Source: Heliocybe sulcata (taxonomy: Eukaryota > Basidiomycota > Agaricomycetes > Gloeophyllales > Gloeophyllaceae). From it: 64,000 nucleotides of DNA. Below are positions 1-64,000 of this stretch, piece after piece. A program made the position numbers and the translations under genes. Under the pieces are notes generated by a model. The model was given only the letters and a program-made list of their open reading frames with translations. It was not told the origin of the DNA and did no database searches. Within the stretch, counting starts at the first letter, position 1; each line of letters begins with the position of its first letter. The stretch lies in assembly GCA_004369045.1 (NCBI GenBank), contig ML213533.1:171723-235722 (forward strand), written 5' to 3'.

Positions 1-3000
1 TTGCTTTTTACCCGCTTGAATTCGTACGTTTGTTGACGCTAGCGCAGGCGCTCATCAACTTCGGCAACGAGTCGTATTCGGCGCACAGGAATGGCCTGAC
101 CCCGCCGCCTGTGGGGCGAGGGATCGGACTCGCAATTGGTCTCCTGCTCTTGCAGCTCCTTGCGTCAGTGTGCACGCACCACTTCTTTTACCGCGCGACT
201 GCGACCGGCGTGCTTCTCCGCGGGGGACTCATCACCGCGATCTATTCGCGCTCCCTAAAGCTGACCAACCGCGCGCGGGGGACACTCACCAACGGGAAGC
301 TCGTGAACCATATTTCCACAGACGTATCCCGCATAGATTTCTGCGCGGGGTTCTTTCACATGGGATGGTCCGCGCCGATACAGATGATCATTTGTCTCGT
401 GCTTCTGCTGATCAACCTGGGGCCAAGCGCGTTGGCTGGGTACGGGTTCTTTGTACTCGCGACACCGATACAGACGTGGGTGATGAAGCGGCTGTTCCGG
501 ATACGGCAGAAGAGCATGGTGTGGACGGACAAGAGGGCGAAGCTGTTGCAGGAGCTGCTTGGGGGTATTAAGATTATAAAGTATTTTGCGTGGGAGGAGC
601 CGTTTTTGAGGAGGTTGGGTGAGTATAGGACGAAGGAGATGGCGTGAGTGGGCTTCGGAATTGTTGCATTCTGAAGTCCGGGCTAACGGGATTGTGCTGG
701 TCTTTGTCAGATACGTCCGAAGCTTGTTGCTCATACGGAGTGCAAATAACGCCATTGCGATGTCCTTGCCCGTGCTGGCCAGTGTGCTGTCCTTTGTGAC
801 GTATTCGTTGTCAGGGCATGAGCTGAATGCCGCGGACATCTTTGCGTCGCTGACGCTGTTCCAATTACTCAGGATGCCGCTGATGTTCTTGCGTAAGTTC
901 GCTTATCTGATGCATCTGGTAGTAATGCTCACTTGCTTTACATGAAGCGGTGGCATTCAGCGCGATCACGGATGCAATGAGCGCGACGGAGCGTATCTAC
1001 GGTGTTTTTGAGGCAGAGACGCTCACAGAGACGAAGTCCATCGACAAGGATCTGCCGCACGCGATCGAAGTGACGGATGCGTCGTTCTCGTGGGACGCCC
1101 CTCCAGAAGCTGTGGGCGAGCAGAGCAAGAAGGGCAAGAAGGGCGCGAAGGGTCTGACTCCCACGCCAGAGGTCCAGAAGGATAAGGGCGAGGTCTTCCA
1201 GCTGAAGGGCGTCAATATGACGGTGGAGCGCGGCAAGCTCACGGCGATCGTCGGGCCTGTAGGTACGGGGAAGACGTCGCTGCTCGAGGGCCTCATCGGC
1301 GAGATGAGGCGGGCAAGTGGGTCTGTCAAGTTCGGCGGGAGCGTTGGGTACTGCCCGCAGAGCGCGTGGATCCAGAACGCGACGATCCGGGAGAACATCT
1401 GCTTTGGGCGCCCGTTTGAGGAGGAGCGGTATTGGAAGGCGGTGCGGGACGCGTGTCTCGAGCCTGACCTGGATATGCTGCCGTTTGGGGACATGACGGA
1501 GGTGGGTGAGAAGGGGATCAGCTTGAGTGGGGGGCAGAAGCAGAGGATCAATATTTGTCGTGCGATTTATTGCGACACGGATATCTTGATTTTTGACGAC
1601 CCACTGTCCGCGCTCGACGCGCATGTGGGGAAGAGTGTGTTCCAGAATGTGTTGAAGGGCGCGGCGACGGGGAAGACGAGGCTGCTGGTGACGCATGCGC
1701 TGCACTTTTTGCCGCAGGTGGATTACATTTATACGATGCTTGATGGGAGGATTGCGGAGAGGGGGACGTACGAGGAGCTCATCTCGAATGACGGTGCGTT
1801 TGCGAAGTTTATAAGGGATTTTGGAACGAAGGAGAGCAGCGACCCGAGGGAGGAGGAGGAGAGCGTGGAGGAGGAGCACGGGGAGGCAGAGGGGAAGAAG
1901 GCGGAGGAAAAGCAGAAGAAGAAAGCGATGGCGGCGAAGACGATGACGCAGGCTGAGGAGAGGAATACGGGGAGTATTAGTTGGAAGGTATATGCGGCCT
2001 ACTTGAAGGCGGGGCACGGCTCGGTTGTGTTGCCCTGGTTATTGGTGTCGCTGGTGCTCATCCAGGGGGCGACCGTTTTGTCGTCTTATTGGTGAGTGCC
2101 TGTCTTGGCGTATCCGTTTCGTCCACGGACTGATATGGTATCGTGCAGGCTTGTGTGGTGGCAGGATATGTAAGTCTTTAGTGATTACATGCTCCAAGCA
2201 AATCGGAGACTGATTCCGCCATGTAGGTCGTTCGACCAGCCTCAAGGCTTCTACGTGAGTTGTCCCTACCTTTCTCAATGTGAGTGTATTCTGAAGGATT
2301 TGTTGCAGATGGGCATCTATGCGGGGCTTGGTGTATCTCAGGCCATCACGTTCTTCTTCATGGGCAGCATGTTCGCGTTCTTGACGTACTTTGCGTCGAG
2401 ACAATTGCATCGGGTAAGCTTTGATTTTACCCTCGCTGGCATAGCTCCTTACAACGAGATATAGGCGGCGATCAACCGTGTGATGCACGCCCCGATGTCA
2501 TTCTTTGAGACCACGGTGCGCGCAGACTTTGGCTTTCACTTATAGACCATCGTGCTAACCGCTTTCCAGCCTCTCGGTCGGATCATGAACAGATTCTCCA
2601 AGGGTATGCCTTCTTTCCGTATCATGAAAGGCGACAAGTTGACATTATTCTAGATATTGATACTATCGATAACATGCTGGGAGGTACGTAGGAATCGACC
2701 TTCATGAGTTGACGGGGCAGACATAACTTTCCCTTTAGAGGGTCTGCGCATGTTCATGAACACGTTCTCGTCCATCATCGGCGCAATTATCCTGATTTCT
2801 ATCGTTCTGCCCTGGTTCCTCATCGCTGTGTTCTCGATATTATTGGTCTACTTCTACGCGGCGTTGTTCTACCGTTCTAGTGCTCGCGAACTTAAGCGGC
2901 TAGGTAAGGGTGTGGCAAACTCCATGAGGGCTGGACTGACATTGTGTGTATAGACGCCATCCTTCGGTCCTCGCTATACTCTCATTTCTCGGAATCCCTG

Positions 3001-4695
3001 TCTGGGTTGGCGACTATCCGAGCGTATGGCGAGACTGAGCGGTTCAGACTGGATAACGAAGAGCGCGTCGACATAGAGAACCGGTATGTTTGCTTCCTAT
3101 CCCTGCGTTGGGTGACGTTCACGCCTTCTTCAGCGCGTACTGGTTGACGGTCACCAATCAAGTGTGTTTTTGTTTCTTCTATGTACACTTCGTATTGAAC
3201 GCTGATAAAAATTGCAGCGATGGCTCGGGATACGCCTTGATTTCCTCGGTACCTTGTTGACATTTGTGGTCGCAATGCTTACCGTTGGAACAAGATTCAC
3301 CATCTCGCCTGCGCAAACGGGTGTCGTGTTGTCCTACATTATTTCAGTTCAACAGGTAACGTTGTTTGCCGTGGATTTGTCCCTGTGCTCACATACTTGA
3401 CCAGGCCTTTGGTTGGATGGTACGGCAAAGTGCAGAGGTTGAGAACGACATGAACTCGGTTGAGCGTGTCGTTCACTATGCCAATGAGATCGAGCAAGAG
3501 GCGCCTCATGAGATCCCTGATCATACTCCTCCTCCTCATTGGCCGTCGGAGGGACGCGTGGAGATGAATAACCTGGTCTTGAAATACCGTCCAGAGCTTC
3601 CTCCAGTTCTAAAGGGAATGACGGCGTCTATCCGTGGGGGCGAGAAGATTGGTATTGTTGGCAGGTGGGTACCTCTACCTCAATTTGGATGGTGCGTTTC
3701 TGATGAAGGACTTTTGTAGGACTGGTGCTGGGAAATCTAGTATCATGACGGCGCTGTATCGCCTGGTGGAGTTGACGTCTGGTTCGATTGTCATCGATGG
3801 TATCGACATTTCTACTATCGGCCTGCGTGATCTGCGGAGCAACCTCGCTATCATTCCTCAGGATCCTGTGAGTGCATTGGTCTCTTTCCCAAGAGCTCAA
3901 TCTCACCGTAGTTAACAGCTACTCTGTAAGTGACACGACGGTAACTTGAGCGTTCGCCGGTTTCTTATTCCTCGTAGTTTCTGGTACCTTCCGCAGTAAC
4001 CTCGATCCGTTCGCGCTGCATGACGATGCCAGGCTCTGGGACGCGCTGAAGAGAGCGTATCTCGTGGAAGACCGGAAACAGACGTCTATTGACGAGTCGG
4101 ACGGGCCCGAGGGTGCTCAGACGCCTGTTAACCGGTTCACGCTGGATAGTCCTATCGAGGATGAGGGCGGGAATCTCTCCATCGGCCAGGTAAGCTAAGC
4201 TACTTCGCTCTCTATAATCCTGGTGGATCTGACATGGTATCGTCAGCGGTCGTTGGTTTCATTGGCCCGTGCTCTGGTGAAAGAAACCAAGATCCTTATT
4301 CTGGACGAAGCAACGGGTACGCTTGCAGTCTCTTTTACTTTAAACGTTTGAACGAACACTCGTGTAGCCTCCGTGGACTATGAGACGGATCAGAAAATCC
4401 AGCATACGATCGCCCACGAGTTCCGGGACCGCACGATTCTCTGTATCGCGCGTACGTGCCCCTCCCTCGAGCTTTCCCTTTCTCTGGTCCTCACGCTGGG
4501 TTTATAGATCGCTTGCGCACTATCATTGGGTACGACCGGATCTGCGTGCTCGACGCGGGCCAGATTGCGGAGTTTGATACGCCGGCGAGGTTGTATGAGC
4601 AGGATGGGATTTTTAGGTCGATGTGCGAGCGGTCGACGATTACGTTGGAGGATATTAGGCGGTCTGCGAAGGCGAGGGAGGCGGAGGAGTTGTAG
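1..4695 (+). CDS. YOR1-like ABCC (MRP-type) transporter, 5' end outside the window
   Basis: ATP-driven exporter of the ABCC/MRP family; the layout is closest to yeast Yor1 (multidrug/organic anion efflux), at the plasma or vacuolar membrane. The reading frame is already open at base 1, so the start lies upstream. Order: membrane domain 1 (about 1-950), NBD1 (about 1200-1700), membrane domain 2 (about 1980-3400), NBD2 (about 3550-4600). NBD1 has Walker [10 protein letters not shown], signature LSGGQKQR and Walker B ending [12 protein letters not shown], with Asp in the catalytic Glu position, as is usual in ABCC NBD1. NBD2 has Walker [10 protein letters not shown] split by an intron, signature LSIGQRS, Walker B LILDEAT, and a His-containing switch reached by splicing (AHRLRT). 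A Lys-rich insert (KKGKKGAKG) precedes NBD1 and a Glu/Lys-rich linker follows it. About a dozen or more short introns. The stop is TAG at 4693-4695. I see no frameshift. Confidence 0.93.
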
Positions 4696-4903
4696 ATGGG
4701 TTTGGGGGGAGTGATAATGATTAGAGGACGTAGTTCACGATTATAGTGTTATGAGAGGAGTAATGTTGGGATGTATGTAATGTTGGATGATGATAATGAA
4801 GGAAAGTATACGGGTGGTTGGATTATAAAAGTAGATTGAGAGAATAACTCAGGGAACAGATACATCCAGCCAGATAGATACAGTAGATCAGGGACCGGGA
4901 TAC

Positions 4904-7571
4904 CTAAAGTCGTGCATTTGCAGGCATCGACCTGATAGCTTGTCGTACACCTAAATCAGCAAGGACGTCCTCCGCTTCATGATCACGAACCCCCTTGATC
5001 AGTCTTTTATATAACTATCCCAACAAACAACTTCAGCTCACCTCCGCCGAGTAACGCGTCGAACGGCACCGTCCGGTGATACTGCACTTACGCTTAACAT
5101 ATCGCGCCAGGATAAGTGGGGACGGACGTACGTGCTCGATGAACTGGCCCATGCCGGACTGGGTGAGCGCTCTGCCGCCGAAGAGCTGGACGGCGTCGCG
5201 CGCGGTGAGTTGGGCGTTGTGTGTGCTGTGGGATTTTAGGAATGCGAGTTGGCTGGGGGAGGAGATTATTTATTGGGACGGTCAGGGGAGTGTTATTGGA
5301 ATGGGGCGTACCCGGCGAGTTTGGAGGCTTGTTGTTTGTATGTCTGTATATAGTATGCATATAAGTGGGAGAAGGGGAGAGAGGGAGGGAGCGGGGACAG
5401 TAGACCATGTTGCACATCTGGTACGTCAGGTTCTCGAGCCACGATTGGACGCTCTCGGTGCGTGCGATCATGGATGCGATCTTGGCGCGGATGACGGGTT
5501 GGGAGGTGAGGGGTTTGGTGAAGGCGGTGCGTTGGTGGGTCCATCTGTGGGGAGGGGGTGAGTGGTTGGGGTGAGGGAGGGAGGGGAAGGGGGGGAAAGA
5601 GGGAGGGACGAACTTGAGGCATTCTTCGATGATGAGCCGTTGGCTCCGCGCGGAGGAGCAGCACATCACCCATCTCTCGTGGTTGAAGTTACTAGCCGGG
5701 CTCAGGGTAAGTCATCATCCCAGCCCAGTACGGTGGAGGTTAGTGTACCTGAGCATGACGAAGATCCCCATCCCCTCCTCGCCGAGCGTGTTCTCGACGG
5801 GGACAAGGACGTTGTCGAAGGTGATGGAGGCGGTGCCGGCGGCGGGGGAGTAGCTTGTTTTGATGGGGGTGGTGGAGATGCGCGGGGTGCGCGGGATGAG
5901 GATTACGGTGAAGCCGTCCTAGGGGGTGGGGTGGGTTAGAGGGAGGGGAAGGGAGAGGGAGAGGGAGAGGGGAAGGGGAAGGAGGGAGGAGAGGAGGGAG
6001 GGGTAGGTACCTCGGTTTTGCAGCCTGTGGTGAAGCTGGGGACGTTATGTGTGTGAGGAGGGAGGGATGGGGAGACGTACTAGTCTGCGAATCTATCGGA
6101 TTCCGCGATGAGCTCTCATCCACATGTACTTATTAAAGACACTCACGTCCCATTCGTAATCCACCTGCCCGATAACAATATCAGTCCCGATACCACTAAG
6201 AGGGGAGGGGGGAGCACGCCAAGCCACGCACTTTTTCGTCCCATTCACGATCCAAAACTTCCCATCCGCAGTCTTGACAGCCGTAGTCTGCAGCCCCGTA
6301 ACGTCGCTCCCCGCATGGGCCTCGCTGATGGCCAAACAGATGAATTTCTGGCCCGAGAAGACGGCGGGGAGGACTTCTGCTTGGAGGGAGGGGGAGCCGA
6401 AGTTGAGGACGGGCGGGAGGCCGATGACCGCGCCTGCGTTGAGGCCTGTGGGCAGGGGGTGAGAAGAGGGGAGAAGGGGGGGAGGGAGGGGTACCGTCTC
6501 CGTAGCCGCGGGCGCCGCAGCGGACGATTTCTTGGGTGATTATTAGCTGTAAGTGGGGGTTAGGTGGGTGTTCTGGGAGGAGGGGGGGAGGCTGACCTCG
6601 TGGAAGTAGTCGAACTGGATTGGATACGTAAGTGATGGTCAATGATCGCGGAGAATGAGAGGATAGAAGATGATGGATACCTCTTCTGGTTCGACGATGC
6701 CGCCCATTAACTTGAGACCTTTCAAGTGCTTGCCGGGGCCCATGCGCATCGCGTGCATGTTGAGTTCCCTGAGCAACGGTATTAATATGAGGATGTGTGC
6801 ACTCGGGCGCGGGGAACGGGCTCACGCCATCTTGTCGAAGACGGATTGGCTGGGGCGCTTGCCATCGGCTTCTCTTGCCTTTCGAAATCAAAAGTGAGAT
6901 GGAGTATGGTATGGGAGGGAGGGAGGGAGGGGACCTGTGCGTCGGGCCAGATGACCTCGTCTACGAATTTGCGGACGGCTCTTTGCAGGCGCCTGTGGCT
7001 CTGCGCAGTCGGGGTGAGCTACCTGTCTCGCAAACGGGGCAGTGGTGTACGCACTTCTTTATAGTACGGGCTGTGGTAGCCTTGGCTCAGCCAGGTCGGC
7101 TCTGCATACGGGATGTGGCTCGGCTCTCCGATATGGCGGTCGTAGAGGACGGGCTGCTCGTTTTTAATGACCCCTATTTGGAGGCGCGCGTATTGAGGCC
7201 GAGTGAGGACTTCGTGGCGGTGGAGGCCGTAGAAGGCATCTGTCGCGTCTTGGCCGGCTGAGTTTGGTGAGTCTGGACTCGGAGGCGAGGTGCGGGTGGG
7301 AGGGGGTGCTTACCGATGTCGGAGTCGAAGACGGATGGGCCGCCTGGGTGCAGGTTCTTGAAGCGGGAGATGTCGTAGACTTTGGAGTCGATGATGATCC
7401 ACTGCGGACATGAGGAGACGACGCAGGATTGCACGGGCAACTTACCAGATCCCCGTCCTTGTTGTGCTTGCAAGTGCGGATCCCTCTCAGTGCTTACAAG
7501 GACTGATGTTGTCGACATACCTTTCCGACCTCCTCGCGAGTAAGTTGTTTCATCTCTTTGGGCGCGGACAT
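4904..7571 (-). CDS. Cytochrome b5-acyl-CoA dehydrogenase fusion protein
   Basis: FAD-dependent acyl-CoA dehydrogenase with an N-terminal cytochrome b5 domain, a common fungal fusion presumed to act in beta-oxidation in peroxisome or mitochondrion. The start ATG at 7569-7571 opens MSAPKEMKQLTREEVGK, followed at once by an intron. The heme-ligand HPGG motif of the b5 domain is at about 7345. The dehydrogenase part shows ISEAHAGSDVTGLQ, WIVNGTKK then WITNGTFADYF, FVMLR, NFNHERW, QLFGGRALTQSGMG and the typical end DALLGGAEDVLADLGVRQAI. The stop is TAG (4904-4906 on the plus strand). Many introns, several strongly pyrimidine-rich on the sense strand. Three consecutive exons are only 18, 12 and 25 bases long (6147-6164, 6081-6092, 6011-6035). 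Apparently intact. The exon model is mine and was not tested against RNA. Confidence 0.9.
5919..6010 (-). repeat. Polypurine/polypyrimidine intron of the acyl-CoA dehydrogenase gene
   Basis: A 92-base intron made almost wholly of GGGA/GAGA runs on the plus strand, that is CT-rich on the sense strand. Similar but shorter tracts fall in other introns of this same gene, near 5367-5395, 5555-5605, 6455-6495 and 6905-6930. They are probably extended polypyrimidine tracts. No coding potential. Confidence 0.6.
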
Positions 7572-8391
7572 TGCTATGGAATACGTCGCTCTCAAGTCCG
7601 GGGTAGCTCACGACTCGAAGATCTGATCGGGAAATTCCACAGTAAGCGGGCCATGTGGCGTGGGCGCTTGTATATGTCCTAGCCCCTGCCGCCACTAATA
7701 ACGCCAATCAGCAGCTAGTACCGTTTCCATGGCGGGATTTGTAGACCAGGGATTAATTGGCCGTCTCTTGCGAGGCGTAGGTCGGGCCGTCAGGTAAGTC
7801 GGACCATGCCATGTCATCCTGCACACGCTCAACAAGATTCCTCCATAGATATCATCATATCATGATCCAATTCATCGGCGGCCTTCTGCTATACGGCGCG
7901 TCCTCCCTGGTCGATCCAACAGCGACGCCGCCTGTCCCTGTTGCCACCCGCGCTGGCCGGACTGAACCATGTCCAGGGGCGCAATTCGGGTCGATCTCGA
8001 GGGTTGATTACACCGGCGCGGAAGCGACCCTATCCGTCCACCGCCCGTCATCGGTATTTATAGGTTTCATATTTTCATTATAGCTCTACCCCTCCCTTGT
8101 TCGGCACATCGCCCGGGATGCAGATATGGAGCCATTGCACTCACGTCTGACCGACTGGTCCGAGTCGCCCGAGACGGATGTGTAGGGCTCTTATGTGGGA
8201 CCTCTGGGAACGTTCAACCTTAACGTGCTTCCCCCTCTTCTTCATTAGCAATCCTTCCCTCGGGACCGGCAACACCCCACGTACGTTCTAGCAGTGCAGC
8301 CCTCAGGTGCGTGGTTTACCTCCGACTGTGAACCATACAAACCCGCTCGTCCCAGGTAGAATCCAGCAGCTACAACCAACCCGGGATCGCA
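7572..8391. other. Intergenic region between divergent genes
   Basis: 820 bases between the divergent starts of the dehydrogenase and the F-box gene. It presumably carries both promoters. I see no convincing gene, repeat or RNA in it, and no clear TATA box close to either start. Confidence 0.5.
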
Positions 8392-9803
8392 ATGCAGAGC
8401 ACGACGTTCCAAGGTACGAACAGCCACAGTCATCTGCTGCACAGGCATACTGAGGGCCCTCCAACACAGACACTTATGAACAGACCCCACAACTACGCAG
8501 CATCGCGTCTCTCCCACCAGAGCTCCTCTCCCAAATCTTCACCCACTGCCTCCCCTCCGACACCTTTCTCCTCCCATCGCGCCTCGCCGCTCCTATCCTA
8601 CTCACTCAAATCTCTCGCCTATGGCGCACGACGGCATTCTCGACGCCCCTGCTCTGGGCTTCACTGGACGCTACAGTCGATACCATGACAAGGACGTGGT
8701 TAGCCCGGGCGGGGGCGCTGCCGCTTCGCTTGCGGTTGTCGGTACCAGAAGGTGTGGAGACGCTGGGTGCCCATATCGCGCGATCTCGAGAGCTGTCACT
8801 CAGAATCCCTTCACCTGCCCTCTCATTCCTCCTCCTAGGGGAGACCTACCCATTCCTCGAACGTCTCAGCATAGAGGTTACCCAAACGGGGGTACCACCC
8901 CCCTCTAAGCACGACATCTCCTTCCCTCCCATCTCCGCACCCCACCTCCGCGTCCTCACCCTCTCCAGCCCCTTCCCCTTCCCACCCCTGCTCCCCTTTC
9001 CGTGGCACGACCTGCACACCCTCTCTCTCAAAGCCCCAGGTACATACTCATGGCTCCCCATCCTCCATCACTGCTCCGCCCTCACATCCCTCTCCATCCA
9101 CTTCACCTCCCACCTCGGCCCTCGCCTTACCCCTAACCCAACCCGCCTCCCCAGCCTCCAAACCCTCGCCATCGTATGTCGGAACGGGGTAAGCACGGAC
9201 GCGCTCCTCGATTACCTCTCCACGCCCTCGCTTCTGCACCTCCGCGCACACGTTCGGACCGCCTCCGTGCCCCCCGTGCGCTCGGTTATAAGCCTCCTCA
9301 CGCGGTCCAGCTGTAGGCTAGAGGACCTGCACATCGACGGCGTAGCGGGGTTCTTCGGGGCCATAAACGTCCCGGAGAATGTGCACGCCCTCCTCACTCT
9401 CCTCCCCCACCTCAAGACGCTACACGTCACCTGCACGAGCCACGGCTACCTCCGCACCGCCGAGTCATTCCTCAACTCCACCCTCCACGCACTCGCGAAA
9501 CGCGCCCCTGATGAACCATTTCCCTTTGCGTTCCTCCCATCTCTACGCGACTTGAGTGTGTCGCTGTTGGTTGACTTTGCTAAGATCCAGGGGGATGAGG
9601 TAGGGAGCGTGCTGCAGGCGAGGAAGGAAATGGCGGGTAGTGTGGTTGTTGAGGTGGTGGATACGAAGGGGGGTGGGATGAAGAGATGGGAGGGCACGGG
9701 CGAGAGTGTTTCGATGAAGTGGGTTCCGGCGGCGGTGAGAATGGCTAGGCCTAGGGTAAGGAGTAAGAAGGGGAGTTTGAGTGTTGATTTTGTGGATTTT
9801 TAG
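8392..9803 (+). CDS. F-box-like/leucine-rich protein
   Basis: Probably a substrate adaptor of an SCF ubiquitin ligase; the substrate is unknown. The model has two exons. Exon 1 (8392-8413) reads MQSTTFQ, a 56-base intron runs 8414-8469 (GT...CAG), and exon 2 (8470-9803) carries the rest, about 451 residues. The splice is needed because the main frame has an in-frame TGA at the first part of the intron. The N-terminal F-box-like motif is clear: LPPELLSQIFTHCLPSDTF then RLWRTTAFSTPLLWASL. The C-terminal part is rich in Leu with repeated hydrophobic blocks and resembles the degenerate LRRs of the large Agaricomycete F-box family. Two other family members lie at 26293-27510 and 28006-29457, sharing LPPELL and the CLPTD-type signature. 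Confidence 0.8.
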
Positions 9804-10964
9804 GCACGAGGTACCGGTTATAATGTACTGTATTCTGTATTGTGTAGATCTGTAAAGGTATCTCGTTTGGCCAATGGAGAACCCTGGCTTCTACAGTTAA
9901 GGGCACGGATGAATGGAAGACAAATGACGTCATCGAGCTCTGACCAGATGCACCGCCACTGCTTGTTCTTTCCTTGACGCTTCCTCATATCGGTGGCATG
10001 TGCTTGCTAATCTAGTCTTTTAGCTTGCTTCATCGATATCCCGCAATCCTAGTCGCTATATGCGTGTCTACGAGCCCCCTGGACGGCCTGGTTACTGTCC
10101 CAATCCATCCTTTTCCCTGTTGCCTTCAATGCAAGGATATAGCTCCCTCCCCGAGACTTGTGGGCGCTTGAATTTTAAACGTCGCTAGGTCGGACATCGG
10201 CCCAGCTCTGCCCATCGCATCATCTGCAGCACGGACCGTCCTAGACGCACTCGTCATTGACAAGCACGTCTGGAGCGCGGTGCGACCGTATGCACGCGGA
10301 TGAGGTGAAGCAACCGATAGACGTGGGCGGTGACAACGGCGATGGAGCTCCTCCGGAGACAGTGATCTGGGACGCCGTCCGTAGCATACCCCGTTTCTCT
10401 TGCGCGTGTTCGACTCGAGTCTGTCCCCTTTGGAGTACTCAACACACAAGTCTGAGTCTCATTGCATTATATGGACGCCTCTCCTCCGGATGCCGGTCGT
10501 GCAGAATATACTGTGACGTAAGTGCAGCCTCGCCGACTCTTCTATTTCATCGTGACGAGCTACAGTTGACAGAACTACCAGGCGATGTAGCGGCCGACAA
10601 GCGGGTCATAACAGCGCCAGGCCGTCGCCGTTTCCACTTGAACTTATCTATGACCACTAAATTCCGCAAAGTATTTATCTAACCATGCACGGCGCCGAAC
10701 GTCCGTGAGGCATGGACGACTTCCGCTTAAACCGCGACTCCCGCGGCGCCGAATGTGCTGGTCCCCTCCGACTAGAAGAGTGCACGGAGGCGGACGACAT
10801 CATGCCTTTGCGAGATACCCATGGTCTGTGCGTCTCCTCGGGTAACTTTCTGAACGAAGATGCATCACTACCAGGGCAGAGACGACTCGGCGCCCATATA
10901 GCTCCGTATATGCTCGTTCCACGAGACCGCAAGGACTGTCTCTCGACAATCAACGAACCGTCAA

Positions 10965-11175
10965 ACTTCACCTCTCCTTTTATTCACGATCGCGGCGGGC
11001 AATAGTTTGTCTGGTATTTGTTATACAGGTCCACGACGACTTGTGCGGTATCGATTCGAAAGTACGGAGCGCAAGGGATGTTGGTTTATCATGTTTTATG
11101 CACTGATTGCTGAACGTTGGAGGCACCATGCTCTAGGATAGCGAACGTGACGTCTCGGCACTTTTTATCGTTTTG
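10965..11175 (+). repeat. Dispersed repeat, copy 1
   Basis: It shares a diverged block with 17190-17420 in the same orientation. Shared stretches include TTCACGAxxGCGGCGGGCAA, followed by TAGTTTGTC, then a TATACAGGT motif, and later CTGAATGCTGAAC-like sequence. Both copies lie upstream of a gene on the same strand. It could be a remnant of a mobile element or a duplicated upstream region. Confidence 0.6.
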
Positions 11176-11710
11176 TAGCCTATTATTCCGGCAAAATAGA
11201 TCAAATAGGCTCGAGTTTTCGCTCCATGTTTGGCATAATGCTGCACACTTCTTTCCTGCTCTTGAACACCTCACGGCTTCAGTCGCAAGCTTCACGGTCA
11301 GATCGCCAGACATTATCAATGTTGCAGCGCTGAGCTGTACCTATCATAACCTAGGGCGATGTGGCGGGATGGCGTGTACTCCCAGATATATGTAGGGAGG
11401 CAAATAAGGACCCCGCGGGTGACTATTATGTATGTCTGTCGGGAAAATTGCCCCACCAGCCTCAAGAATGCGGCCAAACTGGCCTCAGAAATGCTATTCT
11501 AATGGACGTTTTGCAGCAAGACATTTTCGAGCGGTTCCTCAGTGTCTTCGGTCAGATCTCAGATTCCAACCTAAATCAGGATGTTTACCGCCATCCATAG
11601 ATGCGGACCTAGACGTCACACGACTGCCCAACCGGTACCATTCTGCGTCCCCTCAAAAGTGCGACATACGGCCAATTTTTCGCCCTCAAAAATGCAAAAA
11701 AACCCGACAG

Positions 11711-11720
11711 ACATATATAG
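11711..11720 (+). promoter_or_regulatory. TATA-like box upstream of the protease-like gene
   Basis: ACATATATAG lies about 100 bases before the ATG at 11821, within the normal range for a fungal core promoter. Assigned by motif only. Confidence 0.4.
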
Positions 11721-12795
11721 TCCCCCGGCCGGTCCTCCTTTGACTCGAGAGGCCCGGCCTCATCCTATAACCTGCAAACCCCACTTCGCATTGGAAACCA
11801 CATCTACGAACAAAGATAACATGGACGCCGACAAAGCACGGCGTTAGTGCTGCCAGTCTTCTCCCTCCTTCATTCGTCCACTTATGTGCGGTTTTCTTGG
11901 CCAGGAATCGTTGATCTCAGCAACGAAGAACTCAAAGATCTCGGTTTCCTCGTTCCTGGCGCGTGTCTTTCCGTTGGTTTGCATGCCTACCCCCCTGCTT
12001 ATCGCCACGCTTGTAGACGCACTTCGTGAGGTTAGAAGCACAGTCGAAGCCGTTCAGAAATTGAAGGACTATCTTGGATGTCAGTTTCTTAGTTTCTTTG
12101 CTGCTTCGTTCTACTGCAAACGCTCACCCACTTCGACCTCGTCTTCAGGGCTGACCGTCTTCCCCATCCAGTGCGTACAGACCCAGGCAACCTTCCGTCG
12201 GATCTCTCCCTCCTCCATAACCTCCCCAGCGAGAGCCGTGGCCGCCTTCCCCCTATCTTCCGACACCAGGCCAGGCTCAGCCTCGGCCTTCGAGAAGGCT
12301 GTCTTTTACAAGGGCATTTCCGAGGAGCATCCCCACCTCTTGCAACACTCTGACGTCATGTCGCGACCCTTCATACTGCCCCCTCCAGAAGGCCGGCATA
12401 CTGCCATCCCAGATAAGAGGGCTCATGGTGTCTTCGACCCTATCCTCACTCCCGATTTGTGGAGGCAGCAGGTTGGCCCCGCCATTGTGAACCTCCTCGC
12501 AGAGACGGCACGCAACATCCATGTCTCCACGATGGTCCCCATCCGCTTCTCCGTTTCCGACAACGAGGGCAAGCCGATCTTTGACGAGCACATCGTCATT
12601 TGGATCTCGGTCTTCCCCGGTTCCACGGCGGAGGAGGCGTGCCGAGACGCAAACACGCCCATCCTTGCCATCCTCGAAAAGCACCAAGTCAAAGACGCCG
12701 CGGTGCACTGGATCGAGGGCACTGCCGAGCGTTTCATCGGCCCCGCCATGATGCACGTCGTCGACGACACCGACCCGACCACCTACATTTGCCGC

Positions 12796-14332
12796 TGAAA
12801 GGCACTAACACGCGACAAAACCCGCACAGACCTAAAGGGGAACAACAACCACAAAGCGTAGCACCAATCCCTTGGTGCTAGATGGCTGCGAGGTCCGGGG
12901 CGACGAAGGGTATAATAAACGTTCAGAGGGATAGGGTAGGGTAAGACGTATAGGTGGGGCTAAAGGTTGATTGGCGCAGACCAGTCGCGGTCGTGCGGCA
13001 GTCTCAATTCGATACGCACACTTCGGGAGACACTTGTATCGTACTCCGCTTGATGATGCGATTCTAACGCACCCGGTGCGCTCTTGGTGCGATAACTTCT
13101 CGGGCTGTCGCGGAGCGCGCGCTTGTCGCACAGTCTCGGAGGGAGCGGGATCGGGATCGCCTACACAATGCGATCGAGGCACGCATACAATGCCGTCGGT
13201 GCGATGTGCGACGCTTCTAAAACTCGAGACAAACTCGAACGCGGTTAACGAGACGGGCGGCGCACGAGGCCGGACTTAAGAGAAAACTTTGAAACGAAAG
13301 AGCTCACTTGTCGCGCGCACTGTCGGAAGGTTCGCGCAAACTCTGGTTGAAGTCGGAAGACCGTCAAAAGCCTTATACTCTGGAGGAAACTCTTGCGCCG
13401 AGAACGAGATCTGAAGGGTGAAGATAACTTGCATTTTCGATACAAAGAGAAAGGGTTTAAGTACAAATGTCGCCGCTACACTACTCGCAGTCGCATATGA
13501 TGAGAAAACCGTCTCCCGCAAACCATCTCCTGCGTCGCGCACTCGTCCACAAGGCGCGCACTGCCCCAACCGCCCTGTACCTAACTTTCCTACCAATCCT
13601 ATCGTTTCCGCGCGGCGCGGTGCCTGCATGAGTATGCTCGTAGCCTAGCTTGAAACGTGCAACGAGTCTTGTCCTCGTGCCATGCCGTACGAGACCTTGC
13701 GTCGACGCGGTGGTGCCACAGTAACTTGAGTGGCGGGCGTAGTTGCCGAAGAGCGGCGCGGCTGTGCCGAAAGGGGTAGTGGGTCGGGCAAGTGATGCGT
13801 CGCGCGGAGGGAGCCGAAACCGATGATGGAGGCGGTGAGTTGATGCGTACGGGCGCCCTGAGCATGNNNNNNNNNNNNNNNNNNNNNNNNNNNNNNNNNN
13901 NNNNNNNNNNNNNNNNNNNNNNNNNNNNNNNNNNNNNNNNNNNNNNNNNNNNNNNNNNNNNNNNNNNNNNNNNNNNNNNNNNNNNNNNNNNNNNNNNNNN
14001 NNNNNNNNNNNNNNNNNNNNNNNNNNNNNNNNNNNNNNNNNNNNNNNNNNNNNNNNNNNNNNNNNNNNNNNNNNNNNNNNNNNNNNNNNNNNNNNNNNNN
14101 NNNNNNNNNNNNNNNNNNNNNNNNNNNNNNNNNNNNNNNNNNNNNNNNNNNNNNNNNNNNNNNNNNNNNNNNNNNNNNNNNNNNNNNNNNNGGGTCGCCA
14201 GTATAGTCGTCGCTCGCCTTCCAAGGAGCTGTCAGCGGCGAGCGAACGTGCAATAGAGTCGCAACGTCGCCGCAATCATGAAACGACCCTAAAACGCGTT
14301 TTCGGAGCGCAGAACCCTGATCAGCCGTATCA
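12796..14332 (-). mobile_element. LTR-like repeat (possible solo LTR) inside the protease gene, copy 1
   Basis: The inserted segment begins TGAAAGGC and ends CGTATCA, that is TG...CA. It is flanked by CCGC at 12792-12795 and again at 14333-14336, consistent with a 4-base target-site duplication. It holds the 325-base N gap. From 14332 back to about 13337 it matches, inverted, 63029-64000, with only scattered substitutions. A TATA-like GTATAAGG (63959-63966 in copy 2) suggests the element reads right to left here. No reverse transcriptase, integrase or gag is present in the segment. A solo LTR is the best fit; a non-autonomous DNA transposon is the alternative. Confidence 0.65.
13867..14191. 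other. Assembly gap (325 N)
   Basis: A run of N inside repeat copy 1. The matching interval in copy 2 is 63170-63470 (301 bases), so the gap size is roughly right and the missing sequence can be inferred to be repeat rather than gene. Confidence 0.98.
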
Positions 14333-15484
14333 CCGCGCTCTTACTGCTGTCCTGAGTGTTCCCATTGCACCGCACGAGCTGCGGCGCACCGACGCACAGG
14401 GCACGCTTGGCATCTTCTTCCACGAAGGCAGGCAGAAGGATGGGAACAAGAGCAACAGAGTCATGGCTTTCACCAACAAGCATGTCGTCTCAGATGACAC
14501 GGCGACTGACTACGTGCTCGGAGGCCACGGTGCTCTCCGGCAGTGGGTCCGGACCTGCGGGCTTCGTCGTTTTGAACAGGTGCAGCAGGAGACGCGCACT
14601 TTCATTGCGAAGAAGGTCCACCAGGTGAAGCACGTGGCTGAGCAGCTCGACGTGGGTGTCTTTACCAGCGAGAGGTCCAGGGGGATTAAAGAGGCTCAGT
14701 TGGAGAGGCTGAAGGAGGATGTTAGGACCTTGCACGATTTCCTTAGGCTTTTGAATGCCACGTGGAGCGAGGGCGTGAACCGCGCTATTGGATGGCTCGA
14801 GTGGGCCCCAAAGATCCAAAACGACATCGACCAGCGCCGCTACACCTGGGATGGCGCCGTGTTGGAACTTGACAAGGCCAAGTGGGCCAAGGAGTACATG
14901 AGCAACCATGTCTATCTCAGTGCGTGTTTTCTTATGCAGAACTCGCTGTATTGTTAACATCAGATATTATTCATTCTTTAGGTGAGAAATTTGATCCCTA
15001 CCAGTTCACCAGGTTCTTCTACCCTAACCACTCTGATGCTCACTCATTTGAATTCCCGTATAATCACCTCTTCCGCATCCAGGGCTGCATCGACGCCGAG
15101 GGTCTCAAGACTCCACAGTCGTACGACAAGCTGGGCAAACCCTGCTTCATCGTCGCAAAAGCGGGCCAGACCACCAACCTGACTTTCGGGCACCTTTCGG
15201 GGTGCGAGGCCTACGTGGTCCGTGACTCCTCCTCCTCCTCCTCCTCCTGGGAGTTGGCCATCTTCAACTCTGCCGGGGAGAACTTTTCGTACAGGGGTGA
15301 CTCGGGCGCATGCGTCTTCAATGTCGAGGGCAAGATGGTCGCGTTCCTGCACTCGGGCATGCCAAGGGGAATGGCGAGCCATGTCACCTTTGGCATGCCC
15401 GCTCACTTTGTCCTCGATCAGATCAGGAAGCGGTACCCGTATGCTGATTTTGACAGGGATACTTTCTTTGATGGGCTGGCGTAA

Positions 15485-17622
15485 ACTGGAATCACCCCTT
15501 CTTTTTTCTTTCGTCCCTTCACTGTCTACTGTCGCTCGTCTTGTCTCCCTTTCCTGTGGTTATGGCTTCCATGCGTATTTTGTTCACCAGAATCGCTGCG
15601 AAAACATTGGTCCCTTTACTTTCGTACAGTGCTGAATGGATCCCTTGGTATAATTACCCCTCTCTACCTCTAACGTCTGTTATAGTACTTATTTCCATAA
15701 CCGCATTTACATCTAGATGTTGGACGATGGATGATGGACCGCGTCAGGTTATCACGTGACCATTCTCGTCACGCTAATAAGAGGAACGTGACATTTTGAC
15801 ATCAAAAGGGTATCTTCTCCTCGAAGGAAGAGTGCACTGGCCGCTTTCACGCGCTTGGAATACTGGTTCGTTGTTCTAGTTAGCTGTGTCGTACCTGCAA
15901 GGGACCACGGCTAAGAATTGGCGACGACTGCAATGATCGTATGCAAGGTCCAAGGTATTGATACTATTTTACTGGCCCGTTGGGCTCACAACCCAGCGTC
16001 CGTACTCCAGTTCGGAGAAGACGCCGCTGGAAGAGGGCCCCGAAGGCGCGAAACTGCTTTTTTTAATTGCGGCTACATCGATCCCCCATTTTGCCCAGTC
16101 TGCAATTGTGGCGGCTGACATCGTGAGGGGATCAGATATTCGATAGCCCATGGCCAGGAAAGAGCAGCCAGGTAGATCTGGCGACCTCTTAGCTGAGTTT
16201 CCTAATCTCCTAGAGGTCCTGAATCAAATGTGTACTGGATGAAGCTCTCGTACCGCAGATGGTCTCTGTCAGCCAAGCACGGGCATCCCCTCAGCTGAAA
16301 TGTCCGAAAATCTGTTTTTTTTTTTTGCTATGCCCCGACCATTTCGACTCCTCTGTTTCCTGGATATCTCTCTCCTTGACCCTAGCCTCTTGTTAGCCAT
16401 GCAGCATCATGTTCGCTATCCTAGAGGATTTACAGCACGGCCCTATAGTGCCTAAGGCCTAACCTCCGGACTATCACGGAAAGCATGAGATAGGCTCTGG
16501 ATGGCTTCCTCCTAGCGCTTGTACGTATCACTGCACTCTCCGTTCATGGCTTTTTGGGTACTGTCAAGGCTTCCGCAATGATACTAGAGGGCTCTGCATC
16601 CTCGACAGCCTCGAAATTCATTCTCAGTCCCTGTCTCAGCGCGGTGGACGACTACATAGAACTGCTTAGGAACGTCTAGAATTGAAGAAGACGCTCGTCA
16701 GCAGTAGTGATGCGAAGCTCACACCTTTTTTGGGATGTTCAGCGGCAGTGAACCGCTCCCAAGGTTGGAAGAGCTGGAACGGACATCGTAGGCGACGAGG
16801 TATGTGTGGTATGCACTACGCCCTGATACCCTTGCGGACGGTAGTTCACCTCCATATCATTGACCTCGCATGCGCTCAGGCCTCATCAAGCCACTGAACT
16901 GTGCATAGAAGGCCTGAGGTGCCAGTGCTCCATCGTATCAAAATTCTGGAAGGATCTTACTCTAGGAGAGTTGCGCTGGGTATCGTACAATCGGCTGGTC
17001 ACGTTCCGTGTCAAGGCGGGTATTCTGCTCTATCGCTAAGGAGACTCGGAAGCTAAGCACTCTTTCATGGCCCCAGGCGCTGCAATCTGCACCTGACGAC
17101 TTTTATTAGTCTGCCGTCAGATGCTATTTCAATGTTCGGACAAGTGTTCCACCGCCTGACGCTGTCCCACTAGGTGCCACGAGGTCAAAAATCATCTCTC
17201 CTTCTATTCACGACGGCGGCGGGCAATAGTTTGTCCGATATTCGTTATAAAGTCTATACAGGTGCACAGCTTGCATGAAGCATGAAGCACGAAGACTTAT
17301 GCGCGTATGGAAAGTAAGAATTGTAGAGACGTTTGGTCTATTATGATTTTATACACTGCCAGGCTGAATGCTGAACATCGAACGTGCCGATGGTGTCGGA
17401 TCGCAAGACTCTCGGGAGACTCGGCATTTCCTTCCCACGCTCGCTCAATGCGACGTTTTTAACTTTTGACTCCCGGTTCCCTCGATCAATTTACATATGT
17501 CCGGCGACAAATATTACCGAAATTGTGACACCCATCGGTCTTGATCAGGGACGCCGAAATGGCTCCTCGAGAATACATATACTGCTAGCGGGGGCTAGCG
17601 TGTTTCTGGCACTACCTGGGAC
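15485..17622. other. 2.1 kb region with no recognisable gene
   Basis: 3' flank of the protease-like gene, then low-information sequence with many stops in all frames. It contains a T13 run (about 16315-16327) and dispersed repeat copy 2 (17190-17420). The last 200 bases form the promoter of the esterase gene. No tRNA or other RNA gene was recognised. Confidence 0.5.
17190..17420 (+). repeat. Dispersed repeat, copy 2
   Basis: Diverged partner of 10965-11175 in the same orientation (ATTCACGAC, GGCGGGCAATAGTTTGTC, CTATACAGGTGCAC, GCTGAATGCTGAACAT). It lies 200 bases upstream of the carboxylesterase start. Confidence 0.6.
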
Positions 17623-20050
17623 ATGAAGTCTACTCTGCTTGGGCTCCCCATAATATGCTTCCTCCTCGCTGTGAACTGCGCCTCTGCGAGCGACCTTCTG
17701 GTTGCTACCACCTCTGGTCTATTTCGAGGAACAACCTCTATCAATGGGACAGAAAGATGGCTGGGAATACCATTCGCGCTACCCCCGGTCGGAGCTCTTC
17801 GCTTCAAAGCCCCTTTACCGATTACGGAACCTGCAGTAGTCCCTCAGAATGCTACGGAGTACGGGCCTGCTTGCCCTCAGCTGCCTGCGTCGTTACTGCT
17901 ATCTGATTTGGGGGCAGAAATGAGGGAAGATTGTTTATACATGAACGTGAGTGATCTCGCTAGTGGCATATGCCGGTACTTCATTCCACCACCAATATCG
18001 GAACAGATATGGCGTCCTGAAAATACTAGTGCGAATGCTAGTCTCCCGGTCCTCGTTTGGTTTTATGTAAGTATCTCTGCAATGAGGCTCGCTTTTCCTT
18101 CATGTCTAATACCGGTTAGGGTGGAGCATATCACTCCGGGTGAGGGGAAATGCAGATGGCGTCGGTCAGACTGTCACTGACCTATGTCCGTCCATGTCAA
18201 GAGCTGCATCTCAGCCAGCATATGACCCAACCAGTAAGTGACTGCTCTTACGAACTAGGAGTCCGATCTGAAGCGTTATATCCAGGAATAATCCAGCGCA
18301 GCGCCGATGGACAACAGCCTGTCATATTTGTTTCATTGTTCGTGGACGATCTATACTCAGGGAGTCTGGTGAAGTGCTGACTTTTTAACGTAGTAATTAT
18401 CGCGTGAATACCTTCGGATTCGTGCGTGACTGTCCATTCGGCGGAGGGACCATTTTATGCACTATATAATCCCCGTCTAGCTCGCAAGCCAACACGTTCC
18501 TTCAGAGGATCTCAATGCCGGGCTTCAAGACCAGGCAATGGCATTGACCTATATTCAAGATAATATATCGGCTTTCGGAGGCGACCCACGTAAGGTACTG
18601 GACTATCTGAGTTACTATTGTCATGCTGGATGCTGACTTTCGCTGTAGGTTACGGTCTGGGGACAGGCGAGAGCAAGAGTCCCCTTTGTAAAGATTCCGG
18701 CCGCTTACCAGACGTCTTTCCAGTCAGCAGGTGCGGGAAGCGTCGAAGCCCAGATGCTTTACCCCAATGGCAAACCTCTATTTCGCGCTGCGATCATGAA
18801 CTCTGGCGTTGGTCCCTTGTAAGTAATCAGTAGTGTATCTCGATTCATGGACAGGATACACCGTTGACGATTGTCATCAGCAAAAGTTCGCCGTTCGCAT
18901 ATCAGTATGATGAGCCAGGGAAACCTTACGCCCGGTTACTCGATGCGACTGGCTGTACCCAAGGCGCATCGTCCTTTGCTTGCTTACAGTCTGTGCCCTA
19001 TGAAGTACGTCAGGTGCCTCCGCTACAATACCATACCGATATTAACAGCGCTGCTTAGGCTCTCCTAAATATTTCAAATGCAATGACAGCAGCTACCACA
19101 AACGAGCAGTTATGGGAGCCCGTAGTCGGACCGCCTGATAGCATCATCCCTGTTCGCGCGTCTGCGAAAATCGCTTCGGGAGATTTTATGAACGTGCCTG
19201 TCATCGCTGGGACGAACGTAAGTGTCTGTCCAATATCTGTTCCAACGAATCTCCCCTAACAGTCAGTGATAGCTGAATGAAGGCACCGTCTTTGCCGAAT
19301 CGCTCTACGGGCTAGGATTGTCTGGTGCTCAAGAGAACGCTACATTCAATAACTTTATCAAAGGGGTGGTCTTGGACAACACGACATTGACCGCCGATGT
19401 TATTGCAGCTATTGACGCGCTATATCCCCCGAATGACAGCAGTCTAGGCGGGCCGTATCATTCGGGGGATTCGCTATTCGATCGTGCCGAGGCCTACTAC
19501 ACGGACCAGATGTTCCTTTCTCCTAGAAGACTGCTCTTCGAAGCCGCTGCTCCGAAGCAAAATGTCTATGGGTACCTATTCGCTGAGTATATCCCGGGGA
19601 ACCCTGCACTGGGTGGAGGCGAGTTCCTCCTCCTCGCCTTGGCTTCCTCGTAGTTGACTCGACCTCTTCCAGTATATCATGGCTCGGAGTTACCTCTTTT
19701 CTTCGGCCCTGTACCAGACATTGAACAGGATTTCGCCGACACGCTTCTGGACCATTATATCACGTTCGTTAACGACCTCAATCCTGGCCGTAAGTGCTCG
19801 TTGGATTCTTACGTGGACTGCTCTGATTTTGGTCTACAGCCGCATGGCCCGAATACGTAGTAGGACAAGCGCAGGTGCTCCAGTTGAAGAGAGATAACAT
19901 CACGCTCATACCAGACGGTCAGTATATGAGTTATGCGCAACAGCAGACGATGCTGACATGACACGTTACTCCGTTTTTCCCGCAGCATGGAACGTAGCTT
20001 CGACAGACTTCTTCAATTCACGCCGTGTTCTGGACCAGTTCGAGAAGTAG
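17623..20050 (+). CDS. Secreted type-B carboxylesterase/lipase
   Basis: Alpha/beta-hydrolase of the carboxylesterase type B family, hydrolysing ester bonds outside the cell. Starts MKSTLLGLPIICFLLAVNC, a clear signal peptide. Family landmarks in order: WLGIPFALPPVGALRF, EDCLYMN, VLVWFY then GGAYHSG (oxyanion-hole loop), VSFNYRVN, DQAMALTYIQDNI, FGGDPRKVTVWG, the nucleophile elbow GQSAGAGS after removal of a 57-base GC-AG intron (18667-18723), RAAIMNSG, PVIAGTNLNEGT and the catalytic His in VYHGSELPLFFG. About ten short introns. The last exon ends VLDQFEK and TAG at 20048-20050. Several N-glycosylation sequons are visible. All catalytic motifs are present, so the gene is probably functional provided the GC-AG intron is spliced. 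Confidence 0.88.
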
Positions 20051-20075
20051 AACGACTTGGCTCGCGCGTGCCTGC

Positions 20076-20149
20076 GGTCTCTTTGGAGACAGTGGATTTC
20101 GGTCTCTTTGGAGACAGTGGATTTCGGTCTCTTTGGAGACAGTGGATTC
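20076..20149 (+). repeat. Tandem repeat, 3 x 25 bases
   Basis: Three direct copies of a 25-base unit starting GGTCTCTTTGGAGACAGTGG; the last copy differs slightly at its end. Each unit contains a short inverted repeat GTCTC-TTTG-GAGAC that could form a 5-base-pair hairpin. It lies 25 bases after the esterase stop, so it is likely in the 3' UTR. Confidence 0.9.
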
Positions 20150-20399
20150 GATCCGGGGCAGGACATTTGACTTTTACTCAGAATATATTAGAGCCTACAA
20201 CTGTGATTATTTGTTCAGTACCCGGTAGCTCGACACCGTTGCATTCCTTTAAAGCTACTCACCAACTTAATACCAATCATATCCAATCCTTCACAATAGA
20301 TACAGGTACAGTCCTGGTCGTGTCCTGATTACCACTACCCCAACAATGAGCCCGCCCGTATGCCACGCACTTGGCATCTGCATAGACATCACTGAGATC

Positions 20400-21945
20400 T
20401 TATAGCTTCGCTTCCCTAACACTGTGACCGACGACACCATCTTCCAGAAGCTCGGCGATCTCCTTCTCGCTGAAGCCTGCTTCGCTCAGGATGTCCTTGG
20501 TATGGGCGCCCAGCTGTATCGGCTCGATGGCTGCGTCCTCTTCATATGAGGTCGTCGCGCGACTCAGATTAGGATGAGGCAGCGGCTGCAGCTTTCCACC
20601 TGGCTTGGATGCATCGAGATTCGCAGCCTCGGAGGGAGTGAGTACTGGGGTGACGCATGCGTCTGTTGCTGTTTACCCTATTCGCGTCAGCTTGGTCAAG
20701 GAAGAAAGGAAGAGAATATTACCGTGGAAAATATCCGACCAGTAGTCTCTTGGGTACTGCCGAAATCCACGAGACAGGTACTGTCTGATCCTGGGCCACT
20801 CGGCGCGGTCCATCTGCATACCCGGTGCAGGGTGCCATCCATCTCGCGTTACGCTGCCACCGTCCAGACCTTCTCGGAACTTTTCAAGAAATATGGCGAA
20901 GAACTGAGGCTCGATACATCCCACCGAGACCCACCTCCCGTCCGCGCAGGTGTAGACATTGTAGAACGGTGCGCCGCCATCCAGAATGTTTTCGCCTCGT
21001 GGCGCGGAGAAATAGGGAGATGAAGGGGCCATGGAGTGGAGTAAGGGGAAGAGGGAGATATAGCGTGTTCCGGATACCATATCGGTATCCACTACCTGCC
21101 CAAGGCCGCCGGTGGTGCGCTCGAATAGAGCGAGCAAGACACCAAACGCGCATATAAGGCCGCCCCCTGCGAAGTCGGCTAGTAGATTCAGCGGGAAATT
21201 GGGTCTGTCAGCTGTTCCAGGAAGCATCTGAGATGGGTGTTAGATGTGGTTGAGTGATTGGTATCTTGCATACCGAAAGGACCCCGCTAAGGCCTATGTA
21301 GTTGATATCGTGGCCTAAAACGCGCGCGAGTTGTTATCATGTTGACTTTATGACGCGTTTCGCGACGACTTACCTGCCATATTGCCATAAGGACCTGCAC
21401 CAGTCGAGAACCTATTAGCTCTGACCTAAGAGTCATGCGTATGAACGAGACCTGTGCGGGGAAACCTATAGTATGTGAATAAACTGGTGAAAATGAGGAA
21501 AGACGAGTAGCGAACCCTGCTAGTCTTGCATAGATCAATTTCCCATTCGCCCCTTCCTCTCCCAGGAACTGCTCTGGTCCTAATCCCAACTTTTCCATTA
21601 CGCCCGGGCGGAACGGGTCTATAAGAACGTCCGCCTCCGAAATCAGCTTACGCAGTATATTCAAGCCACTTGGAGTTTTGGGATTGATGGCGAGAGACCG
21701 TTTGCCGCGACATAGCATGTCCGACGAGGAGGGCTGGTCGACTCGATCGATGCGGATAACAGAGGCACCCCAGTCGGCTAGAATGAGGCCAGCATATGGA
21801 CCTGGTGCAAGACCGGCAAACTGTTAAGTATGGACGCAAGACGTTTGTACCGGCGAAGGATCAGTCAATTACGACGAGTACTGTCGCTGGACAAGCGCAC
21901 CTCGATTACTTTCAAGCCTTGTAAAGGCAGTTTATGGTTCGACAT
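20400..21945 (-). CDS. CaiB/BaiF family III CoA-transferase, alpha-methylacyl-CoA racemase type
   Basis: Likely converts 2R- to 2S-methylacyl-CoA, allowing oxidation of branched-chain fatty acids, or transfers CoA between acids. The start ATG (plus-strand 21943-21945) opens MSNHKLPLQGLKVIE, then an intron, then FAGLAPGPYAGLILADWGAS. Other landmarks: RIDRVDQPSSSD, GKRSLAINPKTPSG, EADVLIDPFRPGVMEKLGLG, then GHDINYIGLSGVLS with the catalytic His and NLLADFAGGGLICAFG with the catalytic Asp of the AMACR active site. The C-terminus reads EKEIAELLEDGVVG; the stop is TAA at plus-strand 20400-20402. At least five introns; the frame is intact. Tail to tail with the esterase. Confidence 0.88.
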
Positions 21946-22786
21946 GTCGATGGACTGCAAGCTGAATTCTCTCGGTTATTCACAAGATATACACCAAGCA
22001 GCAATGATGATAACTGGTATGTTCAAATCCGAACAATGTGGCTCGGCGTCTTGATGTTGCAGGTGTGGCTGAAAGGCCGTCGGCTCAATGGGGCGACTTT
22101 GCGCCGGAAATGGCAGAGATTGGTCTCTGTCAGTGTACAGTCGTATGTTTATCCGCTGCAACGAATCTGCTTCGATCGGTGAGACCAGTATGCACTTTGG
22201 AAGTACCTGCTATGTCGCTGAAAAGAGTGTTGAAGGTAGCCAACGGAGAATCGAGGCTCTGGCTGCAAGAAAACATGTGCCAGCGGACGCCTATGACGCT
22301 CCGCAAGGCCCTTGTCTTCTACGATCTGGACACCTACTGCACTGAGTCAAATCCGCGTGGGCTTACACTTCCGGCGGCCTGCGCCGCGTATTGCGACTCA
22401 TTTCATTGATCCTGCTTTCCAATAGTCCCCTCACTATCCAGATCTACCACTTTCGCAACCCTCCTCCGAGTTAAAAGCCCGTCAACGTTTTTCGAGCGCT
22501 TTAGGTCTCTCTTCTTGAAAGGTTGGATGGCCAGAAAGCGAGAGCATGTCTCAGCCAGGATCGGACAATACGAGAACCCTCTTTGTGGAAATGCTGTTCT
22601 TGACACGGCACGTATGGGCACCTCAACATCTACATTACTCGATCAGCCATCACTACTGTTCCTCAATGTCCAGATAGAGCTGAAGGTCCCGTTTGACACC
22701 ACCTCCGACTCAATGCCTCCTCTAGGAGTGATCGGGTTCACATGCTACCTCAATTCAGTGCAATATCTATGGTATGAAATTCGCTG
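21946..22786. other. Intergenic stretch without a recognised gene
   Basis: Promoter side of the racemase gene followed by sequence with short open frames on both strands (22038-22409 plus, 22403-22621 minus). None shows a domain or convincing structure. Confidence 0.4.
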
Positions 22787-23510
22787 TTAGCTTCCGTAGT
22801 CATTGATGGTCCTGAGTATTTTCAAAAGGACAATCGCTGCCCTCACAGTTTCAACAGCAAAGCTAGATTCCCTCGGCGGCAGCCACCGTTCAGGTCTGAA
22901 GTACCGACGACCGACTGTCATCCTCGTCCAAGTTCCGGACAATCCTCCATGCCCTGTACAAACTGTAGGTCTCGCGGCTCTCGCCATACTGGTCTCAGAG
23001 GGTTCTCGGGAGCTGGCCATTTTGGCCTTACATCTCATCCCGTCTTCATACAGTTGGAAGAGCGATTTCAGCCTTAACCCTGAGTCTGACGACTGAGAGA
23101 GGACTGCGCGTTCTTCATACTGATCAACTGTATCTATGCTATTGACAGCACTGGGCCACCGGCCGTGATCGAAGTCAATCGATACGTCCAACTGCGATCA
23201 CATGTCAATAAGCAGTGGACATAATCATCATATCAGACATACCGTCACTTTCTTTCGAGGTGCGTACAGCTCCTGATTTCCGTCTTCTTTGGCTGGCCCG
23301 TCGTCTCCTTTTCTTCGAGAGGCTTGAGGTCTTCTAGTTCCGGCATGATACGAGTCCCAGCTCGCACCAGGACAAACCAGACCTCCAGCTTCGCAAGTTA
23401 CAGCACTGGATCGAGCTTGGACTGCTTTGCCGCGCGATGCGTCCGGTACCTCTTCCACATTTGGATACTTCGAGCTGGAAGGTCCCTTTCTGAGTTGAGA
23501 ATTCTAGGTA
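22787..23510 (-). CDS. Doubtful hypothetical protein
   Basis: Two open stretches can be joined by a plausible intron with GTATGT at its 5' end and CGCAG at its 3' end (about 23190-23242). Upstream reads EDGNQELYAPRKKVTV and downstream LDVSIDFDHGRWPSAVNSID, ending ILRTINDYGS. The 5' end is unresolved: an acceptor-like CTCAACTCAG at about 23485 suggests another exon. The sequence is Arg/Ser-rich with no domain I recognise. It could be a real lineage-specific gene or chance open frames. Confidence 0.25.
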
Positions 23511-23522
23511 ATCCTTCCAGTG

Positions 23523-23564
23523 TTCAACGTTCAACGTTCGACGTCCGACGCTGAGCGCTGAGCG
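23523..23564 (+). repeat. Degenerate heptamer repeat
   Basis: Six adjacent 7-base units step from TTCAACG (x2) through TTCGACG and TCCGACG to CTGAGCG (x2). A short minisatellite in a non-coding or 5' region. Confidence 0.8.
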
Positions 23565-24163
23565 CTGGCCACTTGAATCGGAATCAGTGACTTCAACCAG
23601 GTCCCGTCATGAAGTGGTTCTGCGGTAGCCCGCACTAGGACGAAGTTAGTGGCGTCCGCGGCCCGGTACGAAGACCCCAATCGCAATTACGTATTTGCAG
23701 CAATTGAAGGGCCTAAACGGAAGCTTCTGTCGAGAAATGCTAAGTATATTGCGATCGATCACTCATATTCGTCTCTCCAGCGTATACGCGACGATACAAC
23801 CCCTTCCAGTCTGATATTGCGTAGAGTATGGTGCGGGACCTGCACAACACCTGTGGGTACATCTCCTCCAGTTAATGCGTTTTGTCTAGATGGAAAATGC
23901 CTGGAATTTGTTTTGGACCATGGACAGGATACGTCTATGAAATTGTCGAAGATCTGTCAAGTACCTGTCAGCCAGCTGTCATGATCGGGCCCTCTACTGA
24001 TGATCGAATATGACAGCCTCGCCCGGCCGGTCGTGAGGCAGACTCTTGATGAACTACTTATACACCATTTTTATGTTTGCGCAGTGCTGGGCCAAACGTC
24101 TCTATCTTGTTATCGACGCTCTTTCAGCTTCTCGTACCGTCGCATCGGCTGGAACCGGGAACG
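23565..24163. other. Intergenic stretch upstream of the DUF6534 gene
   Basis: A 112-codon open frame (23649-23984, plus) has no ATG near its start and no recognisable domain. Nothing else was seen. Confidence 0.4.
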
Positions 24164-25742
24164 ATGGCCCCAATGGACTTGGTGTAAGTCCTCTCAACTA
24201 CTGTCCGAGTGCCAGCTCATCCACATTCGTAGCACCGGTCCTACACTGGTAGGAACCATGTTCAATGTCTTCCTCTTTGGCTGCGTCGTCGTACAATGCT
24301 ACACCTACTTCGAGAGGTATAAGAAGTAAATTTCGATTCTTCCGAGTCGTCGCAAGGAGTCTGATAGAGTGTTATAGTGATCGCCCCTTCATACGCGTCA
24401 TGGTACGTCCCTTTCTCTGTTCCCCTACCCCCTCTGACATCTCGCAGGTATGCATGCTGCTATTCGTAGAGACCCTTGCCACGGGATTCGGCGTTGCCAC
24501 AACCTACGGTGCTACCATCACGACCTTCGGTATATATATGATCATCTACGCCAATAATCACTCATCTCGGGATAGGCGACGCGGCAGCAGCTTCTATGGC
24601 TGACTGGAGATCGGCTGTAGGGCCCGTGTTCATGGTACAGGTTGTCATTCATCTACCCATCCTCTTGGTTGACCTCGCTGCCATCAGGCCATTATCTCTT
24701 CGACAGTGCAGACTTTCTTCGCCTGGCGTGTTTACACCATAACAAATTCGAAAGTGTTCTTCGGTGGCATCCTCTTCCTCATCATTGTGTCCGCAGGTAA
24801 GACGATCTCTCGAGTGATCCATATATCATCTACCCACTTCAAACAGCCGCGGCCGGCATTACCGGGATTGGAGGAACTATCATCTTAGCTCAAAAAAGCT
24901 GGGATGCCTGGGAGCTGGAGGCACCCATTGTGGTCTGGCTCGTAACGGCTGTCATCGTCGACAGCTTAATTACCGGTACTCTTTGCCTGTATCTGGTACG
25001 CACAAAAAGCCGTGCATAGAAGAGAGACAACTGACTCAGATTACGCAGCGAGGCAGTCGCACTGGTTTCTCCCAGACGGATCACCTTATTACCAGGCTAA
25101 TCAAATGTAGGTATATGTCGTTTGATCGCTTACCTTGTACTCATGATTGTCTAGTGACCGTTCAAACGGGTATGGTCACCACGGTATGGACAATCATCGA
25201 CCTCTCACTGTATCTCGCCATGGTAAGTCCTTCCGCCTTCAACTGATTGACGACACCTGACTGCTTTCCCGCCAAACACAGTCGCAGCCCGTGCACCTCA
25301 TCTTCAACCTCCCATTGCCAAAGCTATACACGAATTCCTTGCTGTCGACGCTGAACGCGCGAGTCGGCATTGCAGGTTCGTCTAGCCGCTCCGGGCAAGC
25401 GATCACCTTCACAGGCTCGGAGTGGAAGGACAATGCGAGGGATGGGCAAAGTGCAGCCAGTGGAATCCATGTCACCACCGTCGCCACGGTAAGAGAATTC
25501 TAATAATCACGGGAGATAAGTGTCATAACCAAAGTTGCACTTTAGGTACACCACGACGAGTTTGAGCTCAGACCGCAGACGAAGAAGGACACTCCGCGCA
25601 CCATTGACGACTCGACAAGTGAGTCCTTCCTTACTGCTGCCTGGTCAGAGACTAACAATGCTTTTCGGCAGGTGGGAATGATGACCTAGAAATCGAGGCG
25701 TCGCCAAAGAAGCATGGGGAATACTCGCTGACATGGAATTAG
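24164..25742 (+). CDS. DUF6534 seven-transmembrane protein
   Basis: Integral membrane protein of unknown function from a family greatly expanded in Agaricomycetes. The start ATG at 24164 gives MAPMDLV, then a canonical GTAAGT intron, then TGPTLVGTMFNVFLFG. Hydrophobic helices follow in order: VFLFGCVVVQCYTYF, MLLFVETLATGFGVA, AIISSTVQTFFAWRVY, VFFGGILFLIIVSA, GITGIGGTIILA, VVWLVTAVIVDSLITGTL and MVTTVWTIIDLSLYLAM. The last is followed by HLIFNLPLPKLYTNSLLSTL, the typical DUF6534 signature. The cytosolic tail is Ser/Thr/Lys-rich and ends HGEYSLTWN with TAG at 25740-25742. About eight short introns, all with good junctions. Apparently intact; possible role in sensing, not shown. Confidence 0.87.
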
Positions 25743-26171
25743 TAGCCTCCGGCCTCTTTGCGCCTTGTTACTCTCTTTGCCGAGATTCACAGACGTTCCT
25801 TTGTATCTATCTTTGTATCTTACGACCGATTCTATCTAGACAGCTTCCGAGAGTCAATCTGAGGGTCACCGGCACCCGTCAACAGACACGTCGTGAATGT
25901 ATCACTGCACTGCGGCATATGTACTTGACAATGGCGACGTCGGAATTTGTGGCCTGTTTCTAAGGTCGTACTTCATGGCGTATAGGATACGGGTACTCTG
26001 TTTATGTAACCGTGGCACGCGCAAGGAGTGATGATACTGACATTGATCGGGATAGATTCCGACAATTGGATCTGTACGAGTCGGCTAGCGTATGTAGAGT
26101 ATTTCCCCGTTCAACAACTGCATCTCTTACTTCTTTTTCGGGTTCGTCTTCTTAATCTTCTTCCGTCTTCT
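25743..26171. other. Convergent intergenic region
   Basis: 3' flanks of the DUF6534 gene and of the minus-strand F-box gene. No gene seen. Confidence 0.5.
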
Positions 26172-26292
26172 TCAATCCTCCGCAAATCCAGTCTTGATCT
26201 CTCCTGTATCCGAAATACGCCAGAACTGAACTGTGATACCGTCCCAGAGCACAACCAATGTTTTCTTCAAGCGCCTGACGGCTAACAAGTCC

Positions 26293-27510
26293 CTATACGT
26301 CGTCGAGGGATACTCTCTTAGTCTGGACTCCAGCACGGTATACGGACAAGATCTTCGGGATATCCGTACCCAGGAGCAAAGGAGCTCGGAGTCGGAGGTG
26401 CTCCAGCTGTGGTAGGTACGTCGCACGCTGGTTATCAGGGTCTACTAGAAGATTGGAAATGAAGAACTTGATGTCCCCTCCGAGTGGATTACGATCATCC
26501 GTGCCAAAAATCGCCAGCTTCTTCAAATTTGGCGTGAACAGCCAGGGCGTCCACGAATCGTCGACATCCGTGAAGAGAATTTGACTGGACTCTATCTTAA
26601 GTTCCTCCAGTGAAGAGATAGAGCCTCCGAGCATCGCGTTCAAGGAATTTGCGGGGCAAATGTGGCCTGCTGTCGCATGGAGCGCCAGCTTTGTGACGTT
26701 CGGGGTCTGCAAGCGAGACAGGAAAGCGTCTGCCGTCCCTCGATAGTCCAGATGCAGACTGAATGAACTTAGGCAGCCAAGGTGTCTATGCGGACCCTCC
26801 TCGACGTCGTTCAGGCCAGCCATGAAGTGCAGCTCGCAGCTTTCCATAAGAAAGCATTGCCCGAGTATATCCAGACAACGGCGAGCTGAATCCAAGTTCC
26901 CGAGGCGCACAGGAGTCAGTTGCGTCCAAGGAATATGCGATAGGTTCATTTCCCAGATGGGCCAGTTGCACTCGAGCCTACGAAGGGCAGGCAACCGCGC
27001 GAATTGGTCCGGAAGTTGTAACCCATAGACGGACCAAAACGGGCTCATTCCAGTCCACAAGTATAGGTACTCCAGTTGACGTAGTGTATAAGAAGCAGCG
27101 GATATGATAGCAACAATTGTCCGGGACGGAAGTGGGGTGATAATCTTCAAGTGCCGGCAGCGATGCGCAGTCTCCATCAGTGCGACGTATAATGCATCGT
27201 TTCGAAGCATCTCTGTTTGGAAATCACCGATGGAAACGAATAAAGGAGATTGACCTGATCGGCTTATCCAGCTCTTCGTGAGTGATGTGCACTCGTCTGC
27301 CGTACTCACGAAAATGGATATATGGTTCGAGCACCAGAGTTCAGGTGTGCGTATTGCGGTTTCGCGCCATGAGCTGCAGATCTGCGTAAGAAGTAATGGC
27401 GCCGACAACGGAGACGGAACCACGAAGTCGTCCGTTGGAAGACATCTGAAGAACACTTGCCAGCTCAGTAGTTCGGGAGGGAGACTTTGGATCAGCAACA
27501 CTGAAGTCAT
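26293..27510 (-). CDS. F-box-like/leucine-rich protein, paralogue 1 (C-terminus possibly frameshifted)
   Basis: Single-exon F-box-like gene. The first ATG in the frame is at plus-strand 27508-27510 (MTSVLLIQSLPPELLSWQVF); upstream the frame meets a stop. The F-box-like segment continues CLPTDDF, LLLTQICSSWRETAIRTPELW. A long Leu-rich region follows with blocks such as FARLPALRRLECNWPIWEM that are nearly shared with the neighbour at 28006-29457 (LPALRRLECHWPIWHMDLS), so the two are tandem paralogues. The frame stops at 26293 soon after IPKILSVYRAG, but another frame (26172-26426) continues with plausible coding sequence (LRRLKK-like, VVLWDGITVQFWRI). A 1-base indel or sequencing error near 26320-26350 is therefore likely. 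Presumed SCF adaptor; substrate unknown. Confidence 0.75.
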   Translation of the reverse strand: MTSVLLIQSLPPELLSWQVFFRCLPTDDFVVPSPLSAPLLLTQICSSWRETAIRTPELWCSNHISIFVSTADECTSLTKSWISRSGQSPLFVSIGDFQTEMLRNDALYVALMETAHRCRHLKIITPLPSRTIVAIISAASYTLRQLEYLYLWTGMSPFWSVYGLQLPDQFARLPALRRLECNWPIWEMNLSHIPWTQLTPVRLGNLDSARRCLDILGQCFLMESCELHFMAGLNDVEEGPHRHLGCLSSFSLHLDYRGTADAFLSRLQTPNVTKLALHATAGHICPANSLNAMLGGSISSLEELKIESSQILFTDVDDSWTPWLFTPNLKKLAIFGTDDRNPLGGDIKFFISNLLVDPDNQRATYLPQLEHLRLRAPLLLGTDIPKILSVYRAGVQTKRVSLDDV

Positions 27511-28005
27511 ATTCCCGACAACATCTTCAATTTGTGCTTTCAAGTCCTGCGTTGCCGAAAGTGTTCTCCAGGCTCATGGTGGATATCAGTCAGTGGGAAG
27601 CGGCTGTTTTCGGTGCAAGAGATTCAAGTTGAACGGCAGAATTGACTGAGTACAGAACATAACAGAGACGTTTGAGCACCTCCTTCAAAAACTACTTTAC
27701 CCACCAGCTGTCCGACGTTGCGACCTAGTATATGCGGGGGTCGCGTAGCAGCAGGAGCATCAAAAACAATCAAGGAAGTCCACAGCCGCGTGACGTGACG
27801 GCATGACGGCTCTCACGTGGACGTGACGATTCAGGCCGCGCTTCGCCCATCGTGTTCAGCACTCGCAGCTGAGACGAGACCGGTTAACAACGGCCCAGAA
27901 GTCACAGGCTTACAAATATATTTTAAGTACAGGATCAGGACCGCAGAGATCATTATTCCTTCCGTGTGCTTCGTCAGGGACCATCCACCCCATCCTCGCT
28001 TATGC
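27511..28005. other. Intergenic region between tandem F-box genes
   Basis: Promoter region of paralogue 1 and 3' flank of paralogue 2. It holds a cluster of GTGACG/CACGTGG-type motifs at 27790-27830. No gene seen. Confidence 0.45.
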
Positions 28006-29457
28006 TCAAGGACACCTTTCTACCTCTCCTGACTCCGTCAAATGCCATGCTTTCATGATCACGGGGGATGTACGAAAAGACAGCTCGGCATTTCTAAGGC
28101 GCGTGGTAGGATAGATATCTCCAGTCTGCGGGAGCCTTGAATGCACGACACGGCGGAATGTGTCTTCTGAAGGAGGATCCATATGGGGATAGTCAGCCGA
28201 AAGGTATAACTCTTCGAGACGCGGGAGATAGGTTATGCTGGAACCGTCGGGACTGACGCAGAGCTTGGATAGGACTGCTTCGATCTGTCCGCCGAACGGG
28301 TCATCATCGATATTGCCCTCGATGTTCAGCTTCTTGAGGTTCCGGGTGAACTCCCAGATCTTCCAATAGTCGTCTATGCTATTGAAGCAAAGGCCCTTGG
28401 ACGCTAATATATTCAGCTCTTCTACTGGACCACTGGCACCTCCAAGCATGGTCCTGATAGAATCAATGGAGCCTATGCGACCTCCCCGCGGACTAGTGTG
28501 GAGGGAGAGGTGAAGAAGGCTGGGCATCCGTAGGCGGGATATAAATGCATCTATAGTGTCCTGGCAATGGCGCTCCACTGCGAACTTGACCAGGTTGTCC
28601 AACTGGAGTACGGATCCTGTCTCAATGTCGTTTAGTCCCGCATCGAAGGCGAGGGTGCAACTCTCCAGAACATGACATTGCTCGAGCAGCTGCAGACACT
28701 TGCGAGCAGACGTTAAGTCATGGAGTCCCAAGCATGTGAGCTGCGTCCACGGTACGTTTGATAGATCCATATGCCAGATAGGCCAATGGCACTCCAGTCT
28801 TCGGAGGGCCGGAAGGGACGCGAACTTGCCCGTAAGGAGGAAAGAGGGGTCTCGGAGTACCGAAGCGTGGATCCATCCCATTTCGAGACCCTCAAGCATA
28901 GGGAAATGACTGGATGTATCACATAGAGCGGAGATCAACGACTGCGACGGAAAACAGGTAGTGATCTTAAGGTTCTTGCACCGGGCGATGGTTCCCAGCA
29001 GGAGTTTGTAGGGCGCATCGCTTGGTGATGCAGTGGCAAGCCGATAGTCGTCGAGATGAATGGATAAAGGAAGACATCCGGACCGTTCCACCCATGTCCG
29101 CATGATCTCCGTCCAGAAAGGGACTGTGACCCGGAGCGTGCCCAAGGCGGTCACGTATCCAGTGAGAGGTATTTTCATTGAGCACCAGAGCCCAGGTGTG
29201 TGAAGCGCAACGTCTCTCCACAGACTGCAGACCTGAAGAAGGACAACTTGTACCGCGCACCGCGAGGGACGCACGAATTCATCCGTCGGAAGGCAATGTA
29301 TGAAGACTTTGCTGAGGAGCTCCGGAAGCAGATCTTGTATCGGAAATACTGACGCAGCCATGCCGGAAGACCCATCCACCCCATGAGTCAACTCGTACGC
29401 ATCCTCATACTCCAAGCCTGCCACGGGCATGCTGCCCTCAGCGGCGTCAGATTCCAT
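28006..29457 (-). CDS. F-box-like/leucine-rich protein, paralogue 2
   Basis: Single-exon gene on the minus strand. I chose the ATG at plus-strand 29455-29457 (MESDAAEGSMPVAG); the frame is open further upstream, but that part (RPPSPRK...) reads like non-coding leader. The F-box-like motif is LLPELLSKVFIHCLPTDEF then VVLLQVCSLWRDVALHTPG, followed by Leu-rich repeats including LPALRRLECHWPIWHMDLS and a conserved end LRNAELSFRTSPVIMKAW. About 483 residues, with intact frame. Tandem duplicate of 26293-27510. Likely a ubiquitin-ligase adaptor, inferred from the family only. Confidence 0.82.
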   Translation of the reverse strand: MESDAAEGSMPVAGLEYEDAYELTHGVDGSSGMAASVFPIQDLLPELLSKVFIHCLPTDEFVRPSRCAVQVVLLQVCSLWRDVALHTPGLWCSMKIPLTGYVTALGTLRVTVPFWTEIMRTWVERSGCLPLSIHLDDYRLATASPSDAPYKLLLGTIARCKNLKITTCFPSQSLISALCDTSSHFPMLEGLEMGWIHASVLRDPSFLLTGKFASLPALRRLECHWPIWHMDLSNVPWTQLTCLGLHDLTSARKCLQLLEQCHVLESCTLAFDAGLNDIETGSVLQLDNLVKFAVERHCQDTIDAFISRLRMPSLLHLSLHTSPRGGRIGSIDSIRTMLGGASGPVEELNILASKGLCFNSIDDYWKIWEFTRNLKKLNIEGNIDDDPFGGQIEAVLSKLCVSPDGSSITYLPRLEELYLSADYPHMDPPSEDTFRRVVHSRLPQTGDIYPTTRLRNAELSFRTSPVIMKAWHLTESGEVERCP

Positions 29458-29990
29458 GGTGGCGTGGTGAAGAACTTGAATCTTCTCGAGTGGAAGAATA
29501 GATGTTATCAGAAGAAATATGCGTGGAACGGCAGACGACTTTACCTTGCGTGGAGATGGGGGTCGCGGGACAAGGGAGGATCGGCAAGCCCCCGAGCGGC
29601 GAGCCACGATATAAACCGGTAGTCACGTGCATCAATGATGCGGCTCTGAAAGGCACGTGCGCCGTGCCACAACCACACCGCGCTTCAACCTTCTCCAGCA
29701 GGACCGGCCTCAGCAATATTAATGTCGCTGCATCTGCAATGCAATTTTGTTATCTGGATGTATATCTGTATTGTCCATGTAGCTGTAGTCAGACTTTTGG
29801 GCAGTAAGTGTGAATCCACCGACCGCGTTGCCTGCTTGCACTCCTTTACAGAACAATGCGAAGCAGCACGAGCAAATAACTGGAGCTCGTCCGTGCAACA
29901 TGAAACATGATCTCTTGCAGGGTGTGACGTTTCGCTGATGTCGCGTTGTCCGAGCCATGTATGTACAGAGCAACTATACTAAAATTCAAA
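29458..29990. other. Intergenic region
   Basis: 5' region of F-box paralogue 2 and 3' flank of the ankyrin gene. No feature recognised beyond an AT-rich block (GATATAAACC) near 29608-29616. Confidence 0.4.
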
Positions 29991-32900
29991 TCATGATATG
30001 GTCCGACGTTTCAGAGCTACAAGAACGTCTCGCACCAAGCGCAGCCAGCTGTAACACCTATCTACTTCATCGAAAGCACCATCAATCTTCGCCTCTATCT
30101 TCCGTATCATCAGCTTGCGCAAGAACCTAATATCCTCTTCATCGCCATCGTTCAGCGTGGAACCAATTGATGCTACGGACGTTCGTCCCGATGCCAAATT
30201 TCCGCCGAGACTGCTCGTGAAGTCGGCGGGGGAGATCCTACAGTCCGAGCGAACGGATTCGTCTGGACTTCCGATGCCTCGCAAGGCACTGTGAAGAGCA
30301 TTCTCCCTGGCCTATATCGCCTACGTCAGCCTGGTTCATGGAGTACTGATGATGCAACAAACCTCGATGACTAGATGAGCCATGCGCTCCGTCTGTCCCA
30401 GCGACATTCGGGCTGACGAGATGAATGCATCGGCCTCCACCATCCAAAGTTCAGCGTCGTGGTCGACCGTCCAGATGAGGACGAACTCACAGTTTTCAGT
30501 AATTCATTAATAGCGTCTAGGTCGGTACGAGCGGTATGGAGAACTAGGTCACACTCTCTAAAGGCGTGAACCTGGGCGCCTTCGGTGTGATACCACTGGC
30601 CTTCCGCTAGATCTGGCATGGATCGGTGCCGTGCACCCGCGGAGTCGAGGCTCGCCCTATGAGCGTCTCTCGAGTGCCGTTCATGATCGACTGCGCACTC
30701 ATCCTCATCCAAATCGGCCACGATATTCAGCTTCGACGCCCGCTCTGGGCCGACCTTCTTTTTCAACCAGGCCCTAAGCCTTGCGGAGCCGTAGCCGCTG
30801 ATACCATCTTCCCCGCGATAGAATATGCTGCTCCTGCTGGCGGTAGATCCAGCTCTCGACCTGCCTCCAGACAAAGAGCTGCCAGTGGATGAGGAGGAAG
30901 CGTCCTCCAAACCACGCACTGCACTTGAAGTTGTCCGCGCATGCCCATTCCGGCTATCCCGAGGTGGGCTAGATGAATTCGCCATCCAGGCATCCAGCCA
31001 CGCAGGGAGCTGCACCAATTTTCTCCTCGTCAGCCCTGTATTTTGCGAGTCGGCGATTTGAAAGAGAGGCGGCGATGTCTCGATGCTCTGGCTCTTATAT
31101 CCGGTGCTGCCTGACGCACTGGACTGGCTCAGGCGCGACGCAAGCGTCCTTTGCGACTCTGCAGAATTGGCGGTCTGCCTCCTGAGGCGCTGGTACGTCG
31201 CTTTCCAAGTCTCCTGATCGTCATCGTCCTGAATAGCCCTCTTCTCATTCACGCTATCGCGCACAGAAGTCGACAGGCGGTCAACCTTCCCGTACAGCTT
31301 CCGGCCGTTCTCCACTTCCTTCGTGGCATCCTCCAACCTTGATGTGTAGAACGCAAAAATCTTCCTACTCTTCTTCCTCGTTTCCTCCAGCATCAAAAGC
31401 AGCTCGTCGACCTTGTCTCGCGTACAGCCTTCTCGGGCACCACGGGAAACGATGGTGAGATTATCCAATATACCCTGCGCCAGGCTTAAACCGGCATCAG
31501 CCTCACCACCATAGTGCGCGCTGGCGATCTCGGGCAGCTGAGGGGAGACAATCCGACTGAAAGACAAGACGCTTCCATTCGAAAACTTGTGCGAGTGCGT
31601 AAAGGACGATTGCGCCTTCACTGTCCGCGCGGACATGACAGAGGCGGGTCGCGAAGTATCCGTGCCCAATAGTATCTTATATCGTGATTGAGCGACGTCC
31701 AGAGCAGTTTGTCTGCCAATTAGTGCAGATCAGCAACCAATCGCACACGCCGCCATGCTCGAAGGCTCACCCCTTGGCATTCTTCATCCTCCTCACGATA
31801 CCCTCCACATCGCAATCCAACAATGCCATCAAAACTTCAATGTTCTCGCCGTATTCCGCTGCGATGTGAATAGGGGTGTCCTCATTCTTGTCCTTGGCGG
31901 CCAACGGCGCCTTGAGATCCTTCACGAGATGCATCACCAGCCTGTACATATTCCCCGCGGCGACGTAATCGTAATCCCAGTTCCGGGCATGCCGCGCAAG
32001 ACAGTGTAAGGGCGTCCATTGCTCGGTCCGCGTGAACAGGCTGATCTCCGCGCCTGCCCGGTAAAGCGCGTCTAGGGCCTCGCGAGAGGGCTTCGGCACG
32101 GAAACGCAGTAATGGATCGCACTCCAGCCAGAGGCATCCGGGAGGTTGACGAGGAGAGGGTCAGAGGTGAAGGTGACGGTAGATGAAGACGGGCCAATCG
32201 AAGGGGGTTGCGGAAAAAGCAGGGAGTGAAGGACGGAGATGTCCGCGGAGGTGATAGCAGTGATTAACGAGTCCGTCGATTTGACAAGAAGGTTACGGGA
32301 GAAGTAATCGGTCGAAGGAGGCATGCAAAGCTCCTGCGAAGATGAGGATACGATGACATCGAGAAGAGCGTCAGTCCGTGGCTGGGCTGAGGGAGAAAGC
32401 TTTCGTTTCTGATGGTACGTAGTTGATCGATGTATCTATGACATGAGCTAATAAAAGCACGGACCTCAGCATCGCGTGTTCTACGCCTGCGCAGAGATCC
32501 TTCGCACAGCCATAGCACTCTGGGATGTGCCAGAGCGAACTGAACAGAAGTACGAGAGTGCAGATCACGGGCGTCCGGTCTAGCACCGTACGCAACCTAG
32601 CAATACGTTCATCTATCTGTTCAACAAGGGATATTTACACTTCGCTCACCAATTGCTGCACTACTTCTAGGTTGTTGTCCCTGCAGGCATCTACGCCACC
32701 CGAGTTGTTGAGTCAGACAAAGAAGGCATGCATGAGGTGAACTCACACATTAGAGGAGTAGCCCCGTGTGCGTCGACGCTATCGACCAGTAAACGCCCAC
32801 TGCTGGTACGAAGAAGCACTTCCACGGCAGATGGCAGGTTTAACCAGGAAGCCATTCCTAGTACTGTCACGCCATTCAGGCTATGTTGCGGCGCATTGAG

Positions 32901-33239
32901 CTCGTAGATCGACATCTCATCATGGCTCGCGATGAGCTGAAGGACAGTCAATCGCTTATCCGTCATGAACGAAGCATCCTGTGCCATCCCGACAGTCTTC
33001 CAGCTGCGGGTCGGGAATCAGTGATATCAGCTAGGCTTAACAGACAACTCAAATTCATACCTCTCGCCTGTGAGCGCACACGTCAATGCCGTCCTGCGGG
33101 CAGCATCGCTGGCCTTCGGATCAGCACCGAGCGCCAAAGCCCTTCTCGCTCCCGCATCGTCTCCCTCGATCGCGCACTCGATCAATAGAGCATTCAGGAT
33201 ATCCACTCCCAGAGAATATTGGATTACGTCGGTCGCCAT
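29991..33239 (-). CDS. Ankyrin-repeat protein with long Ser-rich C-terminal region
   Basis: A single multi-exon gene; the separate open stretches splice in one order. The start ATG (plus-strand 33237-33239) opens MATDVIQYSLGVDILNALLI. Ankyrin-type units follow: EGDDAGARRALALGADPKAS, LGMASWLNLPSAVEVLL, VDSVDAHGATPLMC, LPDASGWSAIHYCVS, EQWTPLHCLARHA, KNEDTPIHIAAEYGENIEVL and QTALDVAQSRYK. After the repeats comes a disordered, Ser/Arg-rich region of over 500 residues (SFTHSHKFSNGS, SSSSTGSSLSGGRSR) with coiled-coil-like stretches (LLLMLEETRKKSRKIFAFY). The C-terminus ends LVRDVLVALKRRTIS; the stop is TGA at plus-strand 29991-29993. Ankyrin repeats mediate protein binding; the specific role is unknown. 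No lesion seen. Confidence 0.8.
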
Positions 33240-34341
33240 AGTCTAGTCAAGTCGTTACTGCCAGCAGCGAGAGAAGTTGAAGGGGATGACGATCCAAGAC
33301 GGAAGGAGAAAGCGCTGGTGCTGTTTCAAAATCAGGTTGTTACTTTTAGCTAAAGCTTCCCCGACGTGAAACACGAAGACCGAGGGGACCTACTTTAAAG
33401 CCATGGCCCCAATTATCCGTATGAATTGCGATGATCTTGGTTGGTGATATAGCTTTTATCATCTTTCCTGTAGTGGCGGACATGACCACACGGCCATCAT
33501 CCACGAACAAGCACGACTCGCATGCTGGCCCTTCGTAGTTTATACACCACTCAAAGGGATTGCCTGTTTCGAAGGAATGTGTTACGTCTTCGTCACAGGT
33601 ACATTACCGACAGGTCAGATTTAGATTCGAATTCTCGGAGGAAGGGAAGCTCCTGTAGCGCTCGCATTGCCGAGGAACCAAACACGTTATGCCTCTATAA
33701 CTAGACGCCAGAGTTAAAGATACATACTTAGAGTTTCGGCAGAACTGCAAACCTAAGCAGATATCCGCCTGAACTATACAGAAACCAGACAGAGGGGATT
33801 CAGAAGTACGGCAATGCCAAGAGAAACGGATCACCACATCCCGCCAGGGAGAAATTCGCACCCTCAGTAATCATCTGACAAGAATTCGAAAATCGGGAAC
33901 TTCAATCGTCGCAGCGTTTCAGTCTCAACGATCTCGACTTGAGTTTCAACGTTACAGCTTGACGTCGTCGCCAATATTTGTCCACTCGTGGCTACGAGTG
34001 GCGCTTGAGAGCGCAGCATCCACGTCTGAGCTGATTGACATCAAGACCTCGACCTACGAATTCTCTAATTTCTTTCTGTCAAGAGGGTTATGACGCCCAT
34101 GGCTGGAATTCGTTCGTAATACAAAGTGCCTGCGGAAATGTCCAGAGTATGCAATTCGAGTCTCGACTGATGTAGGCTATGTATATAATGAGGCGTGTTG
34201 CGCAAGTAATAATACTACATTTGACGGATGTTTGCGATAGATAAATGAGAATGGAATAAACAGAAACGTGTAGTTTGCGATGCATCAGGCCAAGGGCCGG
34301 CAAGACTATTCAATAACGAAGAGTCAGGGAAGTAGACGCCC
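33240..34341. other. 1.1 kb intergenic region
   Basis: Upstream region of the ankyrin gene and 3' flank of Mex67. Short open frames only; AT-rich around 34130-34270. No gene, repeat or RNA recognised. Confidence 0.5.
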
Positions 34342-36661
34342 CTATAGGAAGGCATCTCGAGCAAGATTGCCCTGCAGGAACATCAACACGAGCTAGAACA
34401 TACACACCATTACAAGCACGCACCTTGACTTCCTCGAAGTTCTTCACCGCCCTGTCGAGATCCCACCCATTGCTCTGTAAGCACTCCACGGCGAACTTGA
34501 CGTTCAACCCAGTCCGCTGACATATTTGCAATACGAGCGATCGCTGGGGCTCCGGCTGCATTCCAACATGGAAAGGACGGCAACGACGACCCTTGGTCAA
34601 AAATCGACGAAGACAATACACACAGGGGCCACTTACGATTTGGGAGAGCTCTTGCTGTACTTCAGGCGGGATTTGCGACAACGAGAAAGCAGGCAGAGGA
34701 TCACCATGCTGCACCCTCATGGGACCCGGCTTCCATGCCTCAGGGCTCGAATAACTCCGCACCACCAACTGGTCCGACATGATCATGACATCCCACCCAT
34801 TCAGCTTCGCTCTCGAGCCCTCCGGAGCCGGTGCAAGAATGAAAGACCGGTCAAAACTTCTTTCGCCACCAACGGGTTCTGGAAAAGCAATATGGTTCAA
34901 CGACAGTAGCCAACGGTACACATGGAAGCCACTTACGTTCCGTAAACTGTCCATGCACACTCGTAAACAAACTCATCCCCGCACCTTCCCCCACCGGCCA
35001 TGCATCCACACAAAATTTCTCCGGCGACCCCGCAACATCATGCCTGCTCCCCGGCAACGCACACATCGCACGTACAGCCTCCTCGCTCCCCACATGCAGA
35101 CTCTTCACCATCTTGTCCAGCCCACCCGCCATCCGGCTCAAATTCCTTGACCCGCCGTGCCCACCAGCCAACCAAGGCGACCACTCCAGCCTCTTCTGAT
35201 TCGGCATCTCCTTCGAATACTGGAAGCCCTGCATACGCGCGCGAGTAGGTATTGCGGTGTTCGCGGAGAAGGAAAATGTCGCGCTGGGATGGTACGCGTC
35301 CATGAGCGAGGCGCGCTGGTTGTCATAAGTCGAGAAGAAGCTGAGGATATCGATTAGATGCGTGCTCTGGCGGGCATATCGGAGCTACTCACCGGGCAAG
35401 GAAACCGCTGACTATCGAGGGCTCAACGCCGGTGATGAACGAACCCTGCATGTCGGCAGGGAAGGTCGTCGCGGCAGGCAGCTTAGCAGAGGCTGTTGAC
35501 GACGAGGCTTGCGGCGCATCAAAGGAGATGACTGTCATCGGCTCTCGGTCAAGCACCGTTAGCGATGGGAATCGGCGCCCGATTTCACTACGTGAGGTGA
35601 GCGACGCCACATGACCGATCCGAGTCTGATACATACCCCCTGTACTTGTCACCCCGACCGTTCTTGTACTCCAGCTCTCGGAGCGGATTCCCTATCAAAA
35701 TGAGCTCTTGCAATTGTTCCATTTTATGGTTCCGAGACGAGAAGTTGTCGAGATCTCGCCACAGTTGTAGGTTGTTATTCTCAAGAGAGAGATTGACGAG
35801 ATTGGGGAGATAATGAGGTAACGATGTTAAGAGCTGTCCCTGTGAGATGTTGTTGTTGGCGAGGGAGACCGTCTTGACCTGAACAGAAATGAATTTTATA
35901 ACAGAAGACTTTGTTTATCGACGCCACTTACCTCGGGTTTGAGCTGTGACGCAAGCTTGAAGATAACAGAGGCTTCTCGTAGAGATGATCCAGGGGCGCC
36001 TGGCGGCACCAATCGCGATCTTCGTATGATATCATCGTCGAGCATTCGCTGCAAGGCAATGAGCAACCGAACAAAGACATAGGTCGCAACCACGCACCTC
36101 CAGATTCAAGAACTGTGCCTCCGCGTTGTACCTGCTTTTAACGAACTCTCTCCAAACATCAACAGCCTTCTTCGATACAGTCGGCGTGCGCGGCTCCAGG
36201 CTCGGCTTCCCCGTCACAGCAGAGACGGCATTCCTTCGCATGCGGCCCACAGCCGTCGGCCGCGCAGCGCCCCGTATAGCGAGTGGCTCTGCACCTGTAA
36301 CGCGGGCAGAGAGCTTGAAGAGAGTCGACGACGAATGAACAACGTAAGCTAGCTGTTTTCATGGAGAAGGGGGGGTGAAGCGAGCACAGGGCAAGGGCGC
36401 GTGCAGTCCTGCACTGGCAACATCTTACAGGGAGATAAAAACAAGTCGCATATTTACCATAGATGTGCGGCTGGGGCCCGGCGTGTGATCTTTGTATGCA
36501 TCAATGGGCCGGGGACGGTGAGCACGGTGTTTGGAAGCGCCCTTGCGACCGCCAGGCTTGTCCGAGGCATCGCGCATGCGCTCGTCGCGGTCGATGAGCC
36601 CGGCACCGCGAAGAGCGCTAGACGCGATGGCGCGAGTACCGGTGATTTGTGTTGAGGTCAT
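34342..36661 (-). CDS. mex67: mRNA export factor Mex67 (NXF1/TAP family)
   Basis: Carries mature mRNA through nuclear pores by binding FG nucleoporins, normally with Mtr2. The ATG (plus-strand 36659-36661) opens [20 protein letters not shown], a basic N-terminus with [14 protein letters not shown]. Next come [20 protein letters not shown] and leucine-rich repeats ([48 protein letters not shown]), then [18 protein letters not shown] leading into the NTF2-like domain ([60 protein letters not shown]). The end is a UBA-like TAP-C domain: [25 protein letters not shown], intron, GNLARDAFL and TAG at plus-strand 34342-34344. Domain order is diagnostic of the family. Several short introns; apparently intact. 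Confidence 0.9.
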
Positions 36662-37995
36662 CGTTCTTGACGATGGCAAAGACGAGTACGAATCGGAGAG
36701 ACGACAGTGACGGATAGAGTCAAGACCTAGCCTTCTAGATGGGTACGGGCGGGTCCGAGCTGAGTCTCAATATGGATGTCGGAGTTCTCATATGGGCAAA
36801 ACGTCTGGGAAACGGTCATGAAAGTGTCCTGGGCAGCAGCCGTGTGCAGTTGACTTGTATGTATGATCTTCACTCCGGATTAAAGAATAAAACGTATGGG
36901 ATGACAACTGTGTAGGACCTACTGACTATCAGCTTTAAACAAGTTACGCGCTCACAGTCATTGTCCCGATATGGCCACTTTGGCATATCCTCTCCCGTTA
37001 CTTTCATACTGGACGCCACTTCGCAATATTGATATTTCTTCTGTCTTACTTTCATTATTCCCGGTTCGTACTTGCATGCGTGTTGTTGTCTCAGCATTTA
37101 TAAGCAAATATCCACACTCTTTCCCTTTGCCTCTCTCCATCTCCTGCCGTCGCCCATGTGTGTCCCTCAAGTGTTGCCCTGTCCCTGTCTGCTTCCACTC
37201 CCAGAAGACGCTCGGAACTAATGGTCTCTGTAAAGATTAGATGACACTCAAGTTGATGAGTTTCCGTTCCTTAACAGCGAGAAATCATAGTTAACCTGTT
37301 CAGGGTCCCGACAGTACTTACTGCTTCTGGTAAAGACAGGATCCACGACTTTCCTCATCATCTATTTCAGTCAAATGCTCACAGTGGTCTCAGCGGCGTT
37401 TCCAATCATAGACGCGTCGCCTATGTGTTATGTGATAGCAGGCATGATTTTCCTCAGGCAATGAGTAGCTGACCTCAAAGTCGTAGGAGGTTTCGAAATG
37501 TACTGTTTCATCAAGGCACGCAACAAGTCGTTTCGGACCCTGCCATCTTGTTTTACACCAGAATTTACTGAGAATTTACTGTGATTTAGCTGAAATGGAC
37601 GGGGTACTGAACACCCGCCACAGCGTGCCTTATTTGCCATTGTCTGTGGTAACGTTACAGTCACCGCAGTTCTGTCACGGTTGCATTCGAACAAGCGCCC
37701 GTGAAATACGTCGCAGCTGGGAGACCAGACGCTGCGTCAAGGGAATGGTGATGCGTAGGATATAGAGGAGTGTTAAAGATATACAAGAGGCCTGGGGCAC
37801 CACCGCACAGAATTTGTGGTAGCACGGTGAGCGCGTGCCATCTACCGGCAGACTTAGACGCAGTTCTCACGGAATAAAGGTTTGTTCTGCACCGTGACGG
37901 CTCCGCTGGTGTACTACCGTCTTGGGGACGTCTACGTTCTGATTTCGACTTTATAATTTCGTCGGCGGTTTCCTTATTTCGAGGAGGGGCGCGCC
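36662..37995. other. 1.3 kb intergenic region between divergent genes
   Basis: Separates the divergent starts of Mex67 and the AT-hook protein. It presumably contains both promoters. No gene or repeat recognised. Confidence 0.5.
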
Positions 37996-40020
37996 ATGGA
38001 CCACCCGCAGTATTACCAACCTCTTTCTCATGCCCTGAACCCTGTCTCAACCAGCAATCGGTCACCTCAATATCAGAACTACAACTCCCACGCTGCATCC
38101 GCTAGTGGTGCGTCTCATGCTGCCAATGGCGCCGCTGCAGAGGAAGACGAGGAGGAGGAGGAAGACGTAGTCGAGGAGGAGCTCTCCGGCAACACACGTC
38201 GCAATGCTGATGCCAGCACTCCCGTGTCGCCGGAAATTCAGACCAGGCAGACAGGGTATGTAGCATTCATTCACAGGGTGGTGGCGTCTGCTGAATTGTT
38301 ATTCAAAGTCCAACATCAGGGGGGACCGTAACGCAAGCTCCGGTCGGTCAGCAGCCCCAGCCGCAGGCACAGGTTCAGCCTCCTGAACCGCCTAAACCCG
38401 TACCTGATCCGTCCTCTTATGCCAAACGACGCCCAGGTAGGCCCAAGGGATCTAAGACAAAGAAAGCGCAGCAGACAGAAGTTCAAACAACTCAGGCTCC
38501 TACGTATTCATCGTACTACGCCTATCAAACGCCGGTTCATGCCCCTTTACACCCGACGGGCCCTGGCAGCGCTCCACCGCTACATCCAAGCGTTAACGAG
38601 CATAATCAGCAGTACTATGAGTTTCAGTGGCGAGTCCTTAATCTGTGTGCAGAGTTCTACGGAGCTGCAGAAGAGCTAGTTGTGAGTATCTAGCCACCGA
38701 GTACTTCGTGCCGCCGCTCAGAACATCTGCAGAGCAAAACGCCGGCTCTGGTTCTTGCGCAGTGCTACGGGCTCGGGACAACAAGTCCAGTAGACCCCTT
38801 GGCTATTCTTACTGAAGCCAAAAGGAACTGCGACCTTCTCGTAAGTCAAGGCCCACATTGGTAGTAACTTCCTTTCTTTAATCACCGGGACCCAGCTCGC
38901 AAATCCAAGTGCACTTCTGACGCACCCGCCGCCGCCAATGTACCCTATAATGCCCATGTACGCCCCATACCCACAACCCGCACCAGCCGCGCCGCAGACC
39001 GTAACTCCCACCGCCACGACGAGCCAAGCTGCGACCACGACCGCAGCCGCAACCAATCCAACCACAGCGGCCTCGACTACAACTACTAACAACTCGGTAA
39101 TTACCAATCCCCAATCCTTTGTCCTTTCTCTCAGCGGTGCACAGTCTCGTTACCCCACCGCACCGTACTACCAGTACGCTGGCCCGTACCAGCCCGCCAC
39201 GCAAGCGACGTACTATACGACTACTTCGACTACCGGGAGTGCCTCTGCGACTATTGCGAACCCCTCTTTGAGCGCGGGAGCGGGAGGTGGGCCTGCCACT
39301 GGAGGGAACTCAGGGACCTGGTCAGATGAAGAGACTGAGCGGTTGAAGAGGCTGGCGGAGCAGAGTAAGACCACTGGTGGGTCGGGGGACATTGAGTGGG
39401 ACTGGGTCATCAATCAGTGGGGAAACAGCAGGACTAGGTCAGTCGGCTCGATCTGGTTTTTGCTCTTTCATTTTCCTAACTGTCTATACAGGCATCAGAT
39501 CCTCATAAAAGCCACCAATCTCGGGCTAAAAGAGAGTTCCGGGCGTGGTGTGAAGAGACGTCGGGAGACTGAATCGGGCACAGGCGGCACGGCGAGCCCC
39601 GCACCTGCGCCCGCGTCAACTAACGATACTTCCGGCCCTCCAGCGAGCTCCACCTCGACATTCCAAGTATCCGTACAGCCCGCGGCGTCAGCATCCCCAG
39701 CGGGCTCAACCCCAGCGTCTACCCAGCCCTCGCCGGCTCTGCACCACCCGCAGCCGCAAATCTCTCCCGTCATGCAAAACGTCCAGCCACCCGCCTCAAG
39801 CAACCCGTCGGCGCACCATCTTCCGTGGCCGATGCCTACAGTCGCCTCGACCAACTCGCCTGTCATCGCCGCGGCGTCGACGGAGGCGCCGAGGCAGAGC
39901 TATTACCGCCCGCGGCCGAACCAGTCTCCATCTATGTCGACTGCAAAGCCGCCTTCGAGCTCAGGCGCGGGCGTGAACCATCAATACATGTATCAGTCCA
40001 GTGGCGGGCAACGGAAATGA
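37996..40020 (+). CDS. AT-hook and SANT/Myb-like chromatin-associated protein
   Basis: Likely DNA-binding nuclear protein. The ATG at 37996 opens MDHPQYYQPLSHALNPV. Then: an acidic block (EEDEEEEEDVVEEE); after an intron, Pro/Gln-rich sequence and an AT-hook-like KRRPGRPKGSKTKK that should bind the minor groove of AT-rich DNA; YYEFQWRVLNLCAEFYGAAE; a long low-complexity Pro/Tyr/Thr/Ala region; and a SANT/Myb-like segment WSDEETERLKRLAEQSK with IEWDWVINQW and, across an intron, RTRHQILIKATNLGLK. A nuclear-localisation-like GVKRRRETE follows, then a Pro/Ser/Ala-rich tail ending YMYQSSGGQRK with TGA at 40018-40020. At least five introns. No specific regulator assigned. Confidence 0.75.
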
Positions 40021-40746
40021 GGAGGGTTGTTTTGCTCGCGCATACCCGATCTTTTCCGACTACTAATCTAATTGTTTTCTTGGGTGTCTGATTGCTTGTG
40101 ATTGTTCGGGACACACGGTTTCGTGACGCAGTGTTGCTGGAATATGATAGGAATGCTCAGAGTAGGCCATGGATGGATCCCACCCTAGGGCTCTCTAAGG
40201 AGCGAAGTATTGCAATTGTTCCATATGTAATTCCATACTGTCAGATTATCCTTATTGATTCTTCGCACTTTCGTGATTGATTACGATTCAGGTCAATCCC
40301 ACTATATATACAGGAAAGAGCCGTTCTTGTTATACATAGTCTGCCTCACCTCACCCATGGGGAAAATCGACATACTTCCTGTCGATAACCCGAGTGATGT
40401 AAAAGTCATCCACATAGATATATCGTAGTCCGACTTACAGTTACTTTGCTGAAGCTGCCTTGCTCGTCTCTGTACAGGTGTCTGGTTTACTTCACGCGAG
40501 CAGCAAGTCCGAGCACATGGCTGACACCGCCACCTCTCTTCTGCGATTCAGACAGATGCCTGCTTGTTTGAATCTCAAACCCACTTTGAACGATGGCATC
40601 CAGAATCCGTCATCAAGTCTTTAAGCTTTAAAACTTTACACGCAGCGGCTTCACAGGCCCTTCTAAAAATCGTATCCCTCTCTGCTGTGTATCGCAGAAG
40701 AGCTCATGGGACCATCTGCAATCATATTTCGAAACACCGACTGTAT
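40021..40746. other. Intergenic region
   Basis: Convergent 3' flanks of the AT-hook gene and the gag/dsRBD-like gene. Nothing recognised. Confidence 0.45.
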
Positions 40747-42100
40747 CTAATGCGCTCTCTTCCTTGCGCGTCGCGAGTATTTCCTCCACAGGTCAGGATA
40801 TTTGGCTTCTAGAGATTGGACGACGTGCAAATAGCACTGCATCTCCGCGTTCACCTTGTGCGCTGCGATACCCATGCCTAACGGCCGTCCGCCGACGTAC
40901 ATTGTCGCTATCCGTTCGCCCGACGCGCACTGACTTCGCGCGAATGTGATTTCAGGAGCCGTGAGCTCGAATTTCTTGCAGTAGTAGTCCATGAACTCTC
41001 GGGCCCGGACGCAGTCAAGTATGCTACCATCAGAGAGTGTTCTGGATATTTTGGCCCGCTTTTCCTGAGACGGCGATAAGGTATTCAGATTCGAGGGAAA
41101 GAAGAATAGATTAGACAGGCCTACCGAGTTCAGTTTCTGAGGCTCTTTAGGGCTGTTTTTGGTAACGGCATCGTTGTTTTTAACCTGTTGAGAAGAAATC
41201 GAGTGCCGACTCAGTGTGACTCTGATGTTTGGTCAGATGAAAGGAAGATCTAGCATGTGGACTCATGAAGCACGCGCACCCTTGAGAGACCTGCTCGTCG
41301 GGCGTCACAATTCTATTGTCATTTCGCCTTTGCACACCGTGGTATTGAGGTACCTGTTCCGTCGGCCTGGAAGCCTTGGTGGACACTTGCACGGAGCAGA
41401 CGGCAGGAGATGACAGTTGGGTCTCCGCCTTGGACCGAAAAAGGCGTGACTGATAAACGGATGTTATCTGGTTCGTGACGTCTTCAGGGTCCGGATTGGT
41501 GAGCAAATGCGTTGTAATATAATCCATGGATGCGGGAACGGAATGGCAAAGAATGAGCGCGAACGCCCCGTCAGATATCTGAGCGCCCAGGGAACGGGCC
41601 ACAGCGAGTCTTCTGTGGAGTTCCACCCAGTGTTCCTCAAGATCATCGCCCTCCCTATACCGCTTTGCCTTCAAGTGTTCCTCGGCGTTGAAGGCTGCCA
41701 ACCGCCCGCGGTCCTCGTAACGCCTTACTAGCATACTCCATATGTGGGATGCCGCCGACATTTCGGAGCCAATACCAAGCCCGACCGGGTCATTGATGTT
41801 GAGAATGAGGATGGCCTTAGCGAGGGCATCGACGCGATCCCACTTGTCGGTATTTGCATCGTTAGCTCGCGGTCTTTGTGAGGTTCCATCGAGGTGATGC
41901 TGCAGGCCTTTGACGCCGCATAGCGCCCAAATACGAAGTTTCCAATTGAGCCATCCTGCCGAGTCACCCGGCCTAAGGCGCTGGGTCTCATCAAGAATGG
42001 GGACTTGTTCCGTAAACATGGCAGGAGTGACGGAAGGAATGCAAGTCGAGACGTTGCTTGCTATATTATCTGAGGAATACTCAGAACCAGGCAGATGCAT
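40747..42100 (-). CDS. Copia-type gag domain joined to a dsRBD-like domain
   Basis: The 5' exon (ATG at plus-strand 42098-42100) encodes a Ty1/Copia gag (UBN2-like) domain: GWLNWKLRIWALCGVKGLQ, HHLDGTSQRP, KWDRVDALAKAILILNIND, IWSMLVRRYEDRG, LKAKRYREGDDLEEHW and HSVPASMDY. No reverse transcriptase, integrase or protease follows. A phase-0 intron (donor after PDEQ, acceptor CTCAACAG) can join it to VKNNDAVTKNSPKEP; a second intron leads to RAKISRTLSDGSILDC. The final domain has EFMDYYCKKFEL, MYVGGRPLGMGIAAHKVNAE and CYLHVVQSLEAKYPDLW. This last domain is homologous to the ends of the genes at 42377 and 58430 and looks like a dsRNA-binding domain. The stop is TAG at plus-strand 40747-40749. All parts are open. 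Whether gag and dsRBD form one transcript is inference; they could be two adjacent remnants. Confidence 0.5.
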
Positions 42101-42376
42101 TGGCCAGTATGGCAAGGACTGCCGAGGTGGAGGGTAGAGGTAGAGAATGTACTGCAGGCGGTTAGCAACAAAGAATAGGAGAGGTTGGATGGGGGGTCGC
42201 GGCGCACAGCCACGCAATCAATATGGATTACCTTCTGTACTCAAGAACTTCGACAGAATCATCCGCCAACCCAAAGCATATACATATGCGCGTACAACAT
42301 GTAATTGTATACCCTAACTAATTTGATTACTCTATCGCCTTGGAGCAGAGTGCGTTTATAGCAAAGTATCTAACGT

Positions 42377-43283
42377 TCAAATCGACGGTGGCAGACCCTG
42401 CCCGTGAACGGGGCTGGCCATGTCATGAAAGTCGAGGCAACCAGTCTGGGTGAAGGGTTGCTTCTTCTTGGATCTATTGGACGCAATGATCATGAAGTCG
42501 TCCCAAGTTTTGGGATAGCGGCCGTGGAGATTTCTGACGACATCAAGATAGCACTGCTTCAGCGCATTCTTCTTCTGCGACGCGGTACCCGCGCCCACAT
42601 GCTGTCCCCCGAAGTCCATCACGGCTTGCCAAGCGTTTGGTGCACGCACGGGGATCGGGTTGTATTTAATGTGAGACGGCGGAAAGCGAAACTGGCGGCG
42701 GTAATACTCCACGAAGTGTCTAGCGCGCTCGTAGCTGACTTCAGTGCCGTCGGGGAGCATCATTGCAGTCGAGAGTCTGACGTCCGCAATCCACTGGGAA
42801 GGGTTTCGTCCGAGCTAGGATGTCCCATATCAGATCATTGGTTGAATGGTAGCAAGGACGGACTTGCCGAGTTTCTGTCGTGGAGCTGTGACAGAGCGGA
42901 TAGAGTCGCTGGGCACTCAGCCTCTCGTCTATTCACAGAGGCACCTTGTCCGATGGCGGGCGGATCGATGGAGTCCAATGCTTCAGCACTGACTTGCCCT
43001 CAAACCTAGTGCATCATATCGTGCAGGGCCCAACGCACCTTTTACACTTCCGCTGGTCTTCAACAATGGCGATACAGTCATACTGCGGCCGCCTTTCCTC
43101 ATTTCTCTTCACAAGTGAAGCAACGGCAGTCTTGGAATTGGCCTGTTGATGAGACTCGAACCCGCCATCGACGGACTTGTTCGGCATAACAATCTTTTGT
43201 GCAGGTCGGGCTGTTGCGCCAGCTATCTTCGAGCGTCTAGACTCCGGCGCACGCGAGAGCGGGGCGGATCTAGAGGGAGGCAT
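42377..43283 (-). CDS. dsRNA-binding-like protein (duplicate copy A)
   Basis: Multi-exon gene. The ATG (plus-strand 43281-43283) opens MPPSRSAPLSRAPESRRSKI, continuing to KTAVASL before a GTGAAG donor. A middle exon has REAECPATLSALSQLHDRNS, matching the helix FVTRKEAKRLAALSALLRLH of copy B, a pattern seen at the end of dsRBDs. The last exon reads RLSTAMMLPDGTEVSY, HFVEYYRRQF, APNAWQAVMDFGGQ, VGAGTASQKKNALKQ and CYLDVVRNLHGRYPKTW, again dsRBD-like (GxGxAxxKKxA then Leu-rich helix). The tail is Lys-rich with TGA at plus-strand 42377-42379. Substrate and role are unknown; such pairs of domains occur before helicase cores, but no helicase is present. Exon borders are approximate. Part of a segmental duplication with 58430-59192. 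Confidence 0.5.
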
Positions 43284-43885
43284 CCTCAGCGTCTCCTAGT
43301 GAGATGAGAAGTTGGGGACGGGTGCAGGGAGCTGTTTCACGATTTCACCACTCGCACGGTAAACGTTGGATACAGGAATCGAGCGCCGCACTCAAGCTCC
43401 AAAGCGTCCGGGCGTTTTAGAGCCGCGCGTTTCCGGCGTGGCTATCAGGCTTTCGACATTTGCTATTTCTGTCCGGAGACAAGAAGTAAGCTGTCCAACA
43501 AGAATGTTCACATCCGCACCAGAACCTTCTGGTCTCTGTGGGGAACGCGAGAGGCATGATTTTAGAAAAATAGCCGCGCAATGAGAAACAGACATTGCAC
43601 TGTCATGCTGTCGTCTGAACCAGATCCTGCCTTCGATCAAAGCAATTATAGCATGGTATTAGTTACAAAATAGTCACAGCATCGGATCGTATGCAAGATG
43701 ACATATCATATGAGATATTACAGGTGACTCACGTCGCCGCTATACCCGCTCGTCCCGACTCCAAAACTACTGATCAGTCATGAACAGCCTCTTCAAATAA
43801 TCCGCCGCCGCCTGTTTCACCGACGCATCGACGGTCGGATTCGACAAGAGGTCCGTCGCGAGCGCTGTCCGCTGCTTCACCTTCT
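42495..43885. repeat. Segmental duplication, copy A
   Basis: Same-orientation match to 58440-59743. It covers most of the dsRBD-like gene, its upstream region, and the last exon end of the SANT-like gene that starts at 45267. Example shared blocks: GCAAGATGA-ATATCATATGAGATAT and CTTCAAATAATCCGCCGC. Confidence 0.85.
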
Positions 43886-45267
43886 CCGCATGCCGCGAGT
43901 GCTCCCACTCCGCCGCTTCCCGCTCCTGCTTACGCTGCTCCGTTTCCCTCCGCTGCCGGCTCTCTTCCTCGTCTCTTGCCTCCTTACGCTTCAGATACTC
44001 CAGCTTCAGCTTCGCGTCTTCCGCTTGCGTCTGCAGCAGGTGCACATAGGTCGTCATAATATGCTGCGTCAATGCTGTCAGCTGCACCAGCTCTGAGGTC
44101 GAGCTACGGTTGGAGACGGGTGCGTTAGTTGGGGGTACCATTTGCGGGACGAGGTATTGGGGATTTGGATTTGATGCGAACGACATTGGGTGTGGTACGG
44201 GTATTGAGGAGGCACCGTCGCTGGAGAAGGTGCGGTCCATTGGGGAAGGGTCAGGATTCTGTTGCGCCATACCATTGCTGAATTCATGACCGTTGAGCTG
44301 TTCCTCGACATCGGCGTCATCATCACCCATGGTCACCGCGGACGACGGGCCAGTAGTGTTTTGCCGATTAGTGGGACGAGTGCTTATGGGGTCGCCATGC
44401 CATCTGGGTGTAGAAACTGAGTATTCGGTCGAGGAGCATACAAGATCACACACACCGCCCATGGAATAAGCTATACCAGCCGATAGTATGCCAATGGTCG
44501 ACTATACGTGCATTGATGTTGCCGACCTCAGTACCCGACTTGCGAGCAGCCGATAACCTCTTCTCGTATTCCTTCAGTCTGTCAGCTTGGCTGTTCATGT
44601 TGATGGTCATGGGACCCATGCGCCGAGAGAACATTTCGAACGCGTAGATCTGTTTGAAGACGTTGAATCCGCGCTCGTAAGCGCCCTTGAGGGCCTGCAT
44701 GGTCTTCTTTCCTCCAAAGAGCTGCTCGGCGCACTAGACAGATATCAACGTCAGACCTCAACACGTTAATTACATAGCTGAGTATACATACTTCCCGGAA
44801 GCACGCATTCTTACTTGCACGTAGTGAGTTCCAGTGGTCATCCTGGCCCGGACCCATCAGCCATGCAAAGAACTTCGTCTTCTCATCATCCGTCCAATGC
44901 TTCGGTGCACCCATGACATAATCCATCTCGTTATTCTGCATGTCCAAATCACCATCTTCCTGTCCGTCTCCAAACATCGAGTTATCTTCCATGCCGCCGT
45001 CCCCGTCCCGCCGCCTCTTACCTTGGCTGCTATTCATCCCATCCATTTCCTTGCGCTTCAATCCGGCATGAGGATCCCCACCCGGCGACACTTGCATGTC
45101 GTGCATCACAGACCGCGAACCAGAGGCGTCAGGGTGAGTCTGGGAGGCTCGGTTGTGGTCATCCTGGAAGAGTAGAGGGTCGGGAGAGTGGGATAGCCTG
45201 AAATGAGCCTGAAATGGTCCCCTCTGCTGCAGGCTCACAGCTCCCGTAAGGTGCGGTCCGAGTCCAT
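43767..45267 (-). CDS. SANT/Myb-like protein with C-terminal coiled coil
   Basis: Probable nuclear protein. I place the start at the ATG on plus-strand 45265-45267: MDSDRTLREL, then a short intron to LLSHSPDPLLFQDDHNRASQ. A nuclear-signal-like SSQGKRRRDGDGG and an acidic stretch follow. The SANT/Myb-like domain is HWTDDEKTKFFAWLMGPGQ, DHWNSLRASKNACFREV, intron, CAEQLFGGKKTMQALKGAYE and RGFNVFKQIYAFEMFSRRM. After a Pro/Ser-rich linker, the C-terminus has a strong coiled coil (about 43800-44060, EYLKRKEARDEEESRQRRET) and ends AAADYLKRLFMTDQ with TAG at plus-strand 43767-43769. It differs in sequence from the SANT-like protein at 37996. The last 120 bases of coding sequence were duplicated to 59630-59750. 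Intact; target genes unknown. Confidence 0.72.
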
Positions 45268-45736
45268 GACTTAGGTCCTACAAGTCACTCAGAATCCTGA
45301 TATCACCGGGCAGTTCGCACTCCTACCCTTAGGTTATGATCCATTGGCATACGCGCCTGCCCTGCGTTGAACTGTACATTGGTGTGGTCGCTGTGCAGCA
45401 CGGAATATCAGACATGACAGTCGGAGGATACGAGACACAAAAGTACTTTGGAAGGTCGACAGGCATGGCTCGGACCGTCCGGTGGTCGAGCGCTTGCGTG
45501 GTTCGCTGGCTCGTTGGCAAGCGACCCTGATGCTTGCCGCAGTGGCGTGAACTGTTTACTTGTTTGGTTCGCAGTGCGCATCAGACCCGCACTCACCATG
45601 GTTCTCGAGGCCTATTGGGCCAATTGGGCTATAGCAGGCCAGCAGTAGCAGAAAGCAGAGTAATATGGCCTCTGGAAGGCATTACGAACTAGGGATACGG
45701 TATTTACAAACGCAGAAGCTCTCGTTACGGTTCGGG
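45268..45736. other. Intergenic region
   Basis: Upstream of the SANT-like gene and downstream of Vps39. No feature recognised. Confidence 0.45.
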
Positions 45737-48700
45737 TCATCGCCTGATTTCATTCGACCTGCGCGCAAACGCCTCACGACACTGATAGTGCGTCACCTCA
45801 CCCCTAATGGAAATTTAATATGCAAGAACCTTGAGGAGCTCAAACCTGACTCACCTTGGTGCGTGCACAGCGATGACGCTGTTCCCCAGTCGCTTATGGC
45901 ACTGCGGGCATCTACCGCAGCGCATCACCGCTCAGCATTCAGATCAAGCAGATGAACAAAGTACGCACATCCTGGAATCCGTCACTTTCACTCGATTACT
46001 CTGCAGCACCATCAGCTTCCTCGAAATCTGTTCATTCCTCGCCTTGCTAATCTCGCGCACGACATGCGAGTCAAGAATCGGCACACGGAGGGCTTCCACG
46101 AGGAACGCCCGGACGTCCTTTGCGGTGACCAGTGGTGGAAGCAGTTGGAGTGTCTCTGCAGCATCCAGACGCGGTCCCTGTCTTGCTATCAGGTCCAGCG
46201 CAGGATGCAAAAGATCCGCAGTCGTCTGGACGGTAGGCCGCAGATATATCCGCAGTAGAGTCAGGAAGACGCCGCTGGTAGGGGAATCTGCTTGGTATAT
46301 ACGCTTGCAATATCTGAGAGTTCAATGAGTATCCGTTTCAAATCATGAGCCCAGATCGCGCGTACGATTCTGCTTTGACGTAGTCCTGCAGACGGTAGAC
46401 ATATATCTCCAACGCATGCTGGTGGCGTCCGAGCTTCCCCAGGAGGATAGCGCGAGCTTCAAACAGATCTACGACCATGACGTAAATACATTGAGATAAC
46501 TGGTTATTGTAGGAGAGCTGACCTTCCATAGGAAGTAGGCCAAAGATGTGTTCCACTCGGAAATAGTCATTAGTGTCCAGGAAGCGCAGGAACTTGTCAT
46601 AGTATTCCACCCGTGTCTCTGAGATGGTCGCCACGTCAACAAGCAATTCTTTCAGAACACCTAGAGACTGGTAATACTCACCTTCTTCGCCGACCTCCTT
46701 GGCATGGAGGGTAACATGCAGGTAGACCTCGGCCAACCGATCATGGTACGCCGGATCCCGTTCTTCCTTCTCCCCAATCAGGTATTCAAGATACCGCGCG
46801 CATATCCTCGGGTCGATGGTCTCCAAGAAATCCGCAACAGACTTCCGCGGCAACTCGGCCTCTTCAGAGGTGAATATCTATCCCGAAGGCAGATATAAGA
46901 GACGCTCTCGCAGACAAAGATAAACTCGTACCTGGAATGCCATATCGGCATCTTGCTTAAACAGCCACCGCGAGGACTCGAACACTCGATCCAAATATTC
47001 CGGCCCAAGCCGCTGCAAATACGTGATCGACGGCATAAGCTTATCCTCCATGTCATCCTCCCTCTCGCTGAGCTGCCTCAGTAGCGCCAGCGCCTTCTCA
47101 TGCATCTTCCTCCCATTATACAAATAAATCAACTCCGAGAATTTCTTCGTGCCCATCAGTTTCCACCTACACACACGACGAACGAACGACGCACCTCACG
47201 CGCGCGCAAAAGCTCCTCCACCTCCGAGACCTCACACCAATTCTCTGTGCGGCACAGCGGGCCCAGTAACCCCGGCCGGACGATCAAATACGACTTAAAC
47301 AATGCCGTGTCCACCACCTGCGCAAACCGCAGCAGCTGGTCAGGCGTCAGCGACGACAGGGGGGCGTCGGGCAACGCAAAGAGCTCCTCCGTCGACGCTT
47401 CAGATAAGGGTGAGATCTGGTGTGCCTGTGACGGGGTTATGTGCACGGCGGCGAGTGCCGCGGCGATCTTGGGCCGCCGGTCTGGGAGGTAGCGCAGGAG
47501 GGTCTCGACGGACCGGTGGAAGCTGTCTGCGCGCCTGAGTCAGTGAAGCGATGATGACGGAGAGCGAGGCAGGGCGTACCCGGCTTCTGCCTACGCCGGA
47601 CGCTAACGATGGACGCAGTCTCGGGATCCTTCGACCCTGACGGCATGAACGCATCCAAACTCGTCTTCAACTTGTCCCTGATGGTACCAACCGGCGTCGC
47701 AGTTCTCTCGGGCTCGGGACTCTTCGTATGTACACTCGCCTTATCGCTGTCAGCATCCTTATCCTTATCCTTCACCACAGTAGGGGTTGTCTCTTGCTGC
47801 ACTTTCCGCGGCCCACCGAAGAGCGGTATCCACTCGTCCGCCGGTACGGAGAGCCGTCCCGCAACGCTCTCGGGGTACAGAGCGACCACTTTTGCCGGGT
47901 TGACTTCGAGGGAGATGAATGTGTTGATCGCGTCATCGTAGTTACCCGCGCGGAATTGAGAGACGGCGTGTAATGCACGTATGCGTGCTACTGTCTTGTC
48001 CTAGGAGTGTGTTAGCTACGCAGTGTGTTCGATAGACATATGTCAGGACATACCTTGTCTGGGAGCGCAGAAGAATCTATAGAGTCCAGTAGTGCCAGAG
48101 CATCAGCATACGACCCAGCCTCGACCAACTCGTCAACCTGCTCCATCCAGGGCCTCATCCTGAGTAGCCACACAGAACTGCCCTCGGACAAAGCTGCATT
48201 GCGGTCAACAGGTGTCGTGACAAAATACGACGTCGCTTTCGCGGTCGAAGAATGCGCCAGTAGGCGGATGGTGCTGTGGGGACTGGCATTCGATGTGAAG
48301 GGGAAGGTGATGGTTTGTACGGAGGACAGCGAGATGCCGGAGCGGATTTGGAGAACGGAGGATTGGGGAAGATGGGATGCGGCGGCGTCGGAGGGGGGTG
48401 GCGCGATGGTACCCGGAGGAAGGGCGGAGAGAACGTAAGGCTTGACGTAGGCTAGAGTATCGATTGCTCATTTGGTTACTGTAAGATGCACTAGGGTAAA
48501 CTTACCGAATTCGTCTGGAGGACCAGGCCACTCGATGCTCGCAGTGCGCGATGGCTTACCATCAGACCCAAAAAAGATGCCCGAATCTGCGCTCGCCACG
48601 TCGACATTGGCATCCTAATCACCAAGAGTTAGACGCACCGTCTTTCGCAAGCAGCACCTCCTTGTCACTGATCGCTGCTAAGCAAGGTTTGGCCTTGGCT

Positions 48701-49607
48701 CCAAGACCGAGGGTCATGTAGCTACTCAAGCCCGTCAAAGCACTCACGCCAGCACCTCCCAATGGGGAATTCTGCGCTATCACCAAGTCGGCTACGGTAT
48801 TGGTGGCGAAAGTATAGAGAGCATATTCGGTGGCAGAGTATGCGAGGTATATCGCTTCGTGTCCCATGAATGCCATAGTTCGAGGAGAGTGCGGCAAAGG
48901 CACTTCCTACTGATATCTCATTTAAAGCCGGGAGTTGGCCGACGATGAAGTGCATACCTTTGCCTCTTGAGCCTCCCCGTCTCTCCAAGAGTATATCACG
49001 AGCTTTCTCCTGCACCCAGCGGCGAGGTAAGTGACGAGCGTGGGCACGGACTTCGGACGTTCGAAATCGCCAGTTGTGGCTTGGCTGACGGTGTCAGAGA
49101 CGAGTTGGACTGAGGAGTGGATGGCGAAGGAGAAAGCCCCCTTGGCCTTCAGCAGCGGTGCGGGAGGGGCGAAACTTGAAAGAGGGAAAAGAGTGATGGA
49201 TGATTCTTACTGAGCGTAAACTTGGACTTTCAAGTAGAAGCGGCATTGACTTACCTGATAAGACGACTAGTGAGTTGATATCCTTGATGAATCCCAGCTG
49301 CTCGATGCTCCGCCGGACCAGGTTCTTCTTCGTTTCCACTAGCGTCGCCACTTCTCCCTCGTGGTCTACATCACGCGACATGAGAACGGAGTATCATGAG
49401 CACTATCGCAAGACGCACCAGGACTTTCATCAAGGCTATAAACACTGACACTGCCGTTAACAGTCCCGACATAAAGCCTGTCCCCTGAAACCATCTCAGC
49501 TGTGACTCTCCTGCCCTTGCCCCGTGTACAGCACCTTGCACCGTAATTGAGTCCACCCTCTCCTTCAATCCGGCCACAGCAAGCTCAGGCGTCAAGAACG
49601 GAGCCAT
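45737..49607 (-). CDS. vps39: Vps39/Vam6, HOPS tethering complex subunit
   Basis: HOPS subunit that tethers late endosomes and vacuoles and binds Rab7/Ypt7. The ATG (plus-strand 49605-49607) opens MAPFLTPELAVAGLKERVDS. The N-terminal half is a CNH (citron homology) beta-propeller: RLYVGTVNGSVSVYSLDES and, further on, MPLPHSPRTMAFMGHEAIYL. The middle has the alpha-solenoid: DDAINTFISLEVNPAKVVAL, YPESVAGRLSVP, LYNGRKMHEKALALLRQL, FLETIDPRICARYLEYLIGE, LSYNNQLSQCIYVMVV and HQHALEIYVYRLQDYVKAE. The C-terminus (PALDLIARQGPRLDAAETLQ, RKLMVLQSNRVKV, then CPQCHKRLGNSVIAVH and THYQC) is the Vps39 zinc-binding end. The stop is TGA at plus-strand 45737-45739. At least ten introns. Intact as far as I can follow. 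Confidence 0.9.
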
Positions 49608-50468
49608 CTCGTCGGCCTGGTGAGGAACCGTCTGGCCAGTAGTCGGCAGCTATAGCAAGTGTCCTCCAGTTCTAATAGTCGATGTCCGCAACGCTCGTGC
49701 AGTCTTTGTCGACAAGAGCAGGTAACCCACGTTTCCAATTCGCCAAATTGTGGCGAACGGTATGTACGTCGAAGCAAGGCGATACACGTGCCGCTACACG
49801 TGACAACCGCGTTGTGGCCTGTGGCTCACACGTTCTTTCTGGCAATTCCTGGCACTACCTTGGTCTCGGGGTCCAATTAATATTGTGCTGTCTGATTGAA
49901 GAACTGACAGAAGAGCTAAAATATTCGATAAAACAACTCGCGACAACTCAAAAGTAAATCTGGGCCAATGTCATTTCACGTCTTAAGTGCGCTATAGCGC
50001 TAAAAACTCTAAACACACATCACCTTCCTGGAGCTACGGTGACCTCTTACGAAATTCTGCACACTCAATCGCTTTTTGCGGTCTTGGAGTAGCGGATCCA
50101 CACTCCTCTCTGGACGCAAAACTTTCCTGGCCTCCCATAATGCTTTACTAGGCTCTCGCTCCACATCTATATATTAATGCCACAGGCTCCCTACCAGCAG
50201 TAACAATTTTGATCTCCATACTTAACCTGCAGCTCCGGCAGAGTCCTCCGTCATACTTGTCGCTCAGCAGTATGCTGACTATCCTACTCAGGCTCAGGCG
50301 GCATGGCTCACCAGCCACAAGAAGACGAACGGCGACCTTTGTAAGAGTGTGTGCGACGAGGGACAGACGCGTGTAGTAAGCAGGATAGCCAAAGATACCG
50401 CGGTTGCCGCGCAAAATTCAGAGTCTCAGGAGGCGGCCGGGTGCGCTTCAGCATCTTCCTGCAGACGT
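49608..50468. other. Intergenic region
   Basis: Upstream of Vps39 with short open frames in both strands and no recognisable gene. An AT-rich block lies near 49900-50010. Confidence 0.45.
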
Positions 50469-50893
50469 AGACTCTAAATCGGCAGCGTGGGCATAACGAC
50501 AAGACTGTCGATGGTGCTGTTGGCGGCAATGCGGATCATCGGAGGGACGAGCTTGCACATAAAAGTGTACTCTCGTGGGGTACGGAGTGTGTTGAGGCGA
50601 GGCAAGAAGAATTAGAAATCGAGGGTTTCGCGAGAGCTGCATTAGTGAATAACGGCTTGGGCACTGGGAATGGAGTACTGCGAGTTGGCCAGAGTGAGAG
50701 GGTAGAGCTGCGCCCACGGGATACAGTATTTGAAACTAGCCTATCCGAGACGAGTATTGGGAGTATAGCGACCGAAGGGAGAGACATCGATCCTCTGCTG
50801 CCTGATAAGGTCAAGTATTTGACTTCGGGTATGTTAGTACACAGGACGTATCCAAGGGGACGTCCCGGAGTTTGCAAGAAGGAGACAGACTAG
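50469..50893 (+). other. Open frame of about 140 codons without recognised homology
   Basis: Open from after a TAG at 50466 or so to TAG at 50891-50893. There is no ATG near its 5' end. It contains CVEARQEELEIEGFARAAL and SLSETSIGSIATEGRDIDPL. The complementary strand is also largely open, so this may be chance or a gene remnant. It lies at the edge of the rearranged FunK1 block. Confidence 0.2.
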
Positions 50894-50929
50894 GAGATCA
50901 GAGGGGATGGGTCGGGATGTATCAGGTAT

Positions 50930-51060
50930 CGAGCTAGCATTTGACGGCAAAAGGTCACGAACCGGATTGCGCGAGAAGCAAATACATAAGCTGCTCCGTG
51001 TTTTCAATGTCGGGGCTGTTGTAGATGCGAATAATCAGGATTAATCAGGACCGGCTGGGC
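50930..51060 (-). repeat. Short duplicated coding-like fragment, copy 1
   Basis: On the minus strand it reads RIYNSPDIENTEQLMYLLLA, then QSGS. It matches 56440-56545, which reads RIHNSSGVENTSELMYLLLA. Source gene not identified; stop codons interrupt it here. Confidence 0.6.
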
Positions 51061-51219
51061 AAGCGAGAGAAGAGAGATACCTATCAGCTCGGCGTTATAT
51101 GCTCGCAGCTCGTGTGCGGTCTGTAGCTAGTACAGCGCGATCGCAGTTAAGCGCCATCGACTCGCATGCGATCCGGAACAAGGGCATCATGGAAAGTCAT
51201 ACTACGTACCCTCCTTGAA

Positions 51220-51400
51220 TTCGGACTCACAGTAGGTAATTCATGGCGCGGTTTGCAGAAGTATGCATGCTACATGATAGGCTAGGTCGGTGAATTCGAG
51301 ACGCCACACCGGGGCCGCGAGGCGCATCGCTGATGCACGTGACCGGCCATCGCGTCCTCTTCCCTTGTTTTTTTTTCGCTCTGAGGTGAGTCGTGTCGCA
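51220..51400 (+). repeat. FunK1-unit upstream region, copy A (TATA and first exon missing)
   Basis: Homologous to 56850-57080 and, inverted, to 53950-54190 (shared: GAATTCGAGACGCCACACC-like block, TGATGCACGTGACC, GTGAGTCGTGTCGCAGG). After AATACTAA the other copies have a TATATAA box and an ATG exon; here that segment is absent. Confidence 0.65.
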
Positions 51401-51459
51401 GGACCGCGGCCGATAACAAATACTAAGTGCTGCCCCTTCTTTACGCAGCTACATCCAGC

Positions 51460-52347
51460 CCATTGCGAGGCCTGCAGCAAAGCAGACTCGGAGGTGCTTC
51501 ACCGGGACCTGAGTCCGCGCAACGTCTTATTTGTGGCCGGTGAGAGCGGGGACGTCCATGACATCTTGACTGACTGAGACCTGTGCAGATACCTTTATAT
51601 TACTATGGACAGTGAGGGTGCGCGCCTCCGAGGTCGGACGGTAAGCGAGCATAGCACATGTTTGTGGTAGCGTGCTCAATGACGTTTGAACATCAGGGAA
51701 CCTGGCAATTTGTCTCTTGTCAGCTCCTTATCAACCCACGCAAGATTCCCGCGCTCCAGGACGATCTCCAGTCTTTTTTCTGGACTCTTCTCTATACAGG
51801 CCTACATCTTATCCCCTGTTCTCTATCGCGAATGCGTCTGGCGGACATGCTAAAGACAGTCTTTGACGAGTCTCGATGGGATGACGGGAAAGGTAGAACT
51901 GTCGGTGGGAGAGAGAAGTATATGGTGATATGCAATGGCACCTATATTCTTCCAGACACTCTCACTGGGGAACCACCGATTATTTTTGGTCCTCCAGCAA
52001 CTCCACTGAATGATCTGGTGAAACCCCTCTGGCGCCTTTTCTGGGCTTGGGAGTTGTGCCAAATTCAGATGGACGAGTCTCAGGAGCTTGTGCATCCGAC
52101 TATCAAGTCGAACGCTGACAAGCTCTTGACCTCTGAGGCGATCCTCCAACTCTTCAAGGATGCATACACCAATCCCGACTGGAGCCACAAGATTTCGGAC
52201 AGGAAAGAAGGGCTTGTTCCAGAGGAGGGACACGGTAGCTCCTCCAAACGTGCCATCGCAGAAGAGAGCGAGCAGCGGAGGAAGACTCAGCGCAAGTCAC
52301 AGATCGGTGACGCTACGAGTTCTCGGCTGGGGATGATGGACAAATAG
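51460..52347 (+). pseudogene. FunK1-type kinase C-lobe, copy a (disabled)
   Basis: Fragment of the fungal-specific FunK1 kinase family. The catalytic-loop exon reads CSKADSEVLHRDLSPRNVLF with HRD and Asn intact, followed by ESGDVHDILTD. It is then broken by TGA at 51575-51577, where copy d has GGG, within the expected activation-segment Asp motif. The exon would end RLRGRT before GTAAGC. The last exon (51697-52347) is fully open: GTWQFVSCQLLINPRKIPAL, DDLQSFFWTLLYTGLHLIPC, FDESRWDDGKG, ATPLNDLVKPLWRLFWAWEL, LTSEAILQLFKDAYTNPDW, and a basic tail. The promoter-proximal ATG exon present in copies b and d is deleted. The kinase N-lobe is absent. Probably not expressed as a functional protein. Confidence 0.7.
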
Positions 52348-52544
52348 TAAGTGCTCGGTGCTTTCACGTACGCCTCGAATCTATTGGACATCCATACGGT
52401 TCTTTGTATCACACTTTTCCCAATCCGTTCACTGCAGGTTAATTCCGGTTACCATATCAATTCTTTATCTTACCTCGCCTCTGGGGGGCTCCAAAAATTT
52501 CTACTCATAGCGTTGTGCATTTATGTCTCACAGCCTTCAGTCCG

Positions 52545-52855
52545 CGCAGTATCGGTTGGTGTTTAATGTCATCTATTGATTTTACTGCCTGCGGCGTGGA
52601 TTCTGAGGCCTTCAATATGCTATTCGCACTTAAGAACTCCGGAGGATTTGCTTCCCTACTCAAGGCATATTTACGGGAGCTTGAGCAAAGTAATTCGGTA
52701 ACCCAGAACATATGCATATAGGATATATAGACAATGATCAAATTTTACATTCTGTCACCTCGAATCAGACTGCAACTGTAGCGAACCATCCAACCTGTAA
52801 ATCGGCGGTAGCGGTGAACGGTACTCCGAGGCTAAGGAAGGCGGAGTGAACGGAC
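52545..52855 (+). repeat. FunK1-unit 3' flank
   Basis: Matches 58150-58420: GCGGCGTG-ATxCTGAGGCCTTC, then TGTCACCTCGAATCAGAC, AACCATCCAACCTGTAAATC and GGCGGTAGCGGT. It marks the shared end of the duplicated unit. Confidence 0.8.
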
Positions 52856-52948
52856 AGACGTGTGCAAAACACATGCGCACACAAACACGATCGATTCAAG
52901 GAGTACGTGAAAGCCTCGAGCACAAATGCAACCTTCCCTAGAGCATAC

Positions 52949-53888
52949 TCACTCATCGAGCATCTCCAGCCGAGAACTCGTAGCGTCGCCGGTCTGGGAC
53001 ACGCGTTGAGTCTTCCTCTGCTCCTGGCCCTCTTCTGCGTCGGCACGTTTGGAGGAGCTGCCCCGTCCTTCCCTGGGAACAGGACCTTCTTTCCTGTCCG
53101 AAATCTCTTGGCTCCAGTCCGGATCGCTGTATGCATCCTTGAAGAGTTGGATGATTGCCTCAGAGGTTAAGAGCTTGTCAGCGTCCGACTTAATAGTCGG
53201 ATGCACAAGCTCCTTGGCAACATTGTGGTACCACTCCCAAGAGCAGAAAAGGTGCCAAAGGGATTTCACCAGAGTATTGAGCGGAGTTGCGGGAGGATCA
53301 AAGACAATCGGAGTCTGCCCAGCGATACTGTTCTGGAGAATATAGTTGCCTTGGCTTATGATGATATACTTCTGGATCCCGCCGACGTAATAACCCAAAT
53401 CGTCGTCCCATCGAGCCTCGTCGAAGACTTTCATTAGCATATTCGCCAACGGCATTCCCGATAGAGAGGAGGGAATGAAATATAGAGCTGTGAGGAGAAG
53501 AGTCCAGAAATATGACTGGAGATCGTCCTGGAGCATGTGCGTCTTGCCTGGGGTCATGAGCAGCCAATGAGAGATGAACTGCCAGGTTCCCTGATGTTCA
53601 ACGTTCAGTTGTTGTATTGAGCGTAATTCCGACAATGTGCACTAAGCTTGCTTACTGTCCGACCTCGAAGGCGGGTGACGTCGCCGCTCTCGTGGGCTAC
53701 AAATGAAACGTTCTGCGGACTCAGGTCTCCGTGTAGCACATCGACTTTGTTGCAGGCTTCCCAATAAGCCAAAAATTAAACGCATAAGTAAGGCGCAGCA
53801 CGGCACAACAAAGACTGAGTTCTGACATACCGACGAGTTTGTCATGCATCATCTTGACTATTGCGGACTGAGAGTGCGAGGCGGACAT
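52949..53888 (-). CDS. FunK1-type C-lobe-only protein, copy b
   Basis: A complete short gene can be built from three exons: 53831-53888, 53656-53756 and 52949-53590, with GTATGT and GTAAGC donors, giving 266 residues. It starts MSASHSQSAIVKMMHDKLV, then ACNKVDVLHGDLSPQNVSF, then directly THE RLRGRT segment and GTWQFISHWLLM. The FunK1 N-lobe (ATP-binding Gly-rich loop and Lys) is absent. In the catalytic loop HRD is HGD, and 20 codons are missing between GDV and RLRGRT compared with copy d, removing the activation-segment Asp motif. The C-lobe (DDLQSYFWTLLLTALYFIP, FDEARWDDDLGYYVGG, LTSEAIIQLFKDAYSDPDW) is intact, with TGA at plus-strand 52949-52951. A TATA-like box lies 46-55 bases upstream. 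If expressed it should be catalytically dead. Confidence 0.6.
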
Positions 53889-53933
53889 GCTAGTAGATGT
53901 GAGGATGAGGAGGTATCGGCACCGTTACCCTGT

Positions 53934-53943
53934 GTTATATAAG
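53934..53943 (-). promoter_or_regulatory. TATA-like box of FunK1 copy b
   Basis: On the minus strand CTTATATAAC about 50 bases before the ATG. The same element with TATATAAG precedes copy d at the same distance. Confidence 0.5.
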
Positions 53944-54329
53944 ATTACTATTTGTAATCGGCTGCGGCCCTGCGACTCGAGTCACCTCAGACTTGCCGTG
54001 TTAAGTTGTAGAAACAAGGGAAGACGCGATGGTCACGTGCATGAGCGAGGCACGTGTGGCGTCTCGATCGAACTCACCGACCAAGCCTATCATGTGGCCC
54101 TACTCTGCAACTGTGGTATGAGAGCTACTGTGACTCAGAATTCACGAGGAGTACGTACTATGACTTTCCGTGCGTCCTGTTCCGGACCGCACGTGAATCA
54201 ATGGCTCTAACCGCGGCATTGCGCTGTACCAGTCACAGGCATCGATCTCTGTCCTCTATCCTAACCAGTCTACTCGAGCGACTCTTCGGCTGCTGCGTCT
54301 ATAGATCCAGTTCAACTTCGATACCACAA

Positions 54330-55152
54330 CTAGCCGACAGGATCCTCCACTAGTCCGCACAACGTCCTATTCGTATCGCACGAGACCGGCAAAGTGCAGG
54401 GCATATATTGGTTGACCGGGACATATGCAGCAGGGTCGATACCATGCAGAGAACGAGGGTGTCCGGCATCGAGGTCGAACGGTAAGTGAACATGGTACAT
54501 GTTTGCGGTATTGTACTCAATGACATTTGGACGTCAGGGAACCTGGCAGTTTATGTCTTATCCGCTACTCATGACCCCGTCCAAGATGCATACTCTCCAG
54601 GATGATTTCCAGTCATCTTTCTGGACTCTTCTCTATACGGTCCTACATTTCATCCCCTGTTCTCTATCAAGAATATCGTTGGCGAATATACTAAAGATAG
54701 TCTTCGATGAGGCTCGGTGGGACGACGATTTGGGTTGTTACGTTGGCGGGAACGAAAAGTCGACTATAATCACGCACGGCCACTATATTCTCCCATACTC
54801 TGAAACTGAGCGAGCTCAAATTGTCTTTGATCCTCAGGCGGCTCCGCTGAATAATTTGGTGCAATCTCTGTTGCACCTCTTCTGGGCTTGGGATTGGTGC
54901 TATAGTCTGATGAACAGGAAGAGGCAGCTTGTGCATCCAACCATCAAGTCGGATGCTGACAAGCTCTTGACGTCTGAGGTCGTCATCCAACTCTTCAAGA
55001 ACGCATACACCAGTCCGGAATGGAGTCACAACACCGCGGACAGCTCCGCTAAACGCCCTAACGCAGAAGTGGGCGAGCAGTGGAGGAAGACTCAAAGAAT
55101 ATCCCAGGCCAGCGACGCCACGAGCTCTCGGCTGGAGATGGTCGGCGAATAA
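54330..55152 (+). pseudogene. FunK1-type kinase C-lobe, copy c (disabled)
   Basis: The catalytic-loop exon (about 54330-54480) is broken: the frame reads LH, then a stop where RDL should be, and is then shifted, although residues matching LVDRDICSRVDTM and RGRT can still be followed. The last exon (54538-55152) is open: GTWQFMSYPLLMTPSKMHTL, DDFQSSFWTLLYTVLHFIPC, VFDEARWDDDLGCYVGG, LTSEVVIQLFKNAYTSPEW, ending LEMVGE and TAA. No ATG exon or TATA box like those of copies b and d was found. Head-to-head with copy b, sharing an inverted upstream region. Confidence 0.65.
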
Positions 55153-55522
55153 GCAGGGTGTAGTGCTCAGTGCTTCTGCGTGCGCGTCGAATCTAGTGTG
55201 TATTTATGCCTCCCTGTATCTCATGCATCCTAGTCCGTCCGGTATTGGCTGATGTCAATGTCACTTATTTGTGCCTCCCCGATACTGTGCGAATTGTAGC
55301 TGTAACAGACGTTCGCACAGAGATCTGTACGCCGTGTCCCGCCTCTATCATGGCCATTGCACGTCTATATTTTGGATTGCATACGTGCCAGCTTGTGTAC
55401 TAATAATATTGGACCTCAGTCAGTTTCAGTATGCCGTCATGCGTCTTGAGTCGCAGGAGCAAATGGCATCAGCTCTCAACCGCGCACTCATGGATACCAA
55501 CGCAAGGTCGCAGTCGCATTAC
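55153..55522. other. Intergenic stretch between pseudogenes
   Basis: 3' flank of FunK1 copy c and the decaying 3' end of the Rix7-like fragment. No intact gene. Confidence 0.4.
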
Positions 55523-56400
55523 TCAACACGCATACCTACCTCTCAGCCCACGTACCTCCGCCTCTGCGCCGCAAGTACTCACACTCGACCCAACCTTCTC
55601 CACCGTCTTCACAAGATCACCCACCTCGACGGCCGCCTCCTTCGCCAGCTCCGCTTCCGCTTCGTCCATCTCCTCCAACCGCCACACCGCCCTCAGCGCC
55701 ACCACTCCCGTCTCGCTCACAATCGCCGCCAGATCGGCGCCACTGTACCCTTCACATCGTTCCCTAACCAGCTGTTCAGCCTGCATTGACACGTCCTCAG
55801 AGCCGAGCGGCACCTTGCGCGTGACGGTGCGCATGATATCGACGCGCTCGTCCGCGGAGGGCAAGTCCACGTACAGGAGTTTGTCAAGCCGGCCTGAGCG
55901 GCACATTGCGGGGTCGATCATATCGTGGTGGTTCGTCGCGGCGAAGACGTACACGCCCTTGCGGGTGTCCAACCCCGTTCATCGAAGAACACGACACACG
56001 GTGCTGAAGCCCGTGCGCGAGTAAATACCTGCCTCACGGCCCTCTCACTCTCTCGAACATCCTAAAGTAGATGGACTCAATTAGGCAGAGCCAAATGAAG
56101 TTAATCCCAACGAGCCGACCTTATTTAATGGCTGCGGTCCCTGATCAGATTCGTCCTGCTCTCATTCGCAATCGCCTTCGTGAGCAACATCTTCCTGCAT
56201 CCGGGCAGGCTCCACATCAACACCCAGCATCCCGCCTCCATCCCCACCGCAACACCTCCGGCCTCCGTATTGGCTGCCAAATCACCATGTGAAGCTCCTC
56301 TCAAAGACCATCCAGAGCAGTGACCTCCGCCACGGTGACGTACGGCATCGTCACGAAGCCTGCGCGCTTGAACTTTGAGGGCTGGACTTGCGAGTCGAAC
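55523..56400 (-). pseudogene. Rix7/NVL-like AAA-ATPase fragment
   Basis: Resembles the second AAA module of Rix7/NVL, an ATPase needed for 60S ribosome assembly. Reading 5' to 3' on the minus strand: PALKVQAR-type linker, remnants of a strand preceding Walker A, then a Walker A-like GCRKMLLTKAIANESR in which GCGKT has become GCRKM. A block with stops and shifts follows where Walker B should be (about 55975-56100). Then comes a well-kept part: [53 protein letters not shown] and CEGYSGADLAAIVSETGVVA. There is no N-terminal half, no start codon and no intact frame. A partial duplicate, probably derived from a functional rix7 elsewhere in the genome. Confidence 0.8.
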
Positions 56401-56439
56401 TAGGAGCGCAGAGGAGCTGGGCCGGGAAGTGTCGAGCCA

Positions 56440-56545
56440 TTGGACAGCGAACGGCCACGAACCAGATTGAGCGAGGAGCAAATACATGAGCTCGCTGGTA
56501 TTTTCGACGCCGGAGCTGTTATGGATGCGGATGACCAGAAACCGC
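56440..56545 (-). repeat. Short duplicated coding-like fragment, copy 2
   Basis: Partner of 50930-51060. It reads RIHNSSGVENTSELMYLLLA then QSGSWPF on the minus strand. Joined upstream to the Rix7-like fragment and downstream to the FunK1 unit d. Confidence 0.6.
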
Positions 56546-57106
56546 CCGTAAGAGGGAATGGAGACTGCGTTTGAACATTGAACGTTGAGCGCCAGAACCG
56601 GCATACTTGGTGGGAAAGTCAGAGAGACTGAGGAGGATTGGCTTGGAGGGCAGATGTTACTAAAGGAGCTTGGGCGGTGGCAGGTCATAGCATGTCGGGC
56701 TGCGGCATCAAGCTTGGGCTTGATCTATAGACGCGGTCGCGGTAGGGCTACTTGAACAGACACGGTGGGGCTGGTAAGAGGACAAAGATGCATTTTAGGT
56801 CGTTATATGTTCACAGCTCGTATGCGACCTGTGGCTGGTACAGAGCAATGCCGCACTCCGGAACAAAACATAATACAAAGTCATACTACGTACCCTTCTT
56901 GGATTCCGACTCACAGTCATGGCGCGGTTTGCAGGTTAGGCTCGGTCGTGAATTTGAGACGCCACACCGCCGCGAGGCGCATCCGCACCACCATCGCTGA
57001 TGCACGTGACCATCGCGTCCTCTTCTTCTCTTCTTCCCACAAATTGACGCGGCAAGTCTGAGGTGAGTCGTGTCGCAGGGCCGCAGCCAATTACAAATAC
57101 TAACTG

Positions 57107-57114
57107 TATATAAG
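57107..57114 (+). promoter_or_regulatory. TATA box of FunK1 copy d
   Basis: TATATAAG, 46 bases before the ATG at 57160, in a region conserved with the upstream side of copy b. Confidence 0.6.
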
Positions 57115-57159
57115 ACAGGGTGACGGTGTCGATACGTCCTCATCATCACATCGATTAAC

Positions 57160-58124
57160 ATGTCGGCCTTGCACGCTCAGTGCACGATTGCCAAGATCAG
57201 GCATGGCGTACTCGTCGGTACGTCAGGCTTCGCCGTGGCATGCTGCTCCTTACTGACACAACTGTGTCCGGCCTATTGGGAAGCGCACAACAAATCAGAT
57301 GTGCTGCACAGGGACATGAGTCCGCAGAAGAGCTTATTCGAAGCCCGCGAGAGCGGCGATGTCTACGGCACCTTGACTGACGGGGACCTGCCCAAAGGAA
57401 TTGATACCGTGGAGAGCGAGCGTGCCCGCCTGCAGTGTTGGACAGTAAGCTAGCATACTACACATTTGCGGTATTATGCTCAACGAGAACTGAGCGTCAG
57501 GGAACCTGGCAGTTCCTCTCGTATTGGCTACTCATGAACTCAAGCAAGGACGACCTCCAGTCGTTTTTCTGGACTCTTCTCTATACAGCCCTACATGTCA
57601 TTCCATGTTCTCTATCCACAGAGGATGTGGTGAACATGCTAAAGGAAATTTTCGATGAGGCCCGATGGGACGACGTGAAAATCTGTACCGTCGGCGGGAG
57701 CCAGAAGTATATGATGATAAGCAAAGGCAACTATATTCTTCCAGACACTATCGCTGGGAAGGCTCCGATTATCTTTGGTCCTCAAGCTGCCCCTCTGAAC
57801 CACTTACTGAAGTCCCTCTTCTTCCTCTTCCAGGACTGGGATATATGCAATACTCCGGGGATCAGCGAGAGGTACCATTTAGCTCTGAAGCCGGAAGCGG
57901 AGAAGCCATTGACCTCTGAGGCCATTATCCAACTGTTCCAGGATGCATACACTAATCCGGAATGGAGTCACGAGAGCGGGGACAGGCAAGAAGGGCTTGT
58001 TCCCAAGGAGGGACGTGGCAGCTCCTCCAAACACGCCATCGCAGAAGGAAGCGAGCAGCGGAGGAAGACTCAACACAGGTCTCAGACAAGCAACACCACG
58101 CAGCTGGAGATGCTCGATGAGTAA
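57160..58124 (+). CDS. FunK1-type C-lobe-only protein, copy d
   Basis: Three exons (57160-57217, 57284-57444, 57501-58124) give an unbroken 280-residue frame. It starts MSALHAQCTIAKIRHGVLV and continues AHNKSDVLHRDMSPQKSLFE, then ESGDVYGTLTDGDLPKGID and, after an intron, GTWQFLSYWLLMNSSKDDLQ. The C-lobe runs through SFFWTLLYTALHVIPCSLST, IFDEARWDDVKICTVGG, APLNHLLKSLFFLFQDWDI and LTSEAIIQLFQDAYTNPEW, ending LEMLDE and TAA. HRD is kept, but the Asn of the catalytic loop is Lys (SPQK). There is no N-lobe for ATP binding. Own TATA box and a start shared with copy b. Could be a pseudokinase-like scaffold or simply a decaying duplicate. Confidence 0.6.
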
Positions 58125-58149
58125 GGAGGCCCTGCGGAAGGTTGTATTA

Positions 58150-58420
58150 TCGCCCGCGGCGTGAATCCTGAGGCCTTCTTTATATTTACGCTTAAATCCG
58201 GAGGATATGCTTCCATACTCAAGTCATATTCACGAGCTGAGCTTGGGCAGAGTCTGGGCGGAGTCATTTACTAACCCAGCACAATGCGCATGTATGATAT
58301 GTAGATAAGCTCACCAATCTTATGTTCTGTCACCTCGAATCAGACCGCAATTATAGCGAACCATCCAACCTGTAAATCGGCGGTAGCGGTAAACGCTAAT
58401 CCGAGACTAAGTAAGGCGAG
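58150..58420 (+). repeat. FunK1-unit 3' flank, second copy
   Basis: Matches 52545-52855. It stops about 15 bases before the segmental duplication of the dsRBD-like gene begins. Confidence 0.8.
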
Positions 58421-58429
58421 GACGAAGCG

Positions 58430-59192
58430 CTAACTCTTTCTGAACTCTTCACAAATTTTGGGATGGCGGCTGTCAAGGTTTCGGACGACATTCAGATAAC
58501 GCTGCTTCAGCGTATTCTTCTTCTGCGAGGCAATACCTGTGCCCACCGGCTGTCCTGCGAAGTCCAGCATCGCTTGCCAAGCGTTCGGTGCACGCTGGGG
58601 CCTCGGCTTGTATTTGATGTGAGGCGACGGCGGGAAATAGAGCTGGCAGCAGTAATACTCCGCAAAGCGCTTGTAGTCGACTCCAGTGCCATCAGAGAGC
58701 GTCAATATTGTGGTCGAGAGTCTGAAGTCCTTCATCATTCCACTGAGACGGGCGCCTTTCAAACTACATTACATCATTGGCTAGACGATAGTGAGAATAG
58801 ACTCACGAAGTCTCTTTCGTGGAGGCGTAACAGAGCGGACAGAGCCGCTAGGCGCTTAGCCTCCTTTCTGGTGACAAAGTCGCCGTTCCCGATGATGGGC
58901 GGATCCACGGAAACTCAGTGTCAGTGGAGCTCTGACTTGTGCTCGAATCAATGAATGATAATGTGCTGGACCCAACGCACCTTTCATACTTCTGCTCGTC
59001 CGCAGAAACGATTAACCAGGTGATTAACCAGGTGTCGTGAATGGAGCCCACCCTTGTCCGCCTAGCGTATGTAGTTTTCTTCATTCACAGGCTCGTTCAG
59101 AACAGGAACCTCACGTTCAAGCTTTGCTGTAGCGCCGGCTATCTTCGACCAGCAGGCGGGCGCGAGAGCGGCGCGGACCTGGAGGGAGGCAT
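58430..59192 (-). pseudogene. dsRNA-binding-like gene, duplicate copy B (damaged)
   Basis: Copy of 42377-43283. The start context is kept (ATG at plus-strand 59190-59192, MPPSRSAPLSR), but in that frame a TAG occurs at plus-strand 59139-59141 because bases are missing relative to copy A. Later parts remain open: FVTRKEAKRLAALSALLRLH, LSDGTGVDYKRFAEYYCCQL, APNAWQAMLDFAGQPVGTG, ASQKKNTLKQRYLNVVRNL. Copy B also has four extra bases at the start of the last exon relative to copy A. It ends EEFRKS at plus-strand 58430-58432, where the duplication stops and FunK1 flank begins. The dsRBD-like helix is better preserved here than in copy A, so both copies may have diverged from an intact parent elsewhere. 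Confidence 0.6.
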
Positions 59193-59743
59193 ACCCAATA
59201 TCTTCCCGTGAAAGGAATGGGGAGGTCAGCGCCGTCTGGGGAAGCTGTTTCATGAGTTCAGAGCTCGCAGTGAACAGTTCGAGCGTAAGGATCAAACGAC
59301 AACGTCCAGCACCGCTATCAGGCTTTAGACATTTGCTATTTCCGTCTGGAGAAAAGAAGTAAACTGTCCAACAAGAATGCGCACGTCCGCACCAGAACTT
59401 TCCGGTCTCCCCGGGGAACGGGCAAGGTATTGTTTTAGAAGAATAGTCCGCAATGAGAAAAAGACATTGCACTGTCATGCTGACGTCCGAAATATATCCT
59501 GCCTTCAACCAAAGTAATGGTTACAAAATAGTCATAGCACTGAACCGTATGCAAGATGATATATCATATGAGATATCACAGGTGACTCACGTTGCCGCCG
59601 TACCAGCTTGTCTTGACTCCAAAGCTACTAGTCAATCATGACCAGCTTCTTCAAATAATCCGCCGCCTCCTGCTTCATGGACGCATCGACGCTTGGATTC
59701 GACAGGAGATACGTGGCGAGCGCTGCCCGCTGCTTCGCCTTCG
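58440..59743. repeat. Segmental duplication, copy B
   Basis: Same orientation as 42495-43885. It is bounded on the left by FunK1 3' flank and on the right by a reversed FunK1 fragment. Confidence 0.85.
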
Positions 59744-59750
59744 TTCGTAC
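59630..59750 (-). pseudogene. 3' terminal fragment of the SANT-like gene
   Basis: On the minus strand: ALATYLLSNPSVDASMKQEA then ADYLKKLVMID, matching the end of the protein at 43767-45267 (TDLLSNPTVDASVKQAA, DYLKRLFMTDQ). It was carried along by the segmental duplication and has no upstream exons. Confidence 0.85.
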
Positions 59751-59756
59751 GCAGCT

Positions 59757-60141
59757 GACCATCTGATGTACTTGATATTTCCTCCAAACACGTCCGTTTC
59801 TTCTTGGGAACAAGCACTTCTTGCCTGTCCGCGATCGTACGGCTCCATGCCGAACTGGTGTATGCGTCCACGAACAGTTGGATAATCACCTCGGAAGTCA
59901 AGAGCTTCCCCGCTTCCGGCTTCACAATTAAACGGTACCTCGCGCTGTTCGCGGGATTATTGTACATGTCCCAATCATGGAAGAGGGCGCGGAGGGATTT
60001 CACCAGATCATTTAGCGGAGTCGCTGGAGGACCAAAAATAATCGGCGGTCCCCCGATGAGAGTGTCTGGTAGACTTGCTAGCGACGTCTCCTCAATGAAA
60101 CCGAGTAGGCGAGCAACGGGTTTCATAGGGAGACTTGTCAA
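59757..60141 (-). pseudogene. FunK1-type kinase C-terminal fragment, copy e
   Basis: On the minus strand: DTLIGGPPIIFGPPATPLND then LVKSLRALFHDWDMYNNP and LTSEVIIQLFVDAYTSSAW, IADRQEVLVPKKK. It matches the C-terminal halves of copies a-d, but the catalytic-loop exon and the 3' end are missing. The 3' end is fused directly to the SANT-like tail fragment. Confidence 0.75.
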
Positions 60142-60316
60142 GTCTTCCGATAGACTTGGCAGAAGTTATCTGGAGCTACGTGTGTCTGGTTTCGGCAGTC
60201 CCCATTAGGTACCGCTATCCTAGAATGGCATACAGTGTAGATCCAGCGATCTCACTTGAGTGCGCGAACGCCTAAGTCCTATTTCTCGCTCTTACCAGTA
60301 GCCACTGTCCTGCGAC

Positions 60317-63028
60317 ATGCAGCACGTCTTCAGAGTCGATTTGGCCGACAACCCGTCTCCCTCGCAGACCGATGACATGCCTCTCAGGCGTCTACCCGAG
60401 CTGAATGGAATCTCCGAGCCTTTCGACATTGAGCTATTGTCGACTCGCGGGGAGCGCTACGAGACATCTATCGACCGACAGGCTTCTTCTGTGCTCAAAT
60501 ATCACTCTTATACTGGTCCTAATCACTCTATCTTTCAACATGTCTCATTTTCAGCTCCCGCTGCACCCCGTCCTCTGTTTGACAGCCCGGATTCTGCATC
60601 TTCTACAGGGTCTTGGCCAGCAACTCCAGCTCCAGGAACTTCGATGTCTAGTGGTGGTCAACTTGGTGTTTTCCCTCTCAGCGGCTATCACCAGGTCTCG
60701 GAACCGAATCATTCAATGTACAACTTTTCTGGGTATGGCGGAAACCCGGGAAGTTGCTGGTCTGAGCCGGCTCCTGGTGTGCTGGGCAGCCCTATAGCTT
60801 TACGGGATGAACGCTCCGGCTCCCCGATGGAAGTAGAACAAGACCACAATATAGATAGCCCCGCGGATTTTAGCTCGGCCTCTGACTCAATGCAACACCA
60901 ACATGAAAATCGGGAATCTGCTGAATCTCGCGCGGACGTCTCGATGAGCCCCGGTGACTCTGGCAACGAAATTTTACATGACCTTGCTAGTTCTGGCTCC
61001 GAGGCGACCTCATTCGAACAGCCCCGAGCACCGTCGCCCGTGCCCGAGAACAATGTCGCTACTGCCGTGCCGACTCCAGTGAGACAGCAAGGTGCTCGCA
61101 AAGAGGGTGAACTATGCTTTGTTTCTCCTGCTAAGTCAAAGCGATCGACAAAGCGGGATAGACTCACGCCCGAACAGTGCCTCGCTCGCGCACTGAACGG
61201 CATTAAGGATGCTGGGTTCCATTCCTTCGGCGACTTCATGGCAACATTCCTCGATAACGATGCTGGCTATAACTCCGAGCCTATAGTTTATCAAACTCTT
61301 TCAGCATGGCTGTCTGGCAGAAATGTCCTCGGGCGCCGGCCTGCAGATATTCTAGGATGTATTCACGAGCACCCCAAAAGTGTCAAGAACCGCAATGAGG
61401 ATCAGGCAGATATCCACTCTGTCATGCCGGACTATTCTTCTAATCTCATGGATATCGATGACGACTCCTGGGAGGATGCTCCTACTGGCAAATCTCGTAC
61501 TATGGCTACTGTCGGCGCTCGAGCTGCACTTGACCAATGGGCTGTCAAGCGGATGCTCGAGCTGATAGATACAGAAGCTGATCGGCTCACACGAGTCCCC
61601 ATATTTCGCTCACGCAAGAAATGGGGGTGGGACTTCCTCGCTTGCTTCTCCTTTGACCAAATCCGCAAAGAAATGAAGGAAGTCGGTCCCGTAACATGGT
61701 CTTGCTTCACAACGCTTGCTGTAGGGTACAATCAACGTGAAAATCTGGCTGATTGGCGCGGGTCCATTGCGAAGAAGGTCCGTGACTTGCAATACAATGT
61801 GAGTTACACATCGGATGTCGAAGAACAGGCCGAGAACGAAGACAGTGTTCTCGAGTTAAAAGGGTTGCAGAGACGTGATCCATGGCTGGTAAAATCACAG
61901 TTTTCCGTGTGTATGTGCGCGCTGATAGATATCTCTGAAGGCCTGCGCGTTTTCGATCCTCATGCTCTTGAACTTCTGAAACCACTACGTGTCATTCATT
62001 CCAAATGTGATTGCCATTTTCCTCTTCACCTGCAATGCAAATCTCCTTATTTATCGTGTCCTTGGCCGTATTGGTCTCTCTGTCTCATACGAAACCGTTC
62101 TCAAGCGACTTCACGCACTCGGACAGGATGCTGCAAAATCCGTCAAACAGCTTGGTGTCTCTGTTGCCTCCAAGACGAGCCCAGTGGTCATCCTCTTCGA
62201 TAACATCAATAAGCAGTACAGGACTTCCCATCAGACCTTAGCAACCAAGGACGAGATGAGGAGCGGAACAGCCTCGACCTTGGTAATGATGGAAGATGTC
62301 CCGGAGGACGCCTTAAACCCAAAGCAGCTGCAAGAGAACATCCAGAAGAAAGAACGTAAGAACTTAACTGTTGGCAAGCTTATGGATGACATTGACCGGG
62401 AACATATGGATAACGTCGGCATCGCCAACATCCTACAAGTCTGGACGAAGTATGTATCATTTTTGAAGGTGCACCAACCTGCCGTGCGAAATCTCTTCGC
62501 TGGACCACTTGCAAAGAATCGCCTGCCGCTTCGGCGCTCTGAAGTAGTGCCCTTGCAAACTTCTGGCATTGACGAGTCAACCACCTCTGGGTGCCTTGAT
62601 GTGCTCCGTGACATTACACAGTCGCAGATGGGCATGAAGGATGACGACTTCGAGGCGCTTTTAATCCCTATTGCTGGGGATCAACTGACGATTGACCGCC
62701 TCCGGAATGGCAAGCTGTACACAGCGAAAGAAACAAGTAACTATTCAGGCCATCGATGGGTGCTACCTTTCATCCAGCTCTGGCACATGAAGTGGGCGTT
62801 CCTTCGAGTCCTGTTCTCTGCACACTGGCCAAAACAAGCTAAGGATTCCTGTTCACTACGCAAGGACTGCGAGGATATCAGTCGCTTCAAGCTCAACCCG
62901 ACGAAGTGTGACTTCTATCCTCACCACAATGCTGTGATGGATACATTCGAGGCAACACTTCTAGGCATTTTATGGTATGCTCAATTTGGTGACCATATAT
63001 TGACTACTGATCTCGACGCAAGTCACGA
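60317..63028 (+). pseudogene. DUF6589 element gene, interrupted by a repeat
   Basis: Large gene of the DUF6589 family, abundant in Agaricomycetes and probably transposon-borne. The ATG at 60317 opens MQHVFRVDLADNPSPSQTDD. A long Ser/Pro-rich N-terminus follows, then KRDRLTPEQCLARALNGIKD and a conserved core: ALDQWAVKRMLELIDTEADR, NLADWRGSIAKKVRDLQYN; after an intron or shift near 61800-62000, NVIAIFLFTCNANLLIYRVL and GLSVSYETVLKRLHALGQDA. VVILFDNINKQYRTSHQT and IPIAGDQLTIDRLRNGK resemble the first two acidic positions of an RNase H-fold transposase. After HHNAVMDTFEATLLGILWYA the sequence runs at 63029 into the LTR-like repeat, so the C-terminal part is lost within this window. The transposase role is inference. 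Confidence 0.7.
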
Positions 63029-64000
63029 TGATACGGCCGATCAGGGTTCTGCGCTCCGAAAACGCGTTTTAGGGTCGTTTCGTGATCGCGGCGACGTTGC
63101 GACTCTATTGCACGTTCGCTCGCCGCTGATAGCTCCTTGGAAGGCGAGCGACGACTATACTGGCGACCCCGACTATTCACTCTGGCGGCGAGCTCGCGAC
63201 TCTATTCCCCGCAGCGCGGCGACACTCACTCTATTCAGCGGGACTCAATGCAAACCGATCTATTCTGGTCTCGGGGACTATTCTTGGACTCGGCCACAAC
63301 GACGCGTAAGCCTCGGCCTCCGGATCTATCCGATCGAGTCACCGGCAACTCGGCACAACACAGTCCGGTCGGTCCCGAGGAGTCTAGGCCATCGAGTCAT
63401 TCTAGATCGGCCATCCCACTCAATGTCCCGCCTGTCGTTCCCATCATCGCCTTCGCCGCCCGTCGGGTCACATGCTCAGGGCGCCCATACGCATCAACTC
63501 ACCGCCTCCATCATCGGTTTCGGCTCCCTCCGCGCGACGCATCACTCGCCCGACCCACTACCCCTTTTGGCACAGCCGCGCCGCCCTTCGGCAACTACGC
63601 CCGCCACTCAAGTTACTGTGGCACAGCCGCGTCGACGCAAGGTCTCGTATGGCGTGGCGCGAGGACAAGACTCGTCGCGCGTTTCAAGCTAGGCTACGAG
63701 CGTACTCATGCAGGCACCGCACCGCGCGGAAACGATAGGATTGGTAGGAAAGTTAGGTACAGGGCAGTTGGGGCGGTGCGCGCCTTGTGGACGAGCGCGC
63801 GACACAGGAGATGGTTTGCGGGAGACGGTTTTCTCTTCATGTGCGACTGCGAGTAGTGTAGCGGCGACGTTTGTACTTAAACCCTTTCTCTTTGTATCGA
63901 AAATGCAAGTTATCCTCACCCTTCATATCTCGTTCTCGGCGCAAGAGTTTCCTCCAGAGTATAAGGCTTTTGACGGTCTTCCGACTTCAACCAGAGTCTG
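63029..64000 (+). mobile_element. LTR-like repeat, copy 2 (runs off the window end)
   Basis: Begins TGATACGGCCGATCAGGG and matches inverted 13337-14332 throughout, including 63170-63470, which corresponds to the N gap. A TATA-like GTATAAGG lies at 63959-63966. Several long open frames cross it (for example 63137-63856), but differences between the two copies change amino acids about equally in two frames, so these do not look protein-coding. Inserted in the DUF6589 gene; the far end lies outside the window. Confidence 0.7.

Follow-up and report, generated by a model that had tools for sequence, protein, structure and literature searches.

Domesticated retrotransposon capsids are best known from animals (Ty3/gypsy type); among fungi, yeast relics such as DRT2 are the best-known cases. 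DRT2 of Saccharomyces cerevisiae is a domesticated Ty1' gag that includes only the C-terminal domain of CA and whose restriction activity was shown by experiment (PMC10951436, available part). Arc is of Ty3/gypsy origin (PMC6525542, available part). The locus described here includes a capsid exon, a usable intron and an exon for a dsRNA-binding-type domain (dsRBD) that has its own splice acceptor; this anatomy is real and better than chance. With chances that are about even, the locus would be a young, lineage-restricted chimeric host gene encoding a capsid-dsRBD fusion. No published account of a gag-dsRBD fusion or of this Heliocybe sulcata locus was found among the titles and abstract openings searched.

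The window (the whole stretch of 64,000 nt that was analysed, whose numbering is used throughout) is C31:171723-235722 of a 31.6-Mb genome (51 contigs) that we take to be that of H. sulcata, a Gloeophyllales basidiomycete. The first-pass annotation gave the right coordinates, and the whole candidate lies on the minus strand, 42100-40747 (Table 1). The predicted product is a protein of 411 aa when both introns are removed and of 431 aa when intron 2 is kept; the unspliced RNA is predicted to give a 306-aa gag. tRNA and Rfam scans of the 64-kb window found nothing, and seven neighbouring open frames have no Pfam family at E 0.01. The GC3 of the gag exon (0.586) is slightly under the values of nine other stretches used for comparison (0.61-0.68), which settles nothing.

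Table 1. Features of the candidate locus and its paralogues in the window. dsRBD1, dsRBD2: first and second dsRBD of the helicase arrangement.
Feature	Position	Strand	Remarks
Exon 1: Copia-type Gag capsid coding exon, intact, without zinc knuckle	41280..42100	-	821 nt, ATG at 42100
Intron 1	41222..41279	-	58 nt, phase 2, GTGCGC ... CTGAC ... CATCAG
Exon 2: linker	41125..41221	-	97 nt, ~32 residues, open in the joined frame
Intron 2, or coding if retained	41065..41124	-	60 nt, in frame, without stop
Exon 3, with copy A of the dsRNA-binding-type domain and the stop codon	40747..41064	-	Fold prediction, helicase homology
Paralogue B, tandem neighbour	42377..43295	-	dsRBD1 remnants 43166-43032 and 42978-42850; dsRBD2 42814-42461
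Paralogue C, a degenerate duplicate of segment B	58430..59124	-	63% to B; dsRBD-like domain ~58744-58439

The gag frame extends from its ATG to a stop at 41182-41180, which gives 306 codons where about 300 had been announced (345 codons from stop to stop). Its Copia-type identity is given by Pfam: Retrotran_gag_2 matches gag residues 64-219 (E 1.1e-16, 61 bits vs a cut-off of 27). The nearest gags in the genome belong to Copia elements found on four contigs (C4, C19, C35 and C8; 35-37% identity), and neither protein nor DNA search of the genome found a closer copy. The Drosophila Copia capsid (PDB 8s41) is collinear with gag residues 40-201, with an E of 0.081 for the gag alone and of 0.0038 for a profile of the gag and three elements; the match spans both capsid halves. 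A zinc knuckle (CX2CX4HX4C) follows the capsid in all four of the nearest elements, and none of this spacing is found in the six frames of 39001-43400. The absence of pol on the 3' side of the gag, also claimed by the first-pass annotation, holds for the whole window: tblastn with the open frames of three Copia elements found no relic of protease, integrase, reverse transcriptase or RNase H below E 0.2, the sole window match being the gag stretch 41995-41432 (E ~1e-27). No direct repeat longer than 26 nt is found in 36500-46000. The locus is not an intact Ty1/copia LTR retrotransposon: a gag is present, and zinc knuckle, pol and LTRs were not found.

The two parts could be chance neighbours, i.e. 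a fairly recent gag-only relic of an otherwise lost Copia family that lies beside an unrelated, decaying dsRBD duplicate, the join being fortuitous and giving no joint product. This explanation is a serious one, to which a sizeable minority of our confidence goes. It bears first on how common such gags are. At least 32 Retrotran_gag_2 matches are found in the genome; for 10 of these 32, the window copy among them, no RVT_2 or rve match lies in the next 6 kb downstream. Gags that lack pol are accordingly not rare here, as chance neighbours would have it. An intact one is less common, which speaks against chance: just three of the ten are free of internal stops, namely the window copy, C1:124731 and C1:3401780, and the last of them lies about 1 kb from a contig end. 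C4:1290352 and C1:124731 adjoin runs of N, so that a pol may be hidden there. The zinc knuckle also counts against chance neighbours. It is kept at C1:124731, C20:215490 and C18:9997 as well as in the four nearest elements, i.e. in all seven other readable gags (C4:1290352 has no readable gag frame because of an N gap), and is absent from the window copy.

Two other observations concern the Copia sequences of this genome. C1:124731-125216 is another pol-less gag, with a 276-codon open frame, a zinc knuckle and an N gap upstream. A repeat found at 12792-14335 and 63025-64000 of the window (96-97% identical, opposite orientations, with runs of N) has a sequence that also follows the point where the open frame of the Copia element on C4 breaks off (L033 7761-9282).

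Selection on the gag was analysed with a codon model (219 ungapped codons, four sequences). On the window gag branch, omega=1 is rejected (2 delta lnL 43.7, p 4e-11), synonymous change being saturated and omega lying at its lower bound. The gag thus did not drift over most of its branch. The dN/dS of the gag part, proposed as a check by the first-pass annotation, therefore gives constraint on a branch that includes time inside an element, and the test does not distinguish selection on a host gene from selection within an element. A neutral gag frame (273 codons) would still be open with a probability of 0.26 after 0.05 substitutions per site, which suits a recent relic, of 0.07 after 0.1 and of 0.005 after 0.2. 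The corresponding values for a neutral dsRBD frame (105 codons) are 0.029 after 0.3 and 0.003 after 0.5 substitutions per site; the lack of stops in the dsRBD exon, despite its mere 65% DNA identity to its source, lends some support to constraint.

Introns were searched for with a donor GTRNGN, a CTRAY branch site, a YAG acceptor and a length of 45-120 nt. A single structure with all three signals, intron 1, links the gag and dsRBD frames. A frame-joining structure appears in just 26 of 2000 dinucleotide shuffles of 41300-41065, a rarity that argues against a fortuitous join, and in 8 of 2000 shuffles of 41430-41065. The donor of intron 2 (GTAGGC) is weaker, and the 45 nt before its acceptor contain no CTRAY branch site. 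This acceptor lies at the place homologous to the helicase 3' splice site that precedes '(L)EK(K/R)'. As intron 2 is a multiple of three without stop, the frame is open whether it is retained or removed. The 'two good introns' initially described thus become one good intron, with donor, branch site and acceptor, and one ambiguous intron. The systematic intron search led to the final model of 411 aa, in place of an earlier 398-aa model in which gag was joined to VSQ at 41184.

The C-terminal part was described as dsRBD-like from the outset, and its predicted fold agrees. The AlphaFold2 model of copy A (mean pLDDT 90.5) has a helix, three strands, a helix and an additional C-terminal helix, i.e. 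the alpha-beta-beta-beta-alpha fold of dsRNA-binding domains, though Pfam dsrm (PF00035) scores under its cut-off (13.2 vs 23 bits; 25.6 for the homologous helicase domain). Structure prediction, another check proposed in the first-pass annotation, was informative for this part only: the gag exon folded alone, without an alignment of relatives, gave a mean pLDDT of 37.2 and was not interpreted. Foldseek with the copy A model gave 902 PDB matches with an E of 10 or less, of which a single one has an E of 0.001 or less. Mitoribosome chains head the list, and named dsRBDs (PKR, DRB4, HYL1, RNase III) come after them; the TM-score by query length is 0.35-0.54 in the best 50 of the 902 matches. Of the 35 positions with at least 90% conservation among the helicase rows, 25 are kept in copy A, 24 in B and 27 in the copy on contig C20. 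The ten positions changed in copy A include K71 (to V) and R61 (to P). K70 is kept; both lysines are conserved at 1.00 in the aligned helicase rows. This lysine pair, at the start of dsRBD helix 2, presumably contacts RNA. RNA binding by copy A may be weak because of K71V and R61P. The copy A frame has no ATG before helix 1 (the first ATG is inside helix 1) and therefore needs an upstream exon; the exon positioned upstream is the gag exon. An open, foldable dsRBD without a start of its own is not what chance neighbours would lead one to expect.

The source of copy A, newly recognised here, is dsRBD2 of a DHX36/DHX9-type DEAH helicase of the host. Copy A and the helicase gene on contig C1 share 65% DNA identity over 262 nt (E 2.8e-7) and 43% protein identity, and a whole-genome DNA search with copy A matched only the locus itself and this helicase. 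The latter is a 923-codon frame with helicase and HA2 domains and a dsrm above the cut-off; its best matches among solved structures are DHX36, then helicase A/MLE. Its relatives number 181 proteins at E 0.001; those named among the best 120 of the 181 are, we assume, from mushroom-forming fungi. An intron precedes the second of the two helicase dsRBDs. Across this junction, the helicase of Gloeophyllum trabeum (P0002) reads '...DRDM-LEKRK...'. The H. sulcata helicase of the database (P0001), to which the C1 helicase is 100% identical over the 200 residues searched, has a different exon end at the junction, 'DLVSASRMSQLEKK', so that the helicase junction rests on its splice signals and on the G. 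trabeum protein. Copy A starts with 'EKRAKIS' right after its acceptor, i.e. at the same place as the dsRBD2 exon of the helicase, and the gag stands in this locus where the helicase has dsRBD1. A query with the helicase N-terminal part found no dsRBD1 remnant at copy A; the copy on C20 and B keep a dsRBD1 part.

The domain is found five times in the genome: copy A, B, C (58.4 kb), the copy on C20 and the helicase on C1. The statement that it recurs in two neighbouring genes is hence correct (B and C) and extends to two other contigs. B is represented in the protein database by a 128-aa protein (P0122). The segments that carry B and C (42493-43884 and 58441-59742) have parts at 70-82% DNA identity. 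C has an in-frame stop upstream and lacks residues in helix 1; such a degenerate copy nearby fits a dsRBD duplicate in decay, as chance neighbours would require. Two other observations concern related or adjacent sequences. C20:44000-45300 encodes a 375-aa protein with two dsRBDs (P0121, in the database under H. sulcata), equivalent to the helicase N-terminal part with no helicase behind it. As its dsRBD2 has a close relative of metagenome origin (P0123), P0121 may not be confined to this genome. Mutually similar stretches are found on both strands of 50889-60073 (68-78% identity), apparently a local gene family; two open frames of this cluster (57408-58124 and 59635-60165) have no match in Pfam.

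The dsRBD part of the locus has evolved fast, again in keeping with chance neighbours. The copy A branch is about ten times as long as the median branch, and its omega (0.48-0.49) is not distinguishable from 1 (p 0.17-0.20, three topologies). In a tree of 50 dsRBD rows, A is joined to B, with two Gloeophyllales helicases (94/97), the long branches of A and B meeting; in a tree of 22 of the 50 rows, with B left out, A is unplaced. No date was drawn from these two trees.

A protein search with the 398-aa spliced model, which is 13 linker residues short, gave no match at E 0.001 among 3167 candidates. A composite profile (seven rows, the first being a 281-aa piece of the spliced model) gave four matches among the 7995 candidates scored, none with a gag and none for the copy A locus. 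These four are the C20 protein (P0121) and the B protein (P0122), which are the controls for the dsRBD part of this search, and two metagenome dsRBD fragments. Copia polyproteins lie outside the length range searched, so that the gag part has no positive control in it. The same two-domain order, which the first-pass annotation proposed to look for in related species, was thus not found among the proteins searched, where two dsRBD paralogues (C20 and B) are present. The searched proteins seem to hold B and not the copy A locus, an absence that chance neighbours would account for. The missing database protein could reflect either the filtering of transposon-like gene models or a lack of expression.

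A gag-only host gene is quite unlikely. It would encode a 306-aa capsid that ends at 41180 and poisons related elements in the manner of Drt2, the dsRBD exon being part of no functional product. The unspliced frame is indeed open to 41180, and a capsid-only restriction gene derived from Ty1' is known in Drt2 (PMC10951436, available part). Targets may exist: the Copia element on C19 has a pair of 293-nt direct repeats, 99% identical and read as LTRs, which shows recent Copia activity in this genome. With only 35-37% identity to the nearest elements, co-assembly with those is doubtful, and a gag-only gene accounts for neither the intact dsRBD exon nor the splice join. It is highly improbable that a Copia element captured the dsRBD exon to replace its zinc knuckle and survives as this sole fragment, since, although the domain order fits a replaced nucleocapsid, the whole-genome DNA search matched only the locus and the helicase, and the dsRBD exon adjoins paralogue B of the same host family, as expected for host duplication and not for capture.

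The chimeric host gene is supported by the intact gag exon, the rejection of omega=1, the rare frame-joining intron, the open and foldable dsRBD, the homologous acceptor and the absence of pol and LTRs. The absence of an orthologue and of a protein for this locus among the proteins searched, the fast dsRBD A with an omega not distinguishable from 1, K71V and R61P, the time that the gag branch spent inside an element, and the fact that pol-less gags are not rare speak against it. Domestication, as put forward in the first-pass annotation, is plausible for what is a single copy, with no orthologue in the protein searches. We infer one transcript, and a fusion that is young and confined to its lineage.

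Such a gene could have arisen as follows. The N-terminal dsRBD part of the helicase would have been partially duplicated, with B as a sibling copy, and the duplicate would have left an exon that brought its 3' splice site along. A Ty1/copia gag that lacks zinc knuckle and pol lies directly upstream of this exon in the same orientation, and the 58-nt intron would join the two into a capsid-dsRBD protein of 411 aa (or 431 aa). The capsid domain would oligomerise, and the dsRBD might supply the contact with RNA in place of the zinc knuckle; the same contact would also replace the second dsRBD of the helicase arrangement. Many weak single dsRBDs could act together by avidity and make a multimeric protein that binds structured RNA. 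The protein might also disturb Copia Gag assembly, much as yeast Drt2 acts on Ty1' (PMC10951436, available part), the doubt about co-assembly with the nearest elements applying here as well. It is unlikely that the capsid swapped its zinc knuckle for the helicase dsRBD to make a capsid-forming protein that picks out double-stranded or structured RNA, be it for storage, for transfer or for retrotransposon defence. An Arc-like role with an RNA cargo is part of this unlikely reading and has the domain content in its favour. A fungal Copia capsid with a host RNA-binding domain fused to it would demonstrate that domestication can exchange the RNA-loading module of a capsid, and would be a small test case of the way in which capsids select their RNA.

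Like DRT2, the locus is a lone capsid sequence of the Ty1/copia class, open in a fungal genome after the loss of pol. Unlike DRT2, for which the available part of PMC10951436 describes no fused host domain, it matches both capsid halves, is followed by a host dsRBD and is known from sequence alone. With Arc, dArc1 and other domesticated Ty3/gypsy capsids it shares a retrotransposon capsid domain without pol, an RNA cargo being proposed here. It differs from Arc and dArc1 in that the window capsid is Ty1/copia by its Pfam and PDB matches; the label 'Arc-like', used in the first-pass annotation, is thus loose, apt for a capsid domain without pol and not for the origin of this capsid. The Drosophila Copia capsid (PDB 8s41; PMC11835246, available part), with which the window gag is collinear, itself comes from a full transposon and has no dsRBD. 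The DHX36/DHX9-type helicase (P0001) has the same dsRBD, the same 3' splice site and 65% DNA identity; in the helicase, dsRBD1 and dsRBD2 precede a helicase core, whereas in the window locus dsRBD2 stands alone behind a capsid.
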